From Ptychodera flava (lineage: Eukaryota; Hemichordata; Enteropneusta; Ptychoderidae), in assembly GCF_041260155.1 (NCBI RefSeq), contig NC_091928.1, positions 29,630,388-29,694,387 of the forward strand: 64,000 nt of DNA, read 5' to 3'. The position numbers and the translations under genes were made by a program. The first letter of the stretch is position 1; every line of letters starts with the position of its first letter. The notes beneath the pieces were generated by a model, which saw nothing but the letters and a program-made list of their open reading frames with translations, did no database searches and was not told the origin of the DNA. Below are positions 1 to 64,000 of the stretch, one piece after another.

Positions 1-3000
1 GTCTTCAGTAATCAGTTGACAGATATAGTTGATCGACAAAAAGGCCTGAACTTTAAAAGTCTGTGACACTTCCCCTCACAGCCACAGCATTCAGTAAAGT
101 CACAATTCATTGGTGCTAAAGTTTTCTAAGAGGCTACGTCTCACTGTTCCACCCCTCATATCAAATGGAGTAATCCATCTCTGTCACTTTTTAGAATATT
201 TGAATAATTGCGTATGACACTTTAAGATGGCCAATAATGTCCCATAATTGAAACAAAGTAGCTTTTGTAGACATTAGAAATTTGGTAATAACAGGTCCCA
301 AATAAAAATTCAAATAGGGATATTTTCCAATTATAATCTACCAGCCAAAGCTTCACACTGTTCTGTACTCACACGTTTTTTTAGTCATTAATTTTTACTA
401 ATGTTCAAGTTATTTTATACACAGAATTGTTCAAAAATCATTCTTATGACTCCTATCATTCTTTCAATTTTTTCCTTGTATACTATCAGTGTACTACCAT
501 TTATCGTAGAGTTCAAGGGTAAACTTTTCATCCCATTGACTGTGCCTCCCAGTGTGTACATCTAGTCAAAGCAGTGTGCTTCAGTCTTTGTTTTTACACT
601 TGAAGTACAAATGTCAAAATTTGCTTTCTTGTAAATATGAAAACAGTGTTGCCCCTATAAAATATTTCTCACAACAACTGTGTGTGCTGTTGATGTGTGG
701 AATTAGATCCAATATTTACATAAGATAGGCCTGTTTCATTTGTGGCTGGAGTGTGAAGTTCAAAAAATGTCTTTGTAATAGTTTTTGTCTTTCGGTATAT
801 TGTTCTCTCGGTAGTCAAGAAAATACTGGTAACTTCTTCATACATTGCAGTGCCATTCAGTGTTATATTTTAACTCTTTTTATGCGTTTACTCAGAGTAC
901 CGCAGGTATACTTGTATTTTGTAATGCCATTTCTTGTATGCCAGATAATGTAAAGAGGCTAACATCACGTTTATATTTATTTCCTTCATTATCTTGACAA
1001 AAATTAAAAGTAATGCCACTGTGTAGTGTTGTGTTTTCATTTCATGGGGTCAAACAAGCAATTGCTTTCCAAGTACCAGATAGTCAGGGTAGTGAGTTCA
1101 GTCAGGTCGTATGCTCTATTGTTTTCACTGCATTGGAATGCCTTAATACTTTTGTATTGAGTCAAAAACTTTTGTAAGTTTTTGATACTTTTGATAAATG
1201 TGTGTCTAAATTTCTGTGATAGCAAAGTGTTGCATGCTCAAAGGTATATGTCCTTGAAGACACAAAACATACCTTTTGTACCTAAATTTAGGGGTCTCTT
1301 CTGTAAAATTCAGCCATGTGCTGGTGCTCTGTGAACTCTGACCCTTGTTCAGGGTCGAAGGTCACCAGAGCACCCACATATGGCAGAATCTTTTAGTTTA
1401 AAGACTGATTTACGTTACATGGGGCAAAGATCGTACAAAGTGAGACAACTGAACATGTTGATATGCAAATGATTATGATACTCAGTGCAGGATGGTAGTT
1501 GCATTATGCTAATGATGGTGGAAATTGCAAAAAATGGCAAATGAAAATTTAAGTAAAGCTTTGAATTTTTGCATAACGTTATGCACATTAACTTGCCCCA
1601 TAAAGACAGGAAATCAGTGAAGATTTTTTTTTTCATCAACTCAAACACATCCTTGCAGTTGTAAAGTTGTGGAATTTTTAAAAAGTAACAGTGTTTTGCT
1701 ACATATTTTAAGAGGTATTTTATATTTTGTATAGCAAGTACAAAATTATGATAATTTTCTTATATAAAGTTTTTGTTTTACCCATAAATTAGTTTGTAAT
1801 GGAGACTTTCATGTTTATAAGTTCGACACTAGTTTTACCTCTGTGAACAACAACCAAACAATGATATTATAGTGTTTAGAAATGTATATCATAGCTGTCT
1901 AGAAGCAACACTTAGTTTGTTGCATATTTCATTGTATTTTTTCACTTCAAAACTGACCCAAAGCCATAACACCCCTGTTTCATATGCTTTAATCCATTTT
2001 TCATCAGTAGAAAAAACATAAAAAAGGAAGAAAGATTGTACATTGTTTTTATGGCAAGATTAGATTACTAAATGCAAGATGTGTCTTTTTCGGTAGTACG
2101 AGTATTATGAGTAATAACTCACATAGCACTGGATGTAAAACCATTGATATTGCAAGATTTATGTGGAAAGTAATGATACCAAAGGAATAAATCTGTTAAA
2201 TATCTATACATCAAAGAGATCTACAGACTGTTTCACTGTCACTATTTGGTAAACAAATAATCGAGCTGTACCAAAAGCACTTTCACACCAAAAGTTTTTA
2301 AAATGCAGTGCTGTGAACAGTTATGATAAAGATCACTTAGGTTGGTAGCATCATTTTAATACAATACGATACTGATGTTTTTACTGCAGTTGCCGTGATT
2401 TTCAAAACTATGGTCTACAGATCAGAATGTGTAGTGGTACCTTATGCAGTTTTTTGGCAAAGAAATTTTCAATGTATGATTACAATCAAAACTATGTTAG
2501 AGTGGGTTTTTTATTGAAGTGTGTAAAACAGGAAAATGTCTGATGTCACAGAAAAATCTGTTGTTGCATTTGTAATTTCAACATCTTGACATTTATCATT
2601 CCAAAGACAACGAGGTTACAATTTGCCCTGAGGTAGATTTCTCTTTAGAAGATCTGAAAGATTATCCTTTCATAGACTACCAGTACCTATCAAATGTTTT
2701 GTATAAAAGGGATACTGGACTAGAATTCAACTGCAAACTATAACACTGCATTTTACATGTATACATGTTGTATGTCGTTTCTTGATTTTGTTGATTTTGT
2801 TTTCACCCTTTTTGGTTTTATGTCAACTACAGTTTCTTGTTCTATCTCCCCAAAGCATGTTGAGATAGACAGTTTTCAGCTTGTCAACTCAGCATTGTGC
2901 ATATGTAAACTGCCTTGTTATTGTTGACAAGGAAATTCTGGTCCAGACTGGAATTTTCATATGTTATAAATATTACTGCGTTTTACTCCTGTAGATGCTC

Positions 3001-3352
3001 CATTTACCAGCCACTATAAAAGTGGATGTTTCAGCATGCTTTGCAGAGTAGAACAAGACTTTCCAATCGACACACAAAATAAAAGTTATGAAAACATCAT
3101 CAAAAAGTAACAACTACAGTCCTTTTTGAGTAAAAGGAGGTTTTCAATATTGGTTCAGAATTTTCACATGTATTTTCAAAGGAAAAGAAACCTCATGATA
3201 CTGTGCTGCCAATGTTAACCAGTCTTTTTTTGGGGGGTGAACTGTAGAGGTTGAAATTTGTCTACCCAACTATTCTTGTTTTTTTACACATATTTAGAAC
3301 TGTTATTTATGAACGAGAAGACAAATTTGTCTTTCTTTTCACACTAGGAGAA
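1..3352. other. non-coding stretch, no gene recognised
   Basis: No reading frame here looks like protein and no transposon ends were seen apart from the hairpin at 1308-1389, listed separately. The DNA is AT-rich and unique-looking. It could be the long 3' untranslated region or spacer of a gene left of the window, since AATAAA-type signals occur (near 2189 and near 3836), but this is only a guess. Confidence 0.4.
1308..1389. other. 82-nt imperfect hairpin
   Basis: Two arms of about 38 nt (1308-1345 and 1351-1389) are inverted repeats with roughly 80% pairing and a loop of about 5 nt. Size and loop are in the range of a microRNA precursor, but a short foldback repeat fits equally well. Mature strand, orientation and expression cannot be judged from sequence. 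Confidence 0.45.
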
Positions 3353-3572
3353 TTAACCCTTTGAGCGCCAAAGTCAATTTTTGTCGCCCTTATAAAATAT
3401 ACCTCAGTCAATTTTTGTCAGATTTTTGCCAAAATTTTGATAAAAACTGTGGCTGATGAAATATTGTGTTCATTTTGTCCAAAATTATCAGAAAAATTAC
3501 AGAAAAGTTCATAAAAATTGGTAAAATGTTGCACTAAAATTTTGTTGGGAAAAACAGCACTCAAAGGGTTAA
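3353..3572. mobile_element. MITE with TTAACCCTTTGAG ends
   Basis: About 220 bp bounded by inverted ends: left TTAACCCTTTGAGCGC and right its complement with one change. The interior is AT-rich with no coding capacity. The TTAA at each outer edge may be part of the terminal repeat or a target duplication. Non-autonomous DNA transposon; superfamily not assigned. Confidence 0.6.
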
Positions 3573-4349
3573 AATAAATTTTCATGTCCATTAGAGGCCA
3601 AAATAATATGAAGAACTCAAATAAATATGCAAACATGCAAATTTGTTGCAATTGTATTAGCAATAATAATCTAATTTGCCTGTTTTGCAAAATACTCTCA
3701 TTTTCTCTTTATTAGAATCATGGCTAACAAATTGTATTTGCTCTTTCATATTTTCCCTTGCTCTACTGTTTCTCTGTCATCTATTTGTGCAGTTTTCTCA
3801 TATTGTCATACACTTAAAATTATGAATTGAACTTTAATAAAGTTTGTACAATGTACTCAAGTAATTTTGTATTTTTTTTCAAAATCATGAAAGCGAAATT
3901 AGTGCTTTGTTTAAAGGGAGGGGGTAGTTCCGTCTATGGCTGTGTGTATGGGATATGTAACAACAGGTCTGTTGCTATGCACAATATATCCCTTGTGCAT
4001 AATCCAAACTTTTTGAATGACAACTGTACTGAAACTTGTAGTAGCTTCACATTAACAAAGGCACACGACCAAAGTTAATGTGACAAAATTTTGCCTTTGT
4101 AGTGATTGGAAAGCTACAAAACTGGTGGACAAGGAACATGCATCAAATGCTGAACTTGCTTCACAATTGCTTGACATCCATTTCAAATTTTTGGAGAAGC
4201 AATATTTATCAACAAAAAATCTGCACAGCCCCAGACGGGGCGACCGATCCCCTACCTTGAAAAGGACACCAAATGAAACCATACGTACGCTAGCACAACT
4301 CATCAAGTAACAGCAACTTAACTGGCCCAAAGAAATTGAAGGAATTTTC

Positions 4350-5241
4350 ACTTATCTAGGGAGTACTACCTGAGCACGACCCGCATATCGACCCCACGGA
4401 CATTCGAAATTTCACTACTTTATATCGATACTCTACTGTTTCTCCGTTCTCTGGCCAGAAACCTCAGTTAAGTTTAAGCGGTAACGAGGGCAACATTACG
4501 TGTTTAACTGCTGAGCTACTTGCAATCCAAATTGTATCACAAAATTTCGACATTATTGTTCCCGGCAAATCAGTTCTGCAGTTCTGAAGAGCAGACGACA
4601 CTTCAAAAACTTTGACGTCACAACTCCCAACTCTGTGTTTGTGCAGTTACAGAAACTTCGTCTCGTCGTTTTCCGTTCTTGGTAAGAATAATTTCACTTT
4701 CACGAACACAATTTCTGACAACGAAAACATTAACACATTACAATTTGCCAATCTTCAAGAAGAATTGAGTATCGGTGAACGCTGCTTCATACGAAGTGTT
4801 GAACTTGCGGCCAAGCTCGGCTGCAAATTCTGGAGTTTGAGGACAACACATATCGACGAGCCGAAGACGCACATTGTCGGCTCGGTTGGAAGGAACTGAA
4901 ACCGGACCTATAATTTAATTTGGTACAGTGACTTGGTAAGATAACAGTACATTTTCTATTTGAACTTGTCGCATTATTTATTCTTTACTTATTGTTTCTC
5001 TGCAAAGTACCGCCAATACGATGTATATTTTGCGTTGTTCTAAAGTTTCAACCATTTTCCATTTACGTAGACAATTTTGAATTCTCTTCAGTGGGATCGT
5101 AACAATCTTTCAATTTAACTTTGTCAAGCGTAGACGTTTTGCTCTAAAAGTACAACCTGTTAAGTTGCATTAAATGAGTATAGGTTAACGTGCTAGAACT
5201 TTTTGTTTCTTGATTTCGAATCAAAATTTTTAGTGTTCAAC
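4350..5241 (+). promoter_or_regulatory. putative promoter and 5' region of the HORMA-domain gene
   Basis: The 900 bp before the HORMAD start codon are richer in CG dinucleotides than the flanking DNA. A perfect palindromic CRE (TGACGTCA) lies at 4613-4620 and an 8-bp-arm hairpin (CGAGCCGA/TCGGCTCG) at about 4857-4886. GTAAGA near 4936 could be the donor of a non-coding first exon. No TATA box was convincingly placed. The promoter assignment is inference from position and composition. Confidence 0.4.
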
Positions 5242-8200
5242 ATGGCAGTAGCGACCGCGGTACGTTCGAAGAATAAAGAGAAAACAGGAAATGTAAGTTA
5301 TACATGGCATTGATCGGTAAATGAGAAATATTTAGGACATTTTTCACAAAATAGCAATATGACAAGCTAAACGGTACACCACTGGTAAAAAAGTCCTTCA
5401 AAGTAGCGTTCAAAAAACAGAAACGCACATCTGCATGCATTGTCATGCACGTTGTACTATATTTGTTGTGATTCTAGATCTGGATCTCATTTCAACGTTT
5501 GTTGCATAAATAGCGCAAATTCCCATAAAACAGCATTCTAAGAAGATCTTTGTTTTACTGTATTGGTTGTCAGTACCAAATATACTAGCTAGATGCTAGC
5601 TCAGAATAGAAAGGCTGAAGTGTTTTGTATGTTTATTGTCACTTTGTTTGTTCATTGTCCAAGTTGTTCACAGTGCTCTCTCTCTGTACAGCTTACAGGG
5701 ACATCAAATACAAGTTCTGCTTAAATCCTTTATGACTTTTCAAACGAGTCTTTTTCATCATTTTTAATGCTTATTTACTTTAGTGGTCAAGTATCTTTCC
5801 GCAAGAACAGCTGTTAGAAACACAGTCAGCACTTTTTGTCAAGAAGCTCCTTGCTGTAGCTATTTCTAATATAACCTACCTACGAGCAATTTTCCCAGAA
5901 CATGCCTTTGGAGATAGGTGCCTTGAAGGTATGCCTCCCAAGAATATATGTACTATCTATATGAGAATAATAATTTAATAATGCCTTTGCCTCTTCTCTA
6001 TCAATCTCTCAGATTTTGCACATAAAAAGAAGTTGAATAGACTTTAAAATTCCAGTATTATCGGAAGTTAGTGTGTAATTTTACAAAAAACCCTTATCCT
6101 ACTTGAAAAATTGTGATGGTTGAGAAGTTGTATCATATCAGAGCAGATGGAAAAAACAAACATAAACTTTGAAAATCTACAGTTCAGCTCTCGGTAAAAG
6201 ACTTAGTTTTACGACTTATTTTTGTGTTTGATCTCTTTAAGTCTTGTTTTTACACTGTTAATTAACCTTTTCTAAGTTTGTCTTATAGATAGTAGTTACC
6301 AATTTTTTTTTAAAGAGCTTGGTACTCAGATGTCTGGATTTCATAAGTATTATTGTTTAGCCATTATATCTTTGTAGTGCACAGATGGTATCACGAATGT
6401 TCTGCTTGGTAATATTAATTGTCAACGATTTCAATAGTTAGGTCTAGCATGCTGATACTCCGTAATTGACAAAAGGTTTATTTTCAAATGTATGGTATCT
6501 ATTTGTTGTAGATCTTAATTTGAAGATTCTCAGAGATGACAGTGCATGTCCTGGTGCCTGTAAACTTATCAAGTGGGTTAAAGGATGTTTTGATGCTCTG
6601 GATAAGAAATATGTAAGTTTAAATTATATCTTGTAAATTTTAAAACGTATACCTGTTACCTGTTAAAATTATTGAAAATTGCACTGATTATGTCGCAGCA
6701 GTGAATAAAAGCTTGACATCTTTTTAGAGTGTTTACACAGGAATTAGAGAAATACCCACTCCTGTGACAGTGTGTCATTTATATTTGATAAATTCAAAGG
6801 AGAATTGTAACGGTCACTGTATGTACTCATTTCTTCTATATTTTGCTTTATGCACACAGCTACGAGCTGTCATTCTTGGGTAAGTTCACCTTTTTGATAA
6901 AATTTTCAAATCACTCTGAAATATGGACAATGCCATGCATGTGTAAGAAACTAGAAACTGAAAGTATAGCATTTGGAGTTTTTCAAAAAAACTATAAAGA
7001 TTAATATACTTTTGCGCTCACTAATTTCCAGGGTTCTCAAAAATTTTTGAAGTAGGCGGAAAATTCAGAAAAGTAGGCGGTTAGCTCTGTGTGCAACCAG
7101 GTTCCCTGGGCGGGCGGGGGGTGGTGGGGAACAGTTCTGAGCAATTTCATGCATTCTTATACAGTGTATAAAATGCTATTCAAACATACACACAGGGGGA
7201 GGGTTTCAGGGAGGGGGTCCCCTCCCTGTGTGCAAGAAATTTTTAAAATTTGAAGACATTTTGTAGTAATTTCATGCCTTCTTGTACTGTATGAAGAGTG
7301 TTTAGGATTATTTTTAAATTTGAAGACATTTCTGAGCAATTTCATGCATTCTTATACAGTGTATAAAAGGCTATTTCAACATACACACAGGGGAGGATTT
7401 CTGGGACGGGGTCCCCCGTCCCTGTAGACAAGAAATTTTTAAATTTTGAAGATATTTTGGAATTATTTTATGCATTCTTGTACAATATTAAAGACCATTT
7501 CAGCATACAGAATAATCATTATCATTGCCAATTAAAACATGTTTTCAAGGGATAAAGTTTAAAACAAAGTCAGAAAAATTATTTGATATCACTCGGGCCT
7601 GTCAACTGCATTAAGTTGACAAGGATAATAGCAAAATTTCACCAGACTGTTGTGTAGAATTATGTTTAGCTCATGACTTGAACAAACATTTTGAATTACA
7701 ACATAGAATGGGGCGTAGGGTTTTCACAACCCAGATAACGATCCGCTAGAATCCTGACCAGTCTTGCCTTACAAAGTGTTTTACTGTTTTAAATAAAATT
7801 GATTGAAGATACAGTAAAATCAAACAGTTTATTCAATTCAATGAATTATAGGAACACAATTTTCAGTGATTTTAATTCACTGTACTAATTTCACAATAAA
7901 ACGAATCCGCGAGCTGATTATTGTTTTTTTGCTGATGTTGATATAATTGAAAAAGAGAGCTAAATTTCAGAGCTCATGTTTGATAAAACCTCAAACTAAC
8001 GACACTGAACGCCAGCCTGTACTACACCGTGTGTGTACAAAGCACCGGTAGTCAATTGTAACACAGTGCACACAACGTGATATCGGTCGACCTGAAATTT
8101 GACACCGTGGTCGACATAGCGTTTCAAAAGTACGAAAAGTGAGACCAAGTAATTTTTGTTTATTTAGATTTGATCTAAACCTCCCAAAACCAACAGACAA

Positions 8201-11200
8201 AGTCAGAAAATCAAAGTTTTCAAGCGTCGACTTTCTCTTCCGCGATGCACACAACCACGGCCCCTCCACAAAACGCGATGTCGATCGACTTGAGTTGAAT
8301 ATTGACATCGTGATCGACCATGCATGGATTGACGTGGCGTTTCGAAAGTATGAAAACTAGAGACTCAGTAACTTGTGGTCGCTTTAGATTTGATCAAAAA
8401 CCTACCAAACCCATCAGACTAGGCCCTACTCTTACGCAGAAAACCAAAGCTCTCAAGCGTCGACTTTCTCTTCCGCGTTTGAGCGAAACAAAAGTCGGCT
8501 TCATTCGGAATGGTCGGCTATTCGCGGGCATAACGTCATTGTATGTTAGTCCAATTTTCGGCTATACCCGATGTGAACGTCGGAATAATTCGGGCTGTGA
8601 TCGGGCGAGCGAGGTTGACCTAGAGAGCAACAACACGTTCGCTGATCGCGGTACTACAGTGATAGCAACAAGTTCACCGCGTAAATTGCTAGAGTACATA
8701 TAGCCACATCGGCCCTTCTGAAATATTATCTGCGGCTTGCAAGACCACAAAAAATCTAATTATTGTTATCAAAATCAGAATTTCCATGCCAGAGAGCGAA
8801 ACAGTGCTGAAAACAGCTGTGAAAAGTAGCCGGCCAAACTACGAAAGTAGCCGGTCAATTTGGCCGGCATCCGGCTAAAAATGAACACGCTGAATTTCCC
8901 CATTTTCCTGTGGATCACTGAATAACCAATGTACCCACTTTTTAGGAAATTAATATTTAAGATCATTTTTGTTTTAAAGTATGATGTGTCCAAAAATTTC
9001 CTTTTCTCTCACCAGATATTTGTCGATCCAGAAACTCCTGAGGTATGAGTCACTGTCATTCTGTTGAAAAATTTATTTTTGACAAAATGTGACATAAAAT
9101 AGGTGTGACTTTTGGCTTATTTGGCCTTTCAACAAACCGGAAAGAAACAAAACTATTAAGAAAACTATTGAGAAAACTATTAAGACTGAGAAGGTCATGA
9201 TTACTGTTCTAAAAATGTCTTTCTGAACAATGGTTGATCTACAGTAGATACCTAAAATAAACCTGAGTGATGCAGATCAAATGTTGCTAATTTTTGAATA
9301 GATGAATAAGTATTTGTCCAACTCCAAATTGAGCTGAGTCAGTTGTGTAACAAATATTGATATATTTACAGAGTTTGATTGAATCCTACACATTCAAATT
9401 TGATTACCAAAACAAAGGAGGAATGACAATCTACAGGTAAGACAAATGTTAAATAAGGTAGATGCACCTCGGGGACAGACGTTCTGACTCTCAAACTTTT
9501 ACAGTTCTTTTCTGATCTACCACTTGTGGGGGTTCATTTTGAAGCCCTTGGTGAAAAAAACTTTTTACCGGCTTACTTTTTAAAATTCAGAAATTTTGAT
9601 ATTTCTCCATACAGTTAAGACAGGGATGGCGGCCATTTTGAATTTCAAATATCGGTAAATCTTTGGTAATTTGTTTCTCTAGTACCAAACTTTGCACGGT
9701 GACCCCCGATTTTTAGTTTTGATTTGGTAAGGGAATAATTGAAAGTCTCATTGAGGAAAGTTCTAGCCAGAGTTTAAGTCTTTCACTTTTGAGGTGCATA
9801 CTACCTTAACTAATTTATTATACAGGCTTTTCATTTCATTTCAGAAATTGATAATCATGCAGGAAAAAATTCATAGGGCATTATTACAATAACTTGTAAG
9901 CAAATTGATTTCAATGAATGAAAATGAAGTTTTAGTGGATAGCTGTAAAACAGTATTATGTCTTCGCATGTCGTATAGTTTTATATCTTTACTTCATAAA
10001 CTGATGCTCAAATGTGTAGTTTCTGTAGCATAAAATTTCTAATCATTAAAGTATTTTTCTTGGAAATGAAAAAAAGTTTCACGCTTTGTTGCATCAGACA
10101 CAACTTTCTCTCTGTGTAAATGAGCCAAACAGTTGTTGTGTATAAAGTTTTGAAGACTTTTAAGTACAATCTAAAAACTGCCGATTAGCTTTCTTACTGT
10201 CATCACCAATTTCTTATTGGATTTAGTCCAAGAGCATTTTTCTGTCTTTCTGGCAGTCTGCCATTATTACCATAAAGAGATCAATAACATCTACTTTTGA
10301 CTTTAAAAGCCAAACTTTTTATGCAATTTTGTACGCATTTCTCCCAATAGGAATGACAAGAAAGTAGCAAGTGCATACAGTGAAAGCCAAACCAAGAAAG
10401 CTACCATTATCCTGCTGAGAACAATCATTGTTCTGACACAGTCACTGAAATCACTGCCTGATAATGTCTTCATGACAATGAAACTTCTGTATTATGATGA
10501 TTGTGAGTATTGGTCAATGAGCAAAGTGAATCTTTTTCTGCCAGAGTAACTTCATTTTCATATATCATTTTCAGAATAACCATAATTCAGTAGAGTGATC
10601 CCTTTGTGCAATAGTGATTATCAGTTTAGATCTGAAGGAATTGACCTGCATCAAATTGATTGCTTTTCTACTCCAGCTGTTGATGCAAAATTAGGATGAT
10701 TTTGCATTTGCCATGGTATATTGCTGTTATCTAGTAATGCAAAAAACAAAATTACTCAAATACAAATATTGCTACCTGAAAGGTAACTTTTCAAGTTTGT
10801 GTTTCTGCTTAGTTACAAATTTAACTCTGCATTTGATCAGACAACAATCATGAAATTGGTAATTACTGCAGAGGAATTCCTAATTTTCTCTATTGACAAG
10901 ATCCAATTGTATACCTTGTACCAATTAAACAAGTTTCATATACATCTAAATGCTGTTTTGCACAAAAAGTGATTTGAAACATTTAGTCTACCAGGGGAAA
11001 GTCTAGACTCAAATATTTTCATGCAAATTTACAATAATTTAATGTAGAATGTTTTTGCCCAATGCTTGCTTTGCATGTAGAGTCAGATTGTAAAACTAAT
11101 GTAAGTACTACATACACTAGATGCAGTGAGGAAATGTCTTTTCTTGCTTTAAACAGTAACACCAGCAGACTATGAACCACCAGGCTTCAAAGCTGCAGAG

Positions 11201-14200
11201 TCTGATAAATTCAACTATGATATTGAACCAATGAACATCAAAGTTGGTGATGTCCAAACAGTAAGTACTAAGTTGTCACTCTTTAAAAAGGCCAAGTTAT
11301 ATTTATTTAAAAGTATTAAATCACTGGATTACACCATGCTATTGCATATTTTTGTTTTTCCATACTTGCATGTCTGCATACTAGTTGATAGAATACTAGC
11401 TCAGCACCGACTGTGGGTTATCTCCTAGCTTATTAGGCTGCATTCACAAATACTGGGTGTGATGGTGGGGGTGGTGGGGGCTAGAAGAATTCAAGGGAAT
11501 TTTAAATTTTTTGAGGGTTTTGAAGGGATCCGAAAAAAGTTTTCAATAACGATTGCTCAGGCTCCCCCTCACTATTATTTGTGAATGCAGTCTAAGGAAA
11601 ACATACAATCCAGTTTTTGCATGGACCTGTAGATACAGTAAGCTTTTCATGACTTATTTGGCACTTGTTCTGCAAGGAAGCTTGTAATTTCTTCATAGCT
11701 GTGTCAAAGCTCAAGGATCATACTTCAATATACAGAATAACCTTCACTAATTTTACCTTTTTATTTCTTTTCCTTCTCCATTTTCTCTTTTCATTATTCC
11801 AACGCTAGCCTTTCCACACGTAAGTGTTTGATCTTCTTGCATTTTTGAATTCAGAACAGTAACAGCAAAAAATACCCATGAAAAAAGCCACATATTGGCC
11901 CCAAAGACGAGAAGCAAAAAGAGCATACCTATTGCATTGTTGTCTTTTTTCATAAGTTGTTTCTGCAGGATCTTTTACCTTGATATAAAGTAATGCTCTT
12001 AACATCAGCTTCAGAATATCTGACATGGCATATTTTTTGACATGCAGTGACCCATTCTTCATGTCTATTGAATTTGGATTTTTGTTGTATCCTTGAAAAT
12101 GTTCCAGTGTCAGGTTTTACTGAATACATATAATGTCTCTTGGTAACATAGCCCCTGAGAATATACTGGTATGAGTAGAGATTGGAAATTTTAAGTGTAA
12201 TTTTACATTCATGTGGGTTAAAGTTTGGCAGCAATTACATGTACCTGTTGTCTCCAACAGTGTAAAGTTACGCATAACAACCGACGGATCACAGTTTGAA
12301 ATGAAAGATGGAGAAGAAGAAGGAAAAGATGAAGATGAGGAAGTTGAAGATGTTGTAGAAGATGGAAATGAAACACTGGTCAGCACGTCAGGTCTGGACA
12401 AAGATGATGAAAAAGATGTAGACGAAGAGATGCAAGAGGTAAGGAATAATTGAACTTACCAGAGGAAACTGGTATAGTATTCTTGTTGATTGAGAGGGGC
12501 AGATAGATGTATCAGATTCTCATTAAATGTCATGAATCACTCCGTCTACTTGTGGCAATTGTCATAGAAAAGATTTATGAAAAAGAACTACAGGTACAGA
12601 TATGGAAGGTTTAAATGTGGTGTTATGCTATATCAGTAAGTGACAAAACTATGCAGATGAGGGTTTTGGTATCTCAAGCCTTGGTAAATACTAAATGTTC
12701 CAAATATCTGTTCATGGTGCAAATATCTACCTTATTATTACTAAATGGATACTTGGTATTTGCCAGAGATATTCAACTGTTACAGTGTCAGTGTGAAGAC
12801 AGTAAAATTTTGTTCGGGACAAATTAAAAATTTTTTGTTATAATCAGGTGACTTAAAAACACCTGCACTTGTTCCATTATGACAGTTTTCTAAATGTGAT
12901 TGGACTGCCATGGCATTTTTTTAATCAATCATAATTTTCACTGATATATTATGCAGAATCCTCCCAAGTAAGAGCTAGGCCAGGAAGGAAAATGAAATCT
13001 TTCCTCGGAATCGCAGCTTCTAATTTGTTTTTGAAATTGCAACAAATACTCCTGCATTGCAATTATTTTACTTTTAGGGTATTTTTGATGTGCATATTTT
13101 TATTGTTTTTTTATTCTAGGAGAATGTGAAAATGCTCGGACTTTGTTCTCTCAACACTGCCTTTATGTTACAGTAATACCTCTATTATTGTGGACAGTTT
13201 GTAAAATCTAGAACTAGTCATCAGTGCAATTAGAAGATTTTGCTGATTTGTTAAAAAAATTAAAAAAATTGCTCACCCATCTGTAGCTTTCCAAATATTC
13301 TGCAGAACAAGGATTTTTTTCTCTTGCCTCATTGTGTTGGCTATATCAGAAGAAGTATAGACACGAAATTCTAGCTCTGATGTACTTTTGCATTGGATCA
13401 TCTCAAAAAGTTTTTATTTTCATGAAAGGAGGAAGATGGAGTGGCCCTGGAACTTGAATCCCTCAATCAGGAATCACAGGAGGCATTGAAGACAGAAAAG
13501 AAGAAATCTGAGGAACCAGCAGTATGTGCTGATGTACCAATAGGAAGTCCTGCAAAACCAGGTAACACATTTGCACTTGGTACTGTTCACAATTTAATGG
13601 CACAGAAAGGTGATCAACTTCATCTCAGCACAAACTGACTCACTTGATTGAACTTCCAAAAAGGAACAACACAATTAATAGTCGTCATGTTAATAATTAA
13701 TGCTTGGTACCTTAAATTCTATTTTGCCAACTGAGTGAGTCATAAAAGTCTAGGGTGGTGGAATGTATTTTCAATATTGCAGATTTCTAAGGGTAAAACA
13801 CATAAGTTAAATTTTAGGTAATACAGGAATTTCATACCAGAAATGCCTAAAAGTTTATGAGTAAGTGTAGCTAGTTCCACAAACAAACAGAACTTTTTGC
13901 CATAAAAGCAATCATTTCAGTGATAAAGATATTTATAAAGTCACTTTCTCAAACTCTTGCTGTGGTCAGAAGTCGACACTTTACCCACAATGCCTTCCAC
14001 TGTCATGTCATTTGCACCTGAACACAAGGCAAAAGATATGTAAAGTAGAGAGAATTCAATATGCAGGAAGCAGGGATTTACGACTATATACAGCAGCTGA
14101 AATCTATCATCATGAATTATTTTATGAAAAATTTCCTGACGTTGATATAAGGAAGGGGTCTGCAATGTACATTATCATATTGTTAAAATAATGCATTTTT

Positions 14201-17200
14201 ATCATTTTATTGCATTAAATACTCTTTAGTTGGATAAACAATTCAATAACAAAAATGAATCATGGAATTTTTTCTGTTTGAAGGAGCTAGAGAAACAGCT
14301 TCAACACCAGCATCACAGGTCAGTAACTTGGATAATGATGAGCAGTGTATAACCAGGTGTCCCTGTGGATGTAATGAGGTGAGTCACAGATATCTCAACT
14401 TAACAGTATTCAGATCTCATTTCACAGGAACCTTCAAATGGTGGCAGTGTTCCAACAACTCTGATGAAACGATAATAGGAACAATATTATGATTCTCTCA
14501 AAACTTTCTAAGAATGGGTTTTGTCGTACAGATCAGTATTGTGTATTTGGCTCACTTATGGACGACAATAAAAAGATGAGCATTATGAAACCACCTGTTG
14601 ATATGTTATTTTGTAAGTGTTATGATACATGTATGTCAGTATAGTAAAAGGCAAACATCAAAATATATTTTAGGCATGACATATACTTGTTTCATAAAAT
14701 CATTGTGTCGTAATTTGTCAAATTCTGTGCGTCATACGTCATGTATAAGAACACAATGTGAGTGGTGAAATTTTTCAGAACAGTTACTTTTAAATCAATT
14801 GTAAAAGGGAAAGTACTGGTATGTAAGTATTAAAAATTCAACTTGTGAGTTATGAATTCTTTTTCTAATGTATCACAATGGTTCATGGGTGTAAATCTAC
14901 TGCTAAAAATATAGCACATTTCAACCACCTGTTGATTTGTATTGTTGACAAAAATGTTTCGAAGATGTAAATGTGGCTAAGTTTTCCCGCTGTGTCACTG
15001 TAACAGATTGACTTATAACTAAATCAAGTAACTCTTGTTCATGACCATGCAAGTCTTTTATGTGGTGAAAAATGTCATTAAACAACTTTTTAACAAGTGT
15101 TACTGCAGTATCTGTAAACTGGATGGTAATTCTGTAAATACTCTCCCTGAACCACTTTCCACAGTCAGATGTTCGAAACTTTGTCATCAAGTACATAGCC
15201 GAAATGTGATTTTCAAGAGCACAATGTGTAATGTTATTTAAACATAATATCAATCATGCATTGGCAGTGATTTGAATGTAAGCATGATTAGTTTCTCCAC
15301 ATCTTCCCAATAGAAATTTTGCTATTACTTTCTCTGTCACTTTCATTTGAAGGAGGATGGGTTGATGATAAACTGTGAAGCCTGTAACTACTGGCAACAT
15401 GCCATTTGTTTTGGAATGCTGGAAGAAGATGAAGTTCCTGATGTCCATATCTGTGATCTCTGTGCTGATGTGAGTGTTAGTAGTTTCCTAGTAACCATGG
15501 TTACAAACAAACACTTTGAGAAATAGATCAATTTCTCAAAAAAAATGGCTTATTTCATTAGAAAGTAAAATATCTACAGAGTCTTGACAAAGCATCACTA
15601 TAATCCTGTCTTGTTGTCTCGATCGGTATATTATTATATTCTTTGAATTTCTCTGACATTTGTGACAATGGCATGAAATTCCCTTAGATTGATTAGCATG
15701 ATAGTATTAAGTGAAAGGTTCTAACCTGTACATTTAAATTACCTTTGTTATATTCAAGCAGGATTAATACATTTGTAGTAAATTTAGCCATGTGTTTAGT
15801 TCTGAATATTTCACATCTATAAAAATATAGGATTTAGGGAACTTGATCAATAATACTCAAATGCATGAGGTCTATAAACTTTGAATATTTATCAACATTG
15901 TAGCAAAAGGTATTCAACTACCCTATCTTAAAAACCAAAGGATTGTACACAAGTTTGATAAGAAGGGGTGTCACTGTAGATTTTTTTTTTCAATTACTAT
16001 TAGGCTAACATACCTGATAGAAAACCAACTGATTATACCCTGTATGGAATGAAGCCAGTCAACATCCAAGCCATGTGTTTGTGGCGTAGAGCACTACTGG
16101 CCTGCACTGAGATCAACCGACTCATTGTACCACAATTTGCTAAAAGACTAGGAGTTGAAATCAGTGTGGCTCATGGACTGGTCAACCGACTGCAGAAGGA
16201 GAAATTTGTCATTGCACCCAATAAAGGGAAAAGGTAGTCATATTCAACAATGCTCACTGGTTTTAGTTTCAATTGTTAAAGGAGTTTGCAATGATATCCC
16301 TCAAAACAGATTTCATAGATTATTCATAAGAGAATAGCAAGCAAGTTACTTCCTACTGTGAAATTTTTATCCAAAGAAAGTCTGAATGATAATAAAACTC
16401 TTAAAAAAAAGGTATTTTCACATATTGTGTGTTTATTTATTAATTCATTTTTCTTTGTTTTTAGGCTTGGTAAGATAGTAAGGAAAGAGAAAGTCTTGGA
16501 AGAAGGTTACAAAATGTACTGTAAGAGAGCTAGTACACCAGAGGAAGCCGAGGAAATGATGGAAACCAAGGAAAATTCACCAAAGCAAGACTCTCAGAGA
16601 CCGCAAGAAAGGGATTCACAGAAAAGGAAACAAGATGATGAGGTTATTTGATAAACATTAAAGTTTATACGTAATTAGGAATTGATCCATGAATGTCAGT
16701 TGAACTATAGCAACTGTTGAATGATATTAAATATTATCTCTAATTGGTTATTAGTTTTGACTGTGTACAACAAAAGAAACCCCATGCACACAGAGATGAG
16801 GACACTTTATGCATTTATTATGTGAACTTTGCCTGTCTTAGTGCTTGACTACTTTTTAAAATATCCATACTGCAAAATTGCATCGCCTGTTCCTGTTCTT
16901 ATGTAATCATTCATTACACCAGTTTTCTTGGTTTCAACAAATTCATATTCCAAAATAGCAATCATAAAATATGACTTAACACCTTTGTAATAGGTCAAAT
17001 AAAAAGTATGATTGTTGTTCTTTCTCGGCAGTTTAAATATTCCCTTGGGTGAATATGCTTGTGTCTGAAATTCCCCTGTAGTACACCAATGGCATTGCAT
17101 GAACATTGATAACTGTTCATGAAATGCAAGCTCAAGCTAAAACCAATCCCTTGAGTGAATAAATTGTACTTCAACTGAAAGTCGTTCTCACCTCAAAAAT

Positions 17201-20200
17201 GAAAGTCTCTGACTTTTGCTCAAACTTTTGTCAAGCAAACTTACAATCATTCTGTTTTAAAAATTTGGAGTTACCAAACAAATTTTGGTACAAGAGAAAC
17301 AAATTACTAAATATTTACTGATATTTGAAATTCAAAATTGCTACTACCCCTGTTATAACTCTATGGAGGAAAATAAAGTTTCTGGATTTTCACAAGATTA
17401 AGTCAGTGAAAATTTTTGTACTCCATAAGCTTCACAACGAGTCACAACGTGTGGTACACCACAATGGTATTATAAAAAAGTTGAGAGTCAGAATATCTGT
17501 CCCTAAGGCACATTTTACCGTAAACTTGCGTTGGATTGAAACCAACTTAGAGGACAATTTTGGTAATAAATACCAAGACATTGTAATGCATTGGTTCTTC
17601 CTCGGAGTACTAATCTGTTATCTCACTTTACAGATGGAAGAATTGGCACAGAGAGCATCAACAATGGACGTGTCAGGAAAACCTGGCCATGGCAGGAAAG
17701 TAGAAAAGCCAAAGAGACTTCAGGAACTCATATCACAACGACAGGTAAGCACTTCATGAAGACTTAACAGCTAATGTTTTCAAACTTGTACTGCTAAGGT
17801 ATATTTTTGCAAACAAAGAATTGGCATAGAAAGCATCAACAATGAATGTTTCAGGAAAACCTGGCCATTTAATCATTTGGATTCATTTACAATCCAGATT
17901 TCATATTCAATGTAGCCTTTTCTGGGATTTTAACTTTTGAAAAGAGTATATGAAAACAAACAAATGATTTCACCGTTGACTTTCAAAAATCAACGTAAAA
18001 TACCACTTATTGCTGAGGCTAATGATGCTTTAATGGCTCAGTGTAAGAATAACTTATGCAAAAAAAATTTGACTTTATACGTCAAGCCAATTTTCATATA
18101 CCTGCCTGTGCAGTCATTCAATCACAAAAAACCTTAAAATTGCAAATTTAGGGTACATTAACTTCCGTGCTATACTCAGTTCGTTACCACTCTAAATTTG
18201 GAGGGTCGTTTGCGCAATCGCAGATTGGATGACCTCGGTGAACTTTGATATGCGCATGCGTATTCAATCCCAGAATGCATCAAACAGATTACAGTGGGAA
18301 TCTATGTACGTACGTGTTGCCTACGTTATCTGACGCGGAAATGGACGATGACCGGCCACAGTGCAGCCGGGTAACGAATTACAGTCAACTCGCACCTTTC
18401 CCAACCCGCCCAGAACCAACTTGCCCAATTCCAACTCGCCCGATGCCAAGTTGCTCGTTGTTTGAGATGTAGTTGTAGATTCCATCATGTAGATTCCTCC
18501 ATGATTCCATGTAGGCCCCTACGCAAACCCGATGGCCCGAGGCCAGCTAGCTCTGCCTATGTGGTGGGAGGCCGTATAACGCCGATAACACACAGCCCTG
18601 CCATGCAGAGCTAGAGGCCAGCTATTTTCATGCCGAGCCAGTAACTCGTAAAAGACGGTCCTACTGTTCCTAAAGACATGAGCCAGTAACTGCAGTAACT
18701 TTCCCTATACGTAAAGAACCGAACGAAATTTATTCTTTCAAGAGATTTGCAAAACATGAAATTCGCAAATAAAAACTTTTCCGCGTTGGCACATATTTCA
18801 AGCCCTAGCCGCACCTATGGTTCTCAATGTTAGAAATATTTGTTGTAGGCTGTTTTAAGAAATAAAACTTTTTTACGTACCAAGTACTCATAAAAATTGC
18901 AAAATAGTATCGGGCGAGTTGGAATCGGACGAGTTGGAATCGGGTAAATAGGTTGTTTACACACCAATTTTAAGCTGATTTAGACCTAAATGTTCGCTTT
19001 GCCGTACATTTTCGTCCGTGTTCATAACTGAGCGCCCATTCATTGGTAAATTCCCGGGGACAATTCATTGGTATTATCACTGTATGTACTATAATGATGA
19101 AGTTTCGGAATGCGAATTAAGTTGAACTTGAAGGCGACGTGCAAAGTAACTGATTTCACTCCGTGCCCAATGTGTCTAGGTCGGTTCTGAATGTGTGACA
19201 TACACGTGTTTGACTAACACAGTAACAGCAGTGTATCTGTATTAAAACCTGTATCTCGAGCATGCTGAAGCTTAACATATTTACGATGTGGTTTAACTTT
19301 ATAAGGGACAGTGGAAAGTACGAAGTCAATGTCAACCCTACCCACGTACTGCCCTAGTGTGGGCTATTTGGAAATAATCTTATGAAGTTTGATAAATGCC
19401 TCAACCCCGGGAAAGACAACTTGGAAACATTCAGTCAATAATGATAGCTCTTTATCAAAAATCTGCACTTCCAAAGTCTTTGAACCATCCACAGTTCGGC
19501 GATCATCAATTTCGCTGGCTTGACCAGGCTAAACGAATACAATTTGGAAGGGTAACCGATTTTCAAAAATGTCCCCCAACGCCCCCATCAACGTAGCTCA
19601 GTGAACTGCCAACCTTAGTTCATCTATATTTATCAATTGAATAACTTGAATGACATTGCTCACAAACACATAAGTACGCGAAAATGGGACATTTTTGAAC
19701 TGCAGGTGCTTGACCTGTGTCACTGCCGATACTGAAAACATTGAGGTCACGATCGCACTACGTCAAACAGAAAGCTCGAAAAGTTGGCAAATTACGACTT
19801 ATCATGCTCTCTTTGCTGCCATGATGTTGTAGTGAGTTTAATCATGAGGTTAACCACGACCGAATTTTTCCTAACTTGGCCTTGCATAGCGTTAAAACAA
19901 AGGCCGAAATTAGCCGATGTCAAAATCAAAACACGAAGACTTCGAAGTCAGTGACGTAATCGAGTTGAGATCTGGGCATGCGCAGTCGTTCGAAAACGAC
20001 CCTCCAAATTTAGAGTGGTAACGAACTTACACTGATAATTTTCAGCATTGCTAGAAAGCTCATGCAATTCATCAATTTCACAATAATTTATTGTCAGCTA
20101 ACATTCTGTTATTACTTTTTCAAGTCTTTTGATGTGTAGAGTTGTATATGGTCATGGAAAACTAGAAGTTGAATTCCATCAGATTGTTCTGTTTGTCAAT

Positions 20201-21025
20201 GTTCATGCCAGAACTGACAATCACTATATTCATAATTGTAACTCAACATTATTTCACAGGTCCGTCACAGTCCGCGGCTGCAAAAACGCAAGTTTGAAGA
20301 GAGCAGGAAGATAGTGTCTACTGCTGATCATGTAAGTATGAACAATAAACCAAACACTTTTGAGCACATCCATCTTTTGCTAGAGGTTTTGGATGCAGTA
20401 AGAAAAAATCTTTGCATGGTTTTCAAAATTCTATCAGCAAACCACGATTTGTTTTCTCTTAATTAGCAATATGTTTCAGTGCCTTACTGTAAAACTCTGT
20501 GCTTCCACAGTAAGTTGAAAGATATTTGCAGGAACAAGTTTCATTTGCTTGTTGAAGTATTCACAGAATATGTGTATATATCCATAATAACACAGTAACT
20601 TCAAAGTCTTATAAATATTTTTTTTGTACTCCTGGCTATAGGTCACACTTATAGACAGAATTCCATTGATTCTAATAGATAAAAAAGGTTAATATCTGTG
20701 ACACTGTTGAACAACATTATAATTATGTATCTAGTCAGTATTATATGTATTATATATGTTTGTCATTGTGGAATATGTCACATACATGTATACTAAATTT
20801 AGTTTTAGTTATCCATTTCAGCTTAACATACCAATCATGTGATTACTGTAATATGAATGGAATCATATTGATATTACTTTGAGAATGAGTTTAATTACTG
20901 TACTTTTTGTCACATTACAGTCAGAGTATGAGATCTCCAACAGCCAAGATATGGATGACTTCTCGATGAACAGAACCAGTAAGAGACGTAAAGCAAGTAC
21001 CGTTACCAGAACTATCATGGTCTAG
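5242..21025 (+). CDS. HORMAD1: HORMA-domain meiotic chromosome-axis protein with PHD finger and winged helix (HORMAD/Hop1 family)
   Basis: Eighteen coding exons: 5242-5292, 5784-5928, 6512-6612, 6860-6879, 9016-9042, 9372-9436, 10351-10502, 11157-11260, 11809-11819, 12261-12438, 13429-13561, 14284-14378, 15353-15469, 16004-16233, 16465-16642, 17634-17744, 20260-20331, 20921-21025; about 631 residues. Family members coat meiotic chromosome axes and promote double-strand breaks, pairing and checkpoint control. The HORMA domain fills about residues 18-230, with family hallmarks WSSIFPQEQL, YLRAIFPEHAFGDRC, YTFKFDYQN, MKLLYYDD and TPADYEPPGF. An acidic linker (exon 10) follows, then a PHD finger (exons 12-13), a winged-helix-like segment (exon 14) and a basic C terminus that may hold the closure motif. 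All borders are GT-AG and phases agree, except that exon 4 (20 nt) and exon 5 (27 nt) do not join in frame by one base. The start codon fits the family N terminus. The symbol is by family; HORMAD2 or a pre-duplication ancestor is possible. Confidence 0.93.
6860..9042 (+). other. HORMAD1: HORMAD exons 4-5 junction with one-base phase conflict
   Basis: Exon 4 (6860-6879) encodes LRAVIL and ends in GG before GTAAGT. Exon 5 (9016-9042) reads IFVDPETPE only from phase 0. The family sequence expects a glycine codon then Ile, so one base is missing at the GGG/GTAAG border. A collapsed G run in the assembly, a non-canonical donor or a real lesion are all possible. Confidence 0.7.
7031..8890. repeat. 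composite repeat insertion in HORMAD intron 4
   Basis: This intron carries GC-richer repeated DNA. Near 7045-7080 are GTAGGCGG motifs, and near 8825-8875 related GTAGCCGG/GGCCGG motifs, possibly the two edges of one element. Inside are a tandem array (7135-7505, repeat distance about 195 bp with a half-unit, containing CATACACACAGGGG) and a direct duplication (about 8091-8244 and 8299-8477, both ending in CGTCGACTTTCTCTTCCGCG). Open frames over this block are fragments without recognisable domains. Confidence 0.5.
9453..9811 (-). mobile_element. MITE family M1, copy 1 (HORMAD intron 6)
   Basis: About 360 bp with inverted ends: TAAGGTAGATGCACCTC at the left and GAGGTGCATACTACCTTA at the right. 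The interior contains, in reverse orientation, the core GAAATTCAAAATGGC shared with the copies at 17165, 37660, 41359 and the fragment at 57178. No coding capacity. Confidence 0.65.
11433..11595. mobile_element. 163-bp MITE (HORMAD intron 8)
   Basis: Twenty-base inverted ends match at 19 of 20 positions (11433-11452 TTAGGCTGCATTCACAAATA and 11576-11595). The centre is G-rich at the left and C-rich at the right. A related G-rich stretch without clear ends is at about 24505-24595 (shared word GAATTCA followed by GGG tracts). Confidence 0.6.
13134..13215 (+). repeat. short dispersed repeat, copy 1
   Basis: The segment TACCTCTATTATTGTGGACAG followed by TTTGTAAAATCTAGA recurs in reverse orientation at about 25690-25745. 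Too short to classify; probably a piece of an interspersed element in a HORMAD intron. Confidence 0.45.
14284..15469 (+). other. HORMAD1: PHD finger exons of the HORMAD gene
   Basis: Exon 12 ends with CITRCPCGCNE and exon 13 continues with the rest of the finger. Ligands in order are C-x-C, a C-x2-C (CEAC), H-x2-C (HAIC) and C-x2-C (CDLC), i.e. the C4HC3 pattern of PHD fingers, about residues 351-400. In Hop1-type HORMADs a PHD and winged helix together form a chromatin-binding region that contacts nucleosomes; mammalian HORMAD1/2 lack it. Ligand spacing is intact. Confidence 0.85.
16004..16233 (+). other. HORMAD1: winged-helix-like exon of the HORMAD gene
   Basis: Exon 14 (about residues 401-477) directly follows the PHD exon. 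It reads as three helices and a wing: QAMCLWRRALLACTEINRL, then VPQFAKRLGVEISVAHGLV, then a basic hairpin ending KEKFVIAPNKGKR. The position after the PHD matches the winged helix of the Hop1 chromatin-binding region. The fold is inferred from pattern only. Confidence 0.65.
17165..17527 (+). mobile_element. MITE family M1, copy 2 (HORMAD intron 15)
   Basis: It carries the family core (TTTTGCTCAAACTTTTGTCAA, TTTGAAATTCAAAATTGC, a GAGAGTCAGAATATCT tail) and ends in GGCACATTTTACCG, a diverged form of the family right end. The left end is weak. The open frame at 17325-17759 is mostly this repeat and only becomes genuine coding at exon 16 (17634). Confidence 0.55.
17817..17868 (+). pseudogene. partial relic copy of HORMAD exon 16
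   Basis: Fifty-two bases match the 5' part of exon 16 (17639-17690) at about 47 positions, 178 nt downstream and in the same direction. The copy lacks the acceptor site and the rest of the exon, so it is a partial tandem duplication now inside intron 16. Confidence 0.75.
18178..20027. mobile_element. 1.85-kb non-autonomous DNA transposon with 34-bp perfect terminal inverted repeats (HORMAD intron 16)
   Basis: The ends 18178-18211 and 19994-20027 are exact inverted copies (AGTTCGTTACCACTCTAAAT continuing through TTGGAGGGTCGTTT). CATGCG/GCATGC motifs sit just inside both. Flanks TATACTC and TACACTG could be a decayed target duplication. No transposase-like frame is visible. A nested inverted repeat (about 18385-18465 against 18908-18950, word TCGGGCGAGTTGGAAT) and a GCAGAGCTAG-type repeat (about 18545-18620) lie inside, so at least one younger insertion is likely. 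Confidence 0.75.
18545..18620 (-). repeat. GCAGAGCTAG/ACAGCCCTGCC repeat, copy 1
   Basis: A self-complementary block containing CACACAGCCCTGCCATGCAG and its partial inverse AGCTCTGCCTATGTGGTGGG. Related blocks lie at 57767-57835 and, in expanded form, at 62525-63075. Probably a small foldback element family. Confidence 0.5.
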
Positions 21026-22003
21026 TAGCAAAGTTAGCTTTTTCATGAAAGTTAATCCATGAGATGACTTCAGCTTAAGTTTTGGAAGAAATATCTCACA
21101 ATTCATTGTTTTATGAAGCTCATGAGTTCAATGGACCAAGTCATCTTTATTCTTGCCTTACCTTTATATCCTTCGTTTTTCATCTTTTAATTTAATAACA
21201 GACACCCTGTGATATAAGTAATTGAGGTATTAATATTTTAGTTGCAAAATTGGATTGACGGCAGACTTCTTTCAGTATAGCCAATGACATAGTTGTTTCC
21301 AGTGAGCAGAAGTAAATGAATCTCTGCTTGCGTTTAACATATAACAAAAGCATGTCAAAAGATTGAGAGTGTCACATTTGCAACCAGATATTGTCAAGGT
21401 TAGTTGTTTGAATATTTATGATCAGTGCATGGAAAGCCAAAAGCAGTGTGTTAAGTATATACATTTAATATTCATTGATATGTTTGAAAGACGCATAAAT
21501 TTAAAATGTCTCCTCACTACAGTATGTTTAGACTTAGGAAATAGTGTTAGTTTTAAAGCGCTGTAATGTTGGATAACTTGCTGTATATTCTCCTTCAAAA
21601 CATTGTTTTTAACGTGATCACTTGGAAACTAGATGTAAATTAAACTATTTAAGATATTCTAAATTATTTATCTTGAACTGAATTTACTACAAAATTTTTT
21701 AACTTACTTGAGTTAAAGTTTAGTAGTTGTAAGATCTTTGTAATAAAAAAGATTCATGTTAATTTATTAGATCCTTGCATTTTAGCAAGACATGCTAAAT
21801 TTCATATGTAATACAGAAAAAATGCATTCATATCTAATTGTTTACCTACTTTGAGAAAGAAATAGAAGTTTCACTATTTTGAATGGAAAGTTTGTGATTT
21901 GAACTTCCTTTTTGTCGGATTTCATAGATATTGGTTGGTTGAATAAGTGAAACACATATTCATGGTGTTCACATGTGAACACCACTTTATTGCTCTAAAT
22001 AAA
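21026..22003 (+). other. HORMAD1: 3' untranslated region of the HORMAD gene, candidate poly(A) signals
   Basis: After the stop codon at 21023-21025 no further exon is seen. AATAAA signals at 21742-21747 and 21998-22003 are candidate ends. A perfect 20-bp palindrome (GGTGTTCACATGTGAACACC) lies at 21964-21983, just before the second signal. Confidence 0.4.
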
Positions 22004-22949
22004 AGTGTATGAAAAAACTCAAAGCACAATGACAAAAATCATTTGAAAAGTATGAGCGTTTCTCACTATGTTAATATTCTCATTGCGACATAGATATTAC
22101 AAAAAAATTACTTTGTAAAGTGTATTAAATCAAAGAATTGTTTCCAAGAAAAAGAAATCAGCATTATGTAAGCATTTTTGCAATATATGCAAAACAATTT
22201 TGTGTGTATATTTATGTTTTCATTTAACCATAATGTAAAGTTTAACAAGCTATCAAATTTTAGTTCAAAGTTCTAAAATATTGTGAGCCACACACTTCTC
22301 TTGAAATATTGCAAACTACATGATATTCAAAATAAAACATTTGTTTCTTGTTGATATGTTAGTGTTTGTCATCGTTTGATATCCTGTTTTAGCGCTTTTT
22401 GATGTTTGTAATTGTAGATGCCTCAAACAGGTCTGACAGCACAATCTTCTGTAATCATCACTGAAGAAAGTACATCTCAAGTTAACAAAGGAAGAGCAAG
22501 CCAGTTTCACTTCTTGCTACTTTTCAACGAGAATACTTTCATCTCATTTCCCAATGCAAACTGTTAATCTGAAAAATATCAACCGGTAACAGTTTACTCT
22601 CTCAGTTGATTACAGAAGATCATGCTATCAGTAAAAATGGTGCAGCAGTTAGTACAGCTGTTGCTGCTTGATAATAAGAAAGTTCAGCTGGTCAGAAACA
22701 GTGTTTTGAATTTTTCATCCTCATTTCAACAAACTACAAGTTCAATGAAACTGGAGAAATAAGTATATCTTTGATGACAAGTTATAACTTGGCTTGGAAC
22801 ATTGGCTGCAATTCAGTGATGTTGTTTTATGTGGCATGTAGAAAAGTTATGGTAATGCTGCTTAATTCTTTCATTAATGCCTTTTTAGGTCAAACAAAGT
22901 TTTAAATATATTTTTGTAAACTAACAAGCGACCTAATGGCCAATACAGC

Positions 22950-23430
22950 TTACTGTGTTATGTAGAGAATAACTTTGTGACACATGTGTTGATGAAGAAG
23001 GTGGTAATCTTTGACAGCTGATTTCACGATGGCCTGATAAAAAATGTCAAAAATAGCTGCAAAAATGCACAAAGATTTCATCATAATTTCAATATATCAC
23101 ATAATAAGGATCATCCCTGACAGCATGTCAATCAAAGCTATGAGACAAGTAGTTTTTTGAGAGACAAATGTTTTGAGCAAAAATGCAAAATTGCCCCCAA
23201 AATACAAAATTAAAGATTTAATCATGATTTCAATATATCATATTGAGATAACCACTAGGAATCTGTATACCAAATATCAAAAATATCTGACAAGCAGTTT
23301 TTGAGAAACATTTTTTGACCGAAAATGGCAAAAATTGCCACAAAAATACAAAATTGCAGATTTCATCATTATTTCAATACATTAAAATGAAGATAACCCT
23401 AGGAATCTGTATGCCATATATCTAAGCTAT
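22950..23430 (+). repeat. interspersed repeat: block B plus about 2.7 units of the AAATTGCC family
   Basis: Block B (22950-23035: TGTTATGTAGAGAATAACTT, GACACATGTGTTGATGAAGA, GATGGCCTGA) recurs at 48084-48170 and inverted at 34365-34470. It is followed by units of about 150 bp with CAAAAATGCAAAATTGCC, AATACAAAATTGCAGATTTC and TAACCCTAGGAATCTGTATG. The same units make longer arrays at 51.1-52.0 kb. Confidence 0.6.
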
Positions 23431-23949
23431 TAACATCTCGTTCCTTAATAAGTGTCAAACTTATGGATGGCTTACCAACTCCACTTTCTGTTCCTGGGGA
23501 AGCTATTTATCCTACAAGTTTCCTCCACTCATCTTTTGATCCATGTGGTTACATTACTGCTGCATATCAGCTCACACAGTATATTTTCCTCAACAGTTTT
23601 TCTTTTTTTAATCTATCGATCATCTTTTTGACCAGGTCTGTAAACATCCTGCTGCTTTGAAAGCAAATCTCGTTCGTAAAAAAGTGAATATCACATTCTT
23701 TGAGTAATTCAATTTCATAGTTGAAAGTTCCACAAACAAATAGATCAATTCATCATTCAAATGTTTATGGAACATACTCATAATCGCTTATTCTATGCAG
23801 TGTAGGGGGAAAATAAAAAGTGTTAAATTGACCATCAGCAAGTCTTAATAATTTTTCACCACAAAATCGTTCAATAGTAGATAGATAAAGGAAAAAGAAG
23901 AGATTGATTCTACTCGCTCATGTGTCTTGCACCTTCCCCGTTTCTCCGC

Positions 23950-24500
23950 ACTCAACTAGACTTGGTACAAGTCTGTGAATAAAAAAATAGTATTTTGATA
24001 AAATTCAAGCTTAGGGGAGATGGACACAGCATGACAAACACAAAACCATGATCAGAAGCAGATGGCAGTCTAGAGCCTGTACGATACAGGTTTGATCTAC
24101 ATCCCGGATCTACTACATACGATACGATACGATATGATACGATACTAGAAACTTCAGTACTTAATGCAGAATGAATATGACTCGGCAGCCCATTCCACAA
24201 CGTAACGGCAGCATATGAAAATGAATAATCACCATAAAACTTGAGTCATGTCTGCGGAAGTTTGAGAGATAATTCATCTCCTGAATGGAGAGATGGAAGG
24301 GTAATTCCTGCATTCGATGAGTGCATGATGCAGTCAGTCAGGCACAGAATTATTCAGAGCCTTGTAGTTGAGGAGTAAAATCTTTAATTTAATCCAGTGG
24401 AATATGATCAGAATAGGAGATATGTTTTCTTGTTTCCTCACCTGTGCAATTAAATGTGCAGCAGAGTTTTGTATTCTCTGTAATAAATCTACGTTCACCA
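23950..24500 (-). mobile_element. LINE fragment: C-terminal end of a non-LTR reverse transcriptase
   Basis: The minus strand encodes, in more than one frame, the usual post-RT tail of CR1/L2/Jockey-like LINEs: LLQRIQNSAAHLIAQV, ISPILI..FHWIKLKILLLN, then FSYAAVTLWNGLPSHIHSA. Frame changes show it is inactive. A (GATAC)n run (about 24118-24145) interrupts it. 5'-truncated, as is typical of LINE insertions. Confidence 0.8.
24118..24145. repeat. (GATAC)n microsatellite
   Basis: About six pentamer copies with one variant (GATAT), inside the LINE fragment. Confidence 0.8.
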
Positions 24501-24595
24501 AAAAAAAACGGGGGGGGGGGCCTTGAGGAATTCAGGGGGATTCGAAAACTTTGGGGGTCGTAGAGGGGGACTTGAAAGTGTTGCTCTATCTATAG

Positions 24596-26640
24596 TGGTA
24601 ACCGTAAATTCTTTTGGTTCCCCTGTACTTTTTACATTTTCTGATTTCAAGTTTTGGTAGGTATGAATTCAATGAAAAATGAATAACATTTTTAATGTCA
24701 TCCCGTTGTTCCAATGTTAGTAATAATTTAACAAAATATAGAAAAATTTGTCACATTTCATCACACAAAGTCATGCATTTCTTAGTTTCTATGGAATCAT
24801 ACAAGGAAAGTTGGCATTGTGACCATTACAAACACAACTGGGACATGTGACAAATGTGACCTTTGGACCTAAGCACAGGTGGAACCTACGCCACTATACA
24901 ATTTTAATAATCCTTTAGGAATTTGGTAGACATTTGAACAGTTTCTTAGTTTCTTCAAATTCCACAGTTGTATCTCATTTCTTGGATAATGGTAAGTAAA
25001 CTCCCTATCTTGTTTGAAATAATCTAATTAACACACATGTACTATGTGTAATCTGTGATATATCTGAAGTTTCCACACCTTGCAAGGTTAAACAATGGCG
25101 TCAAAGCATAGCGGCAAGTCTCAACACGTTAAACTTCCTTCTGACTACCAATGCTTGGTTTTTCTAGTCTTGTTAATACTCCCATTGTTGCTTGAAGGCC
25201 CCAATAAATGTTAGAAACGTGTACATTCAATGGATAATAAACAATACTATACTACTAGCTATAATTGGTAATAAAGCAAATCAGATGAAAATACATTTGT
25301 TGTAATCTAATGCCATGGGCATGATGGCATCTTTGTAATTTGCTTTGTGATAATGGTAAATGTGCGACTGCAAACATGAAGATCTTTGTAAAGCAATTTC
25401 ATTGCAACTCCTTCAGGATTTGATTTGACTAGTTTTGAACATAATTTTAGAAATCAAAGCCCACATTGGAGAACATTTAAAATAATTCTCTTGGATGGCG
25501 TGACAACTAATAGATCTTAAAACCTTCATAGTTGAAGTCGGTCAAACAAAGTTCATTGCATTCCATTAACCACAGTAATGCTGGCTGTTAAGTACTCATG
25601 ACACAATAAGGCAAGCGAGAAAAATAAACAAACTGTTCCTGAGATTTTTTGTAAACTATTTATATATTTTTACTATAGACTAAATTGGGAGTAAATTGGG
25701 AGTCTAGATTTTACAAACTGTCAACAATAATAGAGGCATTACATATATACAGCCGGTTTTGGAAAACCAAGAAATTATAAGCATTTCCACCTGCTCTCAG
25801 AAGAAAATGTAGAAATGTGCACGACAAAAATGACCTAAAAGTAAAACAATTGCATGAGTATGGTCCTTATGTCCTCACAGTCGGGTCATACACTGAAAAA
25901 ATTTAAGGCAAAATCCTCACTCAGGATTCTTCAAATATTGATGAAATATTGCAAGTATTGAGCGGCTCTTGCCATATAGCAACTTTTCTCAGCAAAAGTA
26001 TTGTTAGATAGCATTTGAAGTTACAATATAGGTTCTTCGGTATAATTTCTGCAAAATATTCGGCGATTATAGCTTTCATATCATCATAGATAACAACATT
26101 CTATTTTAGCAAAGTCTTAAATTCACATTCTGAGTTCTTGATGTAGATAAACATTAATTTTTAATCCGGCCATGGTCAACCGTCAATAAGCCTTAGTTAG
26201 TCTATGTAATATGGCAATGGCAACAACTGTGCACATCAAGTTGATTGGTTGCCCATCATGCACTGCACAATTTTGTGACCATGTAATGACCTATGCGAGG
26301 GGATAGGCAACAAAGCTGTCATGTTTGCTTTTTGATGCTTGCTTAGTGCTAAATAAACAATGAACATGTCAAACATTTTATGAGGTGTATAGGTGTTGGT
26401 AATTTTCATATTTCTTGATATTTTGGTTTAGGCCTAATTGTTTTGACAAAAAGGCCAGAAATTCAGCATTGTTTTAGTTTTCACAACGATGGCCACGATT
26501 AATTAGGAAGTGCTCGCTCAGAGAATATCTGGATCAGGGTGATAAGTAAACACTCTTCGTCATAGCATCTCTAGTTTTTAAATTTATTATAAGGCGACCA
26601 ACATTCCTCGCCGGCTGTTCAGTATAAACCATACACTTAT
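24596..26640. other. gene-free stretch
   Basis: No convincing exon or transposon end. The only recognised item is the short dispersed repeat at about 25690-25745, the inverse of the piece at 13134-13215. Confidence 0.4.
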
Positions 26641-26925
26641 TATTAATTTTTAGCTCCTCTGTCAGCTACGTAGAGCTATCAAACAGGTGGAGGTGGATGT
26701 GTGGCATCATCCATCCTCTGTCGTCTGTTGTCCAGCATCCGTAAACATTTTACATTCGAAGTTTCTTCTTCGGCCATCCCGATTTCTTTAATATTTGGTA
26801 CACAGTTCCCTAGAGATAACCTCATTTAGATTTGTTGAAATTGTGATGAAATACGCAAATTTGTATTTTAAGGCAATTTTTGTCATTTTTGGTCAAAACA
26901 TCTTTAAGGTAGAGACACACGTTTC
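26640..26925 (-). repeat. fragment of the AAATTGCC Helitron-like family, inverted
   Basis: It begins TTTTTAGCTCCTCTGTCAGC and, after ATCC/GTCC-rich DNA, contains the inverse of the family core (ATTTGTTGAAATTGTGATGA, CAAATTTGTATTTTAAGGCA, TTTTGGTCAAAACA). Copies in the other orientation end with AGCTAA (for example 48595), so the TTAGCT start fits the same terminus. Confidence 0.5.
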
Positions 26926-27243
26926 TAGATACTCATTTCGAATCAACTTTTTATCATAAATGTCACGTTTGGGACCCTACTTATTATGTAATTTCTGTTA
27001 GCTCTATATGAACATTTTGAAAAATGTGTTTTTCACAAAATTTACTGTGTGTATGTTTGGGGGTTCTTTGTGCACGGGTTTATTTTATTTTATTAATTTT
27101 GAATGTGATATTTCAAATAAAGATTTCGACTCCAAACCATCTGACTGCTTTCTTTATTACCTACAAGTCCTTATTTCCTCTCCAACCTTTGTACATACCA
27201 CTTTAAGTGTTCTGCAAACGTTGCCAACTTGCTAATCGGCTGT

Positions 27244-27460
27244 AAGCCTAGATCCTATTCGTCGTTTACGGCCTCAGTCCTCCGACCCCATTCCGTCTAG
27301 CCTCGAGGTCCACTTTTAGCTTTCTAGAATGTAAAACAGCTTGTTTGAAAGTGAATGGTCTCGAGGAGAGACAATGATGTCACTGTCGTCCCTTTGAAAG
27401 TCAATCAGTCAAAATGTTCCTCTCATGATTGGCCTATGATTAAATGGGTGTTGTCATTAA
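27244..27460 (-). mobile_element. single-arm copy of the 56.2-kb foldback element
   Basis: Matches in reverse orientation the right arm of the foldback at 56162-56545: CTAGCCTCGAGGTCCACT, GTGAATGGTCTC.AGGAGAGAC, CCCTTTGAAAGTCAATCAG, ATGTTCCTCTCATGATTGGC and AAATGGGTGTTG. Only one arm is present here. Confidence 0.65.
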
Positions 27461-27810
27461 TATTCATTACGCCATATTTTGGTACACGTTTTCTGGCTCT
27501 GTCAGACTTTATTAGATATCGAATCAAATGCATTATATTATCAGAGACGGGCACAATAATTTGTTTTCTTCACAAGATGCTTCGCTGAACCCTGCTGAAT
27601 GAAAGAGTTCCTGATTATGTTGTGTAAGGTTATGAGCTTTAGGCCTATGCGCTACCAAAATGATTGAGAAGTGGATATGTTAGAGCACACCCTCACCCCA
27701 AAAAGGCACTTCAGATGTCAATGATAAAGGAACGAGTCAAGTGTTGAATTTGTGACCTGGAATGACACTGAAGTGTTGGAAATTATAACTGTCAACAAAC
27801 GACAGTTCAA

Positions 27811-28440
27811 AGGTCTATCCTGAAAAGCTTTGTGGAAATGTGTCATAAGTTTCCCTCATTCAATATTTGCTTCATCATCGCCATTTTTTTCATTTTGTGA
27901 GTTATATTTATACATGTAAGGCTTATAGGCCTAATACTTGATCAGTTGAAGACTGATCAATTCATTAGAACCTAATTTTATGAGAATGACTTTCTGTCAT
28001 ATATTTTTGTTGGCATGTAGCCCTACTGTCATAAAAACTGATGGTAACAAATCTAAGCTTACATGTATACTCAGTAGGTAATCCAACCTACCAATTTTCC
28101 AACCCATCCCGAAACTTATAAGTTTTGCTTGAAATTCTACATAAAACTCACCATGAACCATATTAGTACAAAGATCTATCCTGGATTTCGTGGATATGCG
28201 TCAGAACTTTCCCCCATTCAATCTTTGCTTCATCATCTTATTTTTTTTTTGTGAGTTGTAATTTATACATTTAATCAGTTGAAAAGGATCAGTTCATTAT
28301 ATTTGTCGACATGTCCTTGGATTAAAACTGATGATAACAAAATCGATCCCAGTGGGTGATCCAACCTACCCATTTTCCAAACTACTTATCCTGAAACTTC
28401 ATTCGTTTTACAGGTTTTAATTCTACATAAAACTTACCGT
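27811..28440 (+). repeat. tandem duplication of a unit of about 350 bp
   Basis: Copy 1 starts near 27811 (AGGTCTATCCTGAAAAGC) and copy 2 near 28171 (AGATCTATCCTGGATTTC). Both continue through CATTCAAT.TTTGCTTCATCATC, TGATCCAACCTACC-type and AATTCTACATAAAACT words in the same order. Diverged and non-coding. Confidence 0.6.
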
Positions 28441-28701
28441 ATTTGTGAGATTTATGCATTAAAAAGTGAGACTGTATATTTTAGTTTTCCGAGATATCCT
28501 GATATACATAAAGTCAGCTGAAAATAGAGGCAATAAACCGATGAATGAATTTTATCGAACATGTTAGGCTACCTCTCATAAGCGTCCTGTTGCATGTTTC
28601 CACAATTGAGATAAAAGCCGGGATCAAAGTGCCAGTAAAGTGTTGAATCTCAACTATTTTGGAACATTTTTGAATAGAAACATGCAATTACCACCATCAA
28701 C

Positions 28702-29590
28702 GTTTTGTTATTTCATTCTCCAACAAGCGTATTCCAGTTCATTCCAATTATAAGCTTTATAAGCAATCAATCACACGTGGTGATGTCATCAAGGATCTTG
28801 GTGTTTATTTCTCCAAAAATCTAAGCTTTGTACATCACATCAATTGCACAATCAAAAGAGCACATCAATTGGTCGGTTTTATTAAACGGACTTGCTGCGA
28901 CTTCACTAATACCACTGCCATCAAAAGTATTTACATTGCACTTGTTAGGAGTATCCTTGAGTATTGTTCAGTAGTGTGGTCTCCACACCAGAAGTCGTAC
29001 ATTGACAAAATTGAACGAGTTCAGAAGAAATTTATTAATTTCTTTGTTTTAAGGAGGGTGTGGAGTACAATGTTGATAATTATTTTACATTATGTTCTTA
29101 TTTTAAACTTTCGCCTCTTTTTTATTCGTCGTCAAGTTTTAGATCTTTGTTTTATTCACAAGTGTGTCAATTTTATTACCGATTGTCCGGATATTAATAG
29201 CTCCTTCACTTCTTTGTGCCCCCAAGGCGTCTCAGGTCTTCTGACCTTTTCCGGATTCCAACTCACCGCGTTAACCTGTCTAATATTGTTTTTTCGTCTC
29301 GGGCAATGTCACTTTTAAATAGTGTCTATCGTTTTGATATTGATTTGTTTACCAGTCTTAGTACTTTTAAAACACAAGTGTCATCTGTTTTATTATCTCT
29401 TGCTGATAGTCATTTTACTGTCGAGAGTTTTTGATGTTTGTCAGTCTCTGTTGTTATTTGTTTAGTGCCTTTTTTAAAATTAGTTTCTGCATGTTGTAAT
29501 TTGTCTTTCTCATGTTTTAATTTTTCTCTGTTTGCATCCAGTTATTGGGCTATGCCTGTTGGATGTCAGAATGAATAAATAAATAAATAA
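28702..29590 (+). mobile_element. LINE 3' end: Jockey/CR1-like reverse transcriptase C terminus with (AATA)n tail
   Basis: The frame from about 28702 reads KDLGVYFSKNLSFVHHIN, then TAIKSIYIALVRSILEYC and VVWSPHQKSYIDKIERVQKK, the standard thumb and post-RT region of Jockey/CR1-type LINEs. The frame is broken further on. The insertion ends in ATGAATAAATAAATAAATAA (about 29570-29590), a 3' terminal short repeat typical of these LINEs. The 5' part, including the RT catalytic motif, is missing. Confidence 0.85.
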
Positions 29591-29925
29591 CGTCATCGTT
29601 CGAAAGCGGTTTGGCAGATATGGATGCAAATTATCGGACAGGGCCTCACACTCTCAGCCTTCGATAGACTTTTTAGCCAGGCAACACGGGCGCTGCGAGC
29701 ACCTCTGACTATGGGCCGGGTGGTCTATGCTGACTTCCTTCACCTCCAGTGGGGACAAATATGGCCATGGTACAATGCAATGCTTTACTATAAGCACAGT
29801 GTGTGAACTAAATCAGGATGCAAGTTTGATGGATCGTATATCAAAGCTATAAAAAACGATATCGGCCGACCATTCTCAGTACTCAGCTCATTGACAACGA
29901 AAGATGTCCATCAAATGTTATCGGG

Positions 29926-30117
29926 ACCACAGGTACGCATGGGTGCAGCGTTGCTTCAAGTTGGATAGTCGATCGAAGGCCCTGGAACGAATTTGAGGCT
30001 GCGTCGAAGGCCGAACCTCGGGACTGACTGGTGTAAAGCATTACCGAGGTTCGGCCTTCGGCCTCACACTTTCGACCGACTATCCAAGCAACCGTGACGC
30101 TGTACGCACCTGTGATC
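29926..30117. mobile_element. foldback element of about 190 bp
   Basis: Outer arms (ACCACAGGTACGCATGGGTG and the complement near 30100) and inner arms (GGCCGAACCTCGG / CCGAGGTTCGGCC) make an almost continuous hairpin: GTTGGATAGTCGATCGAA pairs with TTCGACCGACTATCCAA. GC-rich against AT-rich flanks; non-coding. Confidence 0.65.
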
Positions 30118-32140
30118 GATATATGTTCACTTGACTACTAGAAACGCGTACATATGCACGCGTACTGTACATGACCAGTCAGCAAGAGTTAGAAAATATC
30201 TTTGTGAAAAATGCAAAGATATAATCGTCATTGGATAATAATACATTTTGTGTCAGAATTTTAAAACTTCAGTAGTCGTATGAAAGCCGACACGCGACGG
30301 TAGAATTACGTATGTATCCCCGCCCCACCACGGCCCAAGCTCCGCTGCCCCACTGAACACCTTACCTCAGCAGGTCACTGGGTCATAGTAAACTTGTGAT
30401 GTTTGGCGCGCAGAATACGAAAACTTCCCGCTTGTCCGTCTGCAAATTTATACATTTCCGCGCGTAAACTCTGTTGAGAGTTCAATGACACCTATGGTTA
30501 ACACGCCAGGGAAGCGCACACCGATGTACACGTAACAAGTCAAATTTTATACTTTTCGTCGTTAGGCGCAGGTAATTCTGCATTCAAACTGCGAAATAAT
30601 AATAAACGTACAAATTTGTAATATACCGTAGAGGTTAAATCAATCAGGATGTGCCAATTCTAAGCCATTTATTTGTTTTTCTTCATCATCATAAAACCAT
30701 AGGGTAAGCGACGGGGGCCGGGGGTCACGTATCAATAGCGTTCGAAAATGGTGTCAGGCAGTAAATGGAAGAGCGTCACTCACGCGCTCGACGGACAGAG
30801 TAAAAATACAGACAAGTGCAATTTCTGCCGAAATCGAAGAAATGAGCGCATGAAAATATACTTAATTTAATAACATACAAATAAGGGGTTACCGACTCCA
30901 ATTTTGTTTTGCAAAAATCGCTTTAAACCATTTACCACCGGAACCTCCAACGGGGTGCCGACGCCTGAGGGAATAATAAACTTTCATCTCTCTCGCGAGA
31001 CTGAAACGGGAGTTTAAAGAATCGCATTTTAGTCAAATTTCGGGATTTTTATCACACAATTTGTATATCACCATATTCCTGAAATCGTAGAGAACCATAT
31101 CACAATGTTCCTGAAATCGTAGAGAACCTGGAGACCCAAAATCACGCCGTTCTTCGACCTATAGCGCGAGAACGGGGCAAAATAAGAAAGGAGATTACAA
31201 TCGTGCACCGGGAAAAGATTTTACTATATAGGAGTAATTAATAAGTTGGGATTGTTGGAAGTTTTTGAATGTCAGAATGGTATTTACCGACATTCGCAGA
31301 AAAAGACTATTTTTCGGCCCAAATTTCGTCCGGAGCGGGAACAACTTTGAATGTCGACGGACTTTGTCGGTATCGACTCACATGCAAAATATTAACAGAA
31401 GTGGAGGTAGTTTTGGGGTTTTCGGTCATTATAAGTTAGGACAGGGAACACGTTTGAATGTCGGACTTTATCAGGTATGGACCAGACAGTTTACAATGCT
31501 ACTGGTAAAAGACGTAACAGTTCTGAATGTCAGATTTCATTAAAATTAATACAAATGTAAGTAGATTGTCGCCCGGTCGACTGTCAAATTGTAAGACATT
31601 GCAATTTTTAAATATAAACGACACTGTAGGCCCCTAACCTGTAGTGATATACTGTGACGTAATATTTATAATGTTCAGAGTTTGAGAATACTGTGCGGAC
31701 TTTACTGAGTTTGACCCACCGTCCGAACTGATGAGGTCCTTGCAGAAAAAAATTCACATCCTACGTGTCGTGTACCACGTTACCGTAGCATGACCCCAAG
31801 TTCAACAGTCTTATAGTGTAGTTTTGGTTGTCCATGACTTTATTTGCTTTCTTTTTTCGACCTCGCTAGCTTGGCAGCCATGACATGAACAATAGACAGT
31901 CGAGAAACGCGTCTGTCTATGATGTAACACACCGTAAAATAAGAGCATGCGCACTTCATTAAATTGAAAAATTGACATAATTGTTGACGTTGCAATGTAC
32001 AATATTTATTTCATAACATCAGGCCACAGGCCCATAGTGAAAAAGAAATAAATCAGTTTTCGCTTACAGAGAGAGAGTCTGCTCTTTTCTTCATGGCAAA
32101 ATAAATAAATGATGCTAAAATATTAAGTTGTGTTACATTA
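30118..32140. other. gene-free stretch
   Basis: No protein-like frame. A short direct duplication (CCTGAAATCGTAGAGAACC, about 31079-31126) and repeated GAATGTC words (31265-31540) are the only structure seen. Confidence 0.35.
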
Positions 32141-32149
32141 CTTGTACTC

Positions 32150-34060
32150 AAGAGTGACGTAAAATTGTCAAATTAAGGGTTAATACAAAACCAGTGAGGC
32201 AACATTTCTTTTCGGAGGTCTTTATAAATTTGGCATATACAAAGAAAATGATATTCATCCTCACGCAGAGATTATTAGTTTTCAAACAGAGTTTACAATA
32301 TCTTTCATTTACAGGAGTGTTTTCATGGCGTCCTTTCTCGATTTCAAGAACATGTGATGAACATCGGAATCTTGAAAGCGCAAATCTAAATTTAGAAATG
32401 TGTACACTGCTCAAATATTTCTCTGGTTCAAGTATTGTCTTAAAGGTGCAGTAACTACGTAACCTAGGAGACGATTCTACATCCTGGTGCCAGTTTTGCC
32501 CAGCACAATCTTTCAGTCTCTGGGTAAATTCAGATAAAAACAAGTTAATAGACCATGTTCCGAACCGCGCGAGACATTCCGAGATATCGCGAGAATATGT
32601 GGTTCGCAGTGGACGTGTTCTCGCAACACAGGACAAACTGCGTAAACAGGACAAGTCGCTAATTACGTTAAACACTGCATAAAATATATGAAGTTGCAAT
32701 CTTTGCTCAGTTCTGCGCTTTTTCTAGTTCCATACAAAATTTGACCTGTATTACTAAGCTGGAAATCTGTGTCTACGGGCATGTATTAAAGTCTTGCGAG
32801 ATCTCGCAATAAGCGGAACATCGTCTATTGAACCCACACCTTGATTTAGCCATACATGGCCAAATCCAAAGCGGTAAAGTAAGGTTTTGACATTATAGAC
32901 CCAATTAATAGATTTTATCGCTCGTTCTTCAGATAACCTACTTAACATAATATAGCACCTGTATGGATATCTATGAGAATCCATCTGTAAAATTTTCAAC
33001 CAATAAGTTACACACCTTTTAAAATACATGACATAGAGGGGAAAACGGCCACACTCACCAATTGCAGCAAGATCATTCGTTTTCCCCACTGACATTTAAA
33101 AGAAACTTACAAAACTGATAGTGAACTTGCTCAACCAGGGGAGAATAGTCGTAGCCCCATAGTTCACTACCATACAATAAGACCGGATAAGTATCAAAAA
33201 GTTTAAAAGAATCGTGCAGTGACAGTCAACCTAATTTTCTTAATACAGATTTCAATTGAAACATGGCTTTTCGACCTTGTGGAGCTTGATTTTTCTCGGT
33301 TGGACTCCAAGTAAGTCTGGAAGAGAAAATTAAACCCAAATATTTGTACTGTGGCACGACTTTAATCGGTCTTTTGTCCAAAAACCACTTTTCATAATTC
33401 TTAAGAGGACCTCCTCTACGGAAAACAATAATTTGGGTTTTATCTAAGTTGACACTTAGTCCCGAGTGTGAACAGAATAAATTTAACTGATTAATTTGTC
33501 TCTGAGTGTGAATTGGTAAATCAGATCCTTCTGCTATGTCATCAGCATACATCAAAATATTCAGGTACGGTTTTGCGCTTCTTCGTCAACATAAACACCT
33601 TCACAACCAATTTTACGAGTATATGACACAAGATCATTAATAAACAAGGAAAGAGAACAGGCTTAACATACATCCTTGCCGTGTTCCGATTGTACATTCA
33701 GAATAATCAGTACCGGCAGGAGTACTTACACAAGATTGCAAGTTTTTATACATTGATCTGAGAACAGAAAGAAAATTGCCGTGAATACCATAACTGATAA
33801 GTTTATCCCACAACAAAGTATGATGAACAGAGTCAAAGGCTTTTGAAAAATCTATGAAAATACAATAAAATCTACCCTTTCGTAATGTGTTGACGTTGCT
33901 TCTCTATCCTGACTAATCCATGCACAGTTAAGACAATCAAACATAACAGTACGCGTAGGACACAAAAATTGATAATATCGTAAGTATTTCCGAATACAAT
34001 GTTGTATCGACATGTTCACCCATGTAAAGGTCATATGGCAGGGACGCAAATTTTGAAATA
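32150..34060 (-). mobile_element. LINE fragment with reverse transcriptase core and C-terminal region
   Basis: Minus-strand frames in order give CIFIDFSKAFDSVHH (RT motif A), a GTRQGC block, LMYADDIA (catalytic YADD), VVPQYKYLGLIFSSRLTW, then the post-RT segments GECGRFPLYVMYFKRCVTYW, YGFG-type words and FRCSSHVLEIEKGRHENTP..ERYCKLC. The order matches a non-LTR retrotransposon; the clade was not assigned. Several frame changes show that it is dead. The 5' end (endonuclease) is absent. It lies just upstream of locus 2 in opposite orientation. Confidence 0.88.
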
Positions 34061-34140
34061 AAACATAAATCTCTTCAAAAATGTCTTTAACGTGAGTCTC
34101 CTACTTAAAATTCTCCTTCTTCAGACAGGTTCAATATTTG

Positions 34141-34470
34141 GGATATAGATCCCTAGGGATGACCCCTTTTCAGATTTGTTAAAATTGTACAGAAATATGC
34201 AAATTTGTATTAAAAGCAATTTTTGTAATTTTTGGTCAAAACATTTATTTCTCAAAATTCGTCTGATAGCTTTGATATGTGCTAGATATGTTCTAAGGGA
34301 TGATCTTAATGTGATTTGTTCAAATCATGATGAAATCTTTAATTGTGAATTTTTGCAGCTATTTTTGCAATTTAATTGGTCAGGCAATCCTGAAATGAAC
34401 TGTCAAAAATTTCCACCTTCTTCATCAACACACATGTCACAAATAGTTGATATTCTCTACATAGCGCAGT
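34141..34470. repeat. AAATTGCC family fragment plus inverted block B
   Basis: 34141-34360 contains family words (ATCCCTAGGGATGACC, AAATATGCAAATTTGTATTA, TTTTTGGTCAAAACAT). 34365-34470 is the inverse of block B (CTGAAATGAACTGTCAAA, CACCTTCTTCATCAACACAC, TTCTCTACATAGCGCAG). Confidence 0.6.
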
Positions 34471-35572
34471 GAGGCTGAATCTGCTTTACTTTTGAGTATC
34501 TGAATGTTATTGGTGGTGATTAAAATGTTCTAACCCAGGTTGCATTTCTCAATGAGAGAATTTATGTCAGAATTTCCTAAAGACTACCAATAGATTTCTT
34601 TAAACTTTTTAAGTGCTGTCTGCTGCATTTGATAGTGTCATCTGTTACAACTAATTATTCTGGTAATGCATTAAGTTGGATTTAATCTTCTCTTTATGAT
34701 TGTCTACACTGCAAGCAATACTAGCTGTGATTGTCAATACTATTTGCTATGCAGATTACTTTCATTTGTGCAATTTTTTCAATCAAGAAAATTACAACAA
34801 TAAAATTAGAAATCTTGAATCACCAAACATCACGTAAAAACCAGGAGAATGGAGAAATAGCCACAGGACACTTAGGATGAAAGACTTACCCCTGTACATA
34901 TCAACATAGAAAAAGAGACATTAGGCGGCAAGCATAACCCACAGCGCAAGCAAGAGACTCCTCAGAAGACGTCCTGGAGGTTGCAAAAAAGAACAGATGA
35001 TGAACAAAGGCAAAAAACAACAAAGAGGACTTCGCTGACACAAAGTAACCCGTTTTTTCCAAACGCAGAAACTTTGAAGACGACAGATTCTCTGACACAC
35101 GCTGTTCGGCATAGAAAGAAACAGATTTTGTTAGGGCCATGATATCATGTTTCAGAAATAGAAGGCCCTATTCAAGGGAAGGTTCTATATAAGATTGTTA
35201 ATTCTACATTAATTATTGATTTTAGTCTGTCACAGGAGGAAATATAGGTTAGAAACAGCTTGTGATGAGATCAAAGTCGTCCAGTAGACATTATTTTAAA
35301 GTGTGATCCTCTTCTTTACTTTAACAGAGTTCAGGTGTACAAACAGCAACGGGAATTAACCACCATTCACAATGAAGAACACATTCAATAATCTGATTGG
35401 AAAGTGCAGAGCCATCAATTGTCATTTCAGTTACGATTATTGATTCACCAAATTCTCACTTATAGTCAATGCCTGCTTCAGTCAGTGGGCAGAATATTAT
35501 GTGACATACAGATCTCAAGTTTCTGATATCAACTTCATATATGATTCATGGAAATGATAACTGTTGCAACTG
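34471..35572. other. no gene recognised; region upstream of locus 2
   Basis: No repeat or exon was identified with confidence. An upstream non-coding or short coding exon of the 35.6-kb gene could be here, for example after the acceptor-like TTTAACAG near 35330, but nothing decides it. Confidence 0.3.
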
Positions 35573-37268
35573 ATGGAAGGACTTTCCGCAGTGTTGGTTG
35601 TATCAACATCATGGAAACCAAGTTCAAAAGGTTCAACAACTTGGGAGCTAATCACTGATTTCTGTGAAAATACATTCGCGAAGCAGCCTATGAACCTTCT
35701 CAACTTTATTGCACTGTCCTTGATGATGAAGTGAGTGAGGAGCTGAGAGAAAATGCTACCAAGTATGGTGTTACTTTGATTTCGGCAACTAGACCAGAAT
35801 GGTCTTACCGTGTTGAAGATCCCCCTGCATTCAACTGGCTTCTCAATCATCAAAACTATTATCCAGGACTAGGGAAGTTAGACAATGTTGGTCATGTTGT
35901 GGGATTGCATGGAAAGACAAGCATCGCTGCATCCGCAATACATGAAAGTCTCTTCCCTCAAGCAAAACTTCATCTTTTGGATTTAAACCTGGAGCAGTAT
36001 TTGTTGCTGATGCCTGGAATAAAGATGAGTTAGGTCTTACAGCATTTCACAGAATCCTTGTCCAAGATTTCTGTGCAAGGAAAGCCAAGGCAGGAGAATC
36101 TTTGAAAGCCTACTCTACTGTACTTGAAGTCAAAGTCAGTGATGATCAGAAGACAGATGCTGAGAGCTGTTGTGTTACCTTGATTCCAGCACAATATCAG
36201 AATGGGCTGATCCAAAAGACAAACTCCCAGCGTTGAAGTGGTTGCAATATCATGAAATTCACTACCCTGAGCTGAGAGAACTAGAAAATATCCAGTATGT
36301 TGTTGGATATGCGCCAAAGACAGGACATGCAGCAATACGCATTCATAAAACATTGTTCCCAACATCAAAACTGGTACTCATCAATCATGTTCATCCTCAT
36401 AGTAACTGCCTGCAAGCAGAGGAATATGGTTTGTCAGACTTGAAGATGAGATGTTGCGAATGGCAAGTGCAGCTGACCTGATATTTTCAATTGGCCCAAA
36501 GATCCATCAGTATTTCAAGAATCATTACAGGGTAGAGGTTGCGGGTAAAGACTTGTCAGAAATTCCACATGAAGAAATTCTGCCAATGCCAAATACTGAT
36601 TTTCGGACTAAAAAGCCCAGTAAGCTCACGGATCTCACACAACACAATGTACTGACATACGGCCAGATAGATAGACACGAAGATATCATAAAGTGCAAGT
36701 CAATAGCAACTGCTATTAGTACAGCGGCTAAGGATATTAAAACATGCAATGTAACCTTCCTGAATGGAGGATACAGGTTGGACATCAACATGTTTTGAAG
36801 CCTGGTAAGGACCTCTTTGCTGACAAGAAAAAAACAAGTCAGGTACTGCCAACATTGTGTACAGGGTGCTCAGCTAAATCATTATTGAAATCACTGCAAC
36901 AAGCCCATCTTTGTATACCTACACAATTTTACAGGAATTATAGTTTTCATGGTTTAGAGGCAATGGTATTTGGGCTACCAACCTTCCTTCACGACAACTC
37001 AGACGTAGCATATTTCATCAAAAAATACTTTGCCATTTATGGAGATACATGGATTGTGGAGAACCCTGAGAAGAACCTAGCAAAGAAAATTCTTCAACAT
37101 CTAGCAAACACACCATTGGCATTTCAGAAAGCAAAGGCACTGAAAGAGCAAATGTGTACAAGTGATGTTATATCAGCAAGTTATGCTACATTCGCATCTC
37201 TCTTAAAAAGTGAGAAACGAACCGAAGATGTAACCAAAGACATGGCACGATTGAAAAAAGATGAGAAG
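35573..37268 (+). pseudogene. GT-B glycosyltransferase-like exon with duplicated N-terminal half and broken frames
   Basis: The ATG at 35573 opens [15 protein letters not shown]. The first Rossmann-like half runs to about 35990 ([60 protein letters not shown]). A second copy from about 36003 repeats the order ([71 protein letters not shown]) and continues through [24 protein letters not shown] and [16 protein letters not shown]. The C-terminal half has [19 protein letters not shown], the EAxxxGxP signature of GT-B family 1 enzymes. The frame changes about five times (near 35660, 36000, 36160, 36440 and 36770), several at short homopolymers. So this is a decaying gene or local indel errors. 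It ends at AAG/GTATAT. Donor and acceptor of any reaction are unknown. Confidence 0.7.
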
Positions 37269-40200
37269 GTATATTATGAAATGTTACTGTTATAATTTTT
37301 CAGCATATTTTGCCTTTATTCAGCAAAGGAATATACTTGTGATATCACCAGGAGTAAAAGACGTGTGGTAACACTGTCATTACATCATGAGTATTTTCCA
37401 AATTGAACAAAGAAAGAGACCACGTCTGATTACACGAGCCTTCACAGAAAAAATGCAATTGTTGGGGTCTCTGCAAACTCTGCACCTGAGACTGCACAAC
37501 TGAAAGCAAGGTGTTTGAATATCCATTCTCAGTTGTTGGAACCATCACAGTATTTAAGTTTATTGTCAACATATTGAGGTAGAGATAGGGCTCCTGAAGT
37601 GAATAATAATACTCCTCATTAATATGCAACTCCTTTGGCTTGATCAAACTTGCCGAAATCGAGAAAAAAATCTGGGGCCATCGAGTAAATTTTTGTACTA
37701 GAGATCAAAATTACCCAATAATTACTGATTTTTGAAATTCAAATGATTATCTTGCTTGGGTTATTTCTTTTTTGGCAAATAAAATTCCCGATTTTCACAA
37801 AACGTAAAATGTTTATTTACTCCATAAAGCTTCACACTGAGACCCCACAAATGGCAGGCCGAAAGAATATTGTAAATGTCGGAGAGTCGGGAAATCTTTC
37901 CCTAATGTGCATTCTACCTTAACTTAATTTGTGGGTTAATTGAGAATGCTGCTTTTCAGCTTGTGGCTGGTATTTCTATCTTTGAGTTCGCTGTTGTTTT
38001 GAACCAACACTGTGCCTTTAGTCATGGTTGGAGTTAGAGCTTGCAGAGATCCTTACTTAATTTATAGCACATTGAGGCAAGAATTTGTTATTTTTTGCCA
38101 AACAAGTGTAATATCTGTCCTCAATTCCGAGTCTAAACTTTAAAAAGTATACATTATGGAATAATGCCAATATGCAGCGGGCAAGTTCTCTTTCATTTTC
38201 AATCGTTGGTTGCTTGAGTGAGTGAGATGAGCATTAAACATGTTATTTACATACATAAGCTTGGTAAATGTCAGACAAATGGCTTGGCCTAACATTATAA
38301 TGATCTCTAGCAAAGTTCTACACATTATTTCAAAGATAGGAATTAAAGCAAAGAAATATACCCAAGACAAAATAATATAGTTACACTAAAATGAAGTAAA
38401 ATCTCCAGACTATTTATACTGAATGGAAGCTGACAAAATGTAATAACATACAATAAGTGGATGATGGCGACAGATGGCGACCCTACACAGTATGTCTGTT
38501 TGGGTAAAATGTAAAACAACTATTTCACAATCTTGTCAGTGTTTACCCTCATCCAAGGTGGCCAAGAACAATGGCATGATAGCTATTAAATTTATCCTCT
38601 TCAAATCTCCGATCATTGTAATTCAGGGTCCATGTCCACCGGTACTTCTGTAGCTAACATTTCTGTTTTACTTTTCTACATTTCTGTAACATAATAGACT
38701 CTGTCGAAATACAAATAGAACTGGATCGCACTGTTTATCCACATCATTGTACAGAAGTAGACGAACATGTGAATGCATCATCCGCACAACCACGAATGAG
38801 ACAGAATGGGGATGAAACTAACAACAGGGAGGCTACATCGCAATTCTTTCATGAGGCAATGAAGCGTAGAGTACAAGAAGTAAGAAGTAATGGTGATGGA
38901 GATTGCTCTCAAGAAATGAAGAAGATCTGCAAGGATAAACTTGGTGATGTGAATCTGTCCAGTTTTACATCAAAGTCTTTGGCAATCTTGTTGAAGCTTT
39001 TAACTCTTTACAATCTCTACAGGTTAAAGCAGACTTGTAGATCAGGAGGTCTAGCAAAAGCGTTTGAACCACTATTGATAACGGAGGAGATGAGAAGGCT
39101 GCTGCTGAAGTTGGAATAACTTTGCGACTAAGAGCGACATATGACCAAGAAAGGTTCAAAGAAGTTGAGCTTTTCTTCATCAATCGTAAGTTTTTATAAA
39201 GTCTGTTCAACAATAATAGAATGATAACACTGCCAGGGGATTTTGTTTTGATGTTAAATGAACGTAGACACCCAAATTTTGAAATGTGATTTCAATGTTG
39301 ATATGAGCTGATCGCATTAATGATCAGCTGGATAATGGGCACTGATTAAAGCAAACGAGTCTATAGAATGAATTCCAAGATGAATTAATCATATATCGGA
39401 ACCAGTTTCTTCCTTCTACTAAAGCATTTTGATACATTAAAAATAATCGAAGCATTTGATTCAAGAAATCAAACACCTAAGAAAGTTTAAACTAACAGAT
39501 ATAAATATTTTGCCTCACAATCTATACTTATGTTGAAGAAGTGGGTAACTTATTTGCTGTGTATTTGATGCATAAATAACATAATTGATTGGGAAAAAAC
39601 TCCCTTAGTTTCAATGTTGTTGTAAAACCAGTGGATACAAGTCTTACATTGTCCAATTAAACCCTTGCAATGCGTTTTTTTCCGAAGGAGATGGTGGCGG
39701 AATTCAGCCCATGATTATCAATGACGATGCCCTGACAGAATCAGAAGAAACTGAGGAAGCCCAGAATAGTTCAGACGTGAGTAAAATATTGTTGCAATAT
39801 GTGACTGGTAGAATGGAAGAATGTTATGCTGGCTGCTGGGTGTTGCATTTAAGGGCACAGTAAATTTCGTTGAAAGTTGGAAATTTACTAGTGCTTTTGT
39901 AGACATTATGGCATAAGCGCATTGACCAATTGATGTCCACATTTGTAGGCCAAATATGTGTAAACAACAAGGGTGGATGTTTCATCTACATTTGTCAGTT
40001 TACAAGGCAATGATCAAAAGTGAGTGATTATAGCTCTTTCAATTGAGATATTCTGTAAGATTGTATTTATATGCATTTACTTGTAAGTGATGACAACACA
40101 TTCATTATAAATCTCACTTTCTAATGTCTATAAATATGACTTTTATTGATCAATTTTCAGGTTACGCTTGGTCCCATGTTACAATAACATGCGTCAGATA

Positions 40201-42690
40201 TATGGTGTGCTTTGTTATTTTATAAAATTGTGAATAAAATCTTTGTTCCTGAAGTTGGAATTTGAACAAATGCAATTTACTTCTGCGGAAAAGGGGACCA
40301 TATTGTAGTACCTCTGAAATGCACACATATTGTACAGTACTGTCAGTATATAAGCATATATGTATACCAAACCTGCGAGTTTCTTTAGTCAATGTGACAT
40401 CAGTAAGGAGGCAAAATTGAAGGGTTTCAGCTTATAAATGTACTAATGCTGCTGTATTATGTTTTAAAGGATGGAAAGTTAGTTATGTTCAAGAACATCC
40501 CAGTGATATCTGTATGGATGATCATCATGAAAAGGTAATACTCTTTTGACATATTGGATTCAATAAAAATCAACTTCACTGAAGTTATTCAGTCACTTGT
40601 GAAATGCAAAAGCCTTTCAAACGATTCTTATCCTACATATACCCCATTGCCTACATAATTGGGCCATGTACATATTCAGCTAATAATAAATTAACTTCAT
40701 CGTCTTAATATGCAAACTACAGTACTCATGACTTCGTCAAGGAGATAAAAATCCTCAATTTTAGAAAAATTATGACTTTTTACATGGCAATAGAAATGAC
40801 AAATATGGCAGTGAGGAAAATCTGACACACTCATATGAATTGTTATATACCCACGTTTACATGACATATTTTCATTTTTCTTGCAGATAAGGAATCGTCA
40901 AAGCTTTTATTGCTTGGACTGGATCCTAACTATGAACTCAAGCCATCCACTGAGACTGTGATACGTTCACTGTTCCAGGCCAAGCAGTGTACCAGACAGA
41001 AAGGGAAACATCATGACATGATACAATTAGTGGTGAAAGTGACAGATAGTGTTCAAGATATCCTATCCTCCAAACAGGAAGTTCTAGCATTACTGGGTGT
41101 TACAGTTATCTCCTAATTGATACAGGAACAGAGGATCTAACATCTCTGGGTAACAATTAATGTTATTTTGTTTTAGTCTCAGCAAATAAATTAGTATTTT
41201 ATTAGATATATATCAAATGTCTTGCACTCTGATTTAATGTAAGCTTGTTGATGACCTGGCAAGTTGAAAACTATCACTCCTTCAGACTCAATGTCAGCAA
41301 TTTTGATTAAGACGGTTGGTTCCTTGGAACTTTCTGGAATCTTGTTGCTACATTTGACTTAAGGTAGTATGCGCCTCGAAAGTACAAGACTTGAACTTTT
41401 GCTCAAACTTTCTTCAATGAATATTTCAACCACACTCTTTCAAAATCAAGAATTAAAATACGGATCAACGCACAAATTTTCGTACTAGATAAACAAATTA
41501 CCAAAGATTTAAACATGTTTGAAATTCAAAATGGCTGCTATCCCTGTGTTGACTCTGCGGAGAAAATGAAATTTTCGATTTTCGAAAAAGTAAGATTGTG
41601 AAAATTTTCTTACATCAAGAGCTTTAAACTAAGCCCCTGCCCCTAGGTCAAAAAGTAATTGTGAAACTTTGAGAGTCTGAATATCTTTTTCTTAGGCACA
41701 TTCTACCTGAAGTTCAATTTTCTTGCATTAGTATGGATTGTTTGGCCATTTTGTCTGACCAGTCCTTGTGATGTCTCCATTCAAATTTTATATACCTTCT
41801 GTCATAAATGTCTGGCAGTCATTAATTTTTACGTTTATATCATGAAACTGATAAAACAATCAATTCAGTTAGATTTGATAAGTAGGAGCCATGCAGCAAT
41901 ATTGCTCATTACTTTATTCACCAAGTCGTAACAATGAGCTATAGTGGCTACCAGGTTACTGAAAAATAATGTCCATACTTGTAAGTACGGTATATAGTAG
42001 GAGTTACTGCTATCCAATTTCAAAACAATGTTAAATGGGGCTGTTTACATGGATATTATTCTTTAAAGTGTAGAAATATTGCTAACAAAAAATGCCGCCA
42101 TTATTGGAGTGAATATACATTTAAAATGGTAGCAATATAAGGATTGATACATATTCAAAACTAACAAGAAAGCTACCATGTTAAGTAAAGTTGCCGGAAG
42201 TCCGAACAAACTTGTACCAGCTCTGATAATTTTCTTTGATTTTCTCACCAAACCAACAATTTTAATTCTTTCAACGTGTCAAAGAGGCATGTATTATAAG
42301 TGAAAGTTTTTACTTACTCAGCCAGAAATCTACCTATTCTAATTTTACTTCTTTAAGGAGCATGTGAAGCATGGTCGCACAAGAAGAATATGTGGTCAAT
42401 GTGATATAATGGAAGAAGTAAACATTGACTAACACAATGTAATACTAGTAGATTATAGTCCTGTTGAGTGCTCCAGGACCTCTGACTCTGCGTGTGAGCA
42501 AGAAGTCACAATACGACTTACAGTCTTGCCAGTTTCTTTGGCCTGGGGGGGTGGGGGGGTGGGGGGGTTTATGGTGGATAAATTTTTGCCGTCGCCATAA
42601 AAGTGGCTGACACCATCCTATTCCAACTTTCAAACACAGGGTGACACCCCCACCCCCCCCCCCCCCCCCGTGCGACAATAGTAAAACGGG

Positions 42691-42751
<61 letters not shown>

Positions 42752-45700
42752 TTTTTTCTGTGTTTTAATGAAATTGTTGGCATGTGAATTGTAAGATAGA
42801 ATTTCAAGGTGTCAATTTTAAAGTTCGAATACAGTATTTTTAATGAGCTGTGAATATATTTCACTCTTTCTATGCATTACCAGATGCCCTGAACTGTAGT
42901 ACATAAATGGATGACAATCATTAATATCAAAGAAAGAAAAGCAGTTAATCAAAAACTTGATGGGTGTTTAGACTCGCCAGCCATCCAATAAATCTTCTGA
43001 GAAGCCAAAGAGAGCTTTTTGTATAAGTTGTAGCCAAATATGATGTGCGCAGTGTCTGTGAGGACCTTTTCTATTTTGAAACCATAAAAGCACAGCCAAT
43101 AATGACAAAAATGCCTTTTTTTAACTACTATTTTACTCATGAAAAAAACCACCTTTTTACAGAAACCAAAGGAAAATAGTTGCATCAGTGAGAAAGAAAA
43201 ATACCTTGTCATATTTCACTTTCTAAAATATGCCACTGTATCAAATATATTGTGAAATGTTAGTGCATGATGCTTTCACATACTGAATTCTCATAGAGAA
43301 AACCAAAAAGTATCAAATTTGTCATGCTTTTCATATGAACTTCAGATTTCATAATGATCAGTACACTTTGCAAACAGCTAGACTTTCAATTTGCAAACAT
43401 CAAGATATGACTGATATATTCTCAGATATATTATAGTACCGCACAATATTAAACATACAGATATCTGTGATATATATGTGTGATATACAGAGTCACGCGC
43501 CCTTCAGGTGTGATTAAAAATGTGTCTGATGTAATAAAGTTAAGCTCCAAAAGGGTGCACCAAAAAATGCAACTGAATGATGAATTTGAGGCTGGCACGA
43601 TGCATTTTAGGCAAGTATGGTCCTGTGTTGAAATTCAAAAACAAACTGACTCCCCCCCCCCCCCCATTGCATATTTCAAAAGCATGGTGACTTCCCTATT
43701 ACTAAAGTCAAAAACAGGGTAACCTATCATGATTCTACCACCAGAAGAAGAAACCATACCGAAGAAACTGACCAGACTAGTCCCTAATTCTTGGTGTTAT
43801 AACTTTGTCTCTCTTTTCCTTTTTATTAATGCAGCTGATATGGAGGAACACCTCACAAGGGATGGAACTAAACTTCTCTCACTACCAGTATCACATGAAA
43901 ATGTCACTTTACTTGCTAGAAGTTTAATACCTTTTCAAATGAGCAAATCGTTGAAAAGCTTTCAGTTCCACAGCATCAATTAGATGAAGTTAGTCAAGAA
44001 AAGGCCACTTTGAAAGCACAAAATATAGAGTTGACAAAGAATTTAGAGAGCACTGAGAAATCGTTAATATATCAATTACGTTCCATAACAGAGAAATTTA
44101 CAGTTGAACTGAAAGAGAAGAAAACGCCATAACTGACCTCCATAGAAAACTCTCCAAATTAGGTAAGAAACACTCTTCTGAACTGGAAAAGATGGAACAG
44201 ATCATAACTGACCTCCGCACAAAACTCTCAAAATTAGAACAGAAACAATCTTCTGACTGGAGAGGAGATGACTGACATCATAAAATTATCGGAATTAGAA
44301 GAGAAACAGCCCGAGTCAAAAATACAAGGAGTGGAAGACAACAAATTTGAACAGCAGTATTCAAAACGCACAGAAAGAGTAAACGGTGAGCATCTTTAAT
44401 GCTATGGAAGAAAGACAACTAAGATGCATTAATTCTGATATTTTAATAAACAGTGTCCTTTGCATGACAACTTTAGATGACCATACTACAATATTTCCAT
44501 TGTTCATCTTTAGAGAAAGTTTCAGTGCAAGGGTTCCAACAAGATAGTGGAAACAGTGGTGAAATGAAAACTAAGCCAACAGAACAAGAATTGATCAGTG
44601 GAGAAATAAGTGAGACGGCAGCATCCACTGCAACACGACCTGACAGGCCTGGCAAGGAGAGAAGGAAGGTGAAGAGAGCAACTTCTGAAACAACAGCATA
44701 TGATAGAGGTATCGGTACAACTTAAAAACCTCAGATGCCGACTTAAGATTTTTATAGTTTTCTTAATGTAAATTTCTTTTGGTTTTATAAACAATCGTTT
44801 ATTACCATTAGAACCAAGTCTGCATATCTCCAATCAAAATTTCAAAGCAACAAGTCATCGTTGATGACACAGTCCCCACTTATTAATGGGTATTTTGATT
44901 ACAGGTCCTCAGAGAGGATAGAGTCCTCTTCATTAGGTCTGTGATAAAAATACTTTTGAATGAATTCGCTTGATACATGTCTGAGTTATGGTTCAGGACA
45001 TGAAAAAATCGTAACAAAATGGCCGCACAGTGGCCATATTGGATCGCATCACAAAACCAATTGATGTGCATAGCTATGACATTGGTCGATGTCCTTGTAC
45101 CAACTTAGAATAAAATCGGTTGAAACATGCGGATATGCCTGAGAAATGGCTCTGTACATGAAAAAATCGTAATAAAATGGCCGCCTGGCGGCCATATTGG
45201 ATCGTAGCACAAAACAGATTGACGTTCATATGTATGACATAGGTCAATGTCCGTGTACCAACTGTGAATAAAATCCGTTGAGATATGCCCGAGTTATGGC
45301 TCTGTACATGAAAAAATCGTAACAAAATGGCCGCAAAGCGGCCATTTTGGATCATATCACAAAACAAATTGATGTGCGCATCAAAAAATCTAATGATGGC
45401 ATCAATTGGTGTGCTATGACATTTGTCAATGTCCTTGTACCAACTTTGAATAAAATCGGTTGAAACATGCCTGAGTAATGGCTCTGTACATGAAAAAATC
45501 GTAATAAAATGGCCGCCTGGCGGCCATATTGGATCGTATCACAAAACGAATTGACGTGCATATCTATGACATTGGTCAATGTCCTTGTACCAACTTTGAA
45601 TAAAATCGGTTGGAACATGCCTGAGTTATGGCTCTGTACATGAAAAAATCGTAATAAAATGGCCGCCTGGCAGCCATATTGGATCGTATCACAAAACAAA

Positions 45701-48700
45701 TCGACGTGCATCTGTATGACATATGAAGTAATCCTTGTACCAAGTTTGAATGAAATCGTTCCAGGCATCTCTGAGATATCTGCGTGAACGGACGGACGCA
45801 CGGACGGACGCACACACGGACGGACATGACCAAACCTATAAGTCCCCCCGGACGGTGTCCGTGGGGACTAATAAACACAATGCTTCTTCAGTCCGGATAT
45901 CAGCAACTGCCTATGATGTAGTTCATTGACAATGACAGGAAATGACTCATAGTCATTGCTGTCCTCCATAATGTTGGCTGTTTCTTGTACTGGCTCTCCC
46001 TCTCATAGAAGGCAAAAGCTTCATGGTTGTGAGGGCATCATGATCACTGTATGAACAGCTATCTAGGGATCAGGAGTGCAATGTAGACATATACCAAATG
46101 TGAGGCCTTTTACTAAATTTTTTGGTACATGCCAGCTCAATTTAAAGAAAGGTAAAGAATTCAATTTCAGTATTTGCCAATATCTAGGCTTTCAGAAAAT
46201 ATATACTTAGCTGGCGATAAGAGCTAAATTTTCAGCTGAGAGTTCATTACTTGGAAGGGACAGACAAAGAGCCAAGAACATTAGGCTGAGATAGCTTACT
46301 TGGACGGCTGAGGGCTTGCAGCTCTTTGCGCTAGAGATAGGGGTGCAACCCCTCTTATGGCTGATGAGCCCAAGTTTCATGAGTATTACACGCTAAGTGC
46401 TGAATAGACCAAATGGGAATTTGTTTCTGTCGTGACAGGCCTAAACAGCAGCCTAGAGGTGCTTAGTGTTTCTCCGTTGACTGGAGCAAGTCAAATTACA
46501 ATGGTGGGCTTGTTGACTCTGAAGGCATTTGCTGTACATTGGGCAGTTAAGGTTGAGCTAGGTCTTGTGGCTGTGGATTGCTGTGAGCTTTTCATGGAAG
46601 ACCATGCATGAAATGGTTGTAGGCTGGCAAAGCAATCAGGTGCCTGAGCTTCATTAGAGCACACAAGCCCCACCTCATTTGAGGAGGTTCTCCATGGTCT
46701 TCTCAAAGTCTGAGCTGTTCATCGGCTGGTACAGGTCCTTCACAAAGGTGATGGTTGCCCTCTTGAAGAACTAAATGTTCAGCCGTATGCATGGCTCCAT
46801 CCATTGTCTCTGCTTCATATCAAGGGTGTGATGGATCTTTTACAACCATAGTCCCTGGGAGAGATATAGCTGGAGGGAGTGGTAGTGAAGGACGTAGCGC
46901 TTCTTGTCGTGAAGGTTTGGTACCAGTTTTTCTACCTTAAGGGACGCCATTTTTCAAAAGAACATTCGCTGGTATGCCAACAGCTACTCTTCTTTTCACT
47001 TGTGGAAAATATTGTGAGAAATGGCTAGAAATGAACACTTTCTTGCTTTAATGTGAGAATGCAGCGAGAATTTCATTTTTCGGTCACTCATGGATGAGAA
47101 TTTATTTTCTCACCATGAGTCTGCGAAAAACAAAATTCTTGCAGTCAAACGGCAAGAATTTGCTTTTTATGCTGTCGCTATGTGAAAAAATCAAGCAATA
47201 ACAAAACTCCAAGAGTTGAAAAAGGAAATGTAAGTTATGGGAGTAGTTTGTAGTTCACCTGACATTGCCAACAATTCAACACCATTGTGCCCTGCATGAA
47301 AACTTTTTGAGCACTCTGTTGTATGGAGGAACACTGCACCATTTCAAAAGAATAGTGATGTCAAACAAACAAAGCATTTTATCAAGTGGTGACATAACAT
47401 GCTCTGACAAAAGAATATCTAACATATAAGATTAAAATCTACGAGCCTCATGCCTTCCAATGACCGCAAGTATCACAAAAAATTTACGGTCATAAAAATC
47501 TGCGCAAAAGGCCAGAGGTTAAAAGTTCTGAATTCAGGGGTCAGAGGCCGCAGGTCAAGGGGCCACAGATAGGAACTTGTTGTAAAAAGAGACATAAGAA
47601 TTATAACCTTACATTTCTTCTCTATGAATAAGAAGGTTGGTTAGCTCAGTCAGTAGATATGATACTTTTGATATCAAGTTTGTGGGTTTGAGTACAACCC
47701 CCAGGCCGGATGATTCAAGTGGTGACATAGCAAGCCTATTCATGGTTTGACCATTATATTACACTTCCATCAGTATGTTTACGACCTGACAAGCTTGTAA
47801 ACACAATGACAGATTTTCTGAGCTGTGAACCAGCTAGCACAGAGCCAGTAACTATAAAGACAGACATGCTTCGCTGTCTGTTTTGTAATCTGAAATCCGA
47901 CTGGGATTATAAACATAGGGCCAAAGTCCCTGAAGCTACTATAGACATGGATACAAAATTAAGTATTTCGTGACTGTATGAAATTATCTCACTAGGGTCA
48001 TCCTAGGGACTTGTAAACCAAATATTAAAGCTGTCTGACCAGCGGTTTTGAAAAAACAAGCAGTCGACAGAGCTCTGCTGTGTTATGTAGAGAATAACTT
48101 TTTGTGACACATGTATTGATAAAGAAGGTGGATATCTTTGATAGCTCATTTCAGGATGGCCTGACCGAAATGGAAAAAAAAATTCCGTAAAAATACAGAT
48201 TTGCATATTTCATCACAATTTTAACAAATCTAAGTTGGGTTATCCCTAGGGACCTGTATACCAAATAACAAAGCTGTCTGACCAGTGGTTATGAAGAAGA
48301 AGATTTTTTATCACAAACACCTTTTTTGGCATTAATTTGCATATTTTCAACAATATCAAAAAATAAATAAAATCAGTTTCTCAAAATCACATATTTTATC
48401 CACACAACAAATATCAAATCAGTAAGTACAGCAGTTCTCAAGATATTTGAGTGGACGGACGCCTCACAAACGGACATACATACATACATACATACATACA
48501 TACATACATACATACATACATACAGACTGACAGTGGACACTGGACGGATACCCGTCCCAATAGCTTCTATAGACTATATTAGTCCATAGTAGCTAATAAA
48601 CGAGAGTTACAAAATACATTCTAATTAAAGTAAACAAGACTTGCTTAAATCAAGATTTACGTCATGAAAAAAACAGCATATCTGTCAAATTACCATTGTA

Positions 48701-51700
48701 AGTAAGTTCTGTTGAATAAGTTGAGACTATGTACTCAGAGAAAGCTCACTGAAGAGACAAATGTTTGAAACTTAAGAAGTTCAAGGTCATCAAAAGCATT
48801 ACAAGAAATCATGTAACACTTTCATTGCACTGTTTACACAGATTGCATAATTGCTATAAATAGCACATGAGGAATCTTACAGCCCAGCTTTACCATAAAA
48901 ACCCTATCACTTTGACCACTCTTTTAATTGACCACTCTATTTTTTTCCTCAAAAAGTAATTTTATTTTATCCTTACCAAGTCAACCATAAATAGAAATTA
49001 GAACTTTCCCTGTCTCTATTTATTTGACCATCCTATTATGACAAACTATTATGAGCAATTTCTTTTAGATAACATACAGGGCACAATAAATGACGGTTCA
49101 GAATATGTCAAAGTTGGGATTCAGGAAAGTTACCTATACATGTTTTAATCCTCCAAGATGGAAAGCATTTCACTATGAACTGTCAAAAAAGTTGAACTTT
49201 CTGATAATTCTACACTGACATTATTTTGGCTTTGATGATTTCCTATTTAATTCAATTATTTAAAATCATATTAATTATTTTTTTCTGGGTGAATTGATAG
49301 GGTTTATACAGTACAAGAATTACATACAATGTAAGTCAAATTTTGACCAAAAATGACAAAAAAATTTCCTTAAAAATACACATTTGCACATTTCATCACA
49401 ATTTGAACAAACCTAAGTTGGGTTATTCCTTGGGACCTGTATACCAAATAACAAAGCTGTCTGACCAGCGGTTATGAAGAAGAAGATTTTTTACCAAAAA
49501 CGCCATTTTTGGCATTAATTTGCCTATTTTCAACAATATCAAAAAATTAAAAAAAATAGTTTCTCAAAATCATATTTTTCATCTACACAACAAATACCAA
49601 ATCAGTAAGTACTGCGGTTCTCAAGATATTTGAGTGGACGGACGCCTCACAAACGGACATACATACATACATACATACATACATACAGACTGACGCCGGA
49701 CGGATACCCATCCCAATAGCTTCTATAGACTATAGTAGCTAAAAAAATAAGGAAATTTCTGAAAGTCAGGTGGGAGCTAGGTTTAAAATTAGAAAATAAT
49801 GCTGTGAGGATTGGTAGCCCTTCTACAACTGTTGCCATGACAATTTTTTTGCAAATAAACCAAATGATCATTATTGCATATGAATGACTAACCGCAAAGT
49901 GTGATAACAGCATAGACAAAATAGTAATTTTCACAGTTTCAAAGTGAGAGATATCTATTTGATTTCAGGTATTTTGTAAATCTTAAATGAATGATCAAAA
50001 ATGCATGACTATGTCATTTTTATCATGTGTTTCATTGAAAAACCTATGCCTGACATCATTTCAAATGCATATGAATGAATCTTCACCTGAGTAATAGGGA
50101 AGGAGTACAGAAATGAATTTTTTCACCAAAATCTAGAGTTTTGCCATGGCAATATGATTTTTACTAACGCTACTCGTTCGTAGAATGCTATCTACTATCA
50201 AATGATATAATATAAGTAAAATAGTGACAACATCACTGTTCGCTCCCATATAGTTATCAAAACAAGTCAACAATTGTATGAAACATGGACATACATATAC
50301 AGACAGACTGACATACACAGACTGGCACAGAGTGATGACATTGACCCCAAGTGTGCCTTGGGCCATGGAGAGAGATAAAGATATAACAAAACAGCTGAAT
50401 GTAATGATAAAATAGTTAAGTATAGGCCTATACAGGCACTGAGAGTGAATATGTTACAGCAATTTGATTAGTTTCTTTTCCTTTTCTACTTCTGTGATAA
50501 TTTTTAAGACAATCAATCTGCAAGGCAGTTTATGTATTGACAAATATGTTATCTTTTACAAGCACACAGTAAACTGTTCTTGATTTTTCATTTACAATAT
50601 ATGACATAGACTGAAATACATAACATGCAACCAATGTTTACATTTTGCCCAAACACAAGATACATGGAGAGATTTCAAAATACAATCATTAACTCAGAAA
50701 CCCTACAGGGAAAAATAAACATTGTTTTCTTCCAGTACACCTGGTGCATCCACATCTGGAACAACTTACAAACTTAACCAATTACACAAGGATGATGACA
50801 CAAGAGATAAAGTTAAGAATTTTAACTGTGGTGAACTTGACTATTCCTTTCAAATCCTTCCCTAACTTGACATCTTAAACTAAAATACACTGCATGGTTA
50901 ATTGTGCACAAAAATACATCGGGGTGGACCATTTGATAAGGGATGGTGTCTGGAAGATCGATGAGGTACATTATCTTTTTTATCCGATCCATTGTACATT
51001 CTTTTTTCCCCACTCTCCCACCTTTTCTTTTTGTCAAACCTTCTCTGGCTGAATTTTTTATTGGCATTTGTTCGGAATTTTTTCAAAATCTGCCAGGATT
51101 TTTTTAACGCATTTCAACACCAAATACAGTTTACCATATCAAATGCTTACTAAATCACAACATTATATACTCTTAGTTCAAGTAGGTATAAAATTACCAA
51201 AAAAAATCTTAAAAATACAAAATGAAAGATATCCCAGTAAAACTGAAAGTTTCGCAAAGTTGCCCCAAAAATTCAAAATTCCGGATTTCAACTTAATTTC
51301 AATATATCTTATTAACAAAAACCCTAAGGACCGGTTTACTAAATATCAAAGCAATCAGACTGGTAAATTTTGAGAAACAAATTTTTTGACCAAAAATGAG
51401 AAAAATTGCCCCCCAAAATACAAAATTGCAGATTTCATCCTAATTTTAAATATATCTAATTAACATAAACTCTAGGAACCTGTACACTAGATATCATAGC
51501 TACCAGATCAGAAGTTTTAGGAGAAAAAATTTTTGACCAAAAAAGGCAAAATTGCCTCCAAAATAAAAAAAATTGCCAGTTTCAGCATACCTTCAATACA
51601 TTATATTGAGATTATTCTTAGAGACCTGTATGCCAAATGCATGTATCAAAGCTATCAAATCAGTAGTTTTTGGATTAAAAATTTTTTATCAAAATTGGGA

Positions 51701-53328
51701 AAATTGCCCCAAAATTACAAATATGACAATATTAATACAATTTGTACAAGCATGAATGAGGTCATTCTGAGGACCATGAATATTAAATTTCATAGCAATG
51801 AGACGAGCGATTTCAGAGAACAAGATTTTTTGACTAAAAACGGAAAAAATACCCTAAAAATACAAACATGCAAATTTCATCCCAATTTTTGCACACATAA
51901 TTTAGAATACCTAACGAAATCTGCATACCAAGTTTCAACCAAATCTGACCAATGCTTACTGAGTTTTAGCCATTTGCAGGATTTTTCCTTTTTCTCCCCC
52001 TCATTTGCATATTTTTGGCACTGACATGTTCATTTGAACAAATTCACATCTCCACCCCTAGGTGCACCTGTACACCAAATACTAAGACAGTAGGTGCTAC
52101 GGTTTAGGAGTTTTTGATGTGGACGGACTAACAGACATACATACATACATACACACAGACGCCATTTTGCCACCTTATATGAATACCTCCCATTTGCATA
52201 TATACATATGCATATGGGAGCGTAAAAATATGATGTGCACATGCAGAAATCTGTCATAGTTACAAATTTAAAAAGTAATTAATTTATGGGTTTTTAATTG
52301 TATAAATTGAGTTGTTAAAAGGAATAATAATGATAATAATAATAATAACAATAATTGCAATATGAATGGTAAAAGCTGTACAATTTTATTCATATCAATA
52401 CCATCAGTTACGGTTGGATTACAATATATCACATCTTACAGAACAACCTGCTTCTACCTAACATTCTTCAGTGCAACACCTATCCTGGTTTAACCTTTGA
52501 CCTTTCAGGACACTGGTCAAGAAAAAATGTGAATGTTTATCAAGGGCAAGAGAAGTTCAAACAATATGCGGTCTGGCCTTCCACAACGATAAACTTCTGG
52601 TGTGTGACAAGGAGAGTGGTGTTATACAGATACTGAACCGTGATTACAAATGTGAAAAAGCGTTAATATTATCAAGTGGTTTTGGTAGTGAGTTTGCCAA
52701 ACAAGTCTGGCCAGAGTGTATAGTGGTCACTTGGGACAATCTGCTGCTCCTCCTTGATGACAGTAATTTGCAAATTGTTGTTTTCGATCAAAAGTATAAA
52801 ATTATAAGACTAATTGTTCTACGTAGAGACACAAAACCCTCATGCATTGCTCTTGTCAAGAGTTTTGTAATAGTCACAGACGTCAAAGGTCACCGTGTCC
52901 TCAAGTACAGCCTGAAGGGACAGTATGTTGCAAAGGTTGGTGGTCAAGGTGATGGCCAAACAGAATTCAACCACCCCTACTTTGTCGCTGTCAACAGTAG
53001 GGATGTCATCATGGTGTCTGACTGTTGGAATCACTGCATCAAGTGTTTTGATACGGAGTTCAATTATCTGTACCAATACGGTCAGCTAGGTCCCGGCGAT
53101 GGTCAGCTGTACCACCCACTTAGCATTGCTATTGATGGTGCTGACAATGTATATGTTTGTGATTATGTCAATAATAGGATTTCGATGTGGAGTAGAGATG
53201 GAGCATGGAAACGTCATCTATTCCAACATGAATTAATAGACCCCTGGCACATAGCAGTGACCGCCAACGGTGATAGAATTGCTGTTGATGGACCAAATGG
53301 CGATGAAATTGTAGTATATTCTAAGTAG
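35573..53328 (+). CDS. candidate multidomain gene: GT-B glycosyltransferase-like, TRADD-N-like, coiled coil and six-bladed NHL propeller
   Basis: Proposed exons: 35573-37268, 38698-39185, 39688-39776, 40470-40534, 40887-41096, 43835-44385, 44514-44708, possibly 50736-50811, and 52509-53328. All are on one strand. Several neighbouring borders agree in phase: 38698 to 39688; 40887-41096 (phase 1 out) to 43835 (phase 1 in) to 44514. Others do not fit exactly because of frame breaks. The joining is inference; two genes are possible, since 40887 onward can also read to a stop at 41116 followed by AATAAA near 41187. No signal peptide or membrane segment was seen, so a cytoplasmic protein is likely. 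An enzyme-like N terminus, a death-signalling-adaptor-like domain, a coiled coil and a ligand-binding propeller recall invertebrate innate-immune sensors; the function is not established. Confidence 0.5.
37660..37926 (+). mobile_element. MITE family M1, copy 3
   Basis: Carries the core (TTTTTGTACTAGAGATCAAA, TTTTTGAAATTCAAATGAT, GATTTTCACAAAACGTAAAA) and ends in ATGTGCATTCTACCTTAA, close to the family right end. Lies in the intron between the glycosyltransferase-like and TRADD-N-like exons. Confidence 0.55.
38698..39185 (+). pseudogene. TRADD N-terminal-domain-like exon, one frame break
   Basis: The acceptor at 38697 opens a frame with an acidic/basic linker, then [73 protein letters not shown] and, after a one-base shift near 39090 (AGAAGG), [20 protein letters not shown] and KEVELFFIN. 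Order and spacing of a helix, an IVQLR-like strand, a helix with YREGALRAAL-like sequence and a last LQLEL-like strand resemble the TRADD N-terminal domain, also reported in other metazoan and bacterial immune proteins. Similarity judged by eye. The exon ends at 39185 before GTAAGT and joins 39688 in phase. Confidence 0.45.
39688..41096 (+). CDS. three short exons following the TRADD-N-like exon
   Basis: 39688-39776 (89 nt) reads [20 protein letters not shown], acidic. 40470-40534 (65 nt) reads [11 protein letters not shown] in one frame; its exit phase does not match the next exon. 40887-41096 (210 nt) reads [38 protein letters not shown] and [16 protein letters not shown], helical and unassigned. 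Using GG/GTGTTA at 41096 it joins 43835 in phase. Unspliced, it runs into TAA at 41114-41116, with AATAAA near 41187. Confidence 0.5.
41359..41711 (+). mobile_element. MITE family M1, copy 4
   Basis: The left end TTAAGGTAGTATGCGCCTC and right end GGCACATTCTACCTGAAG are inverted. The core has TTGCTCAAACTTTCTTCAAT, TTTGAAATTCAAAATGGC and GAGAGTCTGAATATCT. The most complete forward copy in the window. Confidence 0.7.
42358..42417 (+). other. possible 60-nt exon
   Basis: A good acceptor (TTTACTTCTTTAAG) and GTAAAC donor enclose a frame open only in phase 0: [20 protein letters not shown]. The CxxC pair is suggestive but too short to call, and it does not fit the phase 1 junction proposed between 41096 and 43835. 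It may be an alternative exon or chance. Confidence 0.2.
42540..42747. repeat. G-tract, C-tract and (TA)n cluster
   Basis: Three G7 runs separated by single T (about 42544-42567), a C-rich run with 20 or so C (about 42646-42669) and a (TA)n tract of over 25 units (about 42692-42747) lie within about 200 bp. The G block can form a quadruplex, or pair with the C block as a hairpin. Confidence 0.85.
43656..43669. repeat. poly(C) tract
   Basis: A run of about 14 C in otherwise AT-rich intron DNA. Confidence 0.8.
43835..44385 (+). pseudogene. coiled-coil exon with frame breaks
   Basis: Acceptor TTTTTATTAATGCAG. The frame gives [20 protein letters not shown] and [14 protein letters not shown], then in other frames [38 protein letters not shown], and an internal repeat of about 24 residues ([20 protein letters not shown] / [18 protein letters not shown] / [13 protein letters not shown]). 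Heptad-rich coiled coil, probably for oligomerisation. At least three frame changes. Exit AACG/GTGAGC is phase 1 and fits 44514. Confidence 0.55.
44514..44708 (+). CDS. linker exon after the coiled coil
   Basis: 195 nt, phase 1 in and out, reading [39 protein letters not shown] and [20 protein letters not shown]. Polar and low in hydrophobics, likely a disordered linker with a basic patch. Acceptor TGTTCATCTTTAG is good; donor is AGAG/GTATCG. Confidence 0.5.
44876..45875 (+). mobile_element. Helitron-like non-autonomous element with five units of about 150 bp
   Basis: Units recur at 44990, 45148, 45298, 45480 and 45630 (spacings 158, 150, 182, 150), marked by GGCTCTGTACATGAAAAAAT. Each carries a short palindrome ATGGCCGC-NNN-GCGGCCAT followed by ATATTGGATC. 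The array is followed by GGACGGACGCACGG-type DNA and a terminal hairpin (45841-45869, 12 of 13 pairs) ending GGGGACTAATAAAC. Hairpin then CTAA recalls Helitron 3' ends; a central tandem array recalls oyster pearl and fly DINE-type elements. Long frames on the minus strand arise because 150 is divisible by three. Confidence 0.6.
45900..46480. other. gene-free stretch
   Basis: No exon or repeat family recognised between the tandem-repeat element and the Polinton fragment. GGCTGATGAGCC at about 46361 is a small palindrome only. Confidence 0.3.
46490..46930 (-). mobile_element. fossil Polinton/Maverick fragment: protein-primed DNA polymerase B piece
   Basis: The minus strand shows conserved blocks of Polinton family B DNA polymerase in the right order: [15 protein letters not shown], then a histidine/leucine block with [10 protein letters not shown], and FEKTMENLL within the polymerase motif usually read as NNSxFGKTMEN. 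Only this roughly 440-bp part is recognisable. No integrase, protease, ATPase or capsid gene and no terminal repeats were seen nearby. It is broken, with several breaks, and looks old. Confidence 0.75.
47633..47710 (+). repeat. tRNA-Lys(TTT)-like SINE head or tRNA pseudogene
   Basis: An A box (TAGCTCAGTCAGTAGA, 47642) and B box (GGTTTGAGTAC, 47685) are at tRNA spacing. An anticodon arm TGATA-CTTTTGA-TATCA gives anticodon TTT, and a T arm GGGTT-TGAGTAC-AACCC is present. The acceptor stem pairs poorly and no CCA-proximal end is clean, so a functional tRNA is unlikely. A tRNA-derived SINE fits best; its 3' extent is unclear. Confidence 0.5.
47990..48600 (+). mobile_element. Helitron-like element of the AAATTGCC family, with block B
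   Basis: Core units with CCTAGGGACCTGTATACCAA and AAAGCTGTCTGACCAG flank block B (48084-48170). Then come GTGGACGGACGCCTCACAAA, a (CATA)n run (about 48476-48522), a hairpin GGACGG-ATAC-CCGTCC (48542-48557) and a 16-bp-arm imperfect palindrome (48561-48595) ending TAGCTAATAAAC. The 3' end thus has the same CTAATAAAC as the element at 45.87 kb although the sequences differ. Confidence 0.6.
48890..49318. mobile_element. possible pogo-like MITE
   Basis: Left TACCATAAAAACCCTATCA and right TGATAGGGTTTATACAGTA are approximate inverted ends. TTTGACCACTC and AATTGACCACTC just inside resemble pogo/Tigger terminal regions. About 430 bp, non-coding. Confidence 0.45.
49335..49745 (+). mobile_element. Helitron-like AAATTGCC family copy, short form
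   Basis: Nearly the same order as 48180-48600: a TTTTGACCAAAAATGAC core, ACCTGTATACCAAATAACAA, GTGGACGGACGCCTCACAAA, (CATA)n, GACGCCGGACGGATACCC and the terminal palindrome TAGCTTCTATAG..TATAGTAGCTA (49717-49741). High similarity to the 48-kb copy suggests that both are fairly recent or derive from one local duplication. Confidence 0.65.
50736..50811 (+). other. possible short exon before the NHL propeller
   Basis: A strong acceptor (TTGTTTTCTTCCAG) is followed by a frame reading [20 protein letters not shown], linker-like. A different frame (phase 1 in, phase 2 out before GTTAAG) would bridge 44708 and 52509 exactly. Which frame, if any, is used cannot be decided here. Confidence 0.3.
51080..52225 (+). 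mobile_element. long AAATTGCC family array (about 5-6 units of about 150 bp) with terminal hairpin
   Basis: Diverged units repeat TTTTTTGACCAAAAA, AAAATTGCCCC, AAAATACAAAATTGCAGATTTC, CTAGGAACCTGTACAC and ATCA(T/A)AGCTA about every 150-160 bp from 51180 to 52020. The 3' side has ATGTGGACGGACTAACAGAC, a (CATA)n run and a hairpin at 52187-52220 (CTCCCATTTGCATAT against ATATGCATATGGGAG, 14 of 15 pairs). Open frames here are by-products of the repeat. Confidence 0.6.
52509..53328 (+). CDS. six-bladed NHL-type beta-propeller exon (C terminus)
   Basis: Acceptor TTTGACCTTTCAG; an uninterrupted frame of about 272 codons to TAG at 53326-53328. Six blades are visible: [100 protein letters not shown] and [20 protein letters not shown]. 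Linkers [14 protein letters not shown] and [14 protein letters not shown] are typical of TRIM2/3/71-like NHL repeats, which bind RNA or protein. Entry phase 2 shows that exons precede it; no RING or B-box was found in the window. The nearest upstream coding pieces are the coiled-coil exons at 43.8-44.7 kb. Confidence 0.9.
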
Positions 53329-55090
53329 ACAGAAACATCAAGATGATGTGTGTCTGACTTGCATAAAAATATTGAAATTTGTTCAAAATTTTGATGCACT
53401 AATATTAATTCTCACTTAAGCATGACAATGAATGACCGTAAAGTGTACATCACCCTACAAAACAATGACTGGTTCATTCTTAAATGTACTGCTGATGTTT
53501 TGAATGAAAAGCAGGCTAAGTTGATGTCACTTCTTCTCTAATGCATGAGGAAATAGAATTCAGCTGTTTTTGGTGCATCTTCACAGACAAATTTAAGGAA
53601 CTTTGATACCCAGTATCTCACAATTGATAGTGATTTGCCAATATCAAAACATGAGTGTAATTCATTAACAAATCAATGAGTTGTTTTCTGCATTTCCAAA
53701 CAGAATATTTGCACTGAATATATAATGTAGCAGATGCTTCACCTTTTCGGTAGGGATATCCTAGAATTGAGCAGTTTTTGAGACTTTGTGCAGAATTTTT
53801 TGAGTGATTTTGCAAGGTTCAGTAATGTCCAATGATTAAAAGTGATTGCAGATTTGATTTGGTCTAAGCAGCTCATCTCTACACCTAGAGCATAGCGAAT
53901 CAACAGTCGTGTGTACAACATAATTTTTACGAAGTTACCTGCATATCCTGAGATGTATATTACAAACATAACATATTGTGACATGTTAAAGTGTAGTGTT
54001 ATTGTTGGTGGATGAATTCTAGTCCTGTAGTTTAGTTTTCATCAATACCCTTGGACATGACACACATGACTGTGGGAAAAGGTCCTCATCACTCTATGTT
54101 AGTGTGTTTATATTTTGGTGACTAGTTTTATTCATTGTAGAACCTCCAATGGAGAAGTGTGCTGTTGCTTAAAACATGACAAGCAACAATCATCAGCATC
54201 AAGGCACACTGTGATGAAATTATCCAAATCAAAATTCATACTTCTGTTCTGGCATTTGACCAACGAGAAACCATAGAGAAAATAAGGTTTTGACTGCCCA
54301 ATTTGTTTCAAGCATGTAAGGCCCCCTTTCGGAAAAGGTGCAACTTTTTAATTGTATTTATTTCATTAATTTGTTACAAATCTGATACCACAACACTAAC
54401 ACTTTTGAGGACTGCATAGTACATTCTTTTCCCTTTTATCACTTCTTCAGAAGTATTAAAGTGAGGCAGATTTACTCTCAGAGTCTATTCAGATCAATGA
54501 TACTCTATTGTGAACAATCTAGGTTGTGTGAACTGTGAGAAGACTGTGGTAAGGATTTTGTTGAACACATCTCTGAAGGTAAAGAGAAAAAGACATGAAA
54601 GGCGCATCTCAAAGTAATGATGACAAGATATATCCTAACGTTTTGTTGCCTGAAAATAGATACTCTGGACAACTTGAAGCACCTATTATGCTTCTATAAG
54701 CATACAGTTGAAACAAGCTTTTACACTTAAATAAAAGTGGTTGTTTTACAAGATTCTGACAAAGTATTGGGTCTAATGATTTCATCATGAATGTGTTCTT
54801 GACGATTCCACCAATTATTACACAACATTCATTTGTGATTGTTATGAAGGCTGATGCAACAGCGCACTCTGTGGACAACCATGCAGATTTTTCAAGGTCA
54901 ACAAGTATGCAAACATAAGGATATATCTTGTCACTCTTCATTCATCAAGAACTTGTAACTGGTACAAGTAAGGTACTTTTCTTTCAGATACAACACATTC
55001 TGTCAACACAGATAAAAATTAATGAAAAAAATTAGAAAGTTACATTTATAAATGCAAGATTTGAGATTTTATAGCACCTTCATTTAATTA
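53329..55090. other. gene-free stretch, 3' flank of the NHL exon
   Basis: No further exon. AATAAA at about 54729 could end the transcript. Otherwise nothing recognised. Confidence 0.35.
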
Positions 55091-55793
55091 AAGGGGAAGT
55101 TCACCAAGGAAGATTTTACATATGTGCTAGCTTTGTGGTCACTTACCCTGGAAAAACTATTTTTGCCATTATATTTTATTATTATATTATGGATATGGCA
55201 TTGTCCACTCACCCACACTCAAACCAGGCTGTGCGTATTTACATAACTATTGTTTATACTGAGTATCCTTGCATAAACGATGAATCACTTATAATAAACT
55301 GTCCACTGTCAGATTTTGTGTTGCTGTTTACTACTAACCACAGAATCTACCACAAGCTTTCCCAGCCTTTAACAATGGAGTGGAGTGATAGTTCTGACTA
55401 TATTCCTATAACCATATATTCCTGAAGCTTGTGGTAGATTCGGTGGTTAGTAGTAAACAGCAACACAAAATCTGACAGTGGACAGTTTATTATAAACAAT
55501 TATGTAAATACGCACACCCTGGTTTGAGCATGGGTGAGTGGACAATGCCATATAACCATCGGAAGATGGGCCCTTCCATATCAAATGATGCAAGCTTCAA
55601 GCCTGGAGCTTTTTTCGCCATGATTCAAATTACATGGAGTTGATGAAGCCCTAACATGCAACTTACTGTACTATTTTTATCATTTTTTTGTAAAAAATTG
55701 CACGAGTTATAAATGGCAAAAGTAGCTTTTCCAGTGTAAGTGACATTAAAGCTAGCACGTATGTACGAAACCATCCTTGGTGAACTTCCCCTT
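55091..55793. mobile_element. 700-bp foldback DNA transposon with long inverted arms
   Basis: Both ends read AAGGGGAAGTTCACCAAGGA inward. The arms continue with CTAGCTTT.TGTCACTTAC.CTGGAAAA, GGCATTGTCCACTCACCCA, CTGTCCACTGTCAGATTTTG and ACTACTAACCAC.GAATCTACC up to a centre near 55400-55420. The left arm has an extra segment of about 35 bp (about 55258-55294) and the right arm one of about 150 bp, so the arms have diverged by indels. No transposase; TTAA-like flank at the left only. Confidence 0.8.
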
Positions 55794-56161
55794 CAATCTT
55801 TTCACAAAAGTGCAATATTACTGCAATCTTACTGGAAATAGGTTATTACAGTACAACATCCATCACCACTTTTCACTAGACTTGAAAATTTGCCATATTA
55901 CAGAGAAATTTTTTTTTTCTGATCATTAAAATAAGTACATGTATTCATAGTAGAAGATAAGTTACCCAAGTGACAATTAAATCTTAGTTTGATTCAATTT
56001 GTACAGATAAGATAAATACCATGTACAGCTATTTAGTGTAAACATACTTGCTTATGTTAGAAATATGAAGATCACACTTCACATAATTATATTTTCCTTG
56101 TGTAGGTGCCATTTTATCCTCATTTAATCTTTTTGTTTTAGCCTCTACGCGGTTTGCGCCA

Positions 56162-56545
56162 TAGCATAAAAAAATAGGTCATTTGAAGTGAATGGTCTCC
56201 AGGAGAGACGATAATGTCACTGGTGTCCCTTTGAAAGTCGATCAGCCCAAATGTTCCTCTCATGATTGGCCAATGATTAAATGGGTGTTGCTTATAAACT
56301 AGCCAGAGAACGTTCAGTTTATGAGCTAGTTTATGAGCGACACCCATTTAGTCATTGGCCAATCATGAGAGGAACATTTGGGCTGATTGACTTTCAAAGG
56401 GACGCCAGTGACATCATCGTCTCTCCTGGAGACCATTCACATTCAAATGACCTGTTTTTAAACGCTACGGTGCTAGAGTGGACCTCGAGGCTAGATGGAG
56501 TGGGGTTGGAGGCACGGAGGCTGTAAGCGATGTATAGGGTCTAGG
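56162..56545. mobile_element. foldback element, arms of about 140 bp
   Basis: Left arm 56162-56300 and right arm 56330-56470 are inverted copies (GTGAATGGTCTCCAGGAGAG, ACATTTGGGCTGAT, GAGGAACATTTGGG, ATTGGCCAATCATGAGAGGA). The loop itself has AAACTAG/CTAGTTT. DNA to 56545 (CTCGAGGCTAGATGGAGTGG) belongs to the same family, as shown by the single-arm copy at 27244-27460. Confidence 0.75.
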
Positions 56546-56641
56546 CAACTACGCGGTCAACAAAAATACTTCTTATGAATGCAGTGTCACAGAAATCCAT
56601 TTCAGAGTCAGGTACTGATCACATCTTTGAACACTTCACGC

Positions 56642-59600
56642 CTACCGATATTCATCCCCACAGTCCCCTATCCTGGCAAAGAGATCCTGTGACCTCCTGC
56701 AGACAGCCTCAATCTTCTCAGTGTCACTCTGGGTCAGGTCAAAGGTGAAAGTTCGCAGATTGTCACTGATGTGCTCAGCACCTTTGACCCCCAGTCTGCA
56801 GCCAATGATGACGCCTCCTACAGCTGGTTGGTCCAGGATGTATCTGGTGGCTACATTGGGAATACTGACATTGTGAGATTTTGCGATGCCGTCAAGCACC
56901 TTCAGCAGTTCTTGGAAGAGTTTCCAACCACCCCATGCATCTATCATCTGTTTGTATTTACCCAGAGATGCAGTGTTGAGTTCTCGCCTTCCTGCAGGTT
57001 CTGGAACATCTAGATATTTCTCACTTATTAGGCCACCACCTGTAATGTAAACATAAAATATAAAACAGATAGTAGTACTCATGAAAATGTGAGTTTCTTG
57101 TCTATACTGCTAAACTGTTATCTTGCAATGAAGTCTAAATGTTCACCTTGTAAGTCACTGTGCAAACGGACTACAAAAGCAACTAACCACAAAATTGCAA
57201 ATATGTGAAATTCAAAATAGCCACCATTCTTTCTCTCAACTCTGTGGGTAAAAGTAGAAAGCATTTGCTAGCAAAAGTGAAGTTCCAGAGACCAAAGCAG
57301 TGGAAGAAAAGAGAATGTGTGACAAAGATTGGTGCAGAATGAAAGAGTGCTTGGGATTTTAATATGCAAACACGTACCTATAGTGAGGGCTGATAGCAGT
57401 AACAACAGAATACAACACAGAATACAACTCAAAGCAAGGCAGTCCAGGGAATTACAGTACACAGATTACAAATGCCTACATGTACGTTGAAAAACGAAAG
57501 AGATACATACCGGGGCGACAACACATGGAAATGTATATCAGACGAGAGGAGACATCGGACCAAGGCTGTTGAACTTGAAAACCGAGGCCATTATAATGCA
57601 TTTTCAATTAATGCTTCTTAGAGTTTTTACCACTGACTAAAACAATTTTCATTGCTATGTTGCTGTTTTCACAAGATACTGACCATTTGATCTTGGAAAG
57701 TTGAGTTGCTCTTACGTGCAGCCAACGCATGCCGGTGTGGTGACAGACAGTTCACTATGGTATGCCTAGCTCTGCATGGCAGGGCTGTGTGTTACCAGTG
57801 TTAAACGACCTCCCACCACAGCCCTGCAGACTGATATAGAAAAAACTGCTGGTGGCTCCTAGAAATACAGCGGGCAGTTTATCCGCCGAAAACAGCCGAT
57901 TTTGAATCCAAAACTTGCATTGATCTTCGTTTTCGAGCACATTCACCTCACCTAGGTACACGATGTGCCCAGCCGCGCTTGTAAACTTACGCAAAACCTA
58001 CTTTTCTCTCTATGCGAGGGAAGCATTCGTATCCGCCGCCATTGTTAATCTCATTCAACCCATGAGCACTCGGGCGAAAACCAGCGTGAGTCTAAACCAT
58101 ATGGAAGGCGTATGATGTAAAAGAATAGTGCCACATAAGGCGAGTATTTAGAGAAAAATAAAAATCAAAAAGCAACGAAAAACAAAGCAAAAGAAAGCTA
58201 AAATTATTAATGACTGAACGCAATATGATAGTTGTGCAATTCAAAATAAAAAATAAATAAATAAACACACAAGAAATGCTCGTGAAACCGGTCCGAGCTG
58301 AGCGATGACGTCATGAGCGTGTTGCAATGCATTCTGGGTAATGAAGGTAAAATTTGTGTATAGCATGTTTTATGGTAGTAATACCAGAAATAGAGAAAGA
58401 AAGAAAGAAAGAAAGAAAAGAAGGAAAGTGAGCAAAAACTAACAGTTCCAGAGCTGGTCTCTGGAACTAATAACATTTTTCACAAAAACAAGATGGTGGA
58501 GATTTAATTTCTTTCTAAGTCTTGAAATCAGTCTATTAGCTTACTGTGACCTGCTAAGAAGTGTTCAGAGACATAACCTAATTAAATATTGTTCAATGAG
58601 GTGAAAGGGTTTATATAAAAACTTGATATGTTTATGTGTTGGTATGATAGCTATCTGTACATGAAACACAGACTCAATATTAAACTCTCCAAATTAAACT
58701 AAGAGAAAACGTTTCAAAGTAACATTAGCTACACTGGCTGTTACACCAATTGACAGTCAGTGTGATGTCAGATTACAGGAGTTAGTTCCACAATAAACAT
58801 CAAAGGATTGGAGTCATGTATTGTAAAAATATTCTTACATGCTTGCATAACATTTTCTTCTACCTGCAAGCAATGAGCACCTGCGACTTGCAATGTCAAA
58901 GGTCGTAACTATTTCATCTGAGGTCAGGTCAAAGGTGACACATATACAAAAGGTATTCGAGTCAATGCATGAACCTTGCGCCTACAGGTTTACTTACCTA
59001 TGGTTCCATATGTCAGTAGTTTGATATCATGAGCCTGACAGAATTCTGCCATCTTGACAGCGGGTCTTCTATCAATGATGGAATACTGCACTTGATTGGT
59101 TGAAATTCTTATACCTTTGTCGGAAATCTCTTTCATTCGCTGAGTGTCAAAGTTAGTCAGTGCCAGTTCACCTGGTTGACAAATCAAAGGGTTGTGGATG
59201 AATATAAATCATGTGAAAGAAAGAGAAAACAGTATCACGGATACACAGTCAATAATTGAAAGAGATGAACTGTTTCTACTTTCTGAACAGCAAAGAATTC
59301 ACTACTGTACCAGACCCTGAGCTGTGTTAAAGGGTTATGTATGAGCAAAGATGGCACAAGGCTGTAGCAGTGCGGTAAAGATATCCGAGTGTACATAGTG
59401 CAGTTCTGTACACACAAGTGTGTAACAGTGTCTGAACCTTTTGATGATATCAGTAACTATTTTACATGACAGCACTCGGCTCTGCGGAGACTGACTTTTG
59501 AAAGCTTAGGATCTGAAATTTGTGCATGGCTGTCACTTGTCATACTTTGTTTGATAACAGATCTGATATTTCTAAGAATGTTCAAAACTTGGAGATTTAT

Positions 59601-62600
59601 CATATCAACTCTGTAGCAGCCCTGAAATTCAATGCTGAAACACATGTCAGGCCATATTACTACGTTATTATGTTACTGTACAAACCACTGAACATAAACA
59701 CAGAGATACATGTATATTAGTAAAAATTTGTGAAAGTGACGGTATGTTCCTTTTTTATCCCCCCAAACCCCAACCCTTACCCCCCATACTGGATTGCCAT
59801 TACATTTTCATAGTTCATGTTATTATTTGTCCTGGTTGAGTTTCCTGTGTACCTGTTCAGCCTATTCAATTTCTGTACTAAAGTTTTTTCAAGTTCATGC
59901 TTATTTCTTGAGATTTTCTCAAAAGTAAATTCCATGAATGTTATGGATAAAAATATTGGTATTCAAAAGTACAACGAGAGGGGAACATTTCTCTATGTCA
60001 TAAATAAATATTTACTGCAATAAGGTTGAAGAGATAGAGGAATTAAAGTGTGAAATATCACTATTTCCTACCAATTTTTCCTTCATTCTGTAAATCTGCC
60101 ATGTGTCCCAGAGCATCTAGGTATCTCTTATCATTATAATCCCACCAGTGGAACTGAAGTGAGTCAAGTTTTTCCACTCCCATTCTGTGCAGAGATCGGT
60201 CAATATTCTGTTCCACTATCTATGAGAAGATAATCATATGAGGTAAGTGGGTCCACAATTTAGCTTGTACAATTTGATACATTGTAATAGTAAACTTGGG
60301 TACTCCTAGCTTACTTTGGCCTTCTCTAACTCTTACTACCAGGTATTTGCCTTCTCGTCTGGTTTGGTAGAGTCTGTCTGTCTGTCTGTCTCTGTCTGTC
60401 TCTCTCTGTCTCTCTCTGTCTCTCTCTCTGTCTCTCTCTCCTCACTTGGTGAAGACAAAAGAAACCAGATTTTCCTAACCTGTCTTGTCATTGGTCCAGG
60501 CCTTGGAACCCATTTTGTCAGTCCTTGTACAGACTTCACGCTGTCTTCACCACGTTCTCTTCTCAACTGAAAGAAATAACATTGATTACAATCAATCACA
60601 TTACCCATGCAAATTTCACAATGCATTCATAGTGTTCTTATTTATACAGCTGAATGAAGGCTTAGGCACTTAAAAATTCTTGGAAAATAAGTCATTTTAA
60701 GCAAAATCATATACTAGAATCTGAAATGTGTACTGTTGGAAGTATTTCACGATGGTGAATGCAAGTATCAGGTAGTTCAAGGTAAACCACACCAGAAAAG
60801 ACTCTCTGCACAGTAGCAAAGGATATATTTACAGAAACAGTCACTAATATAAGTGAAAAGTCAAAAGCAAGTCTACATATCATTACTTGGATAATATGGT
60901 AAGATGAACTTTGCTTTCAAAGAGGCGATAGTTCAAATATTTCTAATTTCTATAGATTTCACAACTGGTAATTGCAAAATTTAATTACAGTACATTGCAA
61001 AAAGATTTCTTGTATTTATTGCTATGGTCTTTCAACTCTACACACAACTGGACTATTCTGACAATTGAACTTACTTGGAAAATTATTGCATGATTTGTAC
61101 AAAGCATAAATGGAATGTAAATAATGAAAGAATACTCAGTTCACAGAATAAACATATTTTGGAGGATTAAGTCACCTGTGAAAAGTTCTACGACTTAAAA
61201 TTGACTATTCATTATACCTGCTTGAGAAATACTCCATAAAACTCCTCAGCAGGCCCATAGTGATCAGCCATATCAAATGTCGTCAAACCAGCATCAAGGT
61301 AGTGCTGCATTTCTTGAACTGGGGAGAAAACGGACCAGGGTAAAATTGCGTCGAATTTCAGGGTTCTTCTCCGAGCAAGCTTTTATTCAATTTTATTAAT
61401 TTTTTTCTATGCAAGACTTGATGAATGGAGACTAAACAGTTGTATCAGGGCCTTTCCTGTACCTTTGAATGGCTCACACGCAAGCAAATGTGCTGGTTTG
61501 AAGCATTTGACATGGCCGTTATCAAACTCCACACAGTGAGGGCGCTGTTACAAAGGTTCCTTCCAGCCACCGTCTACTGCACAAATGTATACAAAAATCA
61601 GATCACACCTTTTCCAAATGATGATGTATAAGCTATGAATTTTAATAACATTTTCGATTTTAGACACAAGCATTTTCATTGAGTATTTTGTGCTGCATTG
61701 CTTTGCTTTTGGGGCTTTTAAAGAGTTAAATGACCAATTCTGGTATTAAGTTTCAGTAGGCTATAAGCCTTCTGCAAGAGTATTGCCATCAAATGGAGTG
61801 TTAGGTATTAAAGCTATATGACTTTGTCAACCAAGTCAACACAAGATTTGATAAAGTCATACAACAGGTGAAGTCAAAGAATAGAAATTATTATGGCTAT
61901 TTGTGTACCTTCTGTAGAAATTGGTTGAACATATTTTCACTGGGACCGTATATATCAGCCATGTCAAAGCTTGTCAGACCAGCGTCATAATACTTCACCA
62001 TCTCTGGTACTGTGCAATTCAAGAAAGATGAAGAGTTCTAAAAAATAATTGCAAGGTTGTAGGTGAACCATAGACCCTCCTGGGTCTATGGGTGAACCAC
62101 AGTCCCTCTGTGATTACAAACACTGTCACGGGAATTACAATTGTAAATGTATGCAAATTTTAAAATACAATGTTAGTAATTATTTAGGGAATAGCCCCTC
62201 CTGACTGCAAAATGACAACAACTGATTACTAAAGTGACCTATGTGGACATATTAAGAGCAGACGACATTATCAAATCACGGCCGTACAAACAATAACATT
62301 TGCATCATTGAGTGAGGTAGCATGGGGTAAGAAAACGAACTTGGAAACGTTCGGTGTGTACGTACCGCTTGTGCACTTCTGTTCTCCAGGTTCTTTGCTT
62401 GTCTGTGGCTACGCCTGTGCTTTGGAAAAGACTGAGTAACGACAGAAAAATACTCTCCCTCCTACTTTTTTTTACGTCCATGCTTCCACTGCCCAATCCC
62501 CCTTCCTTGTGAGGGAGGGATTGTGAATAGAGTAGCTCTGCGTGGCAGGCCTGTGTATTATCGGCTATAGGTAACACACAGTCTAGCTGCAGTGCTGTGG

Positions 62601-63249
62601 CTCGAGGTTTTGTCTGGGTACAATGTATTTGAGTCAGACGGCAAAACCAGGTTTGCTGTCCGACCAAAATACCCAGGCAAAACCTTGAGCTGCGCTACAG
62701 CACTGCAGCTACGCACAGCCCTCCCACCACCACCATGGCACATTGGCAGAGCTATGGCTATGCTATGCATAGCCTAATAGGGATAGTATACTCCACAGGC
62801 GCTCCGTAGCTGGGTCGTCTGCTAAGTAGATCGATTTTCGGATCGATCTATTGATCCCGTAGTCGATATGCCCGCCACTGCAACCTTAATTGAGTATTTA
62901 GGTTGCAGTGGCGGGCATATCGACTACGGGATCAATAGATCGATCCGAAAATTGATCTCCTTAGCAGAATACCAAGCTAAGGAGCGCCTGCGCGCCTGTG
63001 GCTACAGCACTACAGCTACGTACAGCCCTCCCACCACCACCATGGCAGAGCTATGGCTATAGGGATAGTATACTGAACACACAGACCGGTAAGGGAGGGT
63101 AAATGAGTTTACGATTGAATTGATAATCACCTACCAGCTTTCTGCGGATCTATCGCCCCATGGGCTCCAGACACTTGCCACATTCCATTCAGAATACGTG
63201 AAATGTTTAGACCTCCATGCAGCTTGACTTTGGGCACACTGGACGCCAT
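56642..63249 (-). CDS. aldo-keto reductase (NADPH-dependent oxidoreductase family)
   Basis: Exons from 5': 63135-63249, then 61909-62009 or 61218-61318, 60480-60566, 60072-60219, 58998-59171, 56642-57039; 340 residues, the normal AKR length. All borders are GT-AG and all phases agree. AKRs reduce carbonyls with NAD(P)H in a TIM barrel. The catalytic tetrad is visible: Asp54 and Tyr59 (FDMADIYG), Lys90 (LTKW) and His125 (QFHWWDY). The cofactor end has [30 protein letters not shown] is a standard AKR helix. The ATG at 63249 starts [13 protein letters not shown]; the frame is open further upstream to 63390, so a longer N terminus is not excluded. Resembles the plant/bacterial-type subgroup (L-galactose dehydrogenase or Tas-like) more than AKR1; substrate unknown. 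Confidence 0.93.
57178..57262 (+). repeat. MITE family M1, fragment
   Basis: A short piece of the M1 core (GTGAAATTCAAAATAGCCAC and CTCAACTCTGTGGG) without ends, in the last AKR intron. Confidence 0.45.
57767..57835 (+). repeat. GCAGAGCTAG/ACAGCCCTGCC repeat, copy 2
   Basis: TAGCTCTGCATGGCAGGGCT and CTCCCACCACAGCCCTGCAG form an inverted pair around a short centre. Related to 18545-18620 and to the block at 62525-63075. Confidence 0.5.
58389..58428. repeat. (GAAA)n microsatellite
   Basis: Purine-only run AGAAAGAAAGAAAG in an AKR intron. Confidence 0.8.
60369..60445. repeat. (TGTC)/(TCTC)n tract beside an AKR splice donor
   Basis: A 75-bp polypyrimidine tract (purine-rich GACAGACAGAGAGA on the gene strand) begins about 35 nt inside the intron after exon 60480-60566. 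Confidence 0.8.
61218..61318 (-). CDS. AKR alternative exon 2b
   Basis: 101 nt, phase 1 in and phase 0 out, encoding [20 protein letters not shown] and [13 protein letters not shown]. Contains catalytic Asp and Tyr as in exon 2a. Acceptor TTTTCTCCCCAG and donor GTATAA are canonical. About 20 of 34 residues equal exon 2a. Splicing 2a to 2b would shift the frame and reach a stop within 2b, so a transcript can use only one. Confidence 0.88.
61909..62009 (-). CDS. AKR alternative exon 2a
   Basis: 101 nt, phase 1 in and phase 0 out, encoding [20 protein letters not shown] and [13 protein letters not shown]. Acceptor TTGCACAG and donor GTACAC. The first-encountered copy of the duplicated exon; differs from 2b mainly after the GP motif, in the helix following beta strand 2. 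Confidence 0.9.
62525..63075. repeat. nested palindrome and direct-repeat complex in AKR intron 1
   Basis: Three layers. A hairpin at about 62588-62707 (CTGCAGTGCTGTGGCTCGAG against CTTGAGCTGCGCTACAGCAC). A long palindrome with 90-nt arms, 62797-62886 and 62900-62989, and a 13-nt loop. Direct repeats 62693-62791 and 63001-63075 (CTACAGC, ACAGCCCTCCCACCACCACC, GGGATAGTATACT) flank the palindrome. The arms are nearly identical in the inner 67 nt. Probably a foldback transposon inserted into, or duplicated with, an older GCAGAGCTA-type repeat. Confidence 0.8.
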
Positions 63250-64000
63250 GTTGCCTCTAAAATCAGCTGATTGAAATAGCTTACATAACGCCAAGATATA
63301 GTAACGCTGTGGCACCCCCGGAAACGTGGGTACTGATGAAATATACTTTACAACCCATTTTGTTGACACTTCTTTAATACGGTCTCTCAAATGAACAGGT
63401 AAACTGAATGAAAGTTACAAATTGCTGAATTCATTCTGTGAATCAGGGAGTACTATTAGTGCGCCCCCAAAAGAATTCTGAGATTGACTTTTGTTTTTAC
63501 AGATTGAGTGAAAAATGCATAGGATTTAAGTTTAAACACTTAAATTGACCACTTTAAAACGTTCAGAGACAACTAATCGGTGAGGATCGTATCCCCGAAT
63601 CGAACCCATTCTACACATTTGCTTTTTTGTTATTGTTTTTGTTATTTTCAAGATGATAATTCAACAAAGCCGATAAAAATGGAAGGCGGAGACCGGGAAT
63701 ACAACAATCTATTTCCCGTTGCACTTCTTTTCCTCGAAAATATGAGATGTTGCTATTTGTAGGTCGGAAACTTTCGTTACTCCCCGTGGGACTACGACTT
63801 ACAGAGAAGAGCCGGGGCATGTGCAAAAGTTAGCATAGATTTCTCTATCTGGTCGCGTTGAAGTGAAAATACTAGAAAACTGAATATCCGCGGTGATTTA
63901 CGCTTGACTAGTAACACAGGTGAAGTATGGTACATTTTGAGAAGCCGATACAATTGGTGAAAATAAACTTTCATTTGTAAAGCTCCGTGCCATGAAAACC
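63250..64000. other. 5' flank of the AKR gene, no further gene seen
   Basis: The AKR promoter should lie in the first few hundred bases. No TATA box or CpG island stands out. Frames to the window end look non-coding. Confidence 0.35.

Follow-up and report, generated by a model that had tools for sequence, protein, structure and literature searches.

Do the same-strand exons between 35.6 and 53.3 kb of a 64,000-nucleotide stretch of the Ptychodera flava genome (contig NC_091928.1; hereafter the window) encode one protein or two? The initial annotation had read them as a single sensor of unusual design, with a GT-B glycosyltransferase-like head followed by a TRADD-N-like domain, a coiled coil, and a six-bladed NHL propeller. 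We favor, with a probability of about 0.5, a different arrangement, in which a GT4-conflict immune-class gene occupies 35573 to about 41116 and a separate gene downstream encodes the coiled coil and the NHL propeller. The features worth keeping are the doubled N-terminal lobe and the lost active site of the GT4 head; the class itself has already been published. Proteins with a GT4 domain followed by TRADD-N, some of them with LRRs, are described in cephalochordates, hemichordates, and cnidarians (Kaur et al. 2021, PMC8195603), and the same paper reports TRADD-N proteins with WD40 propellers, which makes the proposed design less unusual than it had appeared. The features that we distinguish are as follows.

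35573–35997, + strand: first copy of the N-terminal lobe of GT4, from the ATG at 35573; frame change near 35.67 kb (tblastn segments).
36003–36786, + strand: GT4 N-terminal lobe, second copy, running into the C-terminal lobe; the frame shifts near 35.99, 36.19, 36.44, and 36.78 kb.
36765–37268, + strand: C-terminal lobe of GT4 with the motif EAMVFGLP; PF20706 match in 36741–37292; first Glu of EX7E read as Arg.
38698–39185, + strand: candidate TRADD-N exon, unconfirmed; 153-codon open frame with one frame change near 39.10 kb; weak acceptor.
39688–39776, + strand: probable linker exon; acceptor at the 98.4th and donor at the 98.3rd percentile; phase, read by hand, fits the preceding exon.
40887–41116, + strand: stop-terminated exon, probable end of the upstream gene; acceptor at the 99.5th percentile; AATAAA at 41185.
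43835–44385, + strand: coiled-coil exon in which the frame changes three times; it has an ATG at 43840 and is delimited by frame segments, splice scores, and a heptad test.
44514–44708, + strand: low-complexity polar exon, unbroken.
52509–53328, + strand: NHL propeller exon of the TRIM type; acceptor at the 99.9th percentile; no break, save perhaps one close to the 5' end.

A GT4-conflict head with a doubled lobe and an altered active site

When the frames of the 35.6- to 37.3-kb block were read jointly, with an X placed at each frame change, the Pfam GT4-conflict profile PF20706 matched with 115.8 bits (3.1e-33), a score obtained for the complete joined protein across two stretches. The open reading frame at 36741–37292 alone, unjoined, scored 30.8 bits (2e-7). 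Both scores exceed the curated cut-off of 26 bits, and since the unjoined frame passes by itself, the GT-B head is genuine rather than an artifact of joining. By profile, then, the block encodes a GT-B domain of the GT4-conflict family, which bears out the GT-B call of the initial annotation; instead of the one open exon envisaged there, 35573–37268 consists of six consecutive open segments on the + strand, each in the next frame. The EAMVFGLP motif lies at 36957–36980 on the + strand.

Matches to PF20706 above the cut-off also occur in 14/14 control genomes and 14/14 bacterial genomes searched, so the profile is not specific and the label "conflict" depends on score and context. The best PF20706 match listed among the bacterial genomes (93.2 bits) lies below that of the joined block, the two values having been computed in slightly different ways (a bacterial match against a joined protein over two stretches). 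Relatives of the block were absent from the viral contigs, plasmids, and genome contigs searched, and a PDB search with the block gave no match.

The N-terminal half of the GT domain occurs twice, a feature that, like the frame changes and the altered active site, had escaped the initial annotation. In tblastn, residues 174 to 272 of the joined reading match 35686–35982 with 41% identity (E of 2.4e-16), and two more stretches of the block match each other reciprocally; a blastp self-comparison returned only the full self-match, without this lobe repeat. At the active site, the first Glu of the catalytic EX7E is replaced by Arg, at a position where 18 of 19 bacterial relatives have E and one has D, and the arginine of the GR motif is replaced by Gln (R in 18/19 relatives, T in one). 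The second Glu of EX7E, the Gly, and the Pro are retained, and the altered codons sit within open segments. An active GT4 enzyme would have both Glu residues of EX7E and the Arg of GR, and the block has R and Q at two of these positions. The Lys after GR reads Glu in the alignment to bacterial relatives; since a shifted alignment would retain a Lys, we do not count this change as a loss. A metazoan-type alignment would presumably keep the Lys in this block. The simplest reading, judged by residue, is that the GT4 head would be a pseudo-enzyme; the head first described as "enzyme-like" has lost catalytic residues.

The 38.7-kb exon as a candidate TRADD-N region

By eye, the exon at 38.7 kb has a TRADD-N-like order and spacing of elements, metazoan TRADD-N and GT4 patterns having served as the guide for readings by eye. 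Profile searches did not bear this out. A Pfam search returned nothing at an E of ≤1 from a library that includes TRADD-like_N (PF20694), and the C-terminal half of the exon gave no match at an E of ≤10. In an hmmsearch with a 20-sequence TRADD-like_N profile against 2,713 sequences (the exon, the open reading frames of the window, and 2,000 shuffles), the exon was absent among the matches listed, to an E of about 35, and shuffles led. This profile was built from 20 domains from the phylum of a cyanobacterial genome, which are bacterial and distant from the metazoan DEDD2 clade. With hhalign, the exon falls in a sensible register on TRADD-like_N, but 69 of 150 shuffles score equally high. Across the Pfam, hmmsearch, and hhalign tests there was thus no significant match to TRADD-N (PF20694, PF09034), the very outcome that the initial annotation had named as counting against its TRADD-N call, the profiles being bacterial rather than of the metazoan DEDD2 type.

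A published signature of TRADD-N is a tiny residue followed by Ser at the turn between beta2 and beta3 (PMC8195603). The exon contains a KS where this pair was sought by eye, and the hhalign register places KS off the motif. A structure model of the unbroken part of the exon, made with an RRM-like fold in view, is unreliable (mean pLDDT of 41) and shows helices only. A PDB search gave three chance-level matches. The exon may nevertheless be a diverged TRADD-N-type adaptor, a reading made plausible on context by the published pairing of GT4 with TRADD-N (PMC8195603).

Coiled-coil and NHL exons downstream

The NHL propeller stands as first described: the exon matches PF01436 at 4e-17 and TRIM-NHL structures at down to 1.1e-47, the six blades being a count by eye. 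Its structure model is of low confidence (mean pLDDT of 52) and made nearly all of strands. Relatives of this exon were absent from the viral contigs searched. The coiled coil proposed at 43.8 to 44.4 kb holds in part. One piece has a heptad periodicity matched by only 17 of 2,000 shuffles; the other is matched by 610 of 2,000, and the exon carries three frame changes. A minisatellite-like array (44983–45758, units of about 150 to 332 bases) lies between the coiled-coil and NHL exons.

Like the TRIM-NHL proteins TRIM2, TRIM3, TRIM71, and Drosophila Thin, this part of the locus has an NHL propeller with a coiled coil upstream; unlike them, it shows no RING or B-box between 41.1 and 52.5 kb, where neither domain gave a Pfam match at an E of ≤0.01 in six frames, a search that short exons can escape.

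One gene or two

Read by hand, the phase carries over from donor 37209 of the GT block (97th percentile) into 38698 and from donor 39185 (93rd percentile) to acceptor 39688. The acceptor at 38698 falls below the listing limit of the splice-site scan, and this poor acceptor opposite a good donor weakens the border between the GT block and the 38.7-kb exon. Phases into the 40.9-kb exon, likewise read by hand, close imperfectly. The phase agreement claimed by the initial annotation thus stands at the first two borders, one of them with a weak acceptor, and does not extend cleanly into the 40.9-kb exon. A codon-usage scan picked out 39684–39776 and 44537–44716, both outside its training set; having been trained on the GT, 38.7-kb, NHL, and reductase exons, it is not evidence for those exons.

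The upstream gene probably ends near 41116, as judged from the stop codon at 41114–41116 and the AATAAA beyond. The 40.9-kb exon has 14 GT donors. Four of them share the coiled-coil exon's phase; 41096, the strongest of the four, reaches only the 63rd percentile among the GTs of the window. Could all exons nevertheless belong to one gene, with the GT4, TRADD-N, coiled-coil, and NHL parts in a single sensor and the stop at 41.1 kb closing a short isoform? They share a strand, and by hand either of two phase-1 donors, 41096 and 39185, would fit the phase-1 acceptor 43835, though a phase match by itself has a one-in-three chance. No rival head turned up for the NHL exon, six frames of 41.1 to 52.5 kb being free of any Pfam domain at an E of ≤0.01, and it is this lack of a RING/B-box head that keeps the fused reading alive. 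Yet the stop and AATAAA follow donor 41096, that donor is mediocre, and the coiled-coil exon has an ATG of its own. The single GT–TRADD-N–coil–NHL protein is therefore unsupported, and we regard one gene as doubtful. A still bolder version is improbable: one protein combining an inactive GT4, its N-lobe doubled, as a sensor of a glycan or nucleotide-sugar, with a TRADD-N adaptor and a TRIM-type NHL tail.

Frame changes: decay or sequence error

The frame changes firmly at nine places over about 2.74 kb in all: the GT block has five of them, the 38.7-kb exon one, and the coiled-coil exon three. As assembled, these three parts are untranslatable. A possible tenth change, near 52.56 kb, was read by hand only; the program-made frame comparison, which began there at the first base of the exon instead of a codon, shows no step. 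Whether the changes are decay or error is a question distinct from whether the parts are joined or separate, so the confidences that we attach to the readings overlap. The upstream gene would accordingly be a pseudogene, or else be intact and obscured by local errors in the sequence.

The part from GT4 to the coiled coil could be a dead or dying pseudogene copy, with the NHL exon alone kept, a possibility that we place somewhat short of an even chance. The loss of the catalytic-site residues would fit decay, as would the contrast with the neighboring aldo-keto reductase gene, in which about 1.0 kb (residues 15 to 355 of a 356-residue bacterial relative) shows no frame change; each matched exon is single-frame, although changes at match ends would escape, and about three would be expected at nine per ~2.74 kb. 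The clustering of breaks opposite a clean reductase is suggestive, not proof. Each of the nine steps moves the reading into another frame; in-frame stops account for none of them, somewhat unexpectedly if the pseudogene is old. Eight of the nine run in one direction, as deletion-type read errors do, though decay favors deletions too, and the NHL exon, with zero or one break in its 0.8 kb, is not clearly cleaner than the rest. The largely single direction and the lack of in-frame stops between segments point instead to an intact gene that lies where a long-read assembly was poorly corrected, to which we give nearly even odds; the clean reductase exons nearby speak against it. So does the lack of enrichment of equal-base runs, which lie (as runs of at least three, within 25 bases) at 7 of 10 break places against a background of 77%; taken by themselves, such runs do not separate read error from decay.

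Comparison with known systems and possible function

Under the two-gene arrangement, the upstream gene would begin with a GT4 domain with a doubled N-lobe and a possible diverged TRADD-N-type adaptor exon; short linkers would then lead to the stop and the poly(A) signal. Like the GT4–TRADD-N(–LRR) proteins (PMC8195603), it has an N-terminal GT4 domain with a GT4-conflict profile match and then a candidate TRADD-N region. It differs from them in that its TRADD-N is only a candidate, no LRR was found in the scanned stretches, the N-lobe is doubled, and catalytic-site residues are lost. With the coral expansions of NACHT and glycosyl transferase group 1 domains (PMC4083563, PMC12314368) it shares a GT4-type domain and an immune-type animal gene; unlike them, it has no NACHT, TPR, ankyrin, or LRR in the scanned stretches. 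No Pfam death-fold domain or LRR was found on the + strand of 26.6 to 35.6 and 37.3 to 41.1 kb or in six frames of 41.1 to 52.5 kb.

The head may have lost sugar transfer while keeping its two-lobed fold, and its role could instead be to bind a sugar nucleotide, a glycan, or a protein from an invader. The region after it would act in an adaptor-like way, passing the signal to TRAF or death-fold partners. The GT4 domains of invertebrate immune genes have been proposed to be effectors (PMC8195603); if this gene is alive, its lost catalytic residues would argue for at least some of these domains being binding heads instead. The NHL join, if true, would give a known domain shuffle a new tail. We found no literature pairing TRADD-N with NHL, the term NHL being absent from the main text of PMC8195603, and no paper that combines glycosyltransferase, NHL repeat, and TRADD.

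Other features of the window

Its spliced exons mark the window as animal-type DNA. Rfam and tRNA scans of the window were empty. Just upstream of the GT4 gene lie reverse transcriptase fragments (33226–33903, − strand), of which 33226–33585 matches RVT_1 with 29.1 bits, just under the cut-off of 29.6. Retrotransposons near TRADD-N genes have been reported (PMC8195603). A HORMAD-like gene (10361–15469, + strand) has exons for a HORMA domain and, in frame with them, a PHD finger. The aldo-keto reductase gene (56645–63252, − strand, six or seven matched exons) shares up to 69% identity with a protein from a cyanobacterium and 67% with one from a thaumarchaeon; its segments 61215–61319 and 61906–62010 match identical query residues and are perhaps alternative exons. 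Two tandem arrays, 23144–23422 and 51254–51584, have units of about 144 to 148 bases with a look-alike consensus.
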